From positions 62,001 to 126,000 of the forward strand of contig CALXRI010000001.1 of the NCBI GenBank assembly GCA_944390795.1: a stretch of DNA of 64,000 nt, in the 5' to 3' direction. Below are positions 1 through 64,000 of this stretch, in pieces. Source of the DNA: an uncultured Victivallales bacterium. Lineage in GTDB: Bacteria; Verrucomicrobiota; Lentisphaeria; Victivallales; UBA1829. The position numbers and the translations under genes were made by a program. The stretch's first letter is position 1, and each line of letters starts with the position of its first letter. Below the pieces are notes generated by a model. That model had not been told where the DNA came from. It searched no databases and worked only from the letters and a program-made list of their open reading frames with translations.

Positions 1-644
1 TTTACTCCATGGCGCTGAACACCGTGGCCGATATGGAAATGACGGTGACTCTGACGGCATCCTCCGTCAATCATCGGAAAATGATCGACGGGGGGACCTC
101 CCTGATTCTCGGCGAACTCTGCCGCAGGGCGGGATTCCCGATCTCCTCCACACTGGTCTGGGATCTGAAAAACAAGGCATTCTGGGTGGAAAACGAATTC
201 CCCGCCGGTTCGGAAAAACCGCTCTCGGTCATCGCGGGGATGAAACCGGGAAGGGGAATCGATCCGCTTCAGCTGGTCCGGCAGTCTGGCGCCTGCACCG
301 TCTCCTTTCCGTTCAAATTCGACCTGATGAGCTCCCGCGAGGTTTACCCGACCGGCAGAAACCAGGATATCCCCGTCGGCGGATATTACATCAATTTCTT
401 TTCCGTTTATGCAAAAGGCTCCTGGATGCTCGAATACACCTTTCCGAAATCCGTCGATATCGACAGGGTGAATCTGAAGGCGTTTGCGATGAATCCGGGA
501 GTGACGGTCGGAAAGACTTTTCCCGGCGGCAGCCGGATTGTGTTCGAAGTGAAACGCGCGGGCATGCGGGAAGACAATCTGATTGTGTTCGGCGATGCCG
601 CGGCAGTGCCTCTTCTGGTTTCCGCCCGTCTTCTTCCGCGATGA
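1..644 (+). CDS. C-terminal part of an unrecognised protein (5' partial)
   Basis: The frame is already open at the window edge: codons TAC and TCC precede the first ATG at 9 and no ribosome-binding site is visible, so this is probably the 3' end of a longer gene. About 211 residues are seen. They are rich in beta-prone segments (for example SFPFKFDLMSS and GGYYINFFSVYAKGSWMLEY) and have no membrane helix or cysteine motif. I do not recognise the family. The beta-rich composition would fit an extracytoplasmic or structural domain, but that is a guess. The next gene starts 142 bases downstream, and the gap shows no strong terminator. Confidence 0.6.
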   Translation, partial: YSMALNTVADMEMTVTLTASSVNHRKMIDGGTSLILGELCRRAGFPISSTLVWDLKNKAFWVENEFPAGSEKPLSVIAGMKPGRGIDPLQLVRQSGACTVSFPFKFDLMSSREVYPTGRNQDIPVGGYYINFFSVYAKGSWMLEYTFPKSVDIDRVNLKAFAMNPGVTVGKTFPGGSRIVFEVKRAGMREDNLIVFGDAAAVPLLVSARLLPR

Positions 645-786
645 CGTGACATGCCGGATCTGACCTGCGGATGCCTTCTTCCTGAAAAGTTCATTTTTCC
701 GCGAACTTTGCTTCCGCCGGGATGTCTATGGTCTAAGATTTGGAAACAGAAAACCGAAGCCTTAACGAAATGGGAGGGAAGCTCTT

Positions 787-1809
787 ATGAAACAGGATGA
801 ACTGCAGGAACTGCAGGCCAATATCACGGAAGTTTCCGCATTCGCAAAAAACATCAGAACGGAAATGGGAAGAATTCTTTCCGGCCAGCAGAAACTTGTG
901 GACCGCCTTCTGCTCGCGATGATTTCCGACGGACATGTGCTGCTCGAAGGCGTGCCGGGGCTGGCGAAAACGCTGGCGGTGAAAACCCTTGCGCAGACGC
1001 TCAACGGGGAATTCTCCCGGATTCAGTTCACGCCGGATCTGCTCCCGGCCGACGTCGTCGGAACCAATATCTACAATCCGCAGGAACACACGTTCTCCGT
1101 CAAGAAGGGGCCGGTTTTCGCAAACCTGATCCTCGCGGACGAAATCAACCGCGCTCCGGCGAAAGTCCAGAGCGCGCTTCTGGAGTGTATGCAGGAGCGT
1201 CAGGCGACCATTGCCGGAAACACCTATCCGATGCCGACACCGTTCCTGGTGCTCGCCACGCAGAACCCGATCGAACAGGAGGGAACTTATCCGCTTCCCG
1301 AGGCGCAGGTCGACCGTTTCATGTTCAAGCTGAAGGTCGATTATCCGAGCCGTGCCGAGGAGCGTGTCATTGTCGAACGCATGGCGCATCCCGAACTCCG
1401 TCTTCAGGCGCTGGCGGTCGCCACGCTCGAAGATGTTGCAAAGGCGCGCGAATGGGTTGACAAAGTCTACATGGACGAGAAAATTCTCGAATACATTCTT
1501 GACATTGTCTGCGCGACGCGTCCGAAACGGCGTTCGGAACTTTCCGCCCGCCAGAACGGCGTGAAGCTGGATTCGCTGGACAACCTGCTTCAGTTCGGCG
1601 CCTCTCCGCGCGCCGCGATATCCCTTGCGCTTGCCGCGAAGGGCGAAGCGTTCCTCGCCGGGCGCGCCTACGTGATCCCGCAGGACGTCAAGTCGCTTGC
1701 CCCGGACGTGCTCCGGCACCGTCTCCTGCTCAGCTATGAGGCGGAAGCCGAGGGACTGACGCCTGACGATGTCATCCGGACGATCCTGGACGAGCTGAAA
1801 ACGCCCTGA
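787..1809 (+). CDS. MoxR-family AAA+ ATPase
   Basis: This is a cytosolic AAA+ ATPase of the MoxR group, proposed to act as a chaperone-like ATPase for proteins with VWA domains. Walker A is GVPGLAKT (residues 55-62). Walker B ends LILADE (D118-E119), followed by INRAPAKVQSALLECMQE, and a sensor-1-like LATQNPIEQEGTYPLPEAQ follows. The length (340 aa) is typical. It heads a four-gene run with a DUF58 protein, a DUF4381-like membrane protein and a VWA membrane protein, the usual MoxR/Bat arrangement. The start ATG at 787 follows a GGGAGGGAAGC Shine-Dalgarno region. The function of the complex in this organism is not known; envelope stress roles in other bacteria are family knowledge only. Confidence 0.95.
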   Translation: MKQDELQELQANITEVSAFAKNIRTEMGRILSGQQKLVDRLLLAMISDGHVLLEGVPGLAKTLAVKTLAQTLNGEFSRIQFTPDLLPADVVGTNIYNPQEHTFSVKKGPVFANLILADEINRAPAKVQSALLECMQERQATIAGNTYPMPTPFLVLATQNPIEQEGTYPLPEAQVDRFMFKLKVDYPSRAEERVIVERMAHPELRLQALAVATLEDVAKAREWVDKVYMDEKILEYILDIVCATRPKRRSELSARQNGVKLDSLDNLLQFGASPRAAISLALAAKGEAFLAGRAYVIPQDVKSLAPDVLRHRLLLSYEAEAEGLTPDDVIRTILDELKTP

Positions 1810-1901
1810 TTTCCGCACCGGAACAAATCACAGCATGCGCCGCCGGCGGAAAAGGGCGCGGCGGGGCGCATCTTCAATCACAGAAATGGGAGTTTGTCGC
1901 A

Positions 1902-2792
1902 ATGTCAGCCGGTGAACTGCTTTCAAAAGTGAAAAAAATAGAGATCAAGACCCGCCGTCTTGTCGACGAGATCACCGGGGGCGCGTATCACAGCGTGTTC
2001 AAGGGGCGCGGGATCGAGTTCAGCGAAGTCCGGGAGTACACGCCCGAGGACGACGTCCGCGACATCGACTGGAACGTGACCGCGCGCATGGGCTCTCCGT
2101 TCATCAAGAAATACAGCGAGGAACGCGAGCTCACGGTGATGCTTGCGGTGGACGCCTCCGCCTCCGGGCTCTTCGGAGCGGGGGAGAAGGACAAGCGCGA
2201 ACAGATGATCGAAGCCGCAGCGCTTCTCGCGTTCAGCGCCATCCGCAACAACGACAAGGTCGGACTCCTGATCTTCACGGACGAGACGGAACTCTATCTG
2301 CCGCCCCGCTCCGGACGCAAACATGTCCTGCGCGTGATCCGCGAACTGGTCGCCATGGAACCCGGACATCGCGGCACCGATATCGGAAAGGCGCTGGAAT
2401 CGCTCGCAGAAACGCTGAAAAAGAAATCCGTCATCTTCCTCGTCAGCGATTTCATCGATGACAAGGATTACGAGAAAAGCCTGAAAATCGTCAACCGCAA
2501 GCACGACCTGATCGCCGTGCGAGTACTGGACGATGCCGAACTGCACCTGCCGAAACTTTACGGAATCACCCTGGAAGGCGCGGAAAGCGGCGCCGTGCTC
2601 GATTTCGAAGCCGACGGACGCGGCGCAGAGGCCTATGACGCGGCAGCGCGGAATCTTCACGACGCCAACCGTGAAGCCTGCCGACGCGCAAAGGTCGACA
2701 TGGTGGACATCCGCTGCAACGAGGATCTGGTCAGGCCGCTGATGACGTTCTTCCGGACAAGACGGGGGAAAATGAGCGCGGGGAGGGCGTAG
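1902..2792 (+). CDS. DUF58 domain protein (VWA-like, BatA/B-operon partner)
   Basis: A 296-aa soluble protein with the DUF58 signature REYTPEDDVRDIDWNVTARM followed by a VWA-like fold (LAVDASASGLFG, then TDIGKALESL and FLVSDFID). The first strand has DASAS, close to the DxSxS metal-binding motif. DUF58 proteins are coded beside MoxR ATPases and are thought to be their partners. The gene lies 92 bases after moxR, and its stop is 3 bases before the start of the DUF4381-like gene, so the two are probably co-translated. I see no signal peptide or membrane helix. Confidence 0.93.
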   Translation: MSAGELLSKVKKIEIKTRRLVDEITGGAYHSVFKGRGIEFSEVREYTPEDDVRDIDWNVTARMGSPFIKKYSEERELTVMLAVDASASGLFGAGEKDKREQMIEAAALLAFSAIRNNDKVGLLIFTDETELYLPPRSGRKHVLRVIRELVAMEPGHRGTDIGKALESLAETLKKKSVIFLVSDFIDDKDYEKSLKIVNRKHDLIAVRVLDDAELHLPKLYGITLEGAESGAVLDFEADGRGAEAYDAAARNLHDANREACRRAKVDMVDIRCNEDLVRPLMTFFRTRRGKMSAGRA

Positions 2793-2795
2793 CAG

Positions 2796-3776
2796 ATGAA
2801 AAAGGAAATGAAAAAAAACAGATTCTTCAAGCTGTTTCTCCAGCTCTGTGCCATTGTGCTTCTCGGAGCGCTCGTCTTCTGTGCCGCCGCCGGAATCAAA
2901 TGGTACAAAGTCTCGAAATCCGGTGAGCTTGTCACAGTGGTATCCGAGCCGGCGCTTCGCGGCGGAGCCGTGCGTCTCGGGGAAAAATTCACGCTGACGG
3001 CGGAGTTCCGCCTTCCCTGGGGCGTGAATCCTTCGCTTCTGACGGCGGAGCCCGCCGACGGCAGCCAGCTCTGCGCGGAACCGAAATTCCTCCTGAACAA
3101 AATCCGCTGGGGTTATACGCTCTGGAACGGCGAAGTGCCGCTCCAGGCATATGCCGAAGGGGAAATCCGGGATGGACGTCTGAACGCATCCTTCAGCAAC
3201 AATCAGACGCTGAGCCTGAAACTTCCCGCATTCCGCTCGAATCCGCTTCCCGTGGATTCCGCCGATCTGGAGATCGCTTCCCGAATTGACGGAAAAACTG
3301 CGTCGCAACTGCCGCTTTATGCAGCAATTGCAGCCGCCGTTCTTCTGGTGATCGCGCTTGCCGCGTATCTGATCCGCAGAAGATGGAAACGCGCCGCGCG
3401 CATCCTCTCCCCGTGGGAGGCCGCGGTCAATGCCATCCATGCGCTGATCGGGCGCGTCCGTTCCGGCGGCCTTCCGCTGGAAAACTCCGTTGCGGAGCTG
3501 ACCGACATTGTGCGCGATTATCTGGAACAGCGTTTCCGGCTCCGCGCAGGCCATCAGACAACCGGTGAATTTCTCGGCGATCTTGAACGGGGCGGAGGCG
3601 GTCTTTCGGACGCTCAGCGCGACTTTCTTAAGGAGTTCCTCTCCGCCGCCGACATGGTCAAGTTCGCCCGGCTCCCCGCGGACCGCGCGCTTTTTGAAAA
3701 CGCCGCGGAAAAGGCCGAACGCCTTGTCACGGAGACCATTCCGGCGGAGAAAAACAAAAAGGAGCAGACACCATGA
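2796..3776 (+). CDS. DUF4381-like membrane protein of the MoxR/Bat operon
   Basis: A 326-aa protein with two membrane segments: one near residues 13-32 (FLQLCAIVLLGALVFCAAAG) and one near 168-188 (LYAAIAAAVLLVIALAAYLI). The part between them is beta-rich and should be extracytoplasmic. The C-terminal cytosolic part carries the DUF4381-like pattern LTDIVRDYLEQRFRLRAGHQTTGEFL and ends with AADMVKFARLPADRALFENA. It overlaps the next gene by 4 bases (ATGA), indicating translational coupling with the VWA protein. It probably occupies the position of BatD-type proteins in the complex. The exact role is unknown. Confidence 0.8.
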   Translation: MKKEMKKNRFFKLFLQLCAIVLLGALVFCAAAGIKWYKVSKSGELVTVVSEPALRGGAVRLGEKFTLTAEFRLPWGVNPSLLTAEPADGSQLCAEPKFLLNKIRWGYTLWNGEVPLQAYAEGEIRDGRLNASFSNNQTLSLKLPAFRSNPLPVDSADLEIASRIDGKTASQLPLYAAIAAAVLLVIALAAYLIRRRWKRAARILSPWEAAVNAIHALIGRVRSGGLPLENSVAELTDIVRDYLEQRFRLRAGHQTTGEFLGDLERGGGGLSDAQRDFLKEFLSAADMVKFARLPADRALFENAAEKAERLVTETIPAEKNKKEQTP

Positions 3777-4816
3777 CCCATACTTTTGCCCATCCTTATA
3801 TGTTCTTTCTTCTGATTCCGCTGGCGCTTGTGCTGCTGCGCGCATGGTTCAAGCCCGTGCCTGCGCTGCGGGTGCCGTCGCTGCGCCCGTTCCGGGCGGC
3901 TGCCGGACCGGCGCTCCGGCGCTTTCATCTCCGGAAACTGATTCCGTTCCTGCTGTATGCGGCGGGCGGCGTGATGCTGATTACCGCGCTTGCCGGACCC
4001 CGTGAAGGAATGGAGGAAATCCGCCGCAGGGCGGACGGGATCGACATCATGGTGGCGCTGGATCTCTCGGGAAGCATGCGCGCCATCGACGTTCCGCCGG
4101 GCATCCGCACGGAACGGGAGCTGGAAGTCGCGCTGGCCTCCGGCAGGGTCAAGGACCGCCTCGGCACAGCCAAGGAGGAGATCGCAAAATTCATCCAGGC
4201 GCGCCCGAACGACCGGATCGGCCTGATCGCGTTTGCGCCGCTGCCGTATGTGGTCTGCCCGCCGACGCTGGATCACGCATGGCTGATCGCAAATCTGGAC
4301 CGTCTGGAATCCGGTTCCATCGGCGACGCGACCGGCATCGCCGGACCTGTGGCAAGCGCCGTCCAGCGTCTGAAGGACTCCGACTCCAAGCGCAGCATCA
4401 TCGTGCTGTTCACCGACGGCGCGAACAATGTGAACGCGAAAGTCACGCCGAGACAGGCGGCAAAACTTGCGGAAACTTTCGATATCACGCTCTACACGGT
4501 CGGCATCGGTTCGCAGAATTCCGTCATGAAGTTCGACTCCATGCTCGGGAGCTCCTTCCAGCCGGTAACGGGCAGCTTCGACGAAAAACTCCTGCGTGAA
4601 ATGGCGGACACCACCGGCGGCGTCTACTACAAGGCGGCCGACGGCGAGTCGATGGCAAAAGCCATGGAGCAGATCGACAAGCTGGAAAAAACCAGCGTTG
4701 AGCAGAACATCATCGTGAACTGGAAGGAATTCTATCCGCTGTTCTGCGGCCTTGCAATCGCATTCCTGCTGGCGGGGTTCGTTTACGAGCACGCGCTTCG
4801 CGTATCCATACCTTGA
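3773..4816 (+). CDS. VWA-domain membrane protein, BatA-like
   Basis: A 347-aa inner-membrane protein. An N-terminal helix (about residues 8-24) and a second one (about 60-80) precede a von Willebrand A domain with an intact MIDAS: MVALDLSGSM with D97, S99 and S101, later ATGIAGP and VLFTDGANN. A third helix lies near the C terminus (LFCGLAIAFLLAGFVYEHAL). This topology matches BatA/BatB proteins. It is the last gene of the moxR-DUF58-DUF4381 operon and overlaps its predecessor by 4 bases. No TPR protein (BatC/E) follows, so the locus is a short version of the Bat operon. Confidence 0.9.
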   Translation: MTHTFAHPYMFFLLIPLALVLLRAWFKPVPALRVPSLRPFRAAAGPALRRFHLRKLIPFLLYAAGGVMLITALAGPREGMEEIRRRADGIDIMVALDLSGSMRAIDVPPGIRTERELEVALASGRVKDRLGTAKEEIAKFIQARPNDRIGLIAFAPLPYVVCPPTLDHAWLIANLDRLESGSIGDATGIAGPVASAVQRLKDSDSKRSIIVLFTDGANNVNAKVTPRQAAKLAETFDITLYTVGIGSQNSVMKFDSMLGSSFQPVTGSFDEKLLREMADTTGGVYYKAADGESMAKAMEQIDKLEKTSVEQNIIVNWKEFYPLFCGLAIAFLLAGFVYEHALRVSIP

Positions 4817-4818
4817 AT

Positions 4819-4851
4819 GGGGAAAACGGGAAGGGGGAACGTGTTTTCCCC
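4819..4851. terminator. Hairpin between convergent operons
   Basis: Inverted repeat with arms GGGGAAAAC (4819-4827) and GTTTTCCCC (4843-4851), directly after the VWA stop codon and before the apbE stop on the other strand. The loop is 15 bases and there is no clean T-run, so this is only a plausible bidirectional terminator. Confidence 0.35.
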
Positions 4852-4913
4852 GCCCGTTCAGCAGGAACCGCCCGGCACGGGGAATCCGCGCCGGAGATCT
4901 CCGGAATCAGGCT

Positions 4914-5984
4914 TTATCCGGAACGCGGGGCAACGGTGATTTCCTTTTCCCATGCATCGCCGAAGCGTTCCACCAGAATCTGTGCGGGATTTTCCGGATT
5001 TCTGCGCACAATCAGAATCCGGATCGCCGGATTTGCCTCTCTGACTTTCCGCGCAAGAACCGCGCCTTTCAGAAAAATCGAAGTGGAAAGCGCATCGGAA
5101 TCAACCCCTTTCGGAGCAATCACGGAGACCGAAAGCATATGGGATGCGGGATATCCGGTCTTCGCATCCATGATATGCGTGTAATGTCTGCCGTCAATGA
5201 CGACATAACGCTCATAATCCCCGCTTGTGGCGATCGCGGCATCGCGCATCGGCACCACGGTCATGATCCGGGTCTTGTCCAGCGGATTGCGGATTCCGAC
5301 GCGATAGGCGGAACGGCCTCTTCCCGGGATCGGCTTCGGCAGACAGAAGAGATTTCCGCCGAGATCAAGAACGCCGGAGTCAACACCGTGACGCAGCACC
5401 TTTTCCCGCGCCCTGTCCAGCGCATATCCCTTGGCGATTCCGCCGAGATCGATCCCGATTCCGTCGACGGAAAAGCGGACGGTTCTGGCCGCATCATTGA
5501 AAATCACCTTTTCCAGTCCGACCAGTTTTTTGGCGGCCTCGATTTCCTCCCGCGCCGGGACGGCGGAACGTCTCCGGTGAAATCCCCAGAGTTTCATCAG
5601 CGGCTTGACCGTGACGTCAAACGCGCCATCCGAAAGAACGTAATACTTTCTTGCCTGCTGAAGAATCTCCCAGAGCTCCTCCGAACAGCGGAACGGATGA
5701 TGAAACGCGGCGGCGTTCAGGCGGGAAAGCTCGCTGTCCGGGTCGTAAATGTTGAACATGGCTTCCAGGCGGCGGATCTCCCGCTGCGCATCGTCGGCCG
5801 CCCGGCTCAGGATTTCCCCGGAGTTTCCGTAAAGATCGATTCCGCAGACGGTTCCCATGACCGGAAACGTTCTGGTCTCCCTCTCGGGGCCTCCGCCGGC
5901 AAGGAGGAACAGGAACGCGGCAGACGCGGAAATCAGGACGGCAGATGTCAGCAGAATCCTTTTTTTTCCGGCGGTCCATTTCAT
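4914..5984 (-). CDS. apbE: FAD:protein FMN transferase (ApbE family)
   Basis: This enzyme transfers FMN from FAD to a threonine of flavoproteins such as NqrB/NqrC or RnfD/RnfG outside the cytoplasm. Conserved ApbE blocks are present in order: YDPDSELSRLN, DVTVKPLMKLWGFH, IDLGGIAKGYALDRA, LDLGGNLF, THIMDAKTGYPA and SDALSTSIF. The 356-aa length is typical. The N terminus has an uncleaved-looking hydrophobic segment (about residues 10-29, ILLTSAVLISASAAFLFLLA). It is followed by GGG where many family members have a lipobox cysteine, so membrane anchoring by a helix rather than a lipid is likely. No flavoprotein target is coded in the window. Confidence 0.95.
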   Translation of the reverse strand: MKWTAGKKRILLTSAVLISASAAFLFLLAGGGPERETRTFPVMGTVCGIDLYGNSGEILSRAADDAQREIRRLEAMFNIYDPDSELSRLNAAAFHHPFRCSEELWEILQQARKYYVLSDGAFDVTVKPLMKLWGFHRRRSAVPAREEIEAAKKLVGLEKVIFNDAARTVRFSVDGIGIDLGGIAKGYALDRAREKVLRHGVDSGVLDLGGNLFCLPKPIPGRGRSAYRVGIRNPLDKTRIMTVVPMRDAAIATSGDYERYVVIDGRHYTHIMDAKTGYPASHMLSVSVIAPKGVDSDALSTSIFLKGAVLARKVREANPAIRILIVRRNPENPAQILVERFGDAWEKEITVAPRSG

Positions 5985-6011
5985 TGCGGGAAGCTCTCCT
6001 GTTCCGTTCCG

Positions 6012-6905
6012 TCAGGCACGCGGATGGAATCTCCTGTGCACGGACAGCAGACGCTGCTGATCGACATGCGTGTAGATCTGCGTGGTGCTGATGTCCGCGT
6101 GTCCGAGCATCTCCTGAATGATCCGCAGATCCGCGCCGTTCTCCAGCAGGTGGCTGGCGAAGGAATGGCGCAGCGTATGCGGATGGATGTTCTTGCGGAT
6201 GCCCGCGATCCGCGCGGCCTCCTTGACAATCGCCCAGATCCGCTCCCGGTCAAGCGGTCTGCCGCGGTTCGAAACGAAAAGCATCGGCTCCTCCGGCGAC
6301 GCGATCAGTTCGGGACGCGACCGTTCCAGATACCGTTTCAGAATGCCGACCGCCGTGCGTCCCATCGGCACAATCCGCTCCTTGGAACCCTTGCCGAAAA
6401 CCCGGACGATGTCCTCGTCAAAATTCAGCGATCCGAGCTTCAGGCCCGCGGCTTCGGAAACCCGCAGTCCGCAGGCGTACATCATTTCCAGGATGCAGCG
6501 GTTGCGCAGCGCGAGAGGATCCTTCGCATTGGCGGGAAACGCGTTCAGAAACGCATCCACTTCGGCAGGCGACATGAACTCCGGCAGTATTCTCCAGAGT
6601 TTCGGGGAATCCATCACGTCCGTGATGTCCGCACGGATGATGCGCTCCTGATACAGGTAACGGAAAAAAACCTTAACCGCCACCAGACGGCGCGCCAGCG
6701 TTGCCACCTCCATGCCGCGCTCCTTGCATTCCGAGAGATAGTCGATGATGTCATCCCGTGCAACCGCATCGAAGGAGGCGATGCCCCGCTCCCTTAGCCG
6801 GGCAATGAAATCGGTCAGGTCGGAGCGGTAGGCCATGGTGGAGTTCCTGACCAGTCCGCGCTCCAGGGAAAGATAACCGATGAAATGCTGCAGAGCCCGT
6901 TCCAT
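6012..6905 (-). CDS. xerD: Tyrosine recombinase XerD-type
   Basis: A site-specific tyrosine recombinase of 297 aa. The N-terminal SAM-like DNA-binding domain (LQHFIGYLSLERGLVRNSTMAYRSDL) is followed by a catalytic domain with the whole active-site set: Arg in YACGLRVSEA, Lys in GKGSKERIVP, HxLR in HPHTLRHSFASH, His in MLGHADIST and Tyr in TQIYTHV. XerD with XerC resolves chromosome dimers at dif. A second Xer protein lies at 8794-9765 on the other strand, so the pair sits on either side of pyrG. I assign XerD because it has the canonical 295-300 aa length, but the C/D assignment is not certain. No dif-like site was recognised nearby. Confidence 0.85.
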   Translation of the reverse strand: MERALQHFIGYLSLERGLVRNSTMAYRSDLTDFIARLRERGIASFDAVARDDIIDYLSECKERGMEVATLARRLVAVKVFFRYLYQERIIRADITDVMDSPKLWRILPEFMSPAEVDAFLNAFPANAKDPLALRNRCILEMMYACGLRVSEAAGLKLGSLNFDEDIVRVFGKGSKERIVPMGRTAVGILKRYLERSRPELIASPEEPMLFVSNRGRPLDRERIWAIVKEAARIAGIRKNIHPHTLRHSFASHLLENGADLRIIQEMLGHADISTTQIYTHVDQQRLLSVHRRFHPRA

Positions 6906-7074
6906 GAAACATCCTCCTCCAAAGCGGGTTTTCGTGCGGCGTGACGGAAGACGGCGACCTTGCCCTTCCGCGTCCGACCGGATAATATAACCAAGGGAAA
7001 CGCGCCTTGCAAAGAATCTGCCGGAAAAAACTCCCTTTTTCCCTGCGGGGACAGCGCTTTCCGCATCGGGAAAT

Positions 7075-7104
7075 CCGGGAAAAATAATGGATTATTTTTC
7101 CCGG
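7075..7104. promoter_or_regulatory. 30-bp palindrome between xerD and pyrG
   Basis: Perfect inverted repeat: left arm CCGGGAAAAATAAT (7075-7088), a 2-base centre GG, right arm at 7091-7104. It lies between divergently transcribed genes and just upstream of the proposed pyrG promoter, so it is not a terminator of either annotated gene. It could be an operator or a structured leader of the xerD side. The function is unknown. Confidence 0.5.
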
Positions 7105-7109
7105 AGGCT

Positions 7110-7137
7110 TTGATAAACACGCAAACTGTGGTATTGT
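7110..7137 (+). promoter_or_regulatory. Candidate sigma70 promoter of pyrG
   Basis: -35 TTGATA (7110-7115) and -10 TATTGT (7132-7137) with a 16-base spacer, 47 bases before the pyrG start and 5 bases after the 30-bp palindrome. Confidence 0.4.
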
Positions 7138-7184
7138 TCCGGATACTTTTTTGATCTCTCTCAATCAAATCAGGACAGGAACCA

Positions 7185-8789
7185 ATGACCAAACACATCT
7201 TCATCACAGGCGGCGTCGTATCTTCCCTGGGCAAGGGAATCACGGCGGCCTCCGTCGCCATGCTTCTCAAGCAGCGCGGCTACCGCGTGGCCATGCAGAA
7301 GCTGGATCCCTATCTCAACGTCGATCCCGGCACCATGTCCCCGTATCAGCACGGGGAGGTTTTCGTGACGGACGACGGAGCGGAAACCGATCTGGATCTC
7401 GGCCACTATGAACGCTTCTCCGGCATCCGCTGCTCCCGCGCAAGCAACTACACGACCGGCAGAATCTACAGCACAGTCATCTCGCGCGAGCGCCATGGAG
7501 GCTATCTCGGCGGAACGGTTCAGGTCATTCCGCACATCACCAATGAAATCAAGGCGGCGATCGCCTCTCTCGATTCACCGGACCTGGACATCGCAATCAC
7601 CGAAATCGGCGGAACGGTCGGAGACATCGAGTCACTTCCGTTTCTAGAGGCGATCCGCCAGTTTCATCAGGACGCGGGCGATGGCAACTCCATCTTCCTG
7701 CATCTGACGCTCGTGCCTTTCATCCGCGCCGCGGGAGAGCTCAAGACGAAGCCTTCGCAGCAGTCCGTCGGCATTCTGCGCAGCATCGGCATCATTCCGC
7801 ATGTTCTGATCTGCCGCTGCGAGGTCCCGATGGAGGAGGATCACAAAAAGAAACTCGCGCTCTTCTGCAACGTCAGGCGGGAAATGGTGATTGAGGAACT
7901 GGATGTCAAACACTCGATTTACGAGGTTCCTCTTGAACTTGAGAAACAGGGAATGGACCGGAGCGTCCTGCGTCTGCTCGGCCTTCCGGAAAATCATCTC
8001 GACCTGAGCTCATGGCAGACCATGCTCCACACGGTCCTGAACCCTGAAAACGGAATCGTGAACATCGCCGTCGTCGGAAAATACATCTCCCTGCGCGACG
8101 CCTACAAAAGCATCTACGAGGCGCTTTCCCACGGAGGAATCGCAAACAGCGTCCAGGTGAAGATCCATCCGATCGAAGCCGAGGAGCTCGACAGCCGCGA
8201 GCCGTCCGAACTCCTGCGCGGATTCAACGGCATTCTGGTGCCGGGCGGCTTCGGAGACCGGGGCGTCTCCGGCAAAATCAAGGCGATCCGCTACGCCAGG
8301 GAAAACAACATTCCCTTCCTGGGCATCTGCCTCGGCATGCAGTGCGCCGTAATCGAATTCGCGCGCGACGTCTGCGGCATGGAGGACGCCGACAGCACCG
8401 AATTCAACGCGTCAACCGCGCATCCGGTCATCGCGCTGATGGAGGAGCAGAAACACGTGACCGACAAAGGCGGAACCATGCGGCTCGGCGCCTATCCGTG
8501 CGTGCTTGCAAAAGGATCCCGCGCGGAAGCCGCCTACGGAACGGACCGCATTTCCGAACGCCACCGCCACCGTTACGAGTTCAACAGCGCCTTCCGGGAG
8601 ACGCTTGAGACAAAAGGTCTGCGGGTCGTCGGCACGTCGCCGGACGGTTCTCTTGTGGAAATGATCGAGCTGGAATCACATCCATGGTTCGTGGCCTGCC
8701 AGTTCCATCCGGAATTCAAGTCCACGCCCCTGGAGGCGCATCCGCTGTTCAGGGACTTCGTCAAGGCCGCAATGACGGCGCGGGGATAA
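7185..8789 (+). CDS. pyrG: CTP synthase
   Basis: Makes CTP from UTP, ATP and glutamine, the last step of pyrimidine nucleotide synthesis. The start matches the family ([20 protein letters not shown]). The synthetase domain runs to about residue 270 and the class I glutamine amidotransferase domain follows, with nucleophile C382 in FLGICLGMQ and the His-Glu pair in CQFHPEF. Length 534 aa is normal. The start ATG has CAGGA upstream. The stop is 4 bases before the next start (XerC-type recombinase), suggesting one transcript pyrG-xerC-ligase. Confidence 0.98.
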
Positions 8790-8793
8790 GGCG

Positions 8794-9765
8794 ATGGGGG
8801 AAAACGGCGCAAAACATCCGGACCGGTCGCTGAGCGGCTTTCTCGCGTATCTGAACAGCGAACGCAACGCTTCGGAGCACACGCTGGAAAGCTACCGGAT
8901 GGACATTGAGCAGTTTTCCCGCCTGACCCTCAACGCGGACGCCTCGGAACAATGCGTGGACTGGAACTCGGTCTCCGTGCACGACGCGCGCTCCTTCGTC
9001 GTGGCGCTCCAGGGTGAAAACCTTTCCAGGACGTCGGTCCTCCGGAAAATCTCCGGCCTCCGTTCCTTCTACCGCTATCTGGAACGGGAGCATATCGTCA
9101 AATCCAATCCGTTCGCCGGGCTGGCCTCCCCGAAAAAGCAGAAACTGCTACCCAAATACATGACCGTCGCTGAGGTTTCACGCCTTCTGGACTCCGTGGA
9201 CGCCGTCTGGCGCGACGCGTCTGCGAAGGGAATCGCGAAATCCGAGGAGAACGCGCAGCTTTCCGCGGCGCGCGACGGGGCGATTCTGGAGGTGATCTAC
9301 TCGGGGGGACTCCGCATCAGCGAGGCGCTCGGGCTGAATCTCTCTTCCGTCGATCTCATCGGCGGAATCATGAAGGTGCGCGGAAAAGGCAGAAAAGAAC
9401 GCCTCTGCGGACTCGGGGGACCCGCGGAGCGGGCTCTGCGCAGATATCTGCGCATCCGTACGCTGTGGACGGCGGACGACCGCCGCGAGGCGCCGCTCTT
9501 CGTCAACCAGGACGGGGGTCGCCTGACTCCGCGGAGTTTTCAGCGCAATTTCAAACTCTATCTCGCCGCCGCCGGCCTGCCTTCGGACATGACCCCGCAC
9601 AAACTGCGTCACTCGTTCGCCACGCACCTCCTCGACGCGGGAGCCGATCTGCGCAGCGTACAGGAGCTGCTCGGGCACGCCAACCTGAGCACGACGCAGA
9701 TTTACACGCACATCAGCGCGGAGCGTCTGAAGGCGGTCTACAACAAGGCGCATCCGCGCGCCTGA
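8794..9765 (+). CDS. xerC: Tyrosine recombinase XerC-type
   Basis: A 323-aa tyrosine recombinase, partner of the XerD-type protein at 6012-6905. The N-terminal core-binding domain (FLAYLNSERNASEHTLESYR) is followed by the catalytic residues: Arg in YSGGLRISEA, Lys in GKGRKERLCG, HxLR in TPHKLRHSFATH, His in LLGHANLST and Tyr in TQIYTHI. It is somewhat longer than XerD. The extra residues lie around 128-160 (DSVDAVWRDASAKGIAKSEE), as in several XerC proteins. It starts 4 bases after pyrG, so it is probably co-expressed with it. Confidence 0.85.
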   Translation: MGENGAKHPDRSLSGFLAYLNSERNASEHTLESYRMDIEQFSRLTLNADASEQCVDWNSVSVHDARSFVVALQGENLSRTSVLRKISGLRSFYRYLEREHIVKSNPFAGLASPKKQKLLPKYMTVAEVSRLLDSVDAVWRDASAKGIAKSEENAQLSAARDGAILEVIYSGGLRISEALGLNLSSVDLIGGIMKVRGKGRKERLCGLGGPAERALRRYLRIRTLWTADDRREAPLFVNQDGGRLTPRSFQRNFKLYLAAAGLPSDMTPHKLRHSFATHLLDAGADLRSVQELLGHANLSTTQIYTHISAERLKAVYNKAHPRA

Positions 9766-9789
9766 CAACCGCATGGGGAAAGGAGCCGC

Positions 9790-11622
9790 ATGAACCGCGC
9801 ATTCCGTGACAGACTCGCATTTCTTCCCAGGGCGTTTCTGCTGTTTCTCACAGCGCTTCTGCCGCTGAAGTTCGCCTCCACGGTCGGAGTTCCGGAAATG
9901 CCGATGATCTACTGGAACAATTTCACCGGGATTCTCATCGGCTCCTGGTCTGCCATGCTGTTTCCGGCCTTCTCGGCGTTCGCACTGATTCTCTGCATCC
10001 TGCTGATGCCGCCGCCCGCGGTGCGGAACACGCTTCTGCGCGGATACGCTCTCCTGTGGGCGCTTCTCGCCGCCGCCTCTCTTCCGGGCTGGATCCATGC
10101 CTCCACCTGGGATTTCGCCGCGCAGAACACGGTCTACTGCTTCGGTCTCGGCTGTTATGCGGCGGCGCTCTGCCTGATGCTGGAGCGCGATCCGGAACAT
10201 TTTGCGCGGCAGCTATTCGCGGCGGTTCTCACCGGGGCGGTTCTGTCCGTTTATTCCGCCTTGAACCAGTATTGGAGCGGTTTCGAAGACACACGCCGAT
10301 TCATTGAGGAAAAAGAGCGCGCGACCGGACAGCGGATCCTGACCGGACAGTTCGCCACCAGGCTGCTGGAATCCCGCGTTTCCGGCGATTTCGCCGTCTG
10401 CAACGTCTACGCAGGTTATCTTGCCATGGTGTTTCCGCTGATTCTCGCGTTCCTGTACAAGCTCGGCGGAAAAGTCGAACAGCCATGGGCCGCGCGTCTG
10501 ATTCTCTGCGCACCCGCCGCGCTGCTCTATCTTTTCCTGCTCAAGGAAACAGGCAGCCGCGGCGGCGTCCTCGCGCTGATCGCCGGAATCGCCTTTGTGA
10601 TTCCCCTGTTCCGAATGCCGGGAAAACTCCGGATCTTCTGTTATGCGCTGATTCCCGTCATGCTCGCGGGATTCATCGTCATGGTGAAATTCTGGCGCGG
10701 ATTCAAATCCATGCTCTTCCGTTTCGATTATTTCAAAGCGGCCTTTGAAATGATGCTGGCGCACCCGTTCTCCGGCGCGGGATGGGGGGAATTTTTTCAT
10801 GAATACCTGCTTTACAAGGATCTGATCAACGACGAGGCGCCGCACGGTCCGCACAATTTTATTCTCGCGCTCGGATCACAGGCAGGAATATGCACATTCC
10901 TGCTAGCCGCAGTTCTCCTTCTGCTCCCGTGTTCCGTCGCGCTTTTCATCTTTTACCGGACATTGCGGACAGACGGAAATCCCGGCGATAAAATCATGCA
11001 GTGCGGCATGACGCTCGGCATCGTCTCATGGACGGTTCACGCGATGATCGAACTGGATTATGAAACCCCCGGCGCCGCGGCGAGTGCGATCGCCCTTGGT
11101 TCTCTGATTCTTGCATGGAAGGAAACGAATCAATTTTTGAAACTTCCAGTTCCCCGGACGCAGCAGGGAGAAAGGGCGTTCAAGATGCTGTTTCTTCTGA
11201 TCTCCGCGGGCCTGATTCTGTATCCGGGACTGAAACTGCCGCAGATTGTTGCCGCGGAAATGGCTTACGAACGGCTTCATTCCGCCACGGATGCCCGGTT
11301 CGGAACGCCGCGCACGGCAGGAAATCCGGTCATGCCCGACGATGTTGCGAGGATGCTTCGCGAGTGTATCCGGATTGCGCCGCAGTCGCCCTTCCCCTAT
11401 GCGGCGGCCTCAAGCTATTATCTCGCGCTCGGACCGCTCTATGCCGGAGAAGGAATTTCCCTGCTGGACGAAGCCATCCGGCGCGCGCCGAAACGCGCAG
11501 GCTACCATTACAGGAAATATCGGATCCTCCGGCAGTTGCCGCACCGGGCCGCGGAGGCGGCGGACGCATTGAAAAAAGCGCAGGAGCTGTCCCCGAAAAA
11601 TCCGGAATATTTCAGTGAATGA
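9790..11622 (+). CDS. O-antigen ligase-like polytopic membrane protein with C-terminal TPR-like part
   Basis: A 610-aa integral membrane protein with about ten hydrophobic segments between residues 12 and 470. The central loop GAGWGEFFHEYLLYKD followed by HGPHNFILALGSQAGI matches the Wzy/WaaL (O-antigen ligase/polymerase) signature, in which a conserved His-containing loop precedes a membrane helix. The last roughly 100 residues (IRIAPQSPFPYAAASSYYLA ... APKRAGYHYRKYRILRQL ... ALKKAQELSPKNPEYFSE) look like tetratricopeptide helices. Likely role: polymerisation or attachment of a surface polysaccharide. No glycosyltransferases are near, so the substrate cannot be inferred. It ends 4 bases before the stop of the convergent gene. 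Confidence 0.75.
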   Translation: MNRAFRDRLAFLPRAFLLFLTALLPLKFASTVGVPEMPMIYWNNFTGILIGSWSAMLFPAFSAFALILCILLMPPPAVRNTLLRGYALLWALLAAASLPGWIHASTWDFAAQNTVYCFGLGCYAAALCLMLERDPEHFARQLFAAVLTGAVLSVYSALNQYWSGFEDTRRFIEEKERATGQRILTGQFATRLLESRVSGDFAVCNVYAGYLAMVFPLILAFLYKLGGKVEQPWAARLILCAPAALLYLFLLKETGSRGGVLALIAGIAFVIPLFRMPGKLRIFCYALIPVMLAGFIVMVKFWRGFKSMLFRFDYFKAAFEMMLAHPFSGAGWGEFFHEYLLYKDLINDEAPHGPHNFILALGSQAGICTFLLAAVLLLLPCSVALFIFYRTLRTDGNPGDKIMQCGMTLGIVSWTVHAMIELDYETPGAAASAIALGSLILAWKETNQFLKLPVPRTQQGERAFKMLFLLISAGLILYPGLKLPQIVAAEMAYERLHSATDARFGTPRTAGNPVMPDDVARMLRECIRIAPQSPFPYAAASSYYLALGPLYAGEGISLLDEAIRRAPKRAGYHYRKYRILRQLPHRAAEAADALKKAQELSPKNPEYFSE

Positions 11623-11626
11623 CTTG

Positions 11627-12421
11627 TCAGCGGTAGCGATACTGCTGTTTGGGCATTTTGGGCTCCTCCAGAGCCAGCGCGTACCACATTTCCCCGAGCC
11701 CGGCGTTGGAAAAGCTTTTCGGCCTCTTGTTCGCAAGCGCTTCCCAGTTCTGGACGATCACGTCATTTTCCACCCGTTTTTTCGCCTCTGTCATAACTTT
11801 GAACGCCTCTTCCGGCTTCTCCTGCCGGATCAGAATCCAGGCATACAGGGAATAGGGCAGAATGCAGTTCTTCCCCTTGAGGCGCCTGCATTTCTTTCTG
11901 AAGAAACGGTCGATTCCCGCTTCGTTGCGTTTGTACATGCGCGCCATCTTCATGGAAATGGACTGGGGATCCAGGAGCAGCGACTTTTCCATCAGACGGT
12001 CCGCCTCGTCATAGCGTCTGAGCTGATAGTTGAACGCCATTTTCATCGTATTGATCTGGCGCTCCATCAGAAAACTCCATTTGTAAAGCCCCCGGAATTC
12101 CTCGCAGGCCGCAATGGCGCGTTCCAGCCCGGCGTTCTGTTCGCGGACGAACTGCTGCATCATCTGCTTCGGATCCATCGGACGGCGCATGAACTGCTGC
12201 TGTTTGGCTTCCAGCTTTTTCTGAACATCCAGCATGATGCCCTGAATCCGCAGATTGATCTGCGTCGTTTTCCGGCGGACAATCAGAGAGATGGAAACCT
12301 GGACAGCCAGCATGACGAGAATCCCCAGGAAAGTCCCCCACCCCGGAGTCAGTTGCAGTCCGTAAACCGTTCCCAGCCAGACGACGGTTCCGGCGGCCAG
12401 CGCGCAAAGCATTGTCAGCAT
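11627..12421 (-). CDS. Membrane-anchored alpha-helical hypothetical protein
   Basis: 264 aa. Two hydrophobic stretches at the N terminus (LTMLCALAAGTVVWLGTVYG and TFLGILVMLAVQVSISLIV, about residues 2-48) anchor a helix-rich cytosolic part. That part has pairs of helices resembling TPR units (MKMAFNYQLRRYDEADRLME, then LLLDPQSISMKMARMYKRNE, then YSLYAWILIRQEKPEEAFKV). I do not recognise a named family. It is tail-to-tail with the O-antigen-ligase-like gene, with only a 4-base gap. The start ATG at 12421 follows AAGAAAA, a weak ribosome-binding site. Confidence 0.65.
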   Translation of the reverse strand: MLTMLCALAAGTVVWLGTVYGLQLTPGWGTFLGILVMLAVQVSISLIVRRKTTQINLRIQGIMLDVQKKLEAKQQQFMRRPMDPKQMMQQFVREQNAGLERAIAACEEFRGLYKWSFLMERQINTMKMAFNYQLRRYDEADRLMEKSLLLDPQSISMKMARMYKRNEAGIDRFFRKKCRRLKGKNCILPYSLYAWILIRQEKPEEAFKVMTEAKKRVENDVIVQNWEALANKRPKSFSNAGLGEMWYALALEEPKMPKQQYRYR

Positions 12422-12739
12422 TTTTCTTTTCCTCAGCGTAAATGATCTTTTTCAAATTTGCAAGAAGAGTCCTTAAATATAAATTCACATTCCGGATTAG
12501 TCAATTTCCGGAAGCAAGAAAAGCGGGAAAAAGCCTTCTCCGTTTCGGAACCGTCCGCCGGAACTCCTTTCATGGAATGCGGGAACTGAAAAAAGGAAGG
12601 GGATTTTAAAGTTCCATCCGCCTCCGCAATGCTTGAAAAAAAAGATTCCCGTGCTATTGTAAGGAAATTCATCATTTCGGTTTTTTCTGGGCGGACGGGC
12701 CGCTAAAGGGAAACCGGAAAACACAATATCGGCGCATAT
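12422..12739 (+). promoter_or_regulatory. 318-bp intergenic region with candidate promoter
   Basis: Divergent gap between the helical membrane protein and the nitronate-monooxygenase-like gene. On the plus strand TTGAAA (12633-12638) and TATTGT (12655-12660) are spaced by 16 bases and could drive the downstream gene, leaving an 80-base leader. No other structure or coding signal was seen. Confidence 0.35.
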
Positions 12740-13789
12740 ATGAAACTTCCATCACTCAGAATAAGACATCTGGAAAGCAAATATCCCGTGATCCAGGCGG
12801 GAATGGGGGTCCGCATCGGAATGGCGGAACTGGCCGCGGCGGTCATTAAAAACGGCGGATACGGAACCATCGCCAGTGTCGGCATCGGCGACGTCGAGCG
12901 CGGGAAGGTCCGTTTTGTGGAAGAGTGCAACGAAAATTTCGCGCTGGAAATCCGCAAGGCGCGGGAACTGGCGAACGGAGCAAAACCTCTCGGCGTCAAC
13001 GTCATGGTGGCGCTCTCCAATTACGAGGAAATCGTCCGGACCGCCGTTGCCGAAGGCGTCGACTACATCATCTCCGGCGCAGGGCTGCCCCTGCCGCTCC
13101 CGGAATACGTCGGGGATGCCGAAATCGCCCTGATCCCCGTGATTTCCAGCGGACGCGCTTTCGAAGTCGTCGTCAAGACCTGGCTCCGCAAATACAACCG
13201 GAAACCGGACGCCGTGATCATCGAAGGGCCAAAATGCGGAGGTCATCTCGGTTTCACTCTGGATATGATTGAACATCCCGAGACCTGTTCCATGGACAAG
13301 CTTTTCGCGGAAGTCAAGGAAGTGGCAACACGCTACGATCTCCATATTCCGTTCATCGCGGCGGAAGAGGTCGCCTCCCGCGCGGACATTGAAAAATTCC
13401 TGAAGATGGGCTACGACGGCGTTCAGATCGGCACCTATTTCATCACAACGGAAGAGGCCGGCATCGCCCGGGAAAGCAAACAGGTTTTCGTCGATGCGAA
13501 ACCGGAAGACGTCGTTGTAATCAAGAGCCCGGTCGGACTGCCGGTCAGAGTCCTCAAGACGCCGCTGGTGCAGCGTGTGCTCAGCGGGAACCGGGAACGC
13601 TTTACCTGCCCCTACCGCTGTCTGCGTTCCTGCAACCCGGCAAAATCCCTTTTCTGCATTGCACGCGCGCTGCTCGCCACATGGCGCGGGGACACGGAAA
13701 ACGGTCTTTACATGACAGGCTGCAATATCGGCGCGACCACCCGGATTTTCCCGGTCAAGGAATTTTTCGACACCCTGGAAGGGGAATAA
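12740..13789 (+). CDS. Nitronate monooxygenase/FabK-like flavoprotein
   Basis: A 349-aa FMN-dependent TIM-barrel protein of the 2-nitropropane dioxygenase/enoyl-ACP reductase II group. The first strand has YPVIQAGMGVRIG. The conserved GPKCGGHLGF motif carries the histidine used by nitronate monooxygenases and FabK. GYDGVQIGTYFITTEEA is the phosphate-binding end. The C-terminal tail has a cysteine group, CPYRCLRSCNPAKSLFC, seen in a subset of the family. Family members either oxidise alkyl nitronates or reduce enoyl-ACP. The sequence alone does not decide which, and there is no fatty-acid cluster nearby, so I leave the substrate open. Confidence 0.8.
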   Translation: MKLPSLRIRHLESKYPVIQAGMGVRIGMAELAAAVIKNGGYGTIASVGIGDVERGKVRFVEECNENFALEIRKARELANGAKPLGVNVMVALSNYEEIVRTAVAEGVDYIISGAGLPLPLPEYVGDAEIALIPVISSGRAFEVVVKTWLRKYNRKPDAVIIEGPKCGGHLGFTLDMIEHPETCSMDKLFAEVKEVATRYDLHIPFIAAEEVASRADIEKFLKMGYDGVQIGTYFITTEEAGIARESKQVFVDAKPEDVVVIKSPVGLPVRVLKTPLVQRVLSGNRERFTCPYRCLRSCNPAKSLFCIARALLATWRGDTENGLYMTGCNIGATTRIFPVKEFFDTLEGE

Positions 13790-14140
13790 TCCGTTTCAGC
13801 AGATGCGTTTCCGGAACATTCCGGCGTCCGGCAGGAAGCGATTCTCCGGCGCATGAAACGGAGCTCCGTCCGGCAGCGGAGCGTGCTTACAATCCGGGCG
13901 TGATTGCTGAAAACGCGGAGAAAACAGAAAGGGACGCGCTTGTTCCTTTCCGTGAAAGCCGAAAGATTCAACGCGAATGCGAGAAGGAATCATATAAGTG
14001 ACGGCGCCGGATTGAAAATGCATCTTCGGCATTGAGGCTCTGCCATGGAACCGCAGCACGCCTGAGAGTGCAATGGCATTTCCTGCAGCGGTGCAAGTCA
14101 GATATGTCGGTCCGTAGCCAGGAACTGGTGACGATATGGT
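13790..14140. other. 351-bp intergenic region, possible structured RNA remnant
   Basis: No credible ORF. The segment near 14085-14135 contains GCGGTGCAAGTCAGATATG and CCGTAGCCAGGAACTGGTG. This loosely resembles the 5' domain of bacterial group II introns, where a GGTGCAAGTC-like strand is followed by GTAGCC. No reverse transcriptase or domain V was found, so at most it is a fragment. The rest shows nothing recognisable. Confidence 0.2.
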
Positions 14141-15961
14141 CTAGAAATCAGAATAATGATCCCAGCTGAGACTTATTGCCTTATCCGCCATGCCGATCTC
14201 AACCTTGCGGACTGCATCCCGTTCATCAATGCAGGCGTTCACCCGGTTCCGTACAAAAACATCGGAAACTTTCACACGGCGCATCTTCGCAAGAAACGAT
14301 TCCCTGTCGACACCGCTTTCAATATGCATCAGAAAGCCGCCGGAAACATGGTTCTGCGTATAAAGAGCAGCTTCCGGCTCATCCAGATTGAACATGGAGA
14401 GATCGAGAACTCCCTTTCCCCGTCTTATGCCGAAACCGGGATCGTAAAAACCGCGGGAAACCGCAAGAGAGGCGCCTTTCATCCGGACGCGCCTGAGAGG
14501 GTGCAGGAAAACCAGAATGTCATCCATGGCAACAATTGCCGGCCCCTTATGGTCTCCATCCACCAGGGAAGTCCCGTGCAAATCAAACACCTCCCCCTCA
14601 AAACGTGAAAAACGAAGGTTGAATCCCAGGCGGCGCAATACTCCGTCGATACGATCGATTTTGAACAGGCACAGAAGAGTGTTCCGTTTCAGCAGAGTCC
14701 TGATCTTCGGTTCCGGCGGAAAACTCCGCCATGGATAAAGGCGCAGCATCTTTTCCAGGCGGAAATCCCCCTCGTAGGGATGACAGGAGAAACAGCCGTT
14801 TCCGTCAACAGCCTCCAGTCGCAGAACCATGCTGCTTTTCCTTCGGTTCTCAAAAGTGGCATAGACAGGGCCGTCCTGCCAGCCGCTTCCGCCCGCCGTC
14901 ACACACTGCCACACAATATTTTCCCGGGATGGATAGGAGTCAAATGCGCCGATCAGGAATTTTTCATCCAGAAAACTCACGCCGTGGCAGTCTTCATGAA
15001 TTTTCATGGTCAGTTCACGCGGAAGTTCGGAAGGCTCGGGAAGCGTCAGCATCTCCTGTCCGGCATACAGCAGGAATACCGCCGTCGCGATCATGAAGAG
15101 CGCCGGATCACGCCCCATTTCCATAGAAGAAGTCCAGTTGAAAATACAGGCAAGAACGTCTTTGCGCTCCGTTTCATAATATCCATTGTATCCGCGCCGG
15201 AAGGGAGCAGGGAAACGGGCTCCGAAAAACATCGTTTCACGGAAAATCACATCAAACAGGAAGCTGCGCGCCGCGTCCCTGAAGTCCCGGCGCCCGGAAA
15301 CAATCAGCACACACAGGAGAATCAGAGTGTCAACCGTCAGATAGGTTGTTGTGTAATTCTCGGCGACGCCGTTTTCCGTCAGATAAGCGAGATACCGTTT
15401 GAACTCCGCAAGATCCTGTTCAAAATGATCCGGAAAGAATTTCTCGCCGAGCAGCCCGCTGAACGCATATGCCGCAAGAGTCGGATTGACATAGCTCCAG
15501 GAGGAAACTGAACGCTCCCGCACCAGAACATGATACGCATTTTTCAGAACGGCGACGACTTCTGTGCGCTCCGGTTCCGTCAGTTCACCGCCGAAGCAGT
15601 GTTCAATCAGCAGGAGCGGTTCCACGCTGAAAAACGTTCCGTTCCCGTCACGGACATGCTTTTCCTCAAGATACCATTTGAGTCTGCCGTCCGGTTCCGG
15701 CGCGTTTCTGCAGAAAGTCTGCAGAATGGCGGAAACGTTCCGGCGCTCCCTGCCGCCGGCAATCAGCAGGAGCAGGGCAAAGCTCAGAGAGTCCCGATAG
15801 GGATGAAGGGAACGTCCCGAAAGCGCATGGAAATGTGCCGACAGCATTTCCTTCGTATAAAAGGCGGGATCAAAATCTCCAATCAGTCCCGCTTCCGGAT
15901 CATAGTGTTTCCATCCTTCCTCCAGACAGAGCTCAAGCAGTTTTCTCAGGCGTTCCTTCAC
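14141..15961 (-). CDS. Putative polysaccharide lyase/hydrolase-like protein (alpha-barrel plus beta domain)
   Basis: 606 aa without signal peptide. The first roughly 310 residues are alpha-helical with repeated hairpin-like helices (for example LHPYRDSLSFALLLLIAGG, SSWSYVNPTLAAYAFSGLLG and FRDAARSFLFDVIFRETMFF). The rest is beta-rich (KFLIGAFDSYPSRENIVWQC, AIVAMDDILVFLHPLRRVRM). This (alpha/alpha) toroid followed by beta-sandwich layout recalls heparinase II/III or chondroitin-lyase-like enzymes, but I see no diagnostic motif, so the call is inference. It is the last gene of a five-gene minus-strand carbohydrate operon and overlaps the preceding gene by 4 bases (ATGA). Confidence 0.5.
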   Translation of the reverse strand: MKERLRKLLELCLEEGWKHYDPEAGLIGDFDPAFYTKEMLSAHFHALSGRSLHPYRDSLSFALLLLIAGGRERRNVSAILQTFCRNAPEPDGRLKWYLEEKHVRDGNGTFFSVEPLLLIEHCFGGELTEPERTEVVAVLKNAYHVLVRERSVSSWSYVNPTLAAYAFSGLLGEKFFPDHFEQDLAEFKRYLAYLTENGVAENYTTTYLTVDTLILLCVLIVSGRRDFRDAARSFLFDVIFRETMFFGARFPAPFRRGYNGYYETERKDVLACIFNWTSSMEMGRDPALFMIATAVFLLYAGQEMLTLPEPSELPRELTMKIHEDCHGVSFLDEKFLIGAFDSYPSRENIVWQCVTAGGSGWQDGPVYATFENRRKSSMVLRLEAVDGNGCFSCHPYEGDFRLEKMLRLYPWRSFPPEPKIRTLLKRNTLLCLFKIDRIDGVLRRLGFNLRFSRFEGEVFDLHGTSLVDGDHKGPAIVAMDDILVFLHPLRRVRMKGASLAVSRGFYDPGFGIRRGKGVLDLSMFNLDEPEAALYTQNHVSGGFLMHIESGVDRESFLAKMRRVKVSDVFVRNRVNACIDERDAVRKVEIGMADKAISLSWDHYSDF

Positions 15962-16818
15962 TGCATTTTCTCCAGAATGATATCATCAATGATCAAACTG
16001 CCCTTTTTGGCGTTGTTGTAGAACATGATGACCTGCGGTTTGTCAGACGCGGGCAGTGCAAGCGCAATATTCTCCCTGGCCTGGCCTGGAATCATGTTCT
16101 GTCCGAGAACCCGGATCCGTTTTCCCGGCAATCCATTCGCCTGAAGTTCGTAGGCAGTCGCGCCGAATGCCGCTCCGCCCTCCGCAGTTACGGTCAGAGA
16201 ACAGGAAAGGGGGACTTTCGAGGCAGGCACATTCAAAGCCGCGAACGCGTATTTCGATCCGGAACACAACTTTCCGCCCGAAATATTATTCCATGCGGAA
16301 AATCCTTCCTGGCTTCCGGAAAAATCGGATTGGAACGGAACTGTCACACAGGTGTCTCTTTTTTTCGGATTCTTCCCGGACAATGCATTCTTTTCCGTTT
16401 TCACAATCCGGATGGCGGAGACCGAAAGCGATCCTTTTTTCGCGGTATTATACAGAAGCAGTCTGACAGGTTCCCTCAGTTTGTCCGCCGGAATGATGAA
16501 ACGCACGGTATCCGGAGCAGCGGTCTTTTTTCCCCATACGGGAAGAAGAAGGCGGTTTTTCACCGCCGCGTCATAAAGGCCGGCACCGAAGCACGCGCCG
16601 TCTTTGCCCGAAACCGTGATCGTCACATCCAGATTCTGATCGGAAGCGGGCAGCTTCAAGAGCGCAAAATGGTATTTCGATCCGCTCACAAGACATCCAT
16701 TCTCCACCGAAGCTGAAACATCCCTGTCCGCTTTTCCGAAATCGGAAACGTAAGGCAGTTCCAGTGCGGAAACTCCGAGCGTCATCAATGCTCCCGTCAG
16801 AATCAGTGTGCGTTTCAT
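15958..16818 (-). CDS. Secreted protein with duplicated ~125-residue beta domain
   Basis: 286 aa with a clear signal peptide (MKRTLILTGALMTLGVSALE). The mature protein consists of two similar domains, about residues 25-145 and 160-285. Each begins YVSDFGKAD or FQSDFSGSQ and contains LVSGSKYHFALLKLPAS or LCSGSKYAFAALNVPAS. Each then has DGACFGAGLYD or GGAAFGATAYE, and ends LLLYNTAKKGSLSVSAIRI or IMFYNNAKKGSLIIDDIIL. The pattern is that of a jelly-roll carbohydrate-binding module, but I cannot name the family. It lies between a TIM-barrel hydrolase-like gene and a possible lyase gene, consistent with a substrate-binding role. Confidence 0.7.
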   Translation of the reverse strand: MKRTLILTGALMTLGVSALELPYVSDFGKADRDVSASVENGCLVSGSKYHFALLKLPASDQNLDVTITVSGKDGACFGAGLYDAAVKNRLLLPVWGKKTAAPDTVRFIIPADKLREPVRLLLYNTAKKGSLSVSAIRIVKTEKNALSGKNPKKRDTCVTVPFQSDFSGSQEGFSAWNNISGGKLCSGSKYAFAALNVPASKVPLSCSLTVTAEGGAAFGATAYELQANGLPGKRIRVLGQNMIPGQARENIALALPASDKPQVIMFYNNAKKGSLIIDDIILEKMQ

Positions 16819-16836
16819 TTTTTCACCTCTCCGTTT

Positions 16837-19026
16837 TTATTCACTTTTCAGGCCGCCGTAACGCCGGATCAGCTCCAGGGGACGTTTCAGTTTCTCCGCC
16901 ATGAACTTCCCGATGTCCAGCTGTTCTTTCCGGCGCCACGCGTACTGGTTGTAGGCAGGTTTCCCGGATGCTCCGCACTTCAGCTCTTCCGTTCCGCCGC
17001 ATGGCGTCGCCTTCCGGGAAAAACGAAGCAGGCGGCACGAGACTTTCGGGATGGAAATGGTGAATCCTTTTTCCAATTCCTCCGAACTCCACTGCTCCCG
17101 GCCTTCAACGGTGAAACGCGTATTGGAAACCAGATCTGTCAGATGCCATTTCCCATGCGGTAGCTCTTTCATGCTCAGATGCCACGTTTTCGTCTGGAAG
17201 GGATCGTAGTTGTAAAGCCCCGTCAGATACTCCCCGTCAAGCCGATGGGTTCTGCTCTGAATCCTGCCGCAGTAAGCGTCATAGTAATGTTTCCAGATTC
17301 CGCCGCGCACCCGGGAAGTGTCCAGCTGCCAGAAACTGGCGCCGCGTGTCAGGTCCGCGACAGCAAGCTGACGGTCGGCACGCCTGCCGTCCAGGTAAAA
17401 GTCTTCCACCTGGGACAGGAGCAGCAGCGCTTCCGCGGTCGCCTTTGCCACACATGCCTCATCAATGCTGTAACGCAGGCCCGAGGCTCCGTTTGCCGCC
17501 AGATGCAGCATTCCCAGTTTGTGATATTCATAGCGCTGGCCATATCCGTAAGTATCCCCGGTCATTTCCGCGGTCTGGCGCCGTCCGGGAAAGTTGAAGG
17601 GAGAATAACCGACACAATACGAGGAACCGGGGATTGCAATGACTGGCAGGGAGCAGGAAAGAGCAAGGGCATCCACGGAAACCGCATCATACAGGCCGCC
17701 GACCAGTGTATCCGCCATCACGAAATCAAGAGAATTCCTCATCAGGCGCGGATCCTCTCCAAATTCGCAGATTCCGTATTTCAGATTGCCGAAATCCTGT
17801 CCGAAGCGGTGCAGAACCGTATTTGCGCCGATCCGGAGCTCCGGATAATCGCGTTTCAGTTCATCCCGCAATGCCTGATACAGAAGCCGGGTCTGTTCGG
17901 AGCGGAAACGATACCACTCTTCCGGATACTTTCCCACCAGCTGTTCCGGAGGAAGTTTTTCCACCGGAAGTTTGCTGAAGCGGAAAAATGCTTCCAGACA
18001 CGCCGGGCAGTAACACATGATGCAGAGATCCGCTTCAATGTCAATGTCAAGCAACAGGGATCCCGCCTCCGCGGCCTCCCGCCCGAGCCGGATCAGTTTC
18101 CTGTAGGGATAACGTCCCGGCGTAATGATCGCCTGCGGGCAGAATGTGCGCATGTGGTACGCACGGCGGTCCACACCTCTGGAACGGCGGCCGTCGAGGC
18201 CGACAAGGTAGTCGTGCTCCTCCGCCTTCCCTTCGGAATCCGCATCTTTTCCGTCCGACCAGAAGACATGCATCAGGGAACCGCCTCCGTAAAAGGAAAA
18301 TCCGGCATTCTGCCAGAGTTCCTTCCTGCCCTGATTCGGACCGGAAGGCATCTGCGCATTGACGGAGGAGATGTTCAGTTTCTGAAACAAACGGATCTGT
18401 TCCCTTATCGCGTTGTCGCTGTATCCCAGGTTCGGCAGATGAGTCTGGGACTGCAGGGCAATGCGTGACCGGGGCAGTTTCCCTTCGGGCAGGCGCACAG
18501 AATAAACGCTGAATTCACCTTTACAGGGATATGGTCCGACCGTTTCCCAATAGACCTTCGCATTCCCCGTCATGGGTTTATCCGGTTTGACCATGAGCAC
18601 CACCAGATTGTTTGTCGTGCCGCCGAACATCCCCCCAGGCAGCGGTTTTGTCAATGCAGGCTGAATCACCGATTTCGGAATCGGCAGTTCATAGCGGAGA
18701 TACTTTCTGCCGTCACGTTCCGCCGGAGACGCGGGAAAAGTGTCGTAATGCTCACCGGGCTTCTTCCAGCCGTCCATCAGACTTGCTTCCAGAAGCTTCA
18801 GTTCCTCCGGGAATTCCACAAAAAACCTGGTTCCGCCGGACCTCAGATCCGTGATCTTCCCTCCTTCGTAATGAAATGTGAATGTCAGATCGGTCTGGAA
18901 ATCCTGATAAATGGAACATTTCGCATCATCGTAAATGGAGGCGGGATAAGCGTAAATCCGGATGGCCTCCTTTGCCTGGCAGGACAAAAAAAGGACAATC
19001 CCGGAAAATAATGCAAGTGTTTTCAT
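16837..19026 (-). CDS. Exported TIM-barrel glycoside hydrolase-like protein
   Basis: 729 aa. The N terminus (MKTLALFSGIVLFLSCQAKE) is a signal peptide with a cysteine at a possible lipobox (FLSC), so it may be a lipoprotein. After a beta-rich N-terminal domain (to about residue 190) comes a central domain of (beta/alpha)8 type. It includes AGSLLLDIDIEADLCIMCYC, which carries a CxxC pair (CYCPACLEAF), then ELRIGANTVLHRFGQD, and LGMLHLAANGASGLRYSID. A short C-terminal beta domain follows. CxxC-bearing segments of this kind occur in DUF4838 and related proteins, and the organisation resembles clan-A glycosidases. The catalytic acids cannot be assigned by eye. Operon partner of a pseudopilin and a GntR-SBP regulator. 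Confidence 0.6.
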   Translation of the reverse strand: MKTLALFSGIVLFLSCQAKEAIRIYAYPASIYDDAKCSIYQDFQTDLTFTFHYEGGKITDLRSGGTRFFVEFPEELKLLEASLMDGWKKPGEHYDTFPASPAERDGRKYLRYELPIPKSVIQPALTKPLPGGMFGGTTNNLVVLMVKPDKPMTGNAKVYWETVGPYPCKGEFSVYSVRLPEGKLPRSRIALQSQTHLPNLGYSDNAIREQIRLFQKLNISSVNAQMPSGPNQGRKELWQNAGFSFYGGGSLMHVFWSDGKDADSEGKAEEHDYLVGLDGRRSRGVDRRAYHMRTFCPQAIITPGRYPYRKLIRLGREAAEAGSLLLDIDIEADLCIMCYCPACLEAFFRFSKLPVEKLPPEQLVGKYPEEWYRFRSEQTRLLYQALRDELKRDYPELRIGANTVLHRFGQDFGNLKYGICEFGEDPRLMRNSLDFVMADTLVGGLYDAVSVDALALSCSLPVIAIPGSSYCVGYSPFNFPGRRQTAEMTGDTYGYGQRYEYHKLGMLHLAANGASGLRYSIDEACVAKATAEALLLLSQVEDFYLDGRRADRQLAVADLTRGASFWQLDTSRVRGGIWKHYYDAYCGRIQSRTHRLDGEYLTGLYNYDPFQTKTWHLSMKELPHGKWHLTDLVSNTRFTVEGREQWSSEELEKGFTISIPKVSCRLLRFSRKATPCGGTEELKCGASGKPAYNQYAWRRKEQLDIGKFMAEKLKRPLELIRRYGGLKSE

Positions 19027-19095
19027 TGTCAGTTCCTTTTTGAGTGTTGTTTTTTCATCAATTCCCCGTTTCTGTTTTTTCGTTGCGGCAGCACG

Positions 19096-19842
19096 TCATT
19101 CTGTTTGCCCGTTGCGGAACCACATCATGCGGTAGTTTTCTCCATTGGATATGGGAAAACGCCAGTAATGCGCATTTGCATGACCGTCAAAATAAAGAAC
19201 ATTCAAATTGTTGCCATGCCTGTGCACCGGTCTCGGATCCGCAAAGGTATTGCTCATCGTGGGAAAAAAACCGCCCGTGGTCTGATTCAGTACAACACGT
19301 AACAGGGTCTTGGTTCCGCCGCCGGAATCCGTCATGAAGAAGAATTTTGACGGGTATTTGATCTCAACGGACTTGTAATGGTTTGTCCCGGGGCAGGAGG
19401 TGTGATACGCGCCGGAACAGTAGTTCCTTCCATAGGAAAACTCTCTTACTCCGCGTACGATGTCCTTGTCCCCCGGACACCGGACGAGCTTCTGCATCGA
19501 AATCTTTTTCCCGTTCAATTCCAAATTATACCAGCGCCCTCCCGTCTTATCGCACTCAATCGCGCGGATGTATTCGTTATACTCATCCTGATAATACTGA
19601 TGAGCGAGACCGATCTGCTTCAGATTGTTGACGCAGGATGCCGAATATGCGATTTCACGCGCTTTGCTCAATGCCGGCAGCAGCATGGCAGCCAGTATCG
19701 CAATGACAGCGATTACAACAAGCAATTCTATCAGTGTGAATTTCCTGTTCAGACACGGAACGCAATGCAGCCGTCCCGGGGCAGACACTTTTCGTTTCCG
19801 GTTTCCTTCCATGATACCGCCCATCCCTCTTTTCGCCGCCAT
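19096..19842 (-). CDS. Pseudopilin-like protein, H-x9-DG type
   Basis: 248 aa. A positively charged leader of about 33 residues precedes the type IV pilin-like helix [20 protein letters not shown] and then [20 protein letters not shown]. Glu at mature position 5 is kept, but the residue just before the helix is Lys, not the Gly normally needed by prepilin peptidase. The C-terminal part has [12 protein letters not shown], an exact H-x9-DG motif as in DUF1559-type proteins of planctomycetes and lentisphaeres. The start is uncertain: ATG at 19842 lies 4 bases after the regulator stop, and a second ATG at residue 11 is also possible. It sits second in a carbohydrate operon. Confidence 0.85.
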
Positions 19843-19846
19843 CTCG

Positions 19847-21199
19847 TCACTTCAGCAGAGTTGCGGAATGAAGGCGCTGAATCAGTTCCTGTCTGACTGT
19901 CTCGGCTTCCGCGCCCGCTTCAAAACAGCTGAAAAGCCGTTCATATAACGGATACTTTTTATAATATTCTCCACATTTGCAAGGCAGAATCGAAGCACGT
20001 CGCGCCTCCTTCAACACTGCCCCGGAATTGCCGAGTCCTGCTCCTTTCCACAACATCTGTTCCCGACGGCGGGCGGGAAAAACACCGTTTACGCCAGCCA
20101 GGCCGGCCATCCGTTCATAAACAACAGTTTCAATGTAGCGCCACGCCGCATCCGGATCTCTCGCACCGCAGGGAACCCCGAGCCCGAAACAGGGCATGAC
20201 ACCGCCGGACTCCTTATAGCGGGGCAGTTCCCAGTAGCTCCAGTCGGAAATCCGTTCCCGGGGCAGATGCGTTCCCAGATAAGGGTGACAGACTGTCATC
20301 GCCGCGGCGCCGTCGCCGAATTCCAGAGGATAACTCCTCGGAAGAAAATAGGCATTCGCAATCATCTCCTCTTCGAAAAAGCGCCGGAAAAACCGGTAGA
20401 AATCATGAAAGGGCTCTTTCTCAAAGCCTATTTTCCCGTAACGGTTGAAAAGAGTTCCGCCGGCCTGTTTCAGAAAAGGCTCCAGAAATGCCGGAGGAAC
20501 CGGCAAGACAAGAAACGGAAGTATCCCGGCGCCTTTCAGCCGACGGGAGAACTCCAGAAAATCCTTCCATGTCCAGTCATGGGGCGGCAGTTCAATATGA
20601 TGTTCCTCCAGAAGCGCGATATTCAGGTAAACCACTTCCGGATTGGCAATCACAGGAACCGCGAACAGTTCGCCGACGGCAGTGGAACGGAAGCAATCCA
20701 GAATTTCGGGTGCGTAGTCCGCCTCGACCTTTCTGCGCAGGGAGCACGGCATCGGCACAAAGGCGTCATCCTGTTTCCCCTGAAAAACCTGAAGCGGAGA
20801 AAAGAAAAGCAGATCTTTTTCCCGCATCTCTTTTTCCATACACTCCGGTGTGATGCCGTAAAAGCAATGGCTGCGGCAGGATACGCCGGAATCCAGTATG
20901 CAGTCGTCAATCTCGCCCTGACAGTGCAGTTTGAACAAGGCGGAATAGCGCAGGGAGGAAACGGGAAGCGGCACTTCATTGTCTTCTGTTTTCAGAAAGG
21001 TCCCGCATCCCTGGATCCGCTCCAGCACATTTTCCTCGACAAGACGTGATACCGCCTTCCGGACAGTTCCGACCGCAACCCCGTAATGCCTGCTCAGAAC
21101 CGGTTCCGTCATCAGGCGTTTTTCTCCGGTCAGGATCAGACGCCGTTCAATATCCGTCCGCATTTTTCTGTAAAGAGTTTCCGCAAGAGACGCAGCCAT
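19847..21199 (-). CDS. GntR-type winged-helix regulator fused to a family 1 solute-binding domain
   Basis: About 450 aa without signal peptide. Residues 1-70 form a GntR winged helix ([17 protein letters not shown] ... [20 protein letters not shown] ... [11 protein letters not shown]). The remainder resembles the family 1 sugar-binding proteins of ABC importers: [56 protein letters not shown], and [20 protein letters not shown] near the end. Usual GntR effectors are FCD, UTRA or LacI-like domains, so this is an uncommon sensor. I chose ATG 21199 because CGGGAC lies just upstream; an in-frame ATG at 21226 has no such site. It heads the 14.1-21.2 kb operon and probably controls it in response to an oligosaccharide. 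Confidence 0.85.
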
Positions 21200-21222
21200 A
21201 TGCAAGTCCCGAAAGATATAAT

Positions 21223-21278
21223 TCATTCAAATCATTCATTTTATTCATAAATTATAAGCTTTTTCAGAAAAAAAACAA
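21223..21278 (-). promoter_or_regulatory. Promoter and direct-repeat operator candidate of the GntR-SBP operon
   Basis: On the minus strand -35 TTGTTT (21278-21273) and -10 TATAAT (21256-21251) are spaced by 16 bases. Between the -10 and the start codon ATTCAT occurs at 21221, 21235 and 21243 with close variants, an AT-rich direct repeat that could be bound by the regulator itself. Confidence 0.5.
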
Positions 21279-21589
21279 GAGCGAATCGAAAAAAAATGCT
21301 TTTTTTCAAAAGGACAACCGGGAAATCGCGTATGGAAATTTACTTCGGAGAACCAAAGGGGGAACCGTCACTCCGGAACTGCAACGGAATCCGTGTCTGG
21401 CGCCGGACCGCCTTCCGAGGTTCGCTTCCTGCAATGCGGTCAGCTTCGGAATCCGGATTCTTTTCATCTCCGGCACTCGGCCCGCCGCGGAATCCGGCTG
21501 TTTGACACCGGCCGGAAACAGCAAGGAAGCGAAGAAGCAGCCTGCCGCAGACTGCGGCGCGGAAAATTCTCTCTGCCATTCCTTCCGTC
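21279..21589. other. Intergenic region without gene
   Basis: 311 bases downstream of the AraC gene and upstream of the GntR-SBP promoter. The only structure seen is a short hairpin, GCCGCAG-A-CTGCGGC (21544-21558), 31 bases past the AraC stop. It might end AraC transcription, but there is no T-run. No supported ORF. Confidence 0.3.
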
Positions 21590-22423
21590 TCAGGAACCGC
21601 CTTTCCGATCCCCCGAATCCAGCCACACCTTTCTGTACCGCGACGGGGAATGTCCGGTTTTCTGGCGGAAAAGCCTTGAGAACGAACTGAAGTCATTGAA
21701 TCCGCACCGCATGGCGACTTCCTGAATCTGAAGCGCGTGGTTCCGGAGCAGTTCCATGGCGTGGTAAATCCGCTGAGTCATGACGAACTCATGGGGCGCA
21801 ATCCGGTTGACTCTCTTGAAAAACTTCCGGAATCCGCTGTAAGACATATGGAACTCCTCCGCGGCGATGGTTTTGAAATCGTAGTCGGAAAACGGGGAAA
21901 AGCGGATCTCCTTGATCAGGGCTTCCATTTTCATATTGATCAGCGGCTGACCGTGTTCGCGGAAGTGGATTGCGGTAAGCTGTGCGAGAAGCTCCTCCAT
22001 GCAGAGCACCGCGCGGGGATGATCTTTTCTCGAGCGGCTGGAAATATATTCCTGCATTCTGCTGTATACGGGAGTGAATTGCGCCTCTTCCTCCGGCGAG
22101 AGTTCCAGGTATCCGCGCGGCCACATCCGTTCGAGACTGCCGATCATGCGTTCCGCCCGGGCGCCTGTGCAGTTGGTCCATGCGTGCGTGCGGCCCTCTC
22201 TGCTCTGCGTCCCGTAAACGTAGTAGTTTCCCGGCGAAAGCCAGAACACCACGGGCGGCGTGAGAGTCACGCATTCCTCCGTATTTTTGGCAAATGTGAA
22301 GTTGCCTTTCCGGCAGTATTCCAGACTCCAGAACCAGCTCGGCTGAACACGTGTCCGCACCGCGTGGGCGTAGGGAGCCAGCGCCCCGAAATAGGTGAAT
22401 GCAATGTCGTCAAAATAGCTCAT
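21590..22423 (-). CDS. AraC-family transcriptional regulator
   Basis: 277 aa. The N-terminal part (about 1-160) is an AraC-type sensor of cupin-like composition (WSLEYCRKGNFTFAKN, PPVVFWLSPGNYYVYG). The C-terminal part has two helix-turn-helix motifs: FKTIAAEEFHMSYSGFRKFF and IQEVAMRCGFNDFSSFSRLF, ending RQKTGHSPSRYRK. It is divergent from the GH3-pseudopilin-LamG-DUF4838 operon and should activate it. The shared 128-base gap is AT-rich. Confidence 0.93.
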   Translation of the reverse strand: MSYFDDIAFTYFGALAPYAHAVRTRVQPSWFWSLEYCRKGNFTFAKNTEECVTLTPPVVFWLSPGNYYVYGTQSREGRTHAWTNCTGARAERMIGSLERMWPRGYLELSPEEEAQFTPVYSRMQEYISSRSRKDHPRAVLCMEELLAQLTAIHFREHGQPLINMKMEALIKEIRFSPFSDYDFKTIAAEEFHMSYSGFRKFFKRVNRIAPHEFVMTQRIYHAMELLRNHALQIQEVAMRCGFNDFSSFSRLFRQKTGHSPSRYRKVWLDSGDRKGGS

Positions 22424-22551
22424 TGGTCAAAACGGTCAAATTTTTTATCATTTCAGCCATTCTAATTTCAGGAAAATATAATATAATAAATGGAAAACAG
22501 CAATCGAGATACACGAAAATCAATTAAAAATTATGCAAAAAGGACCTTGTT
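22424..22551. promoter_or_regulatory. Divergent promoter region, AraC gene / GH3 operon
   Basis: AT-rich gap with two overlapping -10-like hexamers TATAAT (22477-22482 and 22482-22487) facing the GH3 gene. No good -35 lies at the right distance, which fits a promoter that depends on an activator such as the divergent AraC protein. AAAAGGACC before 22552 is the ribosome-binding site. Confidence 0.45.
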
Positions 22552-24231
22552 ATGTTCCATAAGCTGAATCCGCGGGAAAAACGCTGGGTGGAAGAGACCC
22601 TGCGCACCATGACGCCTGATGAAAAGATCGGACAGCTGGACTGCGAATTCGCGCCGCGCATCATGAGCGACAAGTGCGATCACAGGGCGTATCTTGAACG
22701 TTATCCGCTCGGGATCGTCTGGATCGGACATTATGGAAAGCCTCCGCACGGCGGAATGCGCAAATCCGAGATTTCCGCCGGAATTACAGGGCCGTTTGAA
22801 AACATCCTGCGGATCCCGCCTCTTTTCTGCGGCGACTACGAAGCCGGGCTCGGCGAGGAGATCGAAGGATTCACCAGGCTTCCGCGCATGATGAGTCTCG
22901 GGGCGACGTTTGATCCGGCGGACTGCCGCGAATTCGGCAGGATTCTTTCCGAAGAGGCGCGCATTGCCGGCATCAACCTGATCTGCGGAACGGTCTCCGA
23001 CCTGAATCTCAATCCGGGAAATCCTGTCACGAACGTCCGTTCAATCAGCGACAATGCCGAATACGCCGCGCGCGGCCTTGCGGAAGTGATGAAAGGCATT
23101 CAGGACAATGGCGTGGCCGCCTGCTCCAAACATTTTCCCGGCGACGGCGTCGACATCCGCAACCAGCATTATGTGACAAGCCTGAACACGCTCTCCCGGG
23201 AAGAGTGGTTCGCACAGCACGGACGGGTGTTCAAAACACTGATCGACGCAGGTGTCATGACAATGATGATCGGACACCTCGGACTGCCTTTTTTCGACCG
23301 TCCGGACCCGGCGGACGGCCGTTACCGTCCCGCCTCGCTGAATCGCCATATCCTGCACGATCTCCTGCGCGGAGAACTCGGATTTGAAGGCCTGATCATG
23401 ACCGATTCCATGAAGATGGCCGGCTATTCCTCCTGGTTCAGCTCGGAGGAGGAACGGATTCTGGAATCCTTCAACGCCGGTGTCGATTTCTTCCTCTTTC
23501 CCGGCGCGGAAACTTTTTTCAGAACCATGAAGCGCGCACTGAAGGAAGGACGTGTTTCCATGGAGCGCATTGACGAATCCGTCCGGCGGATCCTTTCCGT
23601 CAAGGCGCTCCTGAAACTCCACCTGCCGAAACAGGCGCCGGACGAAACGGAGTCATTCGCAGCCGTGCAGAAACGCAACCGACGTTCCGCGGAACGGATT
23701 GCGGAGAAAAGCATCACACTCCTGCGGAACCGGCGCGGTCTGCTGCCGTTAAAGCTGGAAAAAGGCGCCAGAATCCTGCTGCTCTCCGCGCCCGACGTGC
23801 CCGCGGCGCACGGAAGCATGATTCCGTTCTGGGAGGAGCTGAAAAAACGCGGTTATGAGGTGAACTATCTGCCGTTCAAGTTTTTCCATGCGGTCAGCAT
23901 GGTGCCGGAGGCCTATGACATGACGATCCTGATCTGCTGCGCACAGTCCCGCTACGGCGATCCGCGCGGCTTCGACTCCACCATCTGGCCGTTCATGTCG
24001 GCCCCGCTCAGAAGACGTCTGATCATCTCCTTCGGCACGCCGTATTACCTGTATGACGTGGATTCCGCGGACACTTATATCAACGCCTATTCGAACAGCC
24101 CCGTCGCGCAGACAGCGGTTGCAAAGGCCATATTCGGGGAGCTGCCGTTCACCGGGCGCTCCCCGGTCTCCATGCCCTATTGTTTCCGCTTTGGAGACGG
24201 GATAAGACTCGGCACAACCGAAAAGGAGTAA
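22552..24231 (+). CDS. Glycoside hydrolase family 3 protein
   Basis: 559 aa, no signal peptide, so probably cytosolic. The TIM-barrel domain has the GH3 landmarks KHFPGDG (K193-H194) and the nucleophile Asp in [12 protein letters not shown] (D285). A second alpha/beta domain follows ([11 protein letters not shown]-type strand [18 protein letters not shown], about residue 395 on). The MTDSMKM form is that of beta-N-acetylhexosaminidase/NagZ-like members. In these a His-Asp pair shortly after KHFPG serves as acid/base; here [11 protein letters not shown] places H206 in that loop. Likely substrate: beta-linked N-acetylhexosamine oligomers, to be confirmed. It is first gene of the operon controlled by the divergent AraC protein. 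Confidence 0.9.
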
Positions 24232-24235
24232 AGGC

Positions 24236-25060
24236 ATGTCATATTCCAATGAGAAGAACGAACCGGAGCAAATACGGCAATCCCGGTTTTCCGTCCGGAA
24301 CTTTCTGGCGTCCTCTCATCCCCAGCGATACGGGAAAGGAACATTTTTCACATTGATCGAGCTTCTCATCGTGATTGCGATCATCGCCATCCTGGCGTCG
24401 CTCCTCCTGCCCGCGCTGAATATGGCAAGGGAAAAAGCGAAAGCCGCCGCCTGCACCAGTAAATTGAAGCAGATCGGATTCGGAATCAACTGCTACACTT
24501 CCGATTACCGGGAATATTTCCCTCCCGGAAAAATGGGGTTGCATCAGTGGATGATTCTGCTTTATCCCTATGTAAAAAACGATTGCGGCGACGCCGTCCG
24601 CGGCTTTCGGAAATTCTCTCAGAATACAATCTGGCACTGTCCTTCGACGGCAAACCCCGAAACAGAACAGCCGGCCAGAATCAGCTATGGATATAACGTT
24701 ATGCTGTTCGGCGGGAATGACTATGATCCAAACCCCTGGCAGACCGCCGTGACGCCCCCGATCAAGGCCGCGCAGATCAAGCATCCCTCCCGGCAGCTGA
24801 TTGTCTGCGACACCTGGTTGACCAATACGTCGCTGAATGGACGGAGCAGCGGATATTATATCCTGGAGGCCGCCTCCAATTTCGCCCTGCGCCATTCCCG
24901 GAGGTGCAATGTCGCCTATTTCGGCGGAAATGTGAATCCCGAGGATGTCTACCGGACCATCTGGACGCATCCCTGCTATTATCCTGTCAACTGTCATCTG
25001 AACGACAGGGAAATGTATTACAGCAACGGCATCACCAAACCGGAGTTTTCCCCTTATTAA
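24236..25060 (+). CDS. Pseudopilin-like protein, H-x9-GG variant
   Basis: 274 aa. A long leader (about 37 residues, [20 protein letters not shown]) precedes [20 protein letters not shown], then [20 protein letters not shown]. Glu at position 5 is present but the residue before the helix is Phe, not Gly. The C-terminal motif reads [12 protein letters not shown], an H-x9-GG version of the H-x9-DG motif. Start ATG 24236 is 4 bases after the GH3 stop, with AAAGGAG overlapping that stop. Together with the protein at 19096 it shows a pattern of one pseudopilin per carbohydrate operon. Role unknown; no prepilin peptidase or secretion ATPase is in the window. Confidence 0.85.
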
Positions 25061-25087
25061 AACCATAACAGCCATGGAGACAGATCT

Positions 25088-26113
25088 ATGAAAAAACTGT
25101 TTTTTGCCGCCGCTCTCGCCGGCAGCATTTTCCACATGGAGGCCGATGCCCTGAAGATTCAGCCGGACATTCTTGACACGGGAAAAACCGTAACAGTCGC
25201 ATTGACGCTCGATAATCCGGCGGATTCGGCCCGTCTGGAACTCCGCGCCTATCAGCGTCCCTTCCAGCTGAACGGATCCGACCGGATCGCGCTGAAACCT
25301 TCCGCGGACGGAAAAACATTTCAGACACAGTTCCCTGCGGAAACCTTTTACCATCCTGTCTATGCGACGGGGAAAAACAACGGGGGAGGCGCGCTGGAAG
25401 CCGTTCCGGTCGTCGTCCGGAACGGCGCGGAAGTCCGCCTGAAAGCGGAAAAGCCGTGGAAACTGATCCGCACTTTCCCCCTCCCGATGAAAGCCAACGC
25501 GGTGAAAGGCTGCGCGGGAAAATTCGGCAGGGGACTCGCCTTCGACGGAAAGGACGCCATGGCGGCGGTCAACCGGATGCGTTTCCATGCGGACAGAGGC
25601 ACAATCGAAGGCTGGTTCTTCCTTCCGCTTCTCCTGAAGAAAAGCTCCTCCATCCTCTGTTTCATCCAAAGCGCGGACGGTTCCCCGTGGCGCTATCACC
25701 AGCTCTCGGTTCCGGCGAATTCGCGCAAGGTGCAGTACCTGACCTACAACGGACAGCCCAAGGACGCTGTCAGCGTCATCACGTCAAAGGAGATCGCCTC
25801 CGAGGACTGGATTCACATTATGGCGACCTACGATCTTTCCGCAAAGAAGATGGAGCTCTTCATCAACGGCGAAAGTCAGGGAAGCGCCCCCTACACGGTC
25901 CCGTGCGGAGGCAGGACCGCCGACCTGAATATCGGCGCGCGCATTCACAACAAGGGAAACACCTATCAGTTTATCGGCGGATGCCAGATGATGCTTGACG
26001 ATCTGCGCATCTCCGACACGGTCCGTCCGGCGGCAATGCCGGAAAAGGCTCTGGCAAATGATGCGAACACGCTTCTGCTGCTCGGATGCGACGGCGCGGA
26101 TGTGATGAGATAA
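25088..26113 (+). CDS. Secreted LamG/concanavalin-like lectin-domain protein
   Basis: 341 aa with signal peptide (MKKLFFAAALAGSIFHMEADA). An N-terminal Ig-like beta domain (about 22-115) is followed by a LamG-type jelly roll: RGTIEGWFFLPLL, EDWIHIMATYDLSAKKMELF with INGESQ, TADLNIGARIH, and MLDDLRISDTVRPA. These strands are typical of LamG domains that bind or accompany carbohydrate substrates. It lies between a pseudopilin and a DUF4838 gene in one operon; the gap to the next gene is 13 bases. Confidence 0.85.
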   Translation: MKKLFFAAALAGSIFHMEADALKIQPDILDTGKTVTVALTLDNPADSARLELRAYQRPFQLNGSDRIALKPSADGKTFQTQFPAETFYHPVYATGKNNGGGALEAVPVVVRNGAEVRLKAEKPWKLIRTFPLPMKANAVKGCAGKFGRGLAFDGKDAMAAVNRMRFHADRGTIEGWFFLPLLLKKSSSILCFIQSADGSPWRYHQLSVPANSRKVQYLTYNGQPKDAVSVITSKEIASEDWIHIMATYDLSAKKMELFINGESQGSAPYTVPCGGRTADLNIGARIHNKGNTYQFIGGCQMMLDDLRISDTVRPAAMPEKALANDANTLLLLGCDGADVMR

Positions 26114-26126
26114 TGAGGTTTCGAGA

Positions 26127-28598
26127 ATGAAATACGCATTTCCCGCACTTCTGATTCCGCTTCTCGGCGTTCTCCTCTTCCCGGCGCATGCGCTCGAAAA
26201 GATCACGCTTGTCCGGGACGGGAAGGCGCAGTCTGCCATCATCCTTTCCAGGCGTCCGACCTCGACGGCGCAGTTCAGCGCAATGGAACTCAATCATCAC
26301 ATCCGCCTGATATCCGGCGCCGAACTCCCGATTGTGAAAGAAGGGGACGCGTTCCGCGGATTCGGGATCTATGTGGGAGAGACGGATTTCGCCAGGAAAA
26401 ACGGGTTCCGCCCCGAGGATTTTCAGATGGAGGAATCGCAGATCAAATTCACGCCCGACGCCATGATTCTGATCGGGCGCGATGCGCGGGCATTCGGCAG
26501 ACCCGTTCCCGGAAGCATGGCAAATGTTCCCTCTCTCTACTGTTACAACAAGGGAACCCTGTATGCGACATACGACTTTCTGGAACGCTACCTCGGCGTC
26601 CGCTGGTATGCTCCGACCGATGCCGGAACCGCATGGATTCCCAGGAAGACCATTGAAATCATCCCGAAGGATCTCCGGCGGAAACCAGCCATGTCCGCTT
26701 TCCGTCACGCCTGGCTGCCGAAAATCCTGATGGAGCGCGGCAAGGAGTTCAGCAAGTATGACTGCGATCTTCTGAAACTGCGCTGGCGCCAGGCAATCAA
26801 TTACGGCTACTGCAATCACAACGTCTACAGCATCTGGTACCGCTACTGGGGCCGGGCGAAAGATCCGGAAAAGGCGAAATATTTCATTGAAAAACGTCCG
26901 CAGTACTTCGCGCAGGGCTACAGGGGAAAAAGCGCCCGGCATCTGATCGGGCTCCGCTCCCAGTATCCGGACGATCCCGATCTGCCGCCCCAGCTCTGCA
27001 ATTCGAACGAGGAGGTCATCCGCTTCTTCGCTGACGAGGCCGCCGCGAAATACGAGGGTTCCGGTGAACGCGGTCTGGGAATGAACATTGCGAAAGCGCC
27101 GGGACTTCCCTGGTATTATCCGATCGAACCGGACGACAACAACGGATTCTGCCTCTGTCCGGAATGTCTTGCACAGTTCAGGGAGAAGCGCGTCAGCGGC
27201 GAGCGTCCAACCAGCTACATCCACTTCAACTGGATCAGCCGGATTGCGCGCGAGGCGGCAAAACGCAATCCCGAAATCAACATTGTCACGCTGGCCTACA
27301 ACAACACGTTGACATATCCGGCGGGACTTGACATCGCTCCGAACGTCGGCATTCAAATGTGTCTCACTCCCTATGACTTCTGGGTCAGTTATGACGGTTC
27401 CGCAAAAAAATATCAGGAGTGGATCGACAATGGCGAAGCGAAGAAACGCATGATGACGATCTGGACTTACATGTTTTCCGGAGCCTGGTATGCCGTGCGC
27501 ATCGATAAAAATCAATACTTCTTCCCGATGTTCGCGCCGGAACACACGGCGAAGCTCTTCCGGAAATTCGCGGCGGACGGCATTCAGGGCTGGTTCGGCG
27601 AAACACCAGATGAAATCGGAGTTCCCTTCTGGCATACGCAGCTGGAGACTTATCTGGCCCATAAGCTCGCAGACGATCCGGCGCTGGACCCCGAACGGCT
27701 GATCGGCGAATTCTTCCGCCTCTATTACGGAAGCGCGGCGGAACCGATGCGGAACTTCTACCGTCTGGTGGAAGACGCCGCATGGGAAAAATCCCTCTAC
27801 GGAAGCGGCAGCAAGGTGATTGATGAAGCCTTCAACTGGGGAAAAATCGGCACGAAGGAACGCATGGAAGCACTGGCCGGATACATTGCACAGGCCCGGC
27901 GCCTCGTAAAATCCCCTGTGGAAAAACAGCGCCTCGCCTGGTTCGTTGACGGAGTCTGGAAGCCCATGCTGGCGGGGCGGGCCGGCTATGACAGGAAACA
28001 GCAGTTCCGCTCCCGTCCCGCACCCGAGGCAAAGGCGTTCCGTGTCGCCGATGCCTCCGGCGATCCAGCCAAGGTCGACTGGACACGAATTCCAGCCCTT
28101 CGCCCGTTCAGGACAATTTCAGGCTTTCCAGGCGGATCGGGCAGGGAATTGAAGTGCGCCCATGACGGAACGTTCCTCTATCTCGTCTTCACGGAAAAGG
28201 GAGATGCGTCAAAGTTGCGGAACGCACCCGATCTCTGGAGCGGGGACGGAATCGAATTCCTGATTTCAGGAACACGGGCGCGCCCCTATGCGCAATATGC
28301 TGTGAATCCGGGCGGAAAAAGCGCGATGATCGGCTATTACTATGAGAACATGGTCACATATTCCCATGCCCTGAACAGCCGGGCCGTCCTCCGGAGCACC
28401 GTGACGGAAAACGGATGGCGTGTTGCATGTGCGATTCCGCTGGACGAGATTCCGCCGGAGAAAACGGCACGCCCGGGAAACGCCTTCTATTTCAACTTCT
28501 TCCGCACGATCCCCGGAATGGTGTCGCTGGCATGGAGCCCGACCTACACGAACTCCTACCACGAACTGGAGAGAATGGGGAAAATAACGCTGGAATGA
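26127..28598 (+). CDS. DUF4838 secreted protein with C-terminal CBM9/DOMON-like domain
   Basis: 823 aa with signal peptide (MKYAFPALLIPLLGVLLFPAHA). The N-terminal domain (about 25-145) resembles alpha-glucuronidase/GH20-type N-terminal domains (STAQFSAMELNHHIRLISGA, GTLYATYDFLERYLGVRWYA). The central DUF4838 barrel carries NNGFCLCPECLAQF with the CxCxxC signature. The last roughly 180 residues are a carbohydrate-binding beta-sandwich of CBM9 type (KCAHDGTFLYLVFTEKG, LWSGDGIEFLIS, GWRVACAIPLDEI). DUF4838 proteins are common in carbohydrate loci of Bacteroidetes and Lentisphaerae and are thought to be glycosidases, but the activity is not established. Last gene of the GH3 operon. Confidence 0.85.
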   Translation: MKYAFPALLIPLLGVLLFPAHALEKITLVRDGKAQSAIILSRRPTSTAQFSAMELNHHIRLISGAELPIVKEGDAFRGFGIYVGETDFARKNGFRPEDFQMEESQIKFTPDAMILIGRDARAFGRPVPGSMANVPSLYCYNKGTLYATYDFLERYLGVRWYAPTDAGTAWIPRKTIEIIPKDLRRKPAMSAFRHAWLPKILMERGKEFSKYDCDLLKLRWRQAINYGYCNHNVYSIWYRYWGRAKDPEKAKYFIEKRPQYFAQGYRGKSARHLIGLRSQYPDDPDLPPQLCNSNEEVIRFFADEAAAKYEGSGERGLGMNIAKAPGLPWYYPIEPDDNNGFCLCPECLAQFREKRVSGERPTSYIHFNWISRIAREAAKRNPEINIVTLAYNNTLTYPAGLDIAPNVGIQMCLTPYDFWVSYDGSAKKYQEWIDNGEAKKRMMTIWTYMFSGAWYAVRIDKNQYFFPMFAPEHTAKLFRKFAADGIQGWFGETPDEIGVPFWHTQLETYLAHKLADDPALDPERLIGEFFRLYYGSAAEPMRNFYRLVEDAAWEKSLYGSGSKVIDEAFNWGKIGTKERMEALAGYIAQARRLVKSPVEKQRLAWFVDGVWKPMLAGRAGYDRKQQFRSRPAPEAKAFRVADASGDPAKVDWTRIPALRPFRTISGFPGGSGRELKCAHDGTFLYLVFTEKGDASKLRNAPDLWSGDGIEFLISGTRARPYAQYAVNPGGKSAMIGYYYENMVTYSHALNSRAVLRSTVTENGWRVACAIPLDEIPPEKTARPGNAFYFNFFRTIPGMVSLAWSPTYTNSYHELERMGKITLE

Positions 28599-28760
28599 AA
28601 TCTCCGCAACAGGAAAACTCGGAATCCGGCCAGGACTCTTTCTGACATTTCTTTCCTGCGGATGTTTCCGGACCTGTTTCCGCAAAAAGCCCTCCGGCGG
28701 AGTTCATTTCCCCTATGACGGACAAATGCGGCATCCATTCCGCCCCGCGGCAGGGAAAGC

Positions 28761-28784
28761 GTCCGTTGTTCCGGAACAACGGAC
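28761..28784. terminator. Perfect 24-bp palindrome
   Basis: Half-site GTCCGTTGTTCC at 28761-28772 followed immediately by its reverse complement. It lies 163 bases past the DUF4838 stop and upstream of the LacI promoter. There is no T-run, so either a transcript-end hairpin or an operator is possible. Confidence 0.4.
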
Positions 28785-28804
28785 AAGCCCGGAATGCAGG
28801 ATTG

Positions 28805-28845
28805 TGCAATGCGCGATTGCATAACGGGATTCCATGCGGTATATT
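28805..28845 (+). promoter_or_regulatory. LacI-gene promoter with overlapping operator
   Basis: -35 TTGCAT (28817-28822) and -10 TATATT (28840-28845) have an ideal 17-base spacer. The inverted repeat TGCAAT-GCGCG-ATTGCA (28805-28821) covers the -35, as expected for autorepression by the LacI-type protein coded from 28931. Confidence 0.6.
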
Positions 28846-28930
28846 ACAGCAGAGACTGCCTGTGTGGGAAAACAGTCTCCGCTTCGGCATCTGAAAAGCT
28901 TCAGATCCGGTTCCGCGGGAAAAGGGAAAC

Positions 28931-29941
28931 ATGATTACAATCAAAGACGTTGCGGCCCGGGCGGGAGTCCCGGAAAAAACGGCGATGCGCGCGCTTTCCG
29001 GCGCCACCATGGGGAAAAGGCGCGACGCCCGGGAAAGGATGGAGCGGGTCCGCAGGGCCGCTGCGGAGCTCGGCTATCAGCCGTCCGAAATTGCAAAAGC
29101 GCTGCGGAAAGGAAAAACCCGGACCATCGGGCTGATGACCGGCAACATTACGAACCGCTATTACGCCTCTCTGGCGGAAACCGTGCTGGACGAGTCGGAA
29201 CGTCTCGGCTACCGCATGATTCTGGAACTGACGCGCTGGGATGCGGAAAAAAGCATCCTCTGTCTGGAACATCTGCAGCGCTTCCGGGTGGACGGGATTT
29301 TCTACGCCTCGGGACACTTTCCGGAAGAGCGCCATGCGCTGGAAAAACTGCACGGTGCTGGGATTCCGCTGGTCATGCTGTATCAGAACGCCTTCGGCAT
29401 CGCCTCCGTCGGACGGGATCACTCCGCATCCCTGCCGCTTGCCGTCAGAGACCTGGCGGAACGGGGCGCCCGGAAGATCACGCTGTCCGCCTGGAACAGC
29501 CGGACGCCGCAGGATGAAATCCTCATTGAGCTTTTCCTGAGCGCATGCCGCAAATCCGGAATAGCGTCCGAGCTGCACCGCCCGCGTTCCCTGGCCGACA
29601 TGGATGCGCTGGCGGATGCCGCTCCCGGGGCATTGATCTGCGATGCGCCGAACTGTCTCAAATACTTCTTTCTCCGAATCCGGGACAACCATGCGTACTG
29701 TCCTTATGTCACAGGTATTTATGACGAATGGAACTGGCCGGACCGTCCGGAATCGCTTTCCGGCGCGATCCTGCTGCCGTCCGAGAAACAGGTTCGCCTG
29801 GCGGTCCGCGAACTGATCGGGCAAATTGAGCATGGAAGTCCCCCTTCCTCCATATCTCTGCAGTCACGCTTTTTCCCCTGTGAAAAGTTCGATGAAGTTC
29901 CGGTGAAAGATCTCTCATTCCGTCATCTGTTTCCGTTCTGA
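28931..29941 (+). CDS. LacI-family transcriptional regulator
   Basis: 336 aa. N-terminal LacI helix-turn-helix MITIKDVAARAGVPEKTAMR, hinge helix region GYQPSEIAKALRKGKTRTIG, then a periplasmic-binding-protein-like sensor (GLMTGNITNRYYASLAETVL, DGIFYASGHFPEE, RDLAERGARKITLSAW). The length is typical. The gene has its own promoter with a palindrome over the -35 and precedes the U32-like/QueG-like/glycosidase genes in the same direction, so it probably controls them. The sugar effector cannot be told. Confidence 0.93.
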   Translation: MITIKDVAARAGVPEKTAMRALSGATMGKRRDARERMERVRRAAAELGYQPSEIAKALRKGKTRTIGLMTGNITNRYYASLAETVLDESERLGYRMILELTRWDAEKSILCLEHLQRFRVDGIFYASGHFPEERHALEKLHGAGIPLVMLYQNAFGIASVGRDHSASLPLAVRDLAERGARKITLSAWNSRTPQDEILIELFLSACRKSGIASELHRPRSLADMDALADAAPGALICDAPNCLKYFFLRIRDNHAYCPYVTGIYDEWNWPDRPESLSGAILLPSEKQVRLAVRELIGQIEHGSPPSSISLQSRFFPCEKFDEVPVKDLSFRHLFPF

Positions 29942-30055
29942 AACGCGGAAAAATTGCCGTTTTTTCCGAAAAGAACCTTGATTTCCGTCGTTTTTCATAT
30001 AACTTATATCGAAGACAGTTATAATCTTTTATAGAGGAGGGAATCAGAAGGCATC

Positions 30056-31102
30056 ATGCGTTTCATGGCGGGATATCCGGTGCAGACCGGAGAAAATTTC
30101 ATCCCTTTCATCCTGAAGCACAAGAACAGGATTCAGGAGGTCTATTTCTCCTGGCCTGGCATCACCTCCGGACGCGGTTCGGCCGGATATGGGAACCCGC
30201 TGATGGAAAATGAGATGCAGAATACGCTCCTGACCGGGCTCTCCCGTCTCCGCAGCGAAGGTGTTGCAAGCTGCCTTCTTCTGAACGGACATTGTTACGG
30301 ACGGGAAAGTCTCGCCCGTGTTTTTTTTGAGAAAATCGGCAATCTCATTGATTTTCTGAAAACGGAAACTGTTCTGTCTTCGATTACCACATCTTCTCCG
30401 GTCATCGCAAAATTCCTGAAACGGAATTTTCCGGATCTGGAATGCCGTGCCTCGGTCAATATGGAGATCGGCTCCGCGGAGGGAATGGACTACCTTGCAG
30501 AGTGGTTTGACGGGTATTACATGCGGAGAGAGCTGAACCGCGATCTTGAGAAAATCCGGGAACTCCGTTCCTGGTGTCTGCGGAACGGAAAAAAGCTCTA
30601 TGCGCTGGCGAACAGCGGATGCCTGAACTTCTGTTCCGCACATAATTTCCACGACAATCTGACCGCGCATGAAAATGAAATCCGCGCAATGGACAACGCG
30701 TATGACTTCCCCGGAATCTGCCGCCAGTGGCTGATGCGCCCGGAAAAGCGGGAACGCTTCCTTTCCGTCTGCAACTTCATCCGTCCGGAGGACATCCGCC
30801 TTTACGAGGAATATTTCGACGGAATCAAGCTGGCGACCCGCGTCAGCCGGAATCCGCTCGGCATTCTGTCCGCCTACCTGAAAGGAAAATACACCGGCAG
30901 TCTGCCGGATCTTCTCGAGCCCTGCCATATGGAATGCTTTCTTCCGGAAATTCTGGAGAATTCCCTTCTGCCGGCGGATTTCGGGGAACGCGTGCTCCGG
31001 TGCGGGCATCGCTGTGAAGCGTGCACATACTGCCGCGACGCCCTCAGGCACGCGCTGGTGAATGCAGACAACTGGCATCAGGCACAGGAAACAGGGAGGT
31101 GA
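30056..31102 (+). CDS. U32-peptidase-like protein with C-terminal cysteine cluster
   Basis: 348 aa, soluble. The fold pattern and cysteine placement recall the U32 family (YhbU/YhbV-like): ASVNMEIGSAEGMDYLAEWF as a barrel strand, LANSGCLNFCSAHNFHDN, then CGHRCEACTYCRDA at the C terminus. Those cysteines could hold an iron-sulphur cluster. Most U32 proteins studied act in tRNA hydroxylation or ubiquinone hydroxylation rather than proteolysis, so no protease activity is claimed. TATAAT at 30020-30025 and AGGAGG at 30035-30040 precede the start. The stop lies 1 base before the next start, which implies tight coupling with the QueG-like protein. Confidence 0.6.
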   Translation: MRFMAGYPVQTGENFIPFILKHKNRIQEVYFSWPGITSGRGSAGYGNPLMENEMQNTLLTGLSRLRSEGVASCLLLNGHCYGRESLARVFFEKIGNLIDFLKTETVLSSITTSSPVIAKFLKRNFPDLECRASVNMEIGSAEGMDYLAEWFDGYYMRRELNRDLEKIRELRSWCLRNGKKLYALANSGCLNFCSAHNFHDNLTAHENEIRAMDNAYDFPGICRQWLMRPEKRERFLSVCNFIRPEDIRLYEEYFDGIKLATRVSRNPLGILSAYLKGKYTGSLPDLLEPCHMECFLPEILENSLLPADFGERVLRCGHRCEACTYCRDALRHALVNADNWHQAQETGR

Positions 31103-31103
31103 C

Positions 31104-32171
31104 ATGCTTACAAGCAGAATGGTGAAGGAGGCCGCGCTTGCCGCGGGCGCGGACCTGGTCGGAATCGGGAACATGGCGCGTTTCGAAGGAGTTCCTCCGG
31201 AAATGGATCCCCGGCGGATCTTTCCCGAGGCGGAAAGCGTCGTCGGAATGGCGTTCCGGATTCCGCGCGGCGTCCAGCAGGGAATTGAACAGGGGACGCA
31301 GTTCTACCAGTATCCCTCCATGGCCTACGGGGGAATCAATGAGATTTTCGCACCCGCGGTTCTGTATCATGTCGGAAAAGTGATTGAAGATCATGGATAC
31401 GAGGCGGTCGTCTACCGGAACACCGGCGCCAGGGGCGCGGTCTCCGACATGGACGGCTCTCCCGGAAACACGCTGTCGCCCGAGGAGCAGATTGAAGTCA
31501 ACGAGCAGGAGAAAAACAAAACCGCGCATCACCGCTCCGTCCAGTTCACCCGTCCCGTGCGGCCGGGAGGCGTCGGACCGGATCTCCAGTTCCATTTCCG
31601 CCTGGCGGCGGTTGCGTGCGGACTGGGGGAAATCGGCTGGAGCAAGATGTTTCTCACGCCCGAATTCGGTCCCCTCCAGCGTGTCGCGTTTCTTTTCACG
31701 GACGCCCCGCTGGAACCGGATCCTCTCTATTCCGGGCCGCCGATCTGCCGCCGGTGCATGGCGTGCGTGAGGGAATGTCCGGGACAATGCCTGAGCAAAG
31801 ACAAAAGCATCACAGTATACGTCGGAGGCAAGAAGTGCGAATGGGGCGTGCTGGATGAATGGAAATGTTATGCGTTTTACACGCACGGCGGACGCAGGTT
31901 CAATCCGTTTGTCCCGCGGGAGGTCTGGGATGCCAATGAAAACGGGGATCTGAACCTTCTGGAAGGGAAATGCGCGGCCACGGAAGCGGAAATCGTGAAA
32001 GTCTACGGCGCGCTGGAAAAATATTTCCCGTCGTGGGTCGGCTACAATATGGCGAAATGCGGCGGATGCATCCGCGCCTGCGTCGGCATGCTGGAAAAGA
32101 AAGGCGGATGCATGGAACACCGCTTCCGCCGTCCGCTGCGCACCGGCAGGGCATGGATCATGGACAGATAG
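31104..32171 (+). CDS. QueG-like double [4Fe-4S] protein, copy 1
   Basis: 355 aa from ATG 31104, chosen because GGGAGGTGAC lies directly upstream; an earlier in-frame ATG at 31062 would overlap the preceding gene. The N-terminal part (LAAGADLVGIGNMARFEGVP; VVGMAFRIPRG) is shared with epoxyqueuosine reductase (QueG) and reductive-dehalogenase-like proteins. Cluster motifs: CRRCMACVRECPGQCL, and CGGCIRACVG near the C terminus. A segment DEWKCYAFYTHGGRRFNPF lies between them, and its form W-x-C-x3-Y ... NPF recurs in the two copies at 32182-34029. True QueG roles in tRNA modification are not implied; cobalamin binding cannot be judged. Probably an electron-transfer or reductase protein of an unknown pathway. 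Confidence 0.75.
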   Translation: MLTSRMVKEAALAAGADLVGIGNMARFEGVPPEMDPRRIFPEAESVVGMAFRIPRGVQQGIEQGTQFYQYPSMAYGGINEIFAPAVLYHVGKVIEDHGYEAVVYRNTGARGAVSDMDGSPGNTLSPEEQIEVNEQEKNKTAHHRSVQFTRPVRPGGVGPDLQFHFRLAAVACGLGEIGWSKMFLTPEFGPLQRVAFLFTDAPLEPDPLYSGPPICRRCMACVRECPGQCLSKDKSITVYVGGKKCEWGVLDEWKCYAFYTHGGRRFNPFVPREVWDANENGDLNLLEGKCAATEAEIVKVYGALEKYFPSWVGYNMAKCGGCIRACVGMLEKKGGCMEHRFRRPLRTGRAWIMDR

Positions 32172-32181
32172 GAGGAAGCCG

Positions 32182-34029
32182 ATGCTCTCAGCACAAATCA
32201 TCAAGAGAAAAGCTCTGGAATACGGCGCGGATCTGGTCGGCATCGGGGATGTCCGGCACTTTGAAGGCACGTCTCCGCAGCGCGATCCCCGCAGCATCCT
32301 GCCCGATGCATCCTGCGTGATCGGATTCGGATTCCGCGTGCCGCGCGCCCTCTACCGCGCCATGGAAAGAAAGGTGCAGTATTTCAACTACACCCAGCTC
32401 GGCGTCAAACAGATCGACGAGGAGCTCTCGGAAGTGTTTCTTCTGAAAATGGGCGCCCTGATTGAAAACGAGGGGTATGACGCCTGTCTGCAGCGCAACG
32501 TTTCAAATCTGAGAATCAAAGGCGATCACTCCACCAATCCGGAAGTCTCCGACACATATGAACTGGAACATGCCGAAGCGGTCGCGCCGGGGAAGACCGT
32601 TCCCGATGTCATCCTGGATTTCGCGGACGCCGCGCGCATCTGCGGACTGGCCTCCGTCAGCTGCAAAGGCAATGCCATCGCCCCGAAACTCGGGCCGTTT
32701 GTCCGCTTTGTCTTTCTCGTGACCAATGCGCCGCTGGAAACCGATCCGCCTTTCGCGGGCTCGATCTGCGACCGCTGCGGGAAATGCGCGGAAGCGTGCC
32801 CGGGGCACGCCGTGGACGTCCGGAACGGGCTGGACACCTGGCAATGCGCCGTCTACTACCGGGGGGCGCACCGCTCCAATCCCTTCATGAACGCGGATTT
32901 CCTGAAGGATCATCCCGCACGGGAGCAGATCCTGAACGGGGATTACCGTTTCACCAGGGAGAGTGCGCGAGCCATCTATCCGGAGCTGAATTTCCTTCCG
33001 ATGCGCGCCACGGGTTACGCTCCCTGCCTCTGCGGAAAACTGTGCGATATCGCCTGTTACAATCATTTGAAGGAAAAAAAAACTGCTATGAACACGCTCA
33101 GACAGAAAATCATCGACCGCTTCCGCCTCTTCGGCGCGGATCTGGTCCGCTTCGGGAACGCCGAACGCTTCCGCGATCCGAAAGTCCGTCTGCTGATGCC
33201 GGAAGTCCGGACCGTGATCTGCGCGGCATTCCGCCAGCTCCGCGGCGTCCGGCGCGGAATTGAAGAGGGCTCCACATACTACCAGTATACCACCAACGGC
33301 ATTGAAGTGCTGGAGGAAAATGTGATGCCGAACGCGCTGCTCAGGGTGTCCGCCCTGCTGGAGGAGGAGGGCTTTGAAGCGCTCCCCCAGCGGCGCAACC
33401 AGACCGTCATGCAGACAGAGGACGGCACCAATTTCGAAGTGGACTACCGGGAGATTTTCCGGGGCAGGAAAGCCGAAAACCAGCTGGATTTTGAACAGTG
33501 CGCCATTGACTGCGGCCTCGGGGAGCGCGGTCTTTCCGGATCGATTCTCACCGATGCGTTCGGACCGTGTCAGCGCTGGGTCTTCCTGCTGACCGATGCG
33601 GAAATCGAACCCGATCCGGTTGCGGAGCCGCACCTCTGCGACCGCTGCGGGAAATGCATTGCGGCCTGCCCCGGACGGGCTCTGAGTCCGGAGGGAGAAC
33701 GCGATCCCTGGCAGTGCTCGGCCTATTACATCGGCGCCAACATGACGAAAAACCCATTCCTGCCGCCGGAGGCGTTTGCGGACGATCCGGAGCGGCAGGC
33801 CGTCATCACCGGGGCGGTCAGGCTTTCGCCGGAGCGCGCCCGGGAGATCATCGACCGGATCATCTATTACCCGCCGGTCAAGCACAGTTACCAGGCAAGC
33901 ATCTGCGGGCGCGCCTGCGACACCGCGTGTCTCATTCACCTGGAGGAAAGGGGGGTATTGACGCACAAATTCAAAACAACGTTCAGGAAACGCCCCGAAT
34001 GGAAACTGTCCCTTCTCGATCCGGTTTGA
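32182..34029 (+). CDS. Tandem-fused QueG-like [4Fe-4S] protein (copies 2 and 3)
   Basis: 615 aa made of two homologous halves, residues 1-302 and 303-615. Each starts with the same motif (EYGADLVGIGDVRHFEGTSP; LFGADLVRFGNAERFRDP). Each has CDRCGKCAEACPG or CDRCGKCIAACPG, then W-Q-C-A-V-Y-Y-R-G-A or W-Q-C-S-A-Y-Y-I-G-A followed by NPF. Each ends with a second cysteine set (CLCGKLCDIACYNHLKEK; CGRACDTACLIHLEERG). The halves are joined at an A9 run (33074-33082). With one A fewer the first half would stop at TGA overlapping the ATG at 33088 (ATGA). So the fusion may be real, may be a slippage site, or may be a sequence error. Follows copy 1 by 10 bases with GGAGGAA before ATG. Confidence 0.75.
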   Translation: MLSAQIIKRKALEYGADLVGIGDVRHFEGTSPQRDPRSILPDASCVIGFGFRVPRALYRAMERKVQYFNYTQLGVKQIDEELSEVFLLKMGALIENEGYDACLQRNVSNLRIKGDHSTNPEVSDTYELEHAEAVAPGKTVPDVILDFADAARICGLASVSCKGNAIAPKLGPFVRFVFLVTNAPLETDPPFAGSICDRCGKCAEACPGHAVDVRNGLDTWQCAVYYRGAHRSNPFMNADFLKDHPAREQILNGDYRFTRESARAIYPELNFLPMRATGYAPCLCGKLCDIACYNHLKEKKTAMNTLRQKIIDRFRLFGADLVRFGNAERFRDPKVRLLMPEVRTVICAAFRQLRGVRRGIEEGSTYYQYTTNGIEVLEENVMPNALLRVSALLEEEGFEALPQRRNQTVMQTEDGTNFEVDYREIFRGRKAENQLDFEQCAIDCGLGERGLSGSILTDAFGPCQRWVFLLTDAEIEPDPVAEPHLCDRCGKCIAACPGRALSPEGERDPWQCSAYYIGANMTKNPFLPPEAFADDPERQAVITGAVRLSPERAREIIDRIIYYPPVKHSYQASICGRACDTACLIHLEERGVLTHKFKTTFRKRPEWKLSLLDPV

Positions 34030-34183
34030 GGAAACGGACGGGAAAACACGGGAAATCCCCGGGCGCGAAAGAGGAAAGCAAGTTGCAATTTCCTTCCGCA
34101 GACGTAACTTACAGGAAGGAAACGGGAAAAAAACGGAACACGCCGCATTTCCTGCATCAACATATCGGAATACGGAGAAGAAC

Positions 34184-36541
34184 ATGTCAGCAGAAAACAT
34201 GGAAAATCCCCTGATCCCCATGGGGGCGATCACAGGCAGGCCGTCCGCCGCCTTTCTCAGAGAAACGCTTCAGGCGTGGCGCGATGTCGGCGTCACACAG
34301 TTTCTGATTTACCCGCGGAGCGGATGCGAACTGGAATACATGTCGGAGGAGTGGCTTGACACCTGCGGGGAAATCTGCGACGCAGCGGAACAGCTCGGGT
34401 TCACGTCTCTCTGGCTGTATGACGAATACAACTGGCCGAGCGGCACCTGCGCACGCCGTATCCTGGAGGAAAATCCGTCCAACGCCCTTCCCATGCTCAG
34501 CGTGTTCCGGAACGGGGAACAGTATGAATTCACGATCCGCCGCAGCTCTCTGATGAGCAATCTCTTCTCCTCCGAAGTCGTCGGGCGCTTTCTGGAACTC
34601 ACGCACGCACGCTATGAAAAACGGCTCGGAAAATATATGGGACGGCTCATCAAGGGCTTTTTCACGGATGAACCCGACATTTCCTTCTTCGACAGCTGCG
34701 AACACCGGGAGGATCTGATCCGGATTCCCTGGTATGAGGGAATGGAGGAGGAATACCGCCGCAAAACAGGCGGGGAACTGCGGGCGGACATCCTGAGAGG
34801 CCTGGCGACCGGAAGCCGTCCCTATGAGGAGGTCTGCCACCGCCTGTGCGCCGAAAAATTCCGGACCGCTTTTGCGGAACGGATCTCAAACTGGTGCGCG
34901 GCGCGCGGCATGGTTCTCACAGGGCATCTGATGAGTGAATATTCGGCGGCGGGCGCCCTCCGGTGCAACGGGCATCCGCTTGAAGTGCTGAGCGCCTTCT
35001 CCCTGCCGGGAATGGACGAGATTTTCACCCACGGAACCACGGGAACCATTGAATGGCTCACTTTGGGAACCGTCATGCATGCGATTGAAAAGCGGGGCAA
35101 CCGGGGAGGACTGGCCGAACTCTTCGCACTCGGTCCCTGCGACATGACGCTGGAACGGATGCGCAGGCAGATCTGGCTTTGCGCCGCATTCGGCGTCAGC
35201 CGCTACGTTCTGGCCGTGTCGGCCCTGACCATGCACGGCAATCTGGAAAAACCGCTCTACTTCAACCCGCTGACCCGGACGCAGCCATGGTTTCCCGCAT
35301 TCCGGGAACTGGGGGAGGATGCGAAACGCGCCGCGGAATTCGCGGGGAAAAAGCGGGTTCCCGCAATTGCCGTGCGATATCCCTACGTCGCCGAACCGCT
35401 GACCGACCTGCTCAAGTATCTGACCGCCGCGCAGTTTTCCTGGAGCCTGATCCTGCCGGAAGAGGAAAGTGATGCGGAAATCATTCTCTCCCTGCATGAC
35501 GGAATGCTGCGGGAAGAACGTTCGGGACGGGAATTTTTCGACGGATGGTGTCTGGAGCAGGAACTGCTTTCGAAACTCCCGCGGGAATGCCGCGCGCTGG
35601 AAAACGATCGGACGGCGCAGGATGTGTTCCTCCGCGCCTTTGAAGACGGAAGCGCAGTTGTCATCAATCTTTCGGAATGCGACAGGGAACTTGTCCTCCG
35701 CCGGAAGGGAAAAGCGGATCTTCCGTTCCATCTGCCGGGAACCGGCGTCAGAGTTTTCGACGGAACGGAAGAACCCTCCTTCGGAGACGGAATTGCGGAA
35801 ATTCTCCTGAAGGAAAATCCGCTCCCGGAATCCGCAAACACCCGCCGCGCCGAATTCCGGGACGGAATCTTTGCGTTTTCCCTGAAGGACAATCTGGAAA
35901 ACCTGACGCTGATCGTCCGCAACTACGGCGACATCCCTGAAATTTTTCTGGACGGAAAGAGGCTTTTCCCCCATACCCCCTGCGGAAATCTTCCCCGGGG
36001 ATTCCGGGAGCTGTATCTGGAAACGGCCCCCTTTTCCCTTGCCCGGGGAGAGCACAAACTCATACTGGGAAATCACGCAAAAGACTATCCTTACCTGCCT
36101 CTCGCGTTCCTTGCCGGAAATTTCTTTCAGACACGCGGGGGGGAGCTCTGCAGAGACCCGGCGGCCGGCCTTTACGGGTATGCGGGGCGCATCGTCCAGA
36201 CGGAGCGGATTGCAATCCCCTCCCGCGCGGAATTCCTGGAACTGGATCCGCAGGGACTGTGCACCGAAATATTTCTGAACGGAAAAACGCTCGGCAGACG
36301 CCTCTGGAAACCGTTTCTATGGAAAATCCCGGAACAGCTGCGGGGACGGGAAACGGAACTGAAAATCATCCGCAGCACCTCGTGCGGCCCTCTGTTCGGG
36401 GAAAAGGCTTTCGAGCCGGGAGGGGACGCCTGGCTGACAAGCTTCCGCCCGCGGAACGACAAGGCCCCCGGGCGGATCTCAAGCATCACCTTCCGGGACG
36501 GGCGCCATTCCTCTTCCCGCTCTTCGCGGGAAAACGCCTGA
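34184..36541 (+). CDS. Large glycoside hydrolase (GH106/GH2-related TIM barrel with beta-sandwich)
   Basis: 785 aa, no signal peptide. The N terminus follows the pattern of GH106-like enzymes: DVGVTQFLIYPRSGCELEYM, then EWLDTCGEICDAAEQLG, then SLWLYDEYNWPSGTCARRI. Other likely active-site strands are KGFFTDEPDISFFD and GMVLTGHLMSEYSAAG. The C-terminal part (after about residue 540) is a GH2-type sugar-binding sandwich (NLTLIVRNYGDIPEIFLDGK; YAGRIVQTERIAIP; EIFLNGKTLGRRLWKPFLW). Substrate is unknown; alpha-L-rhamnosides are typical of GH106. It follows the QueG-like genes by 154 bases and may belong to the LacI-controlled group. Confidence 0.75.
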   Translation: MSAENMENPLIPMGAITGRPSAAFLRETLQAWRDVGVTQFLIYPRSGCELEYMSEEWLDTCGEICDAAEQLGFTSLWLYDEYNWPSGTCARRILEENPSNALPMLSVFRNGEQYEFTIRRSSLMSNLFSSEVVGRFLELTHARYEKRLGKYMGRLIKGFFTDEPDISFFDSCEHREDLIRIPWYEGMEEEYRRKTGGELRADILRGLATGSRPYEEVCHRLCAEKFRTAFAERISNWCAARGMVLTGHLMSEYSAAGALRCNGHPLEVLSAFSLPGMDEIFTHGTTGTIEWLTLGTVMHAIEKRGNRGGLAELFALGPCDMTLERMRRQIWLCAAFGVSRYVLAVSALTMHGNLEKPLYFNPLTRTQPWFPAFRELGEDAKRAAEFAGKKRVPAIAVRYPYVAEPLTDLLKYLTAAQFSWSLILPEEESDAEIILSLHDGMLREERSGREFFDGWCLEQELLSKLPRECRALENDRTAQDVFLRAFEDGSAVVINLSECDRELVLRRKGKADLPFHLPGTGVRVFDGTEEPSFGDGIAEILLKENPLPESANTRRAEFRDGIFAFSLKDNLENLTLIVRNYGDIPEIFLDGKRLFPHTPCGNLPRGFRELYLETAPFSLARGEHKLILGNHAKDYPYLPLAFLAGNFFQTRGGELCRDPAAGLYGYAGRIVQTERIAIPSRAEFLELDPQGLCTEIFLNGKTLGRRLWKPFLWKIPEQLRGRETELKIIRSTSCGPLFGEKAFEPGGDAWLTSFRPRNDKAPGRISSITFRDGRHSSSRSSRENA

Positions 36542-36841
36542 CCGCCTGATGTTTCCGGACAGGAGGGGCGACGCCGCTCCTCCCATTCCGCCCGGTTCCC
36601 CCAGCACGCCGCACAGAGCCTTCCTTCAAATCCTGAATCCGGAATGCAGGATTTCTCCATCCGCAGCCAGGTGTTTTCCTCTCATACTCCTCACCAGACC
36701 TCAGCGGGCTTTTCCGCGCCTTTCCGGAGGCCCGGTTCCCCGGTAAGTCTTCTTCTGTACGGACTGATCACGGACCGGCACTTGAAAAACGCAAATCCGG
36801 CAATATATTAAAATACGAATTCGTAATATAAGAGGTGTTTC
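36542..36841 (+). promoter_or_regulatory. 300-bp gap with marR promoter and operator
   Basis: Near its right end: -35 TTGAAA (36782-36787), -10 TATATT (36804-36809, 16-base spacer), then the perfect palindrome TACGAATTCGTA (36814-36825) and AGAGGTG before ATG 36842. The palindrome position suggests autorepression by the MarR protein. The first 230 bases show no recognisable feature. Confidence 0.6.
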
Positions 36842-37288
36842 ATGCGTTCTGAAATCAAAAAGCTGGTGGATGCGACCAATCTGATTGACCACACCTATCT
36901 GGTCCAGGGCCGTTCCATGGCGGTCAAGCCGAACATCGTGGTTCTGCTGTATGCGCTTGCCGACGACGAAAATCTTTCCCAGAGCAAACTGCACAACAAC
37001 TGGCTGCTTCCGCTTTCGACCATCAACACCATTGTGACCGAATGCCGGAAGGAAGGCTATATCACGCTGGAACCGATTCCCGGAAAACGGCGCGAGTGCT
37101 TCCTGCGCCTTACACGGAAAGGAAGGGCATTTGCCGATTTCATTCTGTCGAACATCCATGCCGCGGAGGAAAAGGCCATGCGCGAAACCATCTCCCGGTA
37201 CTCCCCGGAATTTGTCGAGGCGCTGGATTTTTATGCGAAAGCCTTTCATGCCGCACTGCACCCGGGAGACGTTGCAGATGAGCCGTGA
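36842..37288 (+). CDS. MarR-family transcriptional regulator
   Basis: 148 aa. Winged helix-turn-helix of MarR type: LAEDENLSQSKLHNN-like segment (ADDENLSQSKLHNNWLLPLS), recognition-helix STINTIVTECRKEGYITLEP, wing GKRRECFLRLTRKGRAFADF. It overlaps the MATE gene by 11 bases, so repressor and transporter are translationally coupled. MarR proteins usually repress such pumps until a toxic or signalling ligand binds. The palindrome TACGAATTCGTA upstream is the likely operator. Confidence 0.9.
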   Translation: MRSEIKKLVDATNLIDHTYLVQGRSMAVKPNIVVLLYALADDENLSQSKLHNNWLLPLSTINTIVTECRKEGYITLEPIPGKRRECFLRLTRKGRAFADFILSNIHAAEEKAMRETISRYSPEFVEALDFYAKAFHAALHPGDVADEP

Positions 37289-38600
37289 TCTCCTTTTATT
37301 CTGGAAGTATGTGGCGCCGTCTGTCTTCGGCGCGCTCATCGGCGGATCCTTTGCTATCGTGGACGCAATCTTCATCGGACTTGCAGGAGGAAAAGAGGCG
37401 CTGGCGGCAGCCGCGGTCACCTGGCCGCTGGTCATGCTGCTTCAGGCATTCGGTTTTCTGGCCGGTTCCGGCGGAGCCGTTCTGATCGCGCAGTGCCGCG
37501 GGGCGAATGAGGAGGATAAAGCGGCACGGTTTTTCGCGCAGACACTTTTCCTCGTTCTCGTGCTGAGTCTGCTGCTGACGGCTCTGACGTTTCCGTTTCT
37601 CCGCATGCTGCTGACGGCCCTGGGAGCGACGGAAGCCCTGATGCCGGTTTCCCTGCGCTATGCCCAGATTCTGACCGGAGGCGTGTTCTTTTCCATTTTC
37701 ATGTCCATGTGCCTGGAGGTGATCCGCAATGACGGACATCCGGCCCTTTCCATGCTGCTGATGGTGACCGGCCTGCTTGCCAATATTCTTCTGGACTGGG
37801 TCTTTGTGTTTTTCCTGGGATACGGCGCGGTCGGCGCGGCGGCGGCAACCGTCGTAAGCCAGGGGGGCGCCTGTGCGCTCGGGGCGATTTACTTCTGTTC
37901 CCGTCTGACGAAACTGCGTTTCTCCACGGAAATCTTCAAAGGAAACGCGCATGCAATCGGAAACATCATCATGACGGGACTTCCGATTTTCGGAAATATG
38001 ATCTCCATCATCGCAATGCTTTACATGCACAATGCACAGGCATTGCGCTACGCGGGAATCGACGGACTGGCCGCCTATACCGTCATCTCCTCCCTGGAGG
38101 CGCTCGGATCCATGTTCATGACCGGAATAGCGGGCGGCGTCCAGCCGCTGGCCGCCTCCATGTACGGCGCAGGCAGATACAGGCGCCAGAACCGTTTCGG
38201 AAACTACGGTTACCAATTCGCATTCGCCTCCGGAATCATTCTGATGCTCTTTTCGTTTGCCATGCACAGAGTGATTCCATCCTGGATGGGGCTTGACGCC
38301 GGGGAGGCGGCATTGCTGGCCCGGCAGGGAATTCTGCTGTCCGCTCCGGCGTTCCTGCTTCTGGGAGTGATTCGAGTCGCGGCATTTTATTATCAATCAA
38401 CGGGGCATCTTGCCAAAGCCTCGTGGCTGATTTACGGAGACTCCTTCCTGGCGCTTCCGCTCTGCATTTTCCTGCTTCCGCTTTTTCTCGGAATGAACGG
38501 GGTCTGGCTGGCGATGCCCGTTTCGCGGATTCTGCTGATGGGGCTGCTCCTGTATTTCTGGTTTGGACCGGTACCGGGAAAAACAGTGAAATGCACTTGA
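37278..38600 (+). CDS. MATE-family efflux transporter
   Basis: 440 aa from ATG 37278, which overlaps the end of marR; upstream in-frame codons lie inside marR and are not used. Twelve hydrophobic segments are expected, and the N terminus has the MATE pattern YVAPSVFGALIGGSFAIVDA followed by IFIGLAGGKEALAAA. The second half repeats it (GLPIFGNMISIIAMLYMHNA; YTVISSLEALGSMFMTGIAG). MATE proteins export drugs or metabolites in exchange for Na+ or H+. Substrate unknown. Regulated by the coupled MarR protein. Confidence 0.93.
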   Translation: MSRDLLLFWKYVAPSVFGALIGGSFAIVDAIFIGLAGGKEALAAAAVTWPLVMLLQAFGFLAGSGGAVLIAQCRGANEEDKAARFFAQTLFLVLVLSLLLTALTFPFLRMLLTALGATEALMPVSLRYAQILTGGVFFSIFMSMCLEVIRNDGHPALSMLLMVTGLLANILLDWVFVFFLGYGAVGAAAATVVSQGGACALGAIYFCSRLTKLRFSTEIFKGNAHAIGNIIMTGLPIFGNMISIIAMLYMHNAQALRYAGIDGLAAYTVISSLEALGSMFMTGIAGGVQPLAASMYGAGRYRRQNRFGNYGYQFAFASGIILMLFSFAMHRVIPSWMGLDAGEAALLARQGILLSAPAFLLLGVIRVAAFYYQSTGHLAKASWLIYGDSFLALPLCIFLLPLFLGMNGVWLAMPVSRILLMGLLLYFWFGPVPGKTVKCT

Positions 38601-38617
38601 ACACATAAGGAGAAATC

Positions 38618-39184
38618 ATGACAGACCTGGTTCAGCTGATCCGGCTGGAAGAAACGGATCTTCCGGAATTCAAGAAGGAAATGCAGAAGGCGTTCCAATA
38701 CGGCTATGAAACGGAATTCGGCCCCTGTGAAGACGCGGTTCTTCCCGAAGAGGACATAGAGCGGTCTCTGAAAGGAGCCGGCGCAATCGCATACGGCGCG
38801 TGGAAGGACGGCATCATGACGGGCGGAGCGGTTGTCAAAATAGACAGGGAGACCCGTCACAACCATCTGGATCTGCTGTTCGTCAGGGTCGGCACGCAAA
38901 GCGAAGGCGTCGGACAGGCAATCTGGAACGGGATAGAATCGCTCCATCCGGAAACGGAAATCTGGGAAACCTGCACCCCTTACTTCGAAAAGCGCAATAT
39001 TCACTTCTATGTCAACCGCTGCGGTTTTCACATCGTGGAATTTTTCAATCCCCGTCACAAAGCTTCCGAACCGGAAGGGGAATATCACGGGGGAATGGCG
39101 GACGAGGCAAGTCAGTATTTTTTCCGGTTTGTCAAATTCATGCGTCCGCGTCGCCCGGATGGCGGCTCCGGAAAACGGCAATGA
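38618..39184 (+). CDS. GNAT-family N-acetyltransferase
   Basis: 188 aa. The acetyl-CoA-binding region is LLFVRVGTQSEGVGQAIWNG (motif A type), followed by TCTPYFEKRNIHFYVNRCGF, the usual last GNAT strand with the growing-side Tyr. It starts 17 bases after the MATE stop with AAGGAGAA as ribosome-binding site, so it is likely in the marR-MATE transcript and may modify the exported compound. Target unknown. Confidence 0.85.
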   Translation: MTDLVQLIRLEETDLPEFKKEMQKAFQYGYETEFGPCEDAVLPEEDIERSLKGAGAIAYGAWKDGIMTGGAVVKIDRETRHNHLDLLFVRVGTQSEGVGQAIWNGIESLHPETEIWETCTPYFEKRNIHFYVNRCGFHIVEFFNPRHKASEPEGEYHGGMADEASQYFFRFVKFMRPRRPDGGSGKRQ

Positions 39185-39260
39185 GAGAGAGCGCCACGGA
39201 AAAAACTTTCCATGCAGGCGCGGAAGAAAGCAAAACTCACGCCCGTCATGAAAAAGCGTC

Positions 39261-39764
39261 TCATTTCCCGCAGTATTTCCGGAAGACCTCGTAATAGCCG
39301 GGTTTTATCATGTCGAATCCGTTGCAGACGGACAACGCATCCCCGCCGGAAGCAAGAATCGTCCTCAACTCCTCCTCCAGGAGCGCAGGGGATTTTGCGG
39401 CGAGGCTTGTTCCGGGAAGCGCCTTGAGACCGACAAACGGAATTCCCTTCACGCCCTTGTGATGTTTTTCCGCTTCCCCGACAACAATTTTCGTATAACG
39501 GGCGATTTTCTCTTTCTCCCGGGGAAAATGCCATGCCACCGTCTGCGCGCAGAAATCCGTCTTTGTCCGGTTTCCGTAAAGCGGCTCGGCAAGAAGCGTC
39601 GGATAAATATGCGCATGCACTCTGGCGCCGGGATGTTTTTTCTTCACGCAGCCGATCACCGCATTGTAATAGTCCACGAGCGCATCCCGGAAGAATTCGT
39701 TGCGGGAAAGCGCCGGATTTTTCCTTTTTGCCGCTTCAAACTTTCCGGTGCAGTTAAGGAAGAG
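39261..39764 (-). pseudogene. C-terminal remnant of a larger barrel-like protein
   Basis: About 167 codons of good protein-like sequence (FRDALVDYYNAVIGCVKKKH; PGARVHAHIYPTLLAEPLYG; GIPFVGLKALPGTSLAAKSP; GDALSVCNGFDMIKPGYYEV) ending at a normal stop. The strands and the FVGLKALPGT and ASGGDALSVCNG pieces look like the end of a (beta/alpha)8 hydrolase. The in-frame codons upstream of 39764 change character and soon run antiparallel into the 3' end of the neighbouring hydrolase gene, and there is no start site. I take it as a gene that lost its 5' part. Confidence 0.55.
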
Positions 39765-39828
39765 GCTGGATGAAAAACATTCTTTGCTCTGACTAATTTC
39801 CGTATGCTCTCCCGACCGGTTTGCAGAA

Positions 39829-40662
39829 TCAGCGCTGGAATTCCTCAATCCGCATGGGACGGATCCCGAATTCCGGTTTCCAGTTCGGAGAGGCGGAATA
39901 AAAGCGGTTCGGATTGTCGAACAGAATTTTTTCAACCGATTCCGGGGAGTGGCCGTCCTGTTCCATGAAGCGCGCGGTTTTCACCAGACTCAGCGGATCG
40001 GAGACGCCCCAGTCTGCGGAACCGTCCACAATCATGCGCTCGGAACCGTATTCCCGGATCAGCGCGGAAACACGCGCGGGATTCAGTTTGGAAACCGGAT
40101 ACACCGTCATTCCCGTCCAGCATCCCGTATCGCGCGCCTGTTTCATGCACACCTCGGTATTGTGGTCGATCAGCACTTTATTCACATCGATCCCCTCGTT
40201 CCGGATGATGTCGGCGGTCCATTCGATCCCCTTTTCCTTGTTTTCATGCGGCAGATGAATGATGACGGGCATGTCTTTCCGGTGTGCGATCGCAAGCTGG
40301 CGCTCGAATGCCGCCCGCTCGTTTTTCGTAATGCTGTTCAGTCCGATCTCTCCGAGCGCGACACAGCGGGGATGATCCAGGTATTCTTCAATTCCTCCGA
40401 TCACCTCGTCCGCCAGAACGGGGTCCTCCGCCTCCTTCGGATTCAGGGCGACTGCCGCATAATGGTCGATGCCGAAACGGCGCGCGCGGACGGATTCAAA
40501 CTCAAGAATCAGCTGGAAATAATCAAAAAAAGTGCCGGCGTGCCGGCGGTTGCAGCCCATCCAGAACGAGGGTTCGACGCAGGCGCGGATCCCTTCGCGG
40601 TACATCGCCTGATAATCGTCGGTCGTTCTGGAATACATATGAATGTGCGGTTCGATTATCAT
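39829..40662 (-). CDS. TatD-like metal-dependent hydrolase
   Basis: 277 aa. The amidohydrolase ligands are in place: HIH in MIIEPHIHMYSR, Glu in VALGEIGLNSI, His in VIIHLPHENK, His in VLIDHNTEV and Asp in VDGSADWG. TatD enzymes act as nucleases or other hydrolases. This shorter subgroup (with the IDHNTE motif) resembles the TatD-like proteins found in anaerobes and in ebo-type clusters, but no other ebo genes are present. It starts 3 bases after the zinc-ribbon gene ends, so they form one transcript. Confidence 0.8.
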   Translation of the reverse strand: MIIEPHIHMYSRTTDDYQAMYREGIRACVEPSFWMGCNRRHAGTFFDYFQLILEFESVRARRFGIDHYAAVALNPKEAEDPVLADEVIGGIEEYLDHPRCVALGEIGLNSITKNERAAFERQLAIAHRKDMPVIIHLPHENKEKGIEWTADIIRNEGIDVNKVLIDHNTEVCMKQARDTGCWTGMTVYPVSKLNPARVSALIREYGSERMIVDGSADWGVSDPLSLVKTARFMEQDGHSPESVEKILFDNPNRFYSASPNWKPEFGIRPMRIEEFQR

Positions 40663-40665
40663 TTT

Positions 40666-41049
40666 TCATTTTTCCTTTTTCGGAGTGAAGGACGGGCAGT
40701 CGTCCATCGGATTGACGTCCCTGGAGAATTTCATGCAGCGCGTCAGGAAGGGATGCGCAATCAGATGGGCGCAGTCCCGGCAGAATTTTTTTTCATCCGC
40801 GTCCGCGCGGATCTCCGGTTTCCTCTCAAATTCCGCGCCGAGCAGGCTTTTCAATTTCGCCGCTGCATCCTGTTCCGCAGAAAACGTCCGAGGCGCATCT
40901 TTTTCCTCATGGAGCTCCTCAATCACGGCGCCGCAGGAAACGCATTTGAGCACCTCTCCCTTCCTGACCCAGCCGTTCATCACGGTTTCCTTCTTCAAAA
41001 ACGTATTCCGCCCGCAATGCGGACAATGCAAAGAATCTCCCGGTTTCAT
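40666..41049 (-). CDS. Small zinc-ribbon protein
   Basis: 127 aa with three cysteine pairs: CPHCGRNTF and CVSCGAVIEE make an N-terminal zinc ribbon, and KKFCRDCAHLIAH with TRCMKFSRDVNPMDDCPSF makes a second cysteine set at the C terminus. No enzymatic motif. Paired with the TatD-like gene on one transcript. Could be a regulatory or metal-handling protein; function unknown. Confidence 0.75.
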   Translation of the reverse strand: MKPGDSLHCPHCGRNTFLKKETVMNGWVRKGEVLKCVSCGAVIEELHEEKDAPRTFSAEQDAAAKLKSLLGAEFERKPEIRADADEKKFCRDCAHLIAHPFLTRCMKFSRDVNPMDDCPSFTPKKEK

Positions 41050-41164
41050 CTCCTGTCCTCCTGATCCCCCGTTACAGATGATAGCTTAATCCGTCCGCGG
41101 TAAAATGCAAATGCCGCATCCGCCCTGAAAGACGATTTCCCCGCGATTTTTTCCACTTTCCCCC

Positions 41165-41192
41165 TTGATTCCGGCTTCCGGCGTGATATACT
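41165..41192 (+). promoter_or_regulatory. Promoter of the nagB-nagA operon
   Basis: -35 TTGATT (41165-41170) and -10 TATACT (41187-41192), spacer 16 bases. Downstream, the inverted repeat ATTCA-AATA-TGAAT and the CATGTTTCACATG element before nagB are candidate operators. Confidence 0.55.
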
Positions 41193-41280
41193 AACAGTAA
41201 CGCGTGACACCTTGTAAATTCAAATATGAATGCAGGAATCATGTTTCACATGACACCGCCAGAGAAGGAAAGGATGAAAA

Positions 41281-42054
41281 ATGAAATGGCTTGCGGCTGC
41301 GGACTATCATGAAATGAGCCGACTCGGCGCGGAGCGGATCTTCCGGGTAATCGCGGAGGCTTCCCGGGAGCGCCGGCGCGTGAACATCGGCTTTGCGACG
41401 GGAAACACGATGCTTGAACTCTATCCCGCACTTGCGGAAATGCTGAACAGAAATAAAATCCGCCTTGATCTGCTCAGCACGTACAATCTGGATGAATATG
41501 TCGCCGACGGACGCGCGGTCCCGCACTCCCATCCGCTGAGCTATTACACCTACATGCATGAAAACCTGTTCCGTCACATCGACCCGGCGCTCGGACTGAC
41601 GGAGGAGCGCATTCATTTCCCCGATCCGGAAAACCCGGAGTCGTTCGATGCGGAACTGGAAAAAGGCGGAGGTCTGGATCTTCAGCTGCTCGGCATCGGA
41701 TTCAACGGCCACATCGCCTTCAACGAACCCATGAGCGAAACCGAAATCTCCGCTGCGGAATTCGCCTCTCTTCCGACCCGCGTGATCTCCCTCAAACCCC
41801 TGACGATCGAAACCAACTCCCGCCTCACTGCCGACGGATGCGCCGACCTCGTGCCGCGCCAGGCGGTGACCATGGGGATGAAGCCCATCCTCGCGGCAAA
41901 AAAGATGCTGCTTCTGGCCTGTTTCCCCGAACAGGAAAAGCCGCTTTCCGTCATGAAGCACGGGCGTCCGACACCGGAACTGCCCGCCTCCTACATGCTG
42001 GACCATCCCGATTCGGAAATCATCTATACCGCGGACAAAATCACACTGAGGTGA
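41281..42054 (+). CDS. nagB: Glucosamine-6-phosphate deaminase
   Basis: Converts glucosamine-6-phosphate to fructose-6-phosphate and ammonia in the cytosol. 257 aa. Catalytic motifs: NLDEYV with D71 (E. coli D72), and LGIGFNGHIAFNEP with H144 and E149 (E. coli H143, E148). The position of E. coli D141 is Asn142 here; Asn is common at this place in NagB proteins of other phyla. ATG 41281 is preceded by AGGAAAGGATG. It is followed 4 bases later by nagA, giving the standard two-step amino-sugar route. Confidence 0.93.
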   Translation: MKWLAAADYHEMSRLGAERIFRVIAEASRERRRVNIGFATGNTMLELYPALAEMLNRNKIRLDLLSTYNLDEYVADGRAVPHSHPLSYYTYMHENLFRHIDPALGLTEERIHFPDPENPESFDAELEKGGGLDLQLLGIGFNGHIAFNEPMSETEISAAEFASLPTRVISLKPLTIETNSRLTADGCADLVPRQAVTMGMKPILAAKKMLLLACFPEQEKPLSVMKHGRPTPELPASYMLDHPDSEIIYTADKITLR

Positions 42055-42058
42055 GAAA

Positions 42059-43216
42059 GTGACGACGCTCCTGCAGAACTGCCGCCTGATCTCGCCCGAC
42101 ATCGATCTGGAAGGCGCGTCCCTGCTGCTGGACGGCGGACGTGTCGAACGGATCGTCGCGCCCGGCGCGGAAATTCCGCACGCGGAACATGTTCTTGAGA
42201 TGAACGGAAAAATTGTTGCACCGGGCTACCTGGACATCCACAGCCACGGACGCGGCGGCGCGGATTTTTCCGACGGCGACATGGCTTCGTTCGAAACCAT
42301 CGGAAAAGGCAAACTGGCCGACGGCGTCACGGGATTTCTCGCCACAACCCTGAGCGTCAGCCTGGAAAACATCACACAAACCTGCCGGACCGCGGAGGAA
42401 TACAGGACAGAAAACCGGACCGGCGCACGTCTTCTCGGGATGCATCTGGAAGGGCCTTTTTTCTCTCCGGACGGAGCGGGAGCGCAGAATCCGGCATTTC
42501 TGCGGAATCCCGACATCGCGCTGGTCGATGAATGGAACGCGGTCTGCCCGGTGAAAAAGGTCTCTTTTTCGCCGGAGCTTCCGGGCAGCGCGGCATTCAC
42601 GCGCGAACTGGCGAAACGCGGCATCATGCCATCCGGCGCCCATTCTCTTGCGGGATATGAAGTGTTCGAGGAAATGCGCATGGCGGGAATGAAGCACCTG
42701 ACGCATTTCTGCAATGTGCTGACGCCGCTCCACCACCTGAAGTTCGGGTTTGTCGGCGGAGGACTCCTCGCAAAGGACGTTTTCGTTGAGATCATTACCG
42801 ACGGGGTACATCTCTGCAACGAGATGATCGAGCTGATTCTTTCCGTGAAGGGATGTGAAAAGGTCATGATGATTACCGATTCGATGCGTGCCGCGGGAAT
42901 GCCGGACGGCGATTATTCGCTCGGAGGACTTCCCGTCATTGTCAAAAACGGCCGCGCCACGCTGCCGTCGGGACGTGTCGCGGGGAGCACGCTTCTTTAT
43001 CACAACGGCGTGAAACGGCTCCTGGAGGTCACGCACCTGCCGCCGAAAGAGCTGATCAAGTGCACCTCGTGGAATCAGGCGCGAAGCCTGAATCTGGAAG
43101 GATACGGCCGTCTCGAACCCGGATACCATGCGGATCTCGTCGTTCTTGACGCGCAGTGGAATCCGCTGGAGACATGGGTCGGAGGCATGCCGCGCTGGCG
43201 CAGGGAAGCGGAATAG
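42059..43216 (+). CDS. nagA: N-acetylglucosamine-6-phosphate deacetylase
   Basis: Removes acetate from N-acetylglucosamine-6-phosphate, giving the nagB substrate. 385 aa starting at GTG 42059, with GAGGTGAGAAA just before it and the nagB stop only 4 bases away. Metal-binding and catalytic motifs: YLDIHSHGRGGADF, HLEGPFFSPDGAGAQNP (metal Glu), SGAHSLAG, HLTHFCNVLTPLHH and the catalytic Asp in MMITDSMRAAGMPDGDYSL. The acetate released and the sugar phosphate produced support a fermentative role for N-acetylglucosamine from GH3 and related enzymes of this organism (inference). Confidence 0.95.
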   Translation: MTTLLQNCRLISPDIDLEGASLLLDGGRVERIVAPGAEIPHAEHVLEMNGKIVAPGYLDIHSHGRGGADFSDGDMASFETIGKGKLADGVTGFLATTLSVSLENITQTCRTAEEYRTENRTGARLLGMHLEGPFFSPDGAGAQNPAFLRNPDIALVDEWNAVCPVKKVSFSPELPGSAAFTRELAKRGIMPSGAHSLAGYEVFEEMRMAGMKHLTHFCNVLTPLHHLKFGFVGGGLLAKDVFVEIITDGVHLCNEMIELILSVKGCEKVMMITDSMRAAGMPDGDYSLGGLPVIVKNGRATLPSGRVAGSTLLYHNGVKRLLEVTHLPPKELIKCTSWNQARSLNLEGYGRLEPGYHADLVVLDAQWNPLETWVGGMPRWRREAE

Positions 43217-43571
43217 AAAACAATCCCCCGCGGGAGAGAGTCTCTCTCCCGGACCGCAGACGGAAACATGTTCCGCCGGACGGATGAAATCCATGTCAGG
43301 ATATAAAAAAGGGATTTTCTTGAAAAATCCGGAAACATTCTGCACCTGTTTCCGGTCAGTTTTTCCGTAATTTCCGTTTTTCCCGCTTGCAGAAGAGCGA
43401 AAGATGCGGCATTGTAAAAAGGACGGCCCCCGGTGCGGAAGCACGCGCCCGTATCGGGGATTTCGCCTGCACGACCAGCTTACGCTGCTGAAGCGCGGCA
43501 GAACTGAAAGAAAAGCACGAGGCAGTTTTTTTAGAATAAATGTCAACCGGACAATCACAAGGGGGGATTTC
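43217..43571 (+). other. 355-bp gap: nagA hairpin, repeat element, ldh leader
   Basis: Contains the hairpin CGGGAGAGA-GTC-TCTCTCCCG (43231-43251) after nagA, a probable transcript end, and the three-hairpin repeat at 43433-43487. It ends with AAGGGGGGATT, the strong ribosome-binding site before ATG 43572. A TAGAAT at about 43531 may be the -10 of the dehydrogenase gene. Confidence 0.5.
43433..43487. repeat. Three-hairpin intergenic repeat, copy at 43.4 kb
   Basis: Hairpins in order: GTGC-GGAA-GCAC (43433-43444), CCCG-TAT-CGGG (43448-43458) and CAGC-TTAC-GCTG (43476-43487). The layout, and the linkers such as CGCCTGCAC before the last hairpin, match the copy at 45498-45556. Confidence 0.6.
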
Positions 43572-44612
43572 ATGAACGGCAGAATCAGAATCGCTTTTTT
43601 CGACACAAAACCCTATGACCGCCTTTCCTTCGACGGCGTCAAGGATCGTTACGGATTTGAAATCGACTACTTTGAGTCCCGTCTGACTCCCGTTTCCGCG
43701 AAACTGGCGGAAGGCCATGAAGTTGTCTGCGCATTCGTCAACGACGACATCAACGCGGAAACCGTCGAACAGCTGATCCGGTGCGGCGTCAGACTCATCG
43801 CCATGCGCTGCGCGGGATTCAACAATGTCGATCTGGGAGCCGCGTGCGGACGCCTGGACGTTGTCCGCGTTCCGAAATATTCCCCGTATGCGGTGGCGGA
43901 GTATACGCTCGGGCTTCTGCTCTGCCTGAACCGCTGCCTGCACCGCGCGTTCTGCCGCATCCGGGAGAACAATTTCTCCATCAACGGCTTTCTCGGATTC
44001 GACGTTCACGGCAAGACGGTCGGCATCATCGGAACCGGCAAGATCGGCCAGACATTCGCGGAAGTGCTTCAGGGATTCGGCGTCCGGATTCTTGCGCACG
44101 ATCCCTGGCCGAATGAAAAAGCGGCCGCGCAATATCACATGGAATACGTGGAGCTGGAGCAGCTTTACCGGGAAAGCGACATCATCTCCCTGCATTGCCC
44201 GCTGACGCCGGAAAACCGCTACCTGATCAATCCGGAAAGCATCGCCATGATGAAACGCGGCGTCATCATTCTCAACACCAGCCGGGGAAAACTGGTCGAC
44301 ACGCAGGCGCTGATCGACGCGCTCAAGACGGGACAGGTCGGCGGCGCGGGGCTCGACGTTTACGAGGAGGAGGCCGACTACTTCTTCGAGGACCGCTCGG
44401 ACAAGGCGATCGCCGACGATGTACTGGCGCGGCTCATGACATTCCCCAATGTCCTTGTCACCTCCCATCAGGCGTTTTTCACGAAGGAGGCCATGAACAA
44501 CATTGCCGAGATCACGCTGGACAACATCCGCGACTTCGCCGAAGGAAAGCCCCTGAAAAACGGCATCTGCGCGGACTGCAAGGACCATCCCTGCGCCGGG
44601 CACAAAGAATAA
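43572..44612 (+). CDS. ldhA: D-lactate dehydrogenase-like 2-hydroxyacid dehydrogenase
   Basis: 346 aa from ATG 43572 (AAGGGGGGATT upstream). Reduces pyruvate to D-lactate with NADH. Domain signs: NAD-binding GIIGTGKIGQTF, catalytic Arg in LNTSRGKLVD, Glu in LDVYEEEADYFF and His in VTSHQAFFT. The D-LDH hallmark DYFFEDRS is present. The C terminus carries an unusual tail, ICADCKDHPCAGHKE, with C-x2-C-x4-C-x2-H spacing that could bind metal. It follows nagB-nagA and is probably the fermentation outlet of the same sugar route. Confidence 0.93.
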   Translation: MNGRIRIAFFDTKPYDRLSFDGVKDRYGFEIDYFESRLTPVSAKLAEGHEVVCAFVNDDINAETVEQLIRCGVRLIAMRCAGFNNVDLGAACGRLDVVRVPKYSPYAVAEYTLGLLLCLNRCLHRAFCRIRENNFSINGFLGFDVHGKTVGIIGTGKIGQTFAEVLQGFGVRILAHDPWPNEKAAAQYHMEYVELEQLYRESDIISLHCPLTPENRYLINPESIAMMKRGVIILNTSRGKLVDTQALIDALKTGQVGGAGLDVYEEEADYFFEDRSDKAIADDVLARLMTFPNVLVTSHQAFFTKEAMNNIAEITLDNIRDFAEGKPLKNGICADCKDHPCAGHKE

Positions 44613-44625
44613 TCCTGGCGGAAGG

Positions 44626-45453
44626 CTATGCCTCGCCGGCGCGGTTCTCCAGACGGTAGCGCAGGGGAGTCACTCCCGCGGCCTTCCGGAAAACGCGGTG
44701 AAAATACGCGCCGTCCCGGTATCCGCAGCGCCGCGCAACCGAATCGATCGTAAATGCGGAGTTGCGCAGCAGCAGTTTCGCCTTCTCCAGACGCTTCTCG
44801 CGCAGGAGAGCGCAGAAACTGCTCCCGAAAAGTTTCCTGACCGCCTCGGAGGCGCGCGCCGGCGTAAGCGAAAGCGCCTCCGCCAGCTCGTCAAGCCCGG
44901 CGGAGCGGGCGCAGTTCAGCTCAAGAAAAGCTTCGATCATCTCTTTGCGCGAGCCCGGAATCCGCGGGACTTTCCGGATCCGCAATGCCAGACTCGAGGC
45001 AAGAAGCATGCCGTAGGCAAGAAAAGGCTCCTCCTGTCCGGCATCCAGTCGGGGAAGCGGTCCGGCTGCGGAATAACGCGGCAGGCGCGGCGAGAACAGG
45101 ATGCAGCCCTCACGCTTCGCATGAAACGGTCCCGCGAAAAGAACGCCGTGGAGTTTCTCCTCCTCCGCAACGGGAAACACGGCTTCGCGCATCCCGCAGT
45201 GACAGCACTTGAAGAAAGGACGCATGCCGTGTTCCATCAGGCAGCGCTGCACCTGATCCCGGTCAAACCCGATGCAGAGTTCCGTCAGTTTCGCCCTGCG
45301 CTCCTTCAGGCGCGTGCAGAACACGTTCAGATGATAATGCGGCAGCGGAACATTCTGAAGCTGCCCGCTGTAATCATGACAGCAGAGGCGGCAGTTGAAC
45401 TGTTTTTCAAAAACACGGACCGCATGCTCAAAATCGGAAATCCGATCTTCCAT
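44626..45453 (-). CDS. AraC-family regulator with PocR-like sensor
   Basis: 275 aa. The N-terminal half has the PocR cysteine pattern: FNCRLCCHDYSG, then LCIGFDRDQVQRCLMEHG, PFFKCCHCGMREAVFPV and HGVLFAGPF. The C-terminal half has two AraC helix-turn-helix motifs (LDELAEALSLTPARASEAVR and IDSVARRCGYRDGAYFHRVF) ending RKAAGVTPLRYR. PocR-type sensors bind small hydroxylated ligands or carry iron-sulphur centres. It is convergent with the D-lactate dehydrogenase gene and divergent from the FAD oxidoreductase gene, which is its most likely target. Confidence 0.88.
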   Translation of the reverse strand: MEDRISDFEHAVRVFEKQFNCRLCCHDYSGQLQNVPLPHYHLNVFCTRLKERRAKLTELCIGFDRDQVQRCLMEHGMRPFFKCCHCGMREAVFPVAEEEKLHGVLFAGPFHAKREGCILFSPRLPRYSAAGPLPRLDAGQEEPFLAYGMLLASSLALRIRKVPRIPGSRKEMIEAFLELNCARSAGLDELAEALSLTPARASEAVRKLFGSSFCALLREKRLEKAKLLLRNSAFTIDSVARRCGYRDGAYFHRVFRKAAGVTPLRYRLENRAGEA

Positions 45454-45497
45454 GTCTGAAATCCTTCTTTTTCCTGAAGACAGAATGAACTACCTCG

Positions 45498-45556
45498 GTG
45501 CAGAGCACACGCCCGTACCGGGGGTTCCGCCTGCACAGACCGGCTTGCGCAGCCGG
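45498..45556. repeat. Three-hairpin intergenic repeat, copy at 45.5 kb
   Basis: GTGC-AGA-GCAC (45498-45508), CCCG-TAC-CGGG (45512-45522) and CCGGCT-TGCGC-AGCCGG (45540-45556). The last hairpin is the same as CCAGCT-GCGCA-AGCTGG at 56225, read on the other strand, with an A-T pair replaced by G-C. It lies in the divergent gap between the PocR-AraC and FAD oxidoreductase genes. Confidence 0.6.
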
Positions 45557-45716
45557 ACCGGAAGTCCCTGCGCGAAACAATTTCTGCAATGCTCCGCATC
45601 GCTGTATTCACCCGAATTCTTTCATAAAAATACAGCAAAAAAGCAAAAAAATCCATAGTTCATTTTGTTTTTCCCCGTTATATTTTCAGAAAAGCCACAA
45701 AACTGGGAGGTATTTG

Positions 45717-47021
45717 ATGGAAACTGTTTTCTACAGGATGGAAAAGAGGATTCCGGTCATCGCGGAGACGGATGTTCTGGTTGTGGGAGGCGGTCCGGGG
45801 GGAATGGGCGCGGCGGTCATGGCCGCACGCCAGGGGGTCCGTGTGGTGCTTGCCGAGCGCTACGGCTGTGCTGGAGGCATGGCGAGTTTCGGAGAAATCA
45901 CGCCGTTCATGCCGAACCATCTCCACGGTGTGACGCTTGACAAGCCGGTTTTCGTCGAATGGTGCCGGAAAATGTGGGAATACCGCGACGACGAAGCGAA
46001 AGAAGCCGTTTTTGATGAAAAAATCATGCCCGGAACAAGGATTTCCAAGGATGTCGCAATGCTGGCGATGGAGGATCTTCTGCTGGAAGCCGGCGTAAAG
46101 GTCATCTATCACCACAATCTGGTGGACGTCATCATGGACGGCGACAGAATCGAAGCGGCAGTATTCAGTTCGAAATCCGGACTCTGCGCGATCCGGGCGA
46201 AACAATACGTGGACAGCACCGGCGACGGCGACCTTGCGGTGCTTGCCGGATGCGATTTCGAATTCGGCAATGCGGACGGTTTCTGTCAGCCGATGACGCT
46301 CTGCTTCAAACTCGGCGGCGTGGATACCGCGCGCATGCCGGATTCGAAGGAAATCAACCGCCTGTACGACGAGGCGAAGGCTGCCGGAGAAATCGACTGC
46401 CCCCGGGAAAACGTGCTCTGGTTCTCAACGCTCGAAAAAGGTGTGATCCATTTCAATACGACGCGCATCATCCGGAAAAGCGGCGTCAACGGTCTCGAGC
46501 TGTCCGACGCGGAAATCGAAGGACGCCGTCAGCTCCGGGACTATCTGAAATTCCTGCGGGCGCATGTCCCGGGATTCGAGCACGCGAGAATCCATTCGAT
46601 CGCGCACCATGTCGGCATCCGGGAATCGCGCAGAATCCTCGGAGAGTGCTATCAGACTGAGGCGGATTTCACCTCCGCGCGGAAATATCCGGACGGAATC
46701 GCGAAAGTGCGTTATCCGATCGACATTCACAATCCGTCCGGCTCCGGAACAATCATCCGCACCCTTCCGGAAACCGAGTGGTATGAAATCAGCTTCCGGA
46801 CGCTGATCCCGAAAAAATGCGCCAATGTGCTGATGGGATGCCGTTCCGTTTCCATCGATCATGCGCTCCACAGCAGTGCGCGCGTCATGCCGCCGGTCTG
46901 CTCCATCGGACAGGCCGCCGGAATGGGTGCGGCGATGGCGGTCAAGGCCGGATGCCGTCCTTCCGCACTCGACGGCGTGGAAGTCAGAAAGAATCTCGCC
47001 GCTGCGGGAGCCGATCTCTGA
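45717..47021 (+). CDS. FAD-dependent oxidoreductase
   Basis: 434 aa from ATG 45717 (GGGAGGTATTTG upstream). N-terminal Rossmann motif DVLVVGGGPGGMGAAVMAAR followed by LAERYGCAGGMASFGE. Later VDSTGDGDLAVLAGCDFEFG and SIGQAAGMGAAMAVKAGCRP near the end are typical of the FAD-dependent oxidoreductase group PF12831. Many members stand in carbohydrate loci and oxidise or reduce sugar or polyol substrates, but this one is not assigned. Its divergent neighbour, a PocR-AraC regulator, probably activates it. Confidence 0.85.
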   Translation: METVFYRMEKRIPVIAETDVLVVGGGPGGMGAAVMAARQGVRVVLAERYGCAGGMASFGEITPFMPNHLHGVTLDKPVFVEWCRKMWEYRDDEAKEAVFDEKIMPGTRISKDVAMLAMEDLLLEAGVKVIYHHNLVDVIMDGDRIEAAVFSSKSGLCAIRAKQYVDSTGDGDLAVLAGCDFEFGNADGFCQPMTLCFKLGGVDTARMPDSKEINRLYDEAKAAGEIDCPRENVLWFSTLEKGVIHFNTTRIIRKSGVNGLELSDAEIEGRRQLRDYLKFLRAHVPGFEHARIHSIAHHVGIRESRRILGECYQTEADFTSARKYPDGIAKVRYPIDIHNPSGSGTIIRTLPETEWYEISFRTLIPKKCANVLMGCRSVSIDHALHSSARVMPPVCSIGQAAGMGAAMAVKAGCRPSALDGVEVRKNLAAAGADL

Positions 47022-47045
47022 GAAAAACCGGCGCCGCCCGTCACG

Positions 47046-47525
47046 TCAGGGATTCTGAAAACGAAGAACGGGCGGTGTCTCGATCAGCTTTTCCCAGTAT
47101 GCCGCGCGGAAGGCAAGCGAACACACCGCACAAGTCGGAAACATTCCCGCGAACTGCGGATACAGGCGCATGACAAGTTCCGCCACAGCCGGATTGTGTC
47201 CGACAAGAACGACGCTTTCCAGCGCATTGTCCCAACCCGCAGTCATCCGTATCAGATCGGATGCCGATCCCGTGTATATCAGCATGTCCGTCAGCACGGA
47301 ATCCGGAGAGAGGCGGAAAGCGGAAGCGAAAATCCGCGCGGTCTGCAGCGCTCTGCGCGCGGGACTGGAAATCAGTCTTTGCGGGGTCAAAATGCTGTGC
47401 GCGGCTTTCTGCGCCGCGGATTCTGCGTCATTGATCCCTTTTTTTGTCAGGCTTCGTTCAAAATCGGAGCAGTTCCGCCCGAACGCTTCGGCTTCGGCAT
47501 GCCGCACAATGGTCAGATATTTCAC
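47046..47525 (-). CDS. sixA: SixA-like phosphohistidine phosphatase
   Basis: 159 aa, single histidine-phosphatase domain. Catalytic RH in YLTIVRHAEAEAFG, the conserved SSPARRALQTARIF, and the second His in VVLVGHNPAVAELVMRL. SixA removes phosphate from histidine-containing phosphotransfer proteins. It follows the HtrA gene on the minus strand by 25 bases. No phosphotransfer partner lies close by. Confidence 0.85.
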   Translation of the reverse strand: MKYLTIVRHAEAEAFGRNCSDFERSLTKKGINDAESAAQKAAHSILTPQRLISSPARRALQTARIFASAFRLSPDSVLTDMLIYTGSASDLIRMTAGWDNALESVVLVGHNPAVAELVMRLYPQFAGMFPTCAVCSLAFRAAYWEKLIETPPVLRFQNP

Positions 47526-47550
47526 AATCGCGCCCTCTTTTTTCCATCTG

Positions 47551-48942
47551 TTACCGGACAGGCAGTTTCACGAGCCGTCTGGCAAGGTAATGTTTTCCGT
47601 TGACCGTGACAGGCGTAATGAACACCGCATCAGCCTCGTCGTTGTAATGAAGGCGCCGCATCGCCATGGCAAGATCGGTGGCGGAGTTGATGTTGGACGC
47701 ATTGATTTTCACCAGCAGATCGCCGCGTCGGACTTCATGCGGCGTATTCGGCAGAATGTCGCACACGACCAGTCCGGAGTCCGGCGCATAGGTTATTTCG
47801 CGCGCCAGCTCCGGCGTGACAACCGCCAGGGCCAGCCCGAGTTTTTCCCGGGCGTTTTCCAGCGCATTCTGATAAGTGAGCTTGCGCGGCACGAGCCGGA
47901 ATGTTCCCCCGGAGGCTGTTCCCAGCGTGATTCCGCGCCCCGCCTGCAGGTTGATGAGACGGCGGCTGAGCGCCAGAAGGCCGGAGATTTTTTCTCCGTC
48001 AAATGAAACAATGACATCTCCCTTCCGCAGTCCGGCCTCCTCTGCGGGAGAGCCGGCAATCAGATCGGCGACGATAATTTCGCATAAGCCGTTCTCCAGC
48101 TTCCGCTGTCCCGGAACGATGCCGAGAAAAAGATGCCGGAACCGTTCCGGCGTCATCCATTTCGCGATCACGTTTTCAATTCGGAAAAGCGGAATCGCAA
48201 AACCGATTCCGGGCGCATTTTCGTAGACGGACATGTTCATTCCGATGACTTCTCCGTCGATATTGATGAGCGGTCCGCCGCTGTTTCCCGGATATACAAT
48301 GGCGTCCGTCTGGAGAATGTCCGAAAAGATGACCCTTCCCTTGTAGGTGAACTTGCGCATTTTTCCGCTGAGCGTCCCGACGGAGATGGAACTGTCGAGC
48401 CCGAACGGATTGCCGACCGCGATCACGGTTTCACCGAGATAGAGTTTTCCCGTATTGTCGCAGGGAATGGCCAGCAGGTTCGGCGGCGGATTCTTGATCC
48501 GGAGGAGGGCGATGTCGTTGACCGGGTCGTCCGCCACGACTTCGGCGTCGCAGGTTCTCCCGTCGGTGAGCGTGACCATGATGCGGGTCGCGCGGTTCAC
48601 GACGTGCGCGTTCGTCACCACCAGTCCGGAGGCGTCAATGATGAAACCGCTTCCGAGGGAATAGGTTTTCTGCTGCTTCTGCGCATTGAGAAATTCGTCG
48701 AACAGATTCTGGTAGGAGCTGTTGTGGGCATCCCGCGTCACAACCCGCTCGGTACCGATGTTGACGACGGAGGGCATGGCCGTTTCAATGGCTTTGACCA
48801 CTTCGTTGCGCCTCCGCGACTCTCCGGGCTCCCTGGAATCCGGAACGGAAACGCTCTGCGGGCGTTCCGGCCGAAAAACAAGAACCGCGAGCACAATTAT
48901 CAGGAACGCTATGACAAACAGACTTGATTTTTTCGCATTCAT
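47551..48942 (-). CDS. HtrA/DegP-like periplasmic serine protease
   Basis: 463 aa. N-terminal anchor LFVIAFLIIVLAVLVF, then a trypsin-like domain with H113 (VVTNAHVV), D143 (VNDIALL) and S221 (YPGNSGGP). Two PDZ domains follow: PAEEAGLRKGDVIVSFDGE, and EVRRGDLLVKINASN with INSATDLAMAMRRL. It degrades or refolds misfolded envelope proteins. The anchor at its N terminus makes it a membrane-attached HtrA of DegS/DegQ type. Divergent from the DUF2851 gene over only 55 bases. Confidence 0.94.
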   Translation of the reverse strand: MNAKKSSLFVIAFLIIVLAVLVFRPERPQSVSVPDSREPGESRRRNEVVKAIETAMPSVVNIGTERVVTRDAHNSSYQNLFDEFLNAQKQQKTYSLGSGFIIDASGLVVTNAHVVNRATRIMVTLTDGRTCDAEVVADDPVNDIALLRIKNPPPNLLAIPCDNTGKLYLGETVIAVGNPFGLDSSISVGTLSGKMRKFTYKGRVIFSDILQTDAIVYPGNSGGPLINIDGEVIGMNMSVYENAPGIGFAIPLFRIENVIAKWMTPERFRHLFLGIVPGQRKLENGLCEIIVADLIAGSPAEEAGLRKGDVIVSFDGEKISGLLALSRRLINLQAGRGITLGTASGGTFRLVPRKLTYQNALENAREKLGLALAVVTPELAREITYAPDSGLVVCDILPNTPHEVRRGDLLVKINASNINSATDLAMAMRRLHYNDEADAVFITPVTVNGKHYLARRLVKLPVR

Positions 48943-48997
48943 GAAGAATATTTCCTTAAACGGTGAACCAGTTTAAGAATAACCGAAACGGGAAAAA

Positions 48998-50107
48998 ATG
49001 CAAACCGGAAAGCGAATTATTCCAGATACTTTTTCCGCCGCCGGGACGGGACGGGCGCATCTTCCGGAGATGCAGTCCGCCTGGAACCGTCTGCCGGAAG
49101 GCGTCACGCTGCGCAAACTTCCCGTTTTACCCATGAAGAAAAAAGAGCCCGGCACTTCTCACCATCCGGAAGGACGGAAACGCTGCCGGATGTTTCCATT
49201 CATGGAGGATGTCAGGCTCCGCTCTTTTTTCACGGACGCGGGAATGGAACGCATCCGGAAAAAATCGGACGGCATTCTTGCGTCCATGATCGCCCGCGGA
49301 AGCGCCCGCGGTTTTCTGGAACGGCTTTTTGCCGCCGCCGGATACCGGAACAACACGCTTCAGTTCGGCGATCTTCTGAAACGTTTTCTGAACTATCCGG
49401 AATCCGTGAGAAAGATTCATTTCCGGGCAATCCTGTGGGGGGAGTCCGGGCTCCTCCCGGATCCGGCCTCCGGAACTTTGCCGGAAGAAAACGCGGATTA
49501 TGCGGCCGGACTGTGGAAGGAGTTCTGGGAACTGCGTCTCCGCGCCCTGCCGCGGATCGGGTGGCGCCGCGATTCGATCCGTCCCGTGAACACGCCGGAA
49601 CGGCGCCTTGCCATGCTCTGCATCCTGCTGGAACGCCTTCCGGAAGATCCGCTTCCCGCCTTTTCCGCGGATCTGCTCGCCATGGATGCAGAATCTTTCC
49701 GCCGGAAGTATCTTCGCCTTTTCCGATGCTCCGATCCGTTCTGGAACTTCCGTTTCACCTTCCGTTCGATTCCGGCAAAGCGGCCGCTTGCCGTTTCAAG
49801 CGCCTCGCGGGCTTTGACTTTTCTCGCGGACGTGCTGATTCCATCCCTGCTCGCCTATGCGGAACTGCGCAGGGACAATGCGCTGGAAAAGGCAGTGCTG
49901 CGCGTTCTGGAAACCCTCCCCGCCACCGAAAGCAACGCGCTGTTCCGCAATGCGCTGAAAACCTGGTTTCCCGGAGCGGGGGGACACAGGGAAAAACTGT
50001 TCTCCTCGGCCGTTCTGCGGCAGGGGTGCATCCATATCTTTCAAACTTACTGCGCGGAGGGATCCGCCGACTGCGGATCATGCCCTCTCGCCAATTCACA
50101 AGGATGA
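48998..50107 (+). CDS. DUF2851-like protein, probably lacking its N-terminal part
   Basis: 369 aa. The central and C-terminal pattern matches DUF2851: FLERLFAAAGYRNNTLQFGD, FRAILWGESGLLPD, YAAGLWKEFWELRLRALPRI, IRPVNTPERRLAMLCILLER, and a final QGCIHIFQTYCAE ... CGSCPL with cysteines. Family members usually begin with about 100 residues containing a G-N-x-D-A-G-P-D-F type strand and VEIH. These are absent here, because the ORF opens 56 bases after the HtrA start codon on the other strand. It may be shortened. Function unknown. Confidence 0.65.
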   Translation: MQTGKRIIPDTFSAAGTGRAHLPEMQSAWNRLPEGVTLRKLPVLPMKKKEPGTSHHPEGRKRCRMFPFMEDVRLRSFFTDAGMERIRKKSDGILASMIARGSARGFLERLFAAAGYRNNTLQFGDLLKRFLNYPESVRKIHFRAILWGESGLLPDPASGTLPEENADYAAGLWKEFWELRLRALPRIGWRRDSIRPVNTPERRLAMLCILLERLPEDPLPAFSADLLAMDAESFRRKYLRLFRCSDPFWNFRFTFRSIPAKRPLAVSSASRALTFLADVLIPSLLAYAELRRDNALEKAVLRVLETLPATESNALFRNALKTWFPGAGGHREKLFSSAVLRQGCIHIFQTYCAEGSADCGSCPLANSQG

Positions 50108-50113
50108 AACGCC

Positions 50114-50632
50114 ATGGCCCGCGGAAAATTGAAAATCGGAATCAGCGCATGCCTGCTCGGAATCAAATGCCGTTACGACGGAAGGGAGAAGGGCGATCCC
50201 CGGATCTACGAACTGCTCAAGGACAAAGTGGATCTGATCCCGATCTGTCCGGAGTTCAACTGCGGGCTCGGCATCCCGCGTCCGCCGATGCGTCTGGAGG
50301 CGTCTTCCAGAGGCACGCGCATGAAGGTGATTGAAACGGGCGAAGACAAGACGGATGTCATGCGGGACTGGATCAATGTCGAGCTGAAACTTCTGGAACG
50401 GATCGACATTGCCGCATTCATTTTCAAGGCGCGGTCCCCGAGCTGCGGGCTGCACGGCGTCGATCTCTTCACCAGGGAGGGCCGCTGCCTGGGAAAATGC
50501 GGACGCGGACTTTTCGCCGCCGCGCTGGTGCGGAAATTTCCATGGATGACGGTCTGCGAGGAGGGGGATTTCCCCGGAATTGCCGGAAAACTTGTGATTG
50601 CCGTTCCGCAAAGCGGGCAGAATGAAAAATGA
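50114..50632 (+). CDS. DUF523 family protein
   Basis: 172 aa. Shows the DUF523 pattern GISACLLGIKCRYDGREKGD, IPICPEFNCGLGIPRPPMRL and FIFKARSPSCGLHGVDLF. The conserved cysteines (ACLLG, CPE, SPSCG) suggest metal or iron-sulphur binding. It starts 6 bases after the DUF2851 gene, so it is probably in the same transcript. Function unknown. Confidence 0.9.
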   Translation: MARGKLKIGISACLLGIKCRYDGREKGDPRIYELLKDKVDLIPICPEFNCGLGIPRPPMRLEASSRGTRMKVIETGEDKTDVMRDWINVELKLLERIDIAAFIFKARSPSCGLHGVDLFTREGRCLGKCGRGLFAAALVRKFPWMTVCEEGDFPGIAGKLVIAVPQSGQNEK

Positions 50633-50886
50633 GTCCGGAAGAGCCGAGCATGAAAACCAGCGCACCTGGCTGAAGCAGACAAAGGCGACGGGAATTCACA
50701 TTCCGATTCCGTACCCGGAGACGCATTCCGTCTCGCCAGTTTGCATCTGTATTCTCATTTCCGATGAAATTCCGGTTCTTCACGGCTTTTATCCGGGATA
50801 AGTGCGGATTTATTCTTGAATAAACCGTTTTTCAATCTATATTTCAACGTTTCATAATTTTTCAAATTTCGGAGTGGACAGCAATC

Positions 50887-51870
50887 ATGGCGGAAACGGA
50901 AATCATATTGGGATACGATGTCGGCGGAACCAAGCTGGGAATCGGACTGGCCTCCGCGGACGGAAAAATCCTCGGCAAGGAGAGAATCGAAAACAAGGAC
51001 ACCTATCCGGAGGACATTCTTCCGCAACTGGTTGAAAAAGGAAGAAAACTCGTTGCGGACGCCGGCTTGAAGATGAGCGACGTGAAGGGGTTCGGCATCT
51101 CCGCCCCCGGACCGGCGGACATCGCCAACGGAATTCTCACCGCTCCGACCAACAACATTCACTGGCGCAACGTGCCGATTCAGTCCTATCTGGAAAACGA
51201 ACTTCAGATCCGGGGATGTTTTGAAAACGACGCGAACTGCGCCGCGCTCGCCGAATGGTTTTTCGGCGCGGGCCGGGGATGCCATGACTTCATTTATCTG
51301 ACGATGAGCACCGGAATCGGAGGCGGCATCGTGACAAGCGACACACTGGTCCGCGGCACCGGATTCTACGGAGGCGAAGTCGGCCACATCGTCATCGAGG
51401 CGCACAACGGACGCCGCTGCGGATGCGGCCATGACGGCTGCTACGAGGCCTACTGCGGGGGGCGTTCCGTTGCTCTTTACATTCAGAGCCTTCTGAAGGA
51501 CAAACCCGATCACCCGATCGTCCAGTTCGCCGGCGGCAAGGTGGAAAACATCGACATGATCGCGCTGGAAAAGGCAGTGCGCGCAAAAGATCCGCTCGCA
51601 TTGGAAATCTGGGAGGAAATCGCAATGCGCAATGCGCAGGCGTTCGGCATGCTGATGAACACCTTCAATCCGAAACGTCTCATTCTCGGCACCTTCGGCT
51701 GGGCAATCGGCGAGCTGTACACCGATCCGATCAAAAAATATCTTCCGCGCTTCGCCTGGCCCGAAACTCTGGCGCAGTGCGAGATCGTTTCCAGCGAACT
51801 CCGGCGCGACATCGGATATTATGCCGGCGCCGCGGCAGCCATGTATTTCCTGCTGGGCAAACGGGCGTAA
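50887..51870 (+). CDS. ROK-family sugar kinase
   Basis: 327 aa. Phosphorylates a hexose, most likely glucose or an N-acetyl-hexosamine, using ATP. ATP-binding LGYDVGGTKLGIGLASADG, sugar-binding FENDANCAALAEW, second phosphate loop YLTMSTGIGGGIVTSD, and the ROK zinc motif HNGRRCGCGHDGCYEAYCGG (CxCGxxGCxE) are all visible. There is no DNA-binding domain, so it is a kinase rather than a ROK repressor. Preceded by a 254-base gap with only weak features. Next gene (YifB) starts 20 bases later. Confidence 0.93.
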   Translation: MAETEIILGYDVGGTKLGIGLASADGKILGKERIENKDTYPEDILPQLVEKGRKLVADAGLKMSDVKGFGISAPGPADIANGILTAPTNNIHWRNVPIQSYLENELQIRGCFENDANCAALAEWFFGAGRGCHDFIYLTMSTGIGGGIVTSDTLVRGTGFYGGEVGHIVIEAHNGRRCGCGHDGCYEAYCGGRSVALYIQSLLKDKPDHPIVQFAGGKVENIDMIALEKAVRAKDPLALEIWEEIAMRNAQAFGMLMNTFNPKRLILGTFGWAIGELYTDPIKKYLPRFAWPETLAQCEIVSSELRRDIGYYAGAAAAMYFLLGKRA

Positions 51871-51889
51871 GGGAAAGGATTGAATTTCC

Positions 51890-53431
51890 ATGCTCACCAA
51901 AACCTATTCGGCGGCATTGACGGGAATCGATGCGCTGCCGCTGGAAGTGGAGGTCAACGCCTCGGGGCGCGGCGAGCAGGATTTCGTCTCCATTGTCGGA
52001 CTGCCCGATGCGGCGGTGCGGGAAAGCAGAGAGCGCATCCGCTCCGCCTTGTACTCCTGCGGGTACAATCATCCGTCCGGCGCAACCCTTGTCAACCTTG
52101 CGCCGGCGGACATGAAAAAGGAAGGCGCCGGATTCGACCTGCCGATTGCGCTCGGCCTGATTGCCGCAACCGGTCAGCTCGATCCCGCGCTTCTCTCCGA
52201 TGCAATGGCGGTCGGAGAGCTTGCTCTTGACGGCATGATCCGTCCCGTCCGCGGCGTTCTCCCGGTCGCATTGACGGCACGCGGCTTCAAGCGGATCACA
52301 AAACTGATCGTGCCCGCAAAAAATATTTCCGAAGCGGCCGTCGCCGCTTCCCGGCTGAAAGTTTATGCCGCAGGTTCCCTTCCGGAAGCGATTGCCGCAG
52401 TGAAGGGCGAAGCGCTGCCGTTGGACGCCTCCGCCGCGGAACAGCTTTTCGCTGAGCCGGACTGGGACAGCATTCCCGATTTTTCCGATGTGAAAGGCCA
52501 GACTTCCGCAAAACGCGCGCTCGAAATCGCGGCTGCGGGCGGTCATCATGTGTTGTTCGTCGGTCCTCCGGGAAGCGGAAAATCCATGCTGGCAAAACGC
52601 CTGCCGGGAATTCTTCCGCCGATGACGGAAAATGAAACGCTTGAAACCAGCAGAATTCACAGTATTCTCGGGCTTCTGCCGCCGGATTCGCCGCTGATGA
52701 AAACACGTCCCTTCCGTTCGCCGCACCACACCGTCAGCGACGCCGGACTCATCGGAGGCGGAACCAATCCGGGTCCGGGCGAAATCAGTCTCGCTCATAA
52801 CGGCGTTCTCTTTCTGGATGAACTGCCGGAATTCAAGCGCAGCGTGCTTGAAGTTCTCCGCCAGCCGATCGAAAGCGGCGTCGTGACGATTTCCCGCGCT
52901 TCAGGAACCTGCACCTTCCCTTCGCGCTTCATGCTGATCGCCGCCATGAACCCGTGTCCATGCGGGCACCTCGGCGACCGGCTTCATGTCTGCCGCTGCC
53001 GTCAGATGCAGATTCAGAACTACCGTGCCAGAATTTCAGGACCGCTTCTCGACAGAATCGATCTTCATGTGGAGCTCGCCGCACTGACCGATGACGAGCT
53101 GCTCGGCAAAAACTGTTCCGAAAGCAGCCGGACAATCCGAGAACGCGTCATTGCGGCGAGAAAAATCCAGACCGCGCGCTTCGCTTCCTCTTCCCGAATA
53201 ACCTGCAATGCACAGATGGAATCCGCGCACATTCTGAAATACTGCAAACTGGATCTCACCACGGAAACCATTCTGCGCCATGCGATTCATGAATTCGGAC
53301 TGAGCGCCCGCGCTTACGACCGCATTCTGCGGGTATCGCGCACGATTGCCGATCTTGCCGGAAGCGAAGAACTGAAACGGGAACATATTTTTGAAGCAAT
53401 CGGATATCGGGCGCTTGACCGCCGGAACTGA
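51890..53431 (+). CDS. YifB/ComM-type Mg-chelatase-like AAA+ ATPase
   Basis: 513 aa. N-terminal ChlI domain ([40 protein letters not shown]), Walker [10 protein letters not shown], Walker [12 protein letters not shown], sensor region [14 protein letters not shown] and a C-terminal Mg_chelatase domain. ComM-type helicases promote branch migration during recombination of incoming DNA; this is family knowledge. Typical length. It lies downstream of the ROK kinase with no obvious functional link. Confidence 0.93.
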
Positions 53432-53553
53432 TTTGAATTTTCAAAAGAATGGAGCAATTTCAAATTCAAAAGATGAATCCCATTCACAATCTTGTGCATC
53501 GCAGAAAAATTATCGTGGCAGCTCATTTTCAAACAGTATAAGGAGAAGAAAAG

Positions 53554-54396
53554 ATGTCCAGAATGAAAAACATGCACGTCCTGTTCGGAAGCATCCTGCT
53601 TCTGACCGCCTCTGCGCTTCCGGCACAGATCACAGTCAAAAACGGCGACAGGATTGCATTCCTCGGGGATTCAATCACGCAGCAGGGCAACGGTTCTTCC
53701 GGCTATCTCAACCTTGTCATGTCGGCGCTGGAAGCCAACGGAATCAAGGCTGTCAAGATTCCCGCCGGAATCAGCGGACACAAGTCCAATCAGATGCTGG
53801 CGCGCTTGGACCGCGACGTCATCCAGAAAAAGCCGCAGATCATGACGCTGAGCTGCGGTGTGAACGATGTCTGGCACGGCAAACGCGGCGTTTCGCTGGA
53901 AGACTACAAAAAGAACATCACGCAGATCGTGGACAAGGCGAAGGGAGCCGGAATCAAAGTCTACATCCTCACATCCACGATGATTACGGAAAATCCGGAA
54001 CACGCAAACAACAAAAAACTTGCCGCATACAATGATTTCCTGCGCACGCTTGCCAAGGAAAAATCCTGCACGCTTGTGGATCTGAATGCCGATATGCAGA
54101 AGCAGATTGCCGCCGTCAAGGCGAAACATCCGAAGATCAAAGGAAATCTCCTGACCGTGGACGGCGTTCACATGAATCCGCTTGGAAACATCATGATGGC
54201 AGAGGGCATTCTCCGGGCCTTCGGCTTGACTGACGTCCAGATCGCCAAAGCTGAAAACACATGGAACAGAAGATTTTTCAACCAGGGAATCGGCCTGAAC
54301 ATTGAAGAATACAAAGCGCTTTCCAGAAAAGCGTTTCAGGCAGACCAGTCCGTTCCGGATTATCTGAAGAGCCTGGTGAAAAAGGACATCCAGTAA
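53554..54396 (+). CDS. Secreted SGNH/GDSL hydrolase
   Basis: 280 aa with signal peptide (KNMHVLFGSILLLTASALPA). Block I is FLGDSITQQG with S40, block III GVNDVWHG, and the catalytic D203-H206 pair in VDGVHMNPLG. SGNH enzymes are esterases, often deacetylating plant polysaccharides. Single gene bounded by a strong terminator. Substrate not known; it is likely to act on acetylated polysaccharide in line with the other secreted enzymes of the window. Confidence 0.93.
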   Translation: MSRMKNMHVLFGSILLLTASALPAQITVKNGDRIAFLGDSITQQGNGSSGYLNLVMSALEANGIKAVKIPAGISGHKSNQMLARLDRDVIQKKPQIMTLSCGVNDVWHGKRGVSLEDYKKNITQIVDKAKGAGIKVYILTSTMITENPEHANNKKLAAYNDFLRTLAKEKSCTLVDLNADMQKQIAAVKAKHPKIKGNLLTVDGVHMNPLGNIMMAEGILRAFGLTDVQIAKAENTWNRRFFNQGIGLNIEEYKALSRKAFQADQSVPDYLKSLVKKDIQ

Positions 54397-54412
54397 AATA
54401 TGCCGCTCGCAA

Positions 54413-54437
54413 AACGGGGGGCTTTGCGCCCCCGCGT
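54413..54437. terminator. Bidirectional terminator between SGNH hydrolase and dsbD
   Basis: GC-rich hairpin: AACGGGGGGC pairs with GCCCCCGCGTT around a TTTGC-type loop. It is followed by TCTTAAATTTT on the plus strand and by GTTTT on the minus strand. Confidence 0.75.
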
Positions 54438-54465
54438 TCTTAAATTTTCTTACTAAAAAAAATGC

Positions 54466-54530
54466 TTCGTGCCATCCTTCCAGTCCTGTGGCGGCCAGCC
54501 GGAAATCCAGGGACTTTCATTCCTGCACAG
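54466..54530. repeat. Decayed copy of the hairpin repeat at the dsbD 3' end
   Basis: Shares CTTCCAGTCCTG and the GCGG-CCAGC linker with the copy at 63005, but the left arm of the first hairpin has changed and no full stem remains. It ends 4 bases from the dsbD stop. Confidence 0.35.
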
Positions 54531-54534
54531 CATT

Positions 54535-56112
54535 TCATTTCCCTGCCGCCCTGGCAATCACATAGGTCGGCAGACCGGAAACATCGAACTTCTTCAATAT
54601 GCTTTTCACATCCGGATTCGTCATGTCCGTTGCGTCGAATTTCACAAAGATGAATTGTTTCAATTCATTCTGAACCGCAGTATCCCGGAATGTGGTCTGA
54701 TCCATTGCCTTGCAGTTCTTGCACCATTCGGCATGAAAATCAAGAAATACGGGTTTTCCAGTGTCCGCCGATTCACGGAACGCATTGGTCAGAGCGTCCA
54801 TATTTTTTTCGACGTTTTCACGGCTCTCCGCAAGAGAAGCATAAATCGTGATCCCCATATAGCCATAGTAGAGGCCGACAAACATGATAATGCCGCCAAA
54901 CGCATATTTCACATATTTCATCCAGACGCCCGGTTTCGGCATGACGGAAAATCCCGCCGCCGCAATCGGCCATGGAAGTCCCATGCCGATACCGAGCACA
55001 AACGGAAGAATCAGGCCGATATGCTCGCCCGAATTGTACATTTTCGAAGCCTGAAGCAGAGCCGCCACCACGACCGGCGCGACACAGGCGCCCGCGAGAA
55101 CCGCCGCGACAACCCCCATCAGAAAAATGCCGATGATCTTTGCGCCGGACGGCATTTTGAATCCGGCGCCGTAACGGGAAAAGTCGATGAGAAAAACATC
55201 GAACAGCGAGAGGCCAAGCAGAAGAAAGATTATCGCGACAACCGCATTGAACCACCAGGTCGAGTCGATCACGCCGAAACTGGATCCGGTCAGCACCACG
55301 ATCAATCCCAGAATCCCGTATGCAAGAGCAATTCCGAGTCCGTAGACAAGCCCCTTGGACATGCCTGCAAGCCGATGTCCCTTTCCGGCATCCGCACCGA
55401 TAATTGCAAGATTGATCGGAATCATCGGGAGCACGCAAGGCGTCAGATTCAGGGCAATCCCCCCAAGAAAGGTCAGAAGCAGAATCAGTAAAAAACTTTT
55501 ATCCGCAAAACTCAGGAACATTGCGCTTTTTTCGCCTTTCAGAAAGGAAAGAAACATATCCGACGCCATATAACCGGATTCCATGCGGAGAATTTCAAAT
55601 GCGGGAAAATCCGTCGGATTCTTCCCTGTTTCCGTTTCGGTATGAAGCGCTTCCTTCTCCGTCAGTGGAACCGGTGTATTGGACGGAGCAAATTCCGGAA
55701 GCGTATATTCCCTGCTTTCCGGAAAAAAACAGGTCGGCTCGGAATCTTTTGTTGCTTCGGAACAGCCCTGCCATGACAACTTGAGCGTCAGGGGAAAGTC
55801 TTTTTGCTTGATTGGGAAAACCCACTGAAAAGTGGCCGGACCTCGGAACACATCATTTTTACCGAATATTTTATCCTCATAGGAAATGCCTGCGGGTTTT
55901 TTCAGCGGCGTCAGTTCTTTTCCGGCGAAGAAAAGAGCGGCGTTTGTGACATTTTCATACAAATGAAAATGTTCCTTGACGGATACGGTCACAGTGAGTT
56001 CAGTCTTACCCATAGTGTAAGACCATTGAAATGCGTCAGACGCATCCGTCCCCGAAAGATGGAAAAGAATACATAAAACTGAGCATAAAAGAAGATTCCG
56101 AATGACTTTCAT
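54535..56112 (-). CDS. dsbD: Thiol:disulfide interchange protein DsbD, short C terminus
   Basis: Carries reducing power across the membrane to periplasmic thiol proteins. 525 aa with signal peptide (MKVIRNLLLCSVLCILFHLS). The N-terminal DsbD alpha domain has KLSWQGCSE ... CFFPESREY. The eight-helix transmembrane part has the paired cysteines in NLTPCVLPMIP and AGACVAPVVV. The C-terminal thioredoxin-like domain has EWCKNCKAMDQTTF. The protein stops after GLPTYVIARAAGK, about 25 residues earlier than usual, exactly where a degraded repeat element lies, so the end may have been lost. Function may still be kept because the active site is intact. Confidence 0.9.
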   Translation of the reverse strand: MKVIRNLLLCSVLCILFHLSGTDASDAFQWSYTMGKTELTVTVSVKEHFHLYENVTNAALFFAGKELTPLKKPAGISYEDKIFGKNDVFRGPATFQWVFPIKQKDFPLTLKLSWQGCSEATKDSEPTCFFPESREYTLPEFAPSNTPVPLTEKEALHTETETGKNPTDFPAFEILRMESGYMASDMFLSFLKGEKSAMFLSFADKSFLLILLLTFLGGIALNLTPCVLPMIPINLAIIGADAGKGHRLAGMSKGLVYGLGIALAYGILGLIVVLTGSSFGVIDSTWWFNAVVAIIFLLLGLSLFDVFLIDFSRYGAGFKMPSGAKIIGIFLMGVVAAVLAGACVAPVVVAALLQASKMYNSGEHIGLILPFVLGIGMGLPWPIAAAGFSVMPKPGVWMKYVKYAFGGIIMFVGLYYGYMGITIYASLAESRENVEKNMDALTNAFRESADTGKPVFLDFHAEWCKNCKAMDQTTFRDTAVQNELKQFIFVKFDATDMTNPDVKSILKKFDVSGLPTYVIARAAGK

Positions 56113-56500
56113 AAATTTTTCCCCCTTCTTAAAAAATAAAAATCGCGCGTGAAGCTGCGTAAATCAAAAAAATAATTTGCATGGCAAATTATGATTCGTG
56201 CAGGACTTGCAGTCCTGCCGCGGTCCAGCTGCGCAAGCTGGTCGCGCAACGCGCGAAATTAATAAAAATTGCGCGCGAAGCTGCGCAAATCAAAAACTTT
56301 TCAGAACGTGAGGGCTCCGCGCCCTCACACTCCGCGGCAGGTGTGAGACACCTGCACCCGGCAAGCAGGCTTGCCGTCTTTTTTATGATAAGTTTTTATT
56401 TTTTTCAGAACGTGAGGGCTCCGCGCCCTCACACTCCGCGGCAGGTGTGAGACACCTGCACCCGGCAAGCAGGCTTGCCGTCTTTTTTATGATAAGTTTT
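56113..56500. repeat. 388-bp gap packed with palindromic repeats
   Basis: Gap between aminotransferase and dsbD. From left: two similar AT/GC segments (56138-56165 and 56262-56295, with GAAGCTGCGCAAATCAAAA-like text), the hairpin unit at 56200-56241, and the start of the tandem 104-bp repeat. No supported ORF. The short ORF across it is caused by the repeats. Confidence 0.7.
56200..56241. repeat. Two-hairpin repeat unit, copy at 56.2 kb
   Basis: GCAGGACT-TGC-AGTCCTGC (56200-56218) then CCAGCT-GCGCA-AGCTGG (56225-56241), joined by CGCGGT. The copy at 63005 is nearly identical. The second hairpin also occurs on the opposite strand at 45540 with compensatory changes. Confidence 0.7.
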
Positions 56501-56505
56501 TTATT
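56298..56505. repeat. Tandem pair of 104-bp three-hairpin repeats
   Basis: Each copy has GTGAGGGC-TCCGC-GCCCTCAC, GCAGGTGT-GAG-ACACCTGC and CGGCAAGC-AG-GCTTGCCG, then TCTTTTTTATGATAAG and an A/T tract. Copy 1 hairpins are at 56308-56328, 56337-56355 and 56359-56376; copy 2 is offset by 104. The last hairpin with its T-run would end plus-strand transcription. The second copy runs across the aminotransferase stop codon. Confidence 0.85.
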
Positions 56506-57715
56506 TTTTCTTTTTTAAATCGCGCAGGAATTCTTCCATCTTATCCATAGCCTCCTTGATGCCCTCCATCGAAGTGGCATAGGAACACCGGATGAATCCC
56601 TCTCCACATGCGCCGAACGCCGTCCCCGGAACCACGGCAACTTTCTTCTCCATCAGAAGTTTCACGGCAAAATCCTTCGATGACAATCCGCTCGACGTAA
56701 TGTTCGGAAATACGTAAAAAGCCCCCTCGGGAAGGAAACACTTCAAACCCATTTCATTCAATCGTTTCACAATCACGTTGCGGCGATCACGGTATTCCGC
56801 CTTCATCGCAAGCATGTCTTTTCTGCCGCTGCGCAACGCCTCAAGAGCCGCCTCCTGCGCCATGATCGGCGCACAAAGCATGGAATACTGATGAATCTTC
56901 ATCATCGCGTCAATCAATTCCGCGGGTCCGCACGCATAACCGAGGCGGAAACCGGTCATCGCAAAAGCCTTGGAGAAACCATGCAGAAAAATGGTGCGCT
57001 CCTTCATGCCCGGAAACGTTGCGATGGAAGGAGTCTTTTCCCCATAGGTCAATTCCGTATATATATGGTCGGCAAGGACAACAAGATTGTGACGCACGGC
57101 AATCCTTGCAATTTTTTCCGTCTGTTCATAACTCAGTGTCGCTCCAGTCGGATTACAGGGAAAATTCAGAAGAATCGCCTTTGTCCGCGGCGTGACAGCT
57201 TTTTCAAGGTCGGCAGGATCCAGCGCAAAATCATTTTTTTCATAGGTGTTGACGGCAACCGGAACACCGTGCGCCATCCGGATTTCCGGACTGTATGAAA
57301 CATAACAGGGCTCATGATAAATCACTTCGTCCCCGGGACTGGTGATCGCACGGATCGCCAGATCAAGCGCTTCGCTCACGCCGACCGTCACGATACACTC
57401 GTGCTGCGGATCATAATCCAGATCATAATCGCTCGTCATGTATCCGCAGATCGCCTTGCGCAGTGAAAGAAGCCCGAGGTTTGATGTATAATGCGTCTTT
57501 CCGCTTTCCAGCGAATAGATAGCACTTTCGCGGATATTCCACGGCGTAACGAAATCCGGTTCCCCGATTCCCAGCGAAATCACGTCATCCATGGAATTGA
57601 CGAGTTCAAAAAAATCGCGGATGCCGCTTTTCGGCAATACGGCGATATGAGGCGCCACAAAAGAATTTTCCGTGTTTTCCTTTTTATTGTTATGGCGTGA
57701 TCTTGAGCCGTTCAT
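56501..57715 (-). CDS. PLP-dependent class I/II aminotransferase
   Basis: 404 aa. Fold type I motifs: ISLGIGEPDFVTPWNIR, HYTSNLGLLSLRKAI, LLNFPCNPTGATLS (binding of the cofactor ring) and the Schiff-base Lys in FLHGFSKAFAMTGFRLGYAC. The family includes aspartate, alanine and aromatic aminotransferases; substrate not decided. The gene begins inside the end of the Lrp-type regulator gene (26-base overlap), so the pair is translationally coupled and the regulator probably controls amino-acid use. The C-terminal KKKK tail is coded by the A/T tract of the adjacent repeat. Confidence 0.92.
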   Translation of the reverse strand: MNGSRSRHNNKKENTENSFVAPHIAVLPKSGIRDFFELVNSMDDVISLGIGEPDFVTPWNIRESAIYSLESGKTHYTSNLGLLSLRKAICGYMTSDYDLDYDPQHECIVTVGVSEALDLAIRAITSPGDEVIYHEPCYVSYSPEIRMAHGVPVAVNTYEKNDFALDPADLEKAVTPRTKAILLNFPCNPTGATLSYEQTEKIARIAVRHNLVVLADHIYTELTYGEKTPSIATFPGMKERTIFLHGFSKAFAMTGFRLGYACGPAELIDAMMKIHQYSMLCAPIMAQEAALEALRSGRKDMLAMKAEYRDRRNVIVKRLNEMGLKCFLPEGAFYVFPNITSSGLSSKDFAVKLLMEKKVAVVPGTAFGACGEGFIRCSYATSMEGIKEAMDKMEEFLRDLKKKK

Positions 57716-58196
57716 GATCTTCTTCCTCCTGCATCAGCTTGCCTGATTCCTTGTATTTCTTCAGTAAAAAATGAGTGGACGTGGACAATACGCCGTCAAT
57801 GGTTGCCAGTCTGCTTGCAACGAACTGCGCCACGTCATTGAGACTTTCCCCCTTGATTTCCAGCTGGAGATCGAAATTTCCGCCCGACATCAGATAAAGA
57901 GCGGAAACCTGGGAAAACTTGCTGAGTCTTCGCGCGATTTTATCAAATCCGCCCTCACGCTCCGGACGGATCTTAACTTCGATGATAGCCTTTACGGCAC
58001 TTTCCGGCAGTTCCGAATCATCAAAAACGGCACGATAGCCGATAATCACATTTTCCGTCTCCAGTTTCCGGATTTCCGCCTGCACGTCTTTCACCGGAAC
58101 GTCAATTCTGTCGGAAATATCCTTCGCCGTAAGACGCCCATCCTCGCCGAGAAGCCGGAGAATGTTTCTTCTCAATTCGTTTCTGTTCATTTGCAT
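57690..58196 (-). CDS. Lrp/AsnC-family regulator
   Basis: 168 aa. N-terminal helix-turn-helix RRNILRLLGEDGRLTAKDIS and DRIDVPVKDVQAEIRKLE, then the RAM/AsnC ligand domain (AVKAIIEVKIRPEREGGFDK, VSALYLMSGGNFDLQLEIKG, TIDGVLSTSTHFLLKKYK). Lrp-type proteins respond to amino acids. Directly upstream of and overlapping the aminotransferase gene, its likely target. The start ATG lies 38 bases from the cdsA stop. Confidence 0.93.
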   Translation of the reverse strand: MQMNRNELRRNILRLLGEDGRLTAKDISDRIDVPVKDVQAEIRKLETENVIIGYRAVFDDSELPESAVKAIIEVKIRPEREGGFDKIARRLSKFSQVSALYLMSGGNFDLQLEIKGESLNDVAQFVASRLATIDGVLSTSTHFLLKKYKESGKLMQEEEDHERLKITP

Positions 58197-58233
58197 GCTC
58201 CGTTATAATACGTTAAAGGATTATAAATATGCC

Positions 58234-59127
58234 TCAAATTCGGAAAAATTCAAGATTGAAATTCTGTTCCAGAATCAGCAAAATATAAAAAATCGGCGCG
58301 GTCATCATCGGACTGTCAACCAGATCGTAAATTCCGCCGATCCCGGGAATCGTATGCCCGGAATCCTTGACTTTGCAGGCCCGTTTCAGGGCGGATTCAG
58401 CCAGATCGCCCGCCATGCCGCCGAAAAAGAACAAGATGCCGGTCACAACCGCGGAGGTCACGGAAACAACAAACCCTGTTTTCCAGTGAAAAAACAGACA
58501 CAGCAGAATCGTGAAAAACAGTCCGCCGGCCGCGCCTTCATAGGATTTTCCCGGACTGATGGACGGAATCATCTTGTGATTTCCGCCGGGCAGGAGCTTA
58601 TTGGAAAGAGTTCCCGTCACATAAGCGCCGATGTCCCCTGTCTTCGTCGCCAGAATGAAGAAAAGAAACAGAATGTTGAAGGAATATTTTTCTTCTGAAA
58701 CAATCAACTGTCTTCCATAGATATAAATGTTGATAATGAAAAAAATCGGGATGATGAACAGGAAAAATGCGGCAAAAGTATGAAACAGCTTCTTCAGTTT
58801 CATTTCCGAATTTTTTACACCAAGCAGAAACAGCAGCGCAAGAATGGGCAGAATGGCCAGCATGAGGCAAAAAGCCAGCAACTGATATTTACTGTTGTAA
58901 AACAGAAAAATACAACCGGCAAGGGCAGTATTGAAAATGCAGAGCGGATACAGAAAAGTTTCCATACCGATATTTCTGAGCATGGCGCAAAGCTCCTTTG
59001 TCACGAAAAACGAAAGAAACAGTGCAAGCAGAACAAATATGGAACGTCCGATCAGGTTGTTCAGAAAAATGGAAGCGCCGAACAGCGCAAGCAGAACAAC
59101 CGTGCTGCAAAGTCTGGGAATGAACAT
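58234..59127 (-). CDS. cdsA: Phosphatidate cytidylyltransferase
   Basis: Makes CDP-diacylglycerol from phosphatidate and CTP in the membrane. 297 aa with about eight hydrophobic segments (for example FIPRLCSTVVLLALFGASIF). The C-terminal signature is KRACKVKDSGHTIPGIGGIY-DLVD. The usual form of this motif is K-D-S-G ... P-G-H-G-G-x-x-D-R-x-D; here the His is Ile and the Arg is Leu, while K, D, S and the last D are kept. It overlaps uppS by 1 base, as in the common uppS-cdsA gene pair. Confidence 0.9.
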   Translation of the reverse strand: MFIPRLCSTVVLLALFGASIFLNNLIGRSIFVLLALFLSFFVTKELCAMLRNIGMETFLYPLCIFNTALAGCIFLFYNSKYQLLAFCLMLAILPILALLFLLGVKNSEMKLKKLFHTFAAFFLFIIPIFFIINIYIYGRQLIVSEEKYSFNILFLFFILATKTGDIGAYVTGTLSNKLLPGGNHKMIPSISPGKSYEGAAGGLFFTILLCLFFHWKTGFVVSVTSAVVTGILFFFGGMAGDLAESALKRACKVKDSGHTIPGIGGIYDLVDSPMMTAPIFYILLILEQNFNLEFFRI

Positions 59128-59846
59128 TACTTTCTACCTCCGAATCTTCTGTTTCTCGTTCCGTATGCGGCAATCGCCTTTTCCAGTTCCGCCTTGTCGA
59201 AATCCGGCCACAGCGTGTCCGTCACATAAATTTCCGAATAGGAAAGTTCCCAGAGCAGGAAATTGCTCAGCCGGAGTTCTCCGCTCGTCCGGATCAGAAG
59301 ATCGGGATCGGGAATTTCCGGAAGATACAGATTTTCCGCAAAAAGCGTTTCGTCAATCTCATCCGGATGCAGGGTTCCGGCGGCGACTTCGGATGCGATC
59401 TTCTTCGCGGCATCGACGATTTCGGCGCGGCCGCCGTAATTCAACGCAAGAATCAGTGTGCCGCGCGTATTCGATGCAGTTTTTGCAATCGCAAGTTTCA
59501 GGCGTTCCCGGGATTTTTCAGGAAGTCCGTCAATCCGCCCCGTGGCAAGAAGGCGCACTCCTTTTTCAATCATGACGGAAAGATTTGCATCAATGAATTC
59601 GCAGAGGAGCTCCATCAATGCGTCCACTTCCTCTTTGGAACGCTTCCAGTTTTCGGTGCTGAACGCATAAAGCGTCACATATTCTATTCCGGTATCGGCA
59701 AGATTTTCGACCAGCTGCTTTACTGCAAACGCTCCCTTGCGGTGGCCTTCCACGCGTTCAACGCCGTGGCGCGCGGCCCAGCGTCCGTTGCCGTCCATAA
59801 TGATGGCGACATGACGCGGAACACGCGTTTCAGTTTCCGTTTCCAT
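59127..59846 (-). CDS. uppS: Isoprenyl transferase (undecaprenyl diphosphate synthase)
   Basis: Builds the C55 lipid carrier for cell-wall and surface polysaccharide synthesis. 239 aa. Motifs: AIIMDGNGRWAARHG with catalytic Asp, EGHRKGAFAVKQLVE, TLYAFSTENWKRSKEEVDAL, and LIRTSGELRLSNFLLWELSY with EIYVTDTLWPDF. Typical length. It overlaps the SIS gene by 17 bases and cdsA by 1 base, forming a minus-strand operon pointing away from dnaN. Confidence 0.96.
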   Translation of the reverse strand: METETETRVPRHVAIIMDGNGRWAARHGVERVEGHRKGAFAVKQLVENLADTGIEYVTLYAFSTENWKRSKEEVDALMELLCEFIDANLSVMIEKGVRLLATGRIDGLPEKSRERLKLAIAKTASNTRGTLILALNYGGRAEIVDAAKKIASEVAAGTLHPDEIDETLFAENLYLPEIPDPDLLIRTSGELRLSNFLLWELSYSEIYVTDTLWPDFDKAELEKAIAAYGTRNRRFGGRK

Positions 59847-60483
59847 AGAAGGCCTCCTCGAGCATCAGGCAGAGACAATGGTACATCGGCAGGTGATACT
59901 CCTGCACCACATAGGTCTCCCTTGAGGGCGCATGAATCACGCAGTCCGCGAACGCTTCGCAGATTCCGTGATTTTCGCCGGTAAAGAGGATGGTCTTGAT
60001 TTTCTTCACGCGGGCAACCTGAAACGCGTTATAAATATTTTTCGCATTTCCGGAAGTGCTCAGTCCGATCAGCGCATCACCTTCGCGGCCCATCACGAAA
60101 AGCTGCTGGGCATAAGTCATCAGGGGATCGACGTCATTGACGTAGGCGCTGGAAAGCGCCGGATGAGAAAGAAGCGAAACGGCGCGCAATCCCATTTGAA
60201 GTTTGTCTGCAAGTTCTTCATTTCCAAGAATATTTCGAAAATCTTCCCGGATTGCGTCACGGACAGGCCGCTTCATTTTGAATCCTTTCATCAGTTCCCC
60301 GACGATATGTTCGGAATCGGATGCGCTGCCACCATTTCCGCAAACAAAAAGAATTCTGTCATTGAAAAAACAATTTTTTAGTATAGAATATGCTATGATG
60401 AGTTTTTCGGATGCCTGTTCCAGATCCGGATATCTCTTCAGAAGCTCTTTGACGTGTCGTTGCGTTATACTGTCATTAACCAT
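59830..60483 (-). CDS. SIS-domain protein, phosphoheptose isomerase (GmhA)-like
   Basis: 217 aa, one SIS domain. ILFVCGNGGSASDSEHIVGE and GLSTSGNAKNIYNAFQVARV are the GmhA-type phosphosugar-binding strands; the C-terminal part has QEYHLPMYHCLCLMLEEAF. GmhA interconverts sedoheptulose-7-phosphate and heptose-7-phosphate for lipopolysaccharide, but related SIS proteins do other jobs and no other heptose genes are present. First gene of the SIS-uppS-cdsA run; its start codon lies at the edge of the candidate origin. Confidence 0.85.
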   Translation of the reverse strand: MVNDSITQRHVKELLKRYPDLEQASEKLIIAYSILKNCFFNDRILFVCGNGGSASDSEHIVGELMKGFKMKRPVRDAIREDFRNILGNEELADKLQMGLRAVSLLSHPALSSAYVNDVDPLMTYAQQLFVMGREGDALIGLSTSGNAKNIYNAFQVARVKKIKTILFTGENHGICEAFADCVIHAPSRETYVVQEYHLPMYHCLCLMLEEAFYGNGN

Positions 60484-60620
60484 GTTGACAACCCTGTTGA
60501 AAATTGGTTCAGCAAATCTTGAAAACTTTCAGGATGTAAATAGAACACCATTTTTCAACAAAATCAAAACATTTTCTCAACAAGTTGGAAAATATTTCAT
60601 TCGAGTCTGTTTTTTCAACT
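60483..60620. other. Candidate replication origin: cluster of TTTTCAACA-like 9-mers
   Basis: AT-rich gap between divergent SIS and dnaN genes. TTTTCAACA or one-mismatch forms at 60483-60491(-), 60495-60503(-), 60517-60525(-), 60552-60560(+), 60574-60582(+) and 60612-60620(+). Two pairs are spaced exactly 22 bases. The 9-mer differs by one base from TTTTCCACA, a DnaA-box form. Origins often sit next to dnaN, with genes pointing away on both sides as here. dnaA is not in the window. Confidence 0.4.
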
Positions 60621-60715
60621 TGTAAACATTGGTGACAGCTATAATAGTAATGATAAAACAGGAAAGAGGTAATAGATCAATAATCAACATACATACAGCA
60701 AAGTCGAGGAATGCA

Positions 60716-61813
60716 ATGAAAATCAATGTGAAAAGGGAACTCCTGCTGAAGGCGCTTCAGAGGGTCTGCAACATCATCGGAAGCAGAACCACGCTTCCCG
60801 TGCTCGCAAATGTGATGATGGAAGCGGAAAACAACAGACTTACGTTTACTACAACCGATCTTGAGCTCCGGATTACCACCTCCATCGAGGCTGAGATCGA
60901 ACGTGCGGGGAAAACAACATTGCCTGCAAAACGGCTTCTCGGTCTGGTTTCCAAATTCAAGGACGATACCGTCAGCTTTGATGCCAATGAGAACCATCAT
61001 ACGAAAATCAGCTGCGGAACGGCGGATTTCATGATTCTCGGCCTTACTTCGGATGATTTTCCCGTTCCTGTCGATTTTACGGCTCAGAGAACCTTGAAAA
61101 TCAAACAGTCCGATCTCGCGCGCATCATCGACCGGATTTCCTACGCCGTCAGTCTTGACGATTCCAGGAAAGTTCTTCAGGGCATTCTTTTCTCCGTCCG
61201 CGAGGGGAACCTGACCGCCGTGGCAACCGACGGAAAACGTCTTGCACTTGTTGAAAAACTGCTGGACGAAGTGCCTGTAGGTTCCGACGGCGACATCATC
61301 ATTACATTGAAAGCCGCAAATGAACTCAAGAGAATTCTGGAAAAGGACGGTGATGCCGTCATTGAAATCGGAGAGAAACAGGCCGTATTCAAGATCGATT
61401 CCACAATGATCTATTCCAAACTGATCGATGGAAACTATCCGAATTACAAACAGGTGATTCCAGCTTCCTTTGCCAAGACGGTTTCCGTGCCGTGCCTGGG
61501 ATTCATCGATGCACTCGAAATCGTCAGCGTTCCGCTTTTTGACGCGTCTTCTTCGTATGTAAAGATTACGTTCCAGACGAACAAGCTGCTCTTCCAGGCG
61601 AACAGCAATGTCGGAGAAGGCAAGGAGGAAATCGCGATCGAATATGAAGGCGAGGAGATGTCGCTTTCCTTCAATCCGCAATTTCTGTCCGATCCGTTCA
61701 AACATATCGGTGTGGACAACGTCAATATCAAGATCAATGACGCATTCAGCCCGATCGCGATTGAGAGCGGCGACGGTTTCCTGTATGTAATCATGCCGAT
61801 GAGAAACAAGTAA
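60716..61813 (+). CDS. dnaN: DNA polymerase III beta clamp
   Basis: Ring-shaped sliding clamp that holds the replicative polymerase on DNA. 365 aa from ATG 60716 (GAGGAATGCA upstream); an in-frame ATG at 60629 is not supported. N-terminal MKINVKRELLLKALQRVCNI and LPVLANVMMEAENNRLTFTT match the clamp. The C terminus ends VIMPMRNK, the usual VMPM(R) end. A strong -10 TATAAT at 60640-60645 lies 70 bases upstream. Followed by recF. Confidence 0.97.
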   Translation: MKINVKRELLLKALQRVCNIIGSRTTLPVLANVMMEAENNRLTFTTTDLELRITTSIEAEIERAGKTTLPAKRLLGLVSKFKDDTVSFDANENHHTKISCGTADFMILGLTSDDFPVPVDFTAQRTLKIKQSDLARIIDRISYAVSLDDSRKVLQGILFSVREGNLTAVATDGKRLALVEKLLDEVPVGSDGDIIITLKAANELKRILEKDGDAVIEIGEKQAVFKIDSTMIYSKLIDGNYPNYKQVIPASFAKTVSVPCLGFIDALEIVSVPLFDASSSYVKITFQTNKLLFQANSNVGEGKEEIAIEYEGEEMSLSFNPQFLSDPFKHIGVDNVNIKINDAFSPIAIESGDGFLYVIMPMRNK

Positions 61814-61841
61814 CTGGCGTTTTTTCTGTGTTTTTCAATAT

Positions 61842-61860
61842 CCCCCGGGGCTTCCGGGGG
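61842..61860 (+). terminator. Hairpin between dnaN and recF
   Basis: CCCCCGG-GGCTT-CCGGGGG followed by AGCGTTTCCGTTTTT. It may cause partial termination and so lower recF relative to dnaN. Confidence 0.5.
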
Positions 61861-61882
61861 AGCGTTTCCGTTTTTCCGATCC

Positions 61883-62968
61883 ATGCTGACTGAACTGAAA
61901 CTTGAAAATTTCCGGAATTTTTCCGGCGCCGCTCTTTCTTTTCATGCCAAATCCGTCATTTTTCAGGGAGCGAACGGACAGGGAAAGACCAGTCTGCTGG
62001 AATCGCTTTTTTTTCTTGCAAATCTGCGTTCCTTCCGCACTGTGCAGACGCGGGAAATTCGGAAAATCGGATCACAGTCATTCCGGCTCGGCGTAAGCGT
62101 CCGGCGCCGCGGAAGCTGGAATACGCGTCTGGAACTGGAAGCCGGCGCCGTCCGGAGTCTCAGAATTGACGGACTTCCCGTTTCCCGTGCAAGCGAGTTT
62201 ACAGGCCGGATCAAGACAATCGCCTTTCTGCCGGATGATCCGCTGATTATCAACGGTCCTTCCGTGCTCCGCCGCCGCTTTTTTGATATGTTCATCTGTA
62301 TGCTCGACCGGGAATATTTCACTGCGCTGCAGCAGTATTCCTCCGCGTTGAAAAGCCGAAACTTCATTCTGAAAAACCGGAACCTGAACCGCGATATCCT
62401 TTTTTCCTATGATACGCTGCTTGCGGTTTCCGGGCAGAAGATCGTTGCGCTGCGTTTGAAATACAGTGCGCTTCTTTCGGATGCGATTCAGCTGCTTCTT
62501 TCGGAAGTCCGGCCGGAACTTGCGGATTTTAAAATCCGCATGCGTCATGTTCCCGAAACGGAGGAACGCGAGTCTTTTCTGAAAAAACTGGAAAATGATT
62601 TTGCAAAAGATGCGCAGAGAGGTTTTACCTCGTTCGGTCCTCATCTTGATGACTTTGAATTTTTTGTCGATGGCAAGCTGCTGCGTCTGTATGGTTCGCG
62701 CGGACAGTGCAGAATGACATCGCTGTGTTTGAAACTTGCAGAACTGGAAATTGTCAGAAATTCTTCCTCCGGCGCCGAAGATACGGTTGTTCTGGTGGAC
62801 GACGCAACCGGGGACCTGGATGAAAAGGCAAAGTTTTCCTTTCTTTCAAAAATCGCGGATGCCGGACAGATTTTTCATGCGTTTACGGAGTTGCCCGATG
62901 AGGATTTTTTCCGGGAATCACAGATTTTCAAAATTGAAAACGGTAAAGCAAGGGTCAGGGACCCTTGA
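61883..62968 (+). CDS. recF: DNA replication and repair protein RecF
   Basis: SMC-like ATPase that loads RecA at gaps together with RecO and RecR. 361 aa. Start MLTELKLENFRNFSGAALSF, Walker A FQGANGQGKTSLLESLFFLA, signature/QG region with LYGSRGQCRMTSLCLKLAEL and Walker B/D-loop VVLVDDATGDLDEKAKFSFL. Directly downstream of dnaN, the classical neighbour. The stop codon lies within a small hairpin (CAAGGGT-CAGGG-ACCCTTG, 62949-62967). Confidence 0.97.
   Translation: MLTELKLENFRNFSGAALSFHAKSVIFQGANGQGKTSLLESLFFLANLRSFRTVQTREIRKIGSQSFRLGVSVRRRGSWNTRLELEAGAVRSLRIDGLPVSRASEFTGRIKTIAFLPDDPLIINGPSVLRRRFFDMFICMLDREYFTALQQYSSALKSRNFILKNRNLNRDILFSYDTLLAVSGQKIVALRLKYSALLSDAIQLLLSEVRPELADFKIRMRHVPETEERESFLKKLENDFAKDAQRGFTSFGPHLDDFEFFVDGKLLRLYGSRGQCRMTSLCLKLAELEIVRNSSSGAEDTVVLVDDATGDLDEKAKFSFLSKIADAGQIFHAFTELPDEDFFRESQIFKIENGKARVRDP
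62949..62967 (+). terminator. Hairpin overlapping the recF stop
   Basis: CAAGGGT (62949-62955) and ACCCTTG (62961-62967) with loop CAGGG. A second small hairpin ATTGC-GTCA-GCAAT follows at 62981-62994. No T-run; weak terminator at best. Confidence 0.35.
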
Positions 62969-63004
62969 TCCCGGGAAAAAATTGCGTCAGCAATTTGTGA
63001 TCGT

Positions 63005-63041
63005 GCAGGACTTCCAGTCCTGCCGCGGTCCAGCTGTGCAA
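63005..63041. repeat. Two-hairpin repeat unit, copy at 63.0 kb
   Basis: GCAGGACT-TCC-AGTCCTGC (63005-63023), linker CGCGGT, then CCAGCTGTGCAAGACGG, a degraded form of the second hairpin. Same unit as at 56200-56241. Confidence 0.65.
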
Positions 63042-63082
63042 GACGGTCGTGCGAAGCATGAAATAAAAGAAAGGATGAATTG

Positions 63083-64000
63083 ATGTATAAAAGCATTGTA
63101 TGCCGTTATCATGAGATCGCAACAAAGGGACATAACCGTTCCATGTTTGAGAATAAACTGATTGCAAACATGCGGACCCTTTGTGAATATGACGAAATTC
63201 GGAATCTGGCCTTTCAGCGCATCCGGGGCCGGATTTTTGTAAGAAAGCTGAAAAACGGCATTTTTTCTCCGGAGGAAATGGAAAAAATGAAAGGGGTTCT
63301 TTCCCGGACATTCGGACTGGAATCCTTTTCTCCCGTGATCGAGTGTGAGCCGGAAATCGGAAAAATTCTGGATGTCATTGGAGAAAGCGCCCGTGAAACT
63401 TTTGAAAAAAAGCTGGAAACATGTCCAGTTGTCCAGTTCCGGACTCGCGCGAGACGGAGCGACAAATCCTTTCCTCTGCGTTCCCGGGATATTGAGATCG
63501 AGTCAGCGACCCGGCTTCAGGAGATATTCGGAGACAGAATCAAAGTGAACCTGGATCATCCCGAGATCTCCATCGGCGTTGAAGTCCGGGAAAAAATCGC
63601 GCTCATCTATTATGAGACCTTCAAAGGTCCTGGCGGTCTTCCGGTCGGCACGAACTCCCGGGTTCTCGCGCTTCTTTCGGGAGGGATCGACTCTCCCGTT
63701 GCCTGCCATATGACCATGAAGCGGGGCTGCCATGTGGATTTTCTCACTTTCCACAGTTTTCCCTATACGCCGATGGAATCCGTGGAAAAGGTGAAACGCC
63801 TTGCTTCCGTTCTGAACCGCTATCAGAAAAAAGGCAGACTCTATTCCTGCAATATTTCCGGACTGCAAAAGCTGATCCGCGACAACTGCAATCCGCGCTA
63901 CCGCACGATTCTCTACCGCCGCCAGATGATGCGGATTGCGGAAAAAATCTGCCGATTCCAGAAACTGAACGCAATCGTAACCGGCGAGTCGGTCGGACAG
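63083..64000 (+). CDS. thiI: tRNA 4-thiouridine synthase (3' partial)
   Basis: Reads open to the window end (306 codons seen). Adds sulphur to U8 of tRNA and, with a rhodanese domain in some bacteria, supplies sulphur for thiamine. N-terminal ferredoxin-like and THUMP part (YKSIVCRYHEIATKGHNRSM; GRIFVRKLKNG; IEIESATRLQEIF and NLDHPEISIGVEVREK) is followed by the PP-loop VLALLSGGIDSPVACHMTMK and HVDFLTFHSFPYTPMES. ATG 63083 overlaps a short leader; AAAGAAAGGATG is the ribosome-binding site. Whether a C-terminal rhodanese domain exists lies beyond the window. Confidence 0.93.
   Translation, partial: MYKSIVCRYHEIATKGHNRSMFENKLIANMRTLCEYDEIRNLAFQRIRGRIFVRKLKNGIFSPEEMEKMKGVLSRTFGLESFSPVIECEPEIGKILDVIGESARETFEKKLETCPVVQFRTRARRSDKSFPLRSRDIEIESATRLQEIFGDRIKVNLDHPEISIGVEVREKIALIYYETFKGPGGLPVGTNSRVLALLSGGIDSPVACHMTMKRGCHVDFLTFHSFPYTPMESVEKVKRLASVLNRYQKKGRLYSCNISGLQKLIRDNCNPRYRTILYRRQMMRIAEKICRFQKLNAIVTGESVGQ

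Follow-up and report, generated by a model that had tools for sequence, protein, structure and literature searches.

The class III cobamide enzymes comprise two activities only in the literature that we examined, i.e. those of QueG and RdhA, and QueG lacks an Arg equivalent to Arg305 of RdhA (PMC4646009). The characterised U32 oxidases have RNA and ubiquinone as their only targets; a four-cysteine motif of the type CX6CX15CX3/4C is described for them (PMC6747719), and the criteria for membership include prephenate-dependent hydroxylation. No description of a gene cassette that joins the two kinds of enzyme was found in the open literature, a search that took in few of the subscription papers.

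Here, we analysed such a cassette in a 64,000 nt stretch of DNA (“the window”) from an uncultured Victivallales bacterium. An initial annotation had noted an undescribed gene group with a U32-like protein and three QueG-like modules, to which a LacI regulator and a large glycosidase were also assigned, and had suggested a redox step in sugar or cofactor metabolism. Our results support the view that one U32-like gene and three modules of the QueG/RdhA type form an undescribed, conserved group.

The gene block and its conserved core

All genes of the compact run that had been described were found on the forward strand between positions 28931 and 36541, i.e. a LacI gene, a U32-like gene, module M1, a single open reading frame comprising modules M2 and M3, and a large glycosidase-like gene. 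The conserved core consists of four genes, which encode a U32-fold protein and three modules of the QueG/RdhA superfamily, M1, M2, and M3. The U32-fold protein, a candidate iron-sulfur protein that is conserved in 72 loci, is encoded at 30056–31102 and is followed by M1 at 31104–32171. The M1 reading frame is open from 31062, and the ATG at 31104 is most likely the start, because a GGAGGTG ribosome site lies just before it. M2 (32182–33087) and M3 (33088–34029) are encoded separately in nearly all relatives, where the stop of one gene overlaps the start of the next. In the window, they are fused in frame by one additional A in a run of nine (A9, 33074–33082) compared with the nearest relative, L072, which has A7T. 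As the joining depends on this one extra base, the fusion may be a homopolymer or read error. A genuine fusion of M2 and M3 is present at another locus, L120, which hints at contact between the two modules.

The cassette is present in a single copy in its own genome. Among 388 genomes of the phylum, M1 was detected with 73–90% identity in about 30, which are spread over many families and at least two classes; M2 and M3 lie behind it and, in most cases, the U32-like gene lies beside it. In a scan of 84,980 genomes, 533 relatives were found, and the best 80 of these, all from named genomes, were used as the set of M1 loci. These best 80 belong to the Lentisphaerota, the Verrucomicrobiota (Opitutales), the Planctomycetota (a Planctomycetia bin), and many Clostridia, nearly all of the carrier genomes being metagenome bins, so that the taxon may be wrong in individual cases. 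The Clostridia sequences form their own clades and have their own regulator, a pattern that accidental mixing of bins would not yield. Within genera, the presence of the cassette is patchy.

Across the best 80 of the 533 relatives, the gene order is conserved in at least three phyla. M1 is followed by M2 and M3 in 77 of the 77 loci of this set with a long enough contig, and about 71 of 78 loci have an adjacent U32 gene. The three modules and the U32-like gene therefore recur together across distant genomes and, for the three-module form, the homologues are not solitary and scattered. M1 is the most conserved gene of the cassette, with a mean pairwise identity across phyla of 79% (81 loci), followed by M2 (63%), M3 (59%), and the U32-fold protein (50%). 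In the phylogenetic tree, M1, M2, and M3 each form one fully supported clade (100/100 for M2 and M3), which indicates that the triplication predates the spread of the cassette. M1 clusters with a simpler form that has only one module.

For the pairing of the two protein types, we counted genomes of the phylum with strong scores. Both a U32-like and a QueG-like gene are present in 64 genomes, only one of them in 1 and 4, and neither in 307; the score thresholds were set after the scores had been seen, and related genomes are not independent of each other. The corresponding values at the genus level, which answer the latter point in part, are 37 for both, 1 and 3 for only one, and 150 for neither. 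Simpler forms combine one module with the U32 gene, with or without an IclR regulator, and genomes with unlinked pairs of modules also hold an unlinked U32-like gene. More distant U32-like genes occur without modules, and some genomes contain tandem arrays of them. The pairings make a functional link between both proteins very likely, and the U32 protein and the modules may form a physical complex.

Cluster motifs, active-site positions, and fold predictions

The modules had been described as three homologues with two cysteine sets each and a W-x-C-x3-Y ... NPF segment between them. Our alignments confirm both features. The modules are about 35% identical to one another, and each contains, in this order, CX2CX2CX3C, W-x-C-x3-Y, NP(F), and CX2CX3C. 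Across 81 M1, 79 M2, and 73 M3 sequences, there is little or no variation in the eight cysteines, the Y, and the N-P, and the cysteines have the same order as the eight cluster ligands of QueG, with close spacing (PMC4646009). In M1 of the window, the first cluster motif (C229 to C239) is encoded at 31746–31778, the segment W267-x-C269-x3-Y273 ... N281-P282-F283 at 31860–31910, and the second cluster motif (C333, C336, and C340) at 32058–32081.

A comparison of the B12-domain region of M1 using hhalign gave E values of 4.8e-16 for RdhA (residues 19–290) and 1.7e-18 for QueG, in line with membership of the superfamily. The curated cut-offs of both families were missed by all modules. With the QueG model TIGR00276 (cut-off 200 bits), the scores were 25, 29, and 29 bits for M1, M2, and M3, and 52 bits for the fused reading frame; with the RdhA model TIGR02486 (cut-off 160 bits), they were 47 bits for M1 and 73 bits for M2+M3. 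These values and the three separate clades agree with the earlier view that the modules are not the known QueG.

RdhA is nevertheless the best match of the modules among family models and PDB entries, and QueG structures were also matched at the sequence level. M1 has kept the positions of RdhA Asn272 and Arg305 in 81 of 81 sequences; N120, at the end of the stretch that begins with E94 (31341–31421), pairs with the former, and R207 (31680–31682) with the latter, which is absent from QueG. These similarities would be expected for a cytoplasmic reductive dehalogenase that acts on halogenated natural products. We rejected this role as highly improbable, because the 47 bits of M1 are far from the cut-off of 160 bits, the host has no RdhA above the cut-off, the neighbouring genes are of the sugar type rather than those of respiration, and the catalytic Tyr is not conserved. 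The position that matches the proton-donor Tyr of RdhA is occupied by F, Y, H, or L, so that the acid of RdhA and QueG is not retained in M1, and the triad of Tyr246, Asn272, and Arg305 is not conserved as a whole. An early HMM alignment had paired Y84 of M1 with Tyr246; this was discarded because MAFFT and hhalign place the Tyr near the variable position 96. Glu94, which is invariant in M1 and near-invariant in M2 and M3, is two residues away from the RdhA Tyr position, and any role assigned to it would be a guess. In a search of plasmids, a Sulfurospirillum RdhA was the sole find.

The Asn272 position of RdhA is variable in M2 and mostly Arg in M3, which suggests that M1 may be the catalytic copy and that M2 and M3 may be helpers. 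Strong similarity among all three modules is confined to the two-cluster core. Together with the variable RdhA Tyr position and the absence of a cobalamin riboswitch from the host genome, this would be compatible with cobamide-free iron-sulfur proteins that supply the U32-fold protein, then the sole catalyst, with low-potential electrons. We regard this explanation as unlikely, because the N-terminal B12-domain half of M1 is conserved to the same degree as the cluster half and contains the invariant motifs YRNTGARG and GLGE-G-S...FGP--R, the Asn and Arg positions of RdhA are retained, and a simple carrier would not need an identity of 79% across phyla. Judged from its sequence, M1 may thus bind a cobamide; an AF2 model of M1 from the single sequence had a pLDDT of 33. 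The host encodes a B12-binding_2 (corrinoid-type) protein in a frame of 1300 residues and therefore probably uses corrinoids. A cobalamin riboswitch was also considered as a hallmark of the cassette and dismissed, as it was found in only one of 33 sequences scanned (32 relative loci and the window).

The U32-like assignment of the first core gene is below the Pfam threshold, the PF01136 score being 13.1 bits versus a gathering cut-off of 22.4 bits, and only 10 of 29 relatives match PF01136 at all. A profile of the protein yielded nothing convincing among the PDB sequences, and only the comparison of folds gave a match. The AF2 model has a pLDDT of 93, and Foldseek retrieved the U32 protein MK0906 with 1.2e-10. 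The VIA comparison with MK0906 resulted in a Z value of 18.8 with an rmsd of 3.2 over 223 residues, compared with a Z value of 12.9 for the next unrelated barrel. The predicted structure clearly has the U32 TIM-barrel fold, and the assignment thus holds at the level of the fold. Four cysteines, C80, C189, C193, and C222 (CXnCX3CX28C, 30293–30721), are invariant in 72 of 72 sequences and represent a probable [4Fe-4S] site. In about 41 of the 72, a C-terminal tail carries the additional motif CX3CX2CX2C (C316, C320, C323, and C326 in the window, 31001–31033).

Both parent families include RNA modifiers, i.e. QueG on the one hand and the U32 proteins TrhP and RlhA on the other, and the very high conservation of M1 would suit an invariant substrate. 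A system that modifies a tRNA or rRNA base is improbable all the same. The host encodes QueA and QueH, so that on paper no further epoxide reductase is needed for queuosine synthesis and a tRNA-epoxide role is unlikely, and its genome contains neither a QueG nor an RdhA above the respective cut-offs; in view of this and the low QueG scores, a queuosine role was set aside. About 29 residues follow the last cluster cysteine of M1, so that it lacks the C-terminal HEAT domain of QueG. No tRNA gene is present within the 64-kb window, a queG-type tRNA context was not found for the three-module form, and the patchy presence within genera as well as the dedicated AraC, LacI, and IclR regulators and the glycosidase neighbours (see below) also argue against an RNA substrate.

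Regulators and carbohydrate-related neighbours

The LacI-family regulator of the window (28931–29941, Pfam LacI 7e-07) is a local gene outside the core. In the relative of the same genus (L034/L072), it is retained beside the cassette with 75% identity, and in other relatives it is replaced by AraC or IclR. In the best 80 of the 533 relatives, a gene of the AraC family is near 43, mostly divergent and immediately upstream, and LacI is found in nine; LacI is common in Lentisphaeria. Most loci of Clostridia have a divergent AraC regulator directly upstream, and the IclR regulator occurs with the single-module form. In many Clostridia, a small protein (about 120 residues) is encoded between M1 and M2.

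Gfo/Idh/MocA oxidoreductases are found in 25 and DUF5696/GH101-like genes in 20 of the same best 80 loci. Further neighbours are GH116, GH43, GH3, and GH63-like genes, a mannitol dehydrogenase, a xylose-isomerase-like barrel, and sugar permease or transporter genes, and part of the neighbouring genes are unrelated to carbohydrates. The glycosidase candidate of the window (34184–36541) is GH106-like. It matches no Pfam family, including PF17132, a distant relative matches PF17132 with 4.7e-12, and a GH2-type sugar-binding region is located near its C-terminus. It adjoins the cassette in few other lineages (L081, L053, and L142), and other glycosidases take its place elsewhere. Since the regulator and the glycosidase vary, the unit is restricted to the four core genes, and the glycosidase is one among several variable partners; neither of the two can be upheld as a member of the unit. 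No single substrate can be named from the glycosidases nearby, because they differ too much.

The regulators of three families and the carbohydrate-related neighbours support the sugar-regulated setting that had been proposed, and we found no support for a role in cofactor metabolism. A further candidate role is the reductive activation of a corrinoid protein in the O-demethylation of methylated sugars, which occur in plant glycans. A weak match to a RamA-type activase (12 bits) speaks for it, but methyltransferases or corrinoid proteins are absent among the recurring neighbours, and an activator is very improbable.

Proposed function and relation to known enzymes

We propose, with moderate confidence, that the four genes are a sugar-regulated anaerobic redox cassette, in which the cobamide-type reductase M1, with M2 and M3, and the U32 iron-sulfur protein act on a carbohydrate-derived substrate. 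A redox step in sugar metabolism had been suggested from the window, and the present proposal draws on a much larger set of neighbourhoods. Sugar-type regulators would switch on the cassette, and its products would cooperate on the substrate. M1 would be a soluble enzyme from a third branch of the class III cobamide (QueG/RdhA) superfamily. Its two [4Fe-4S] clusters would pass electrons on to a cobamide in the base-off state, and the enzyme would cleave a bond reductively; a C-O bond is the most plausible target, by dehydroxylation or by reduction of an epoxide or ether. The copies M2 and M3 have diverged; with their clusters retained and the active-site Asn of M1 wholly or partly lost, they could relay electrons or have a structural role within a single complex. 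The U32-fold protein would hold a [4Fe-4S] cluster inside its TIM barrel and either perform or support a paired reaction on this substrate, for which the O2-free hydroxylation by U32 oxidases can serve as a model. We infer complex formation, cobamide binding, the direction of the reaction, and the nature of the substrate.

A more far-reaching and rather doubtful version is that the cassette encodes a new multi-subunit enzyme that couples two activities in one pathway, the cobamide-dependent reduction by M1 and its partners M2 and M3 and an oxygen chemistry of the U32 type. In anaerobes, it might, e.g., remove or move a hydroxyl group of an unusual sugar, and gene transfer would have distributed it among phyla of the gut and rumen. 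A cassette that joins both enzyme kinds and is conserved, beside sugar-type regulators, in lineages as far apart as the Lentisphaerota and the Clostridia of rumen and gut points to unknown chemistry of anaerobic carbohydrate breakdown. The cassette is a concrete four-gene target for expression, and its genes are probably annotated, misleadingly, as epoxyqueuosine reductase and U32 peptidase.

Of the known systems, the GH106 alpha-L-rhamnosidases concern only the neighbourhood. The window glycosidase shares N-terminal barrel motifs with its PF17132-matching relative, but has no Pfam match itself and is not part of the core. QueG (TIGR00276; PDB 5d08, 5d6s) resembles the modules in its N-terminal B12-domain region and in a ferredoxin region with two clusters, whose eight cysteines come in the same order. 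In contrast to QueG, the modules have no C-terminal HEAT domain, occur in three copies with a U32 partner, and reside in a host with QueH; in addition, M1 has an Arg at the Arg305 position of RdhA and, as aligned via RdhA Asn272, an Asn where QueG has its catalytic Asp. RdhA (TIGR02486; PceA 4uqu) is nearest in the sequence of the cluster core and in the Asn272 and Arg305 positions, whereas the modules score below its cut-off, lack the long N-terminal leader region, vary at the Tyr position, and have another genome context. The U32 oxidases UbiU, UbiV, TrhP, and RlhA (PMC11574389, PMC6747719) share the TIM-barrel fold and four invariant cysteines with the cassette protein. The spacing of these cysteines differs, i.e. 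CXnCX3CX28C in the cassette versus CX6CX15CX3/4C, CX6CX16CX38C (UbiU), or CXnCX12CX3C (UbiV) in the U32 oxidases, and the cassette protein is further set apart by its Pfam score below the cut-off, the frequent additional cysteine-rich tail, and its tie to QueG-like genes.

Riboswitch and small protein at relative cassettes

In relative locus L117 (14594-15909), a cobalamin riboswitch lies immediately 3′ of the cassette, i.e. the U32-like gene with the QueG-like modules M1, M2, and M3, and its Gfo/Idh/MocA gene. Among the 33 sequences scanned (32 relative loci and the window), this is the sole case of this kind. The riboswitch is followed by genes for a small protein that resembles lipoproteins and for a membrane protein similar to ECF transporters, which possibly serve B12 uptake.

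Many Clostridia have a conserved protein of ~120 residues encoded between M1 and M2, and in a few it is placed after M3. It is found in L118 (14251-14619) and, at about 11070-11440, in L105, L117, and L129. The protein has no match in Pfam and, judged by eye, appears cupin-like.

Region upstream of the LacI gene

Window positions 24236-28598, located before the LacI gene and on its strand, encode prepilin-type N-terminal methylation, laminin-G-like, and DUF4838 proteins and are an additional glycan-use block. DUF4838 relatives also occur near the cassette in L072, L078, L080, and L092.

Separate occurrence of modules and U32-like genes

Tandem pairs of QueG-like modules with no adjoining U32-like gene were found in L058 (4190-6189), L059 (8327-10293), and L071 (180-2179), and the respective genomes contain an unlinked U32-like gene (L212, L214, and L211). 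L161 has a tandem array of five U32-like genes (7795-13797) without QueG-like modules, adjoining a gene that resembles methionine synthase (MetH); U32-like genes in 3-5 copies were again found in its sister genomes of the same genus.

In Oligosphaera ethanolica, an Acido-Lenti-1 RNA (Rfam RF01687; L080, 9390-9454) is located just 5′ of an M1 that has no adjacent U32-like gene. Near a pair of a single module and a U32-like gene, this species also encodes a QueG-type protein (L162, 5619-6866) with a long internal Ala-Ser/Ala-Gly repeat, which scores 131 bits against the QueG model TIGR00276, below the curated cut-off of 200 bits.
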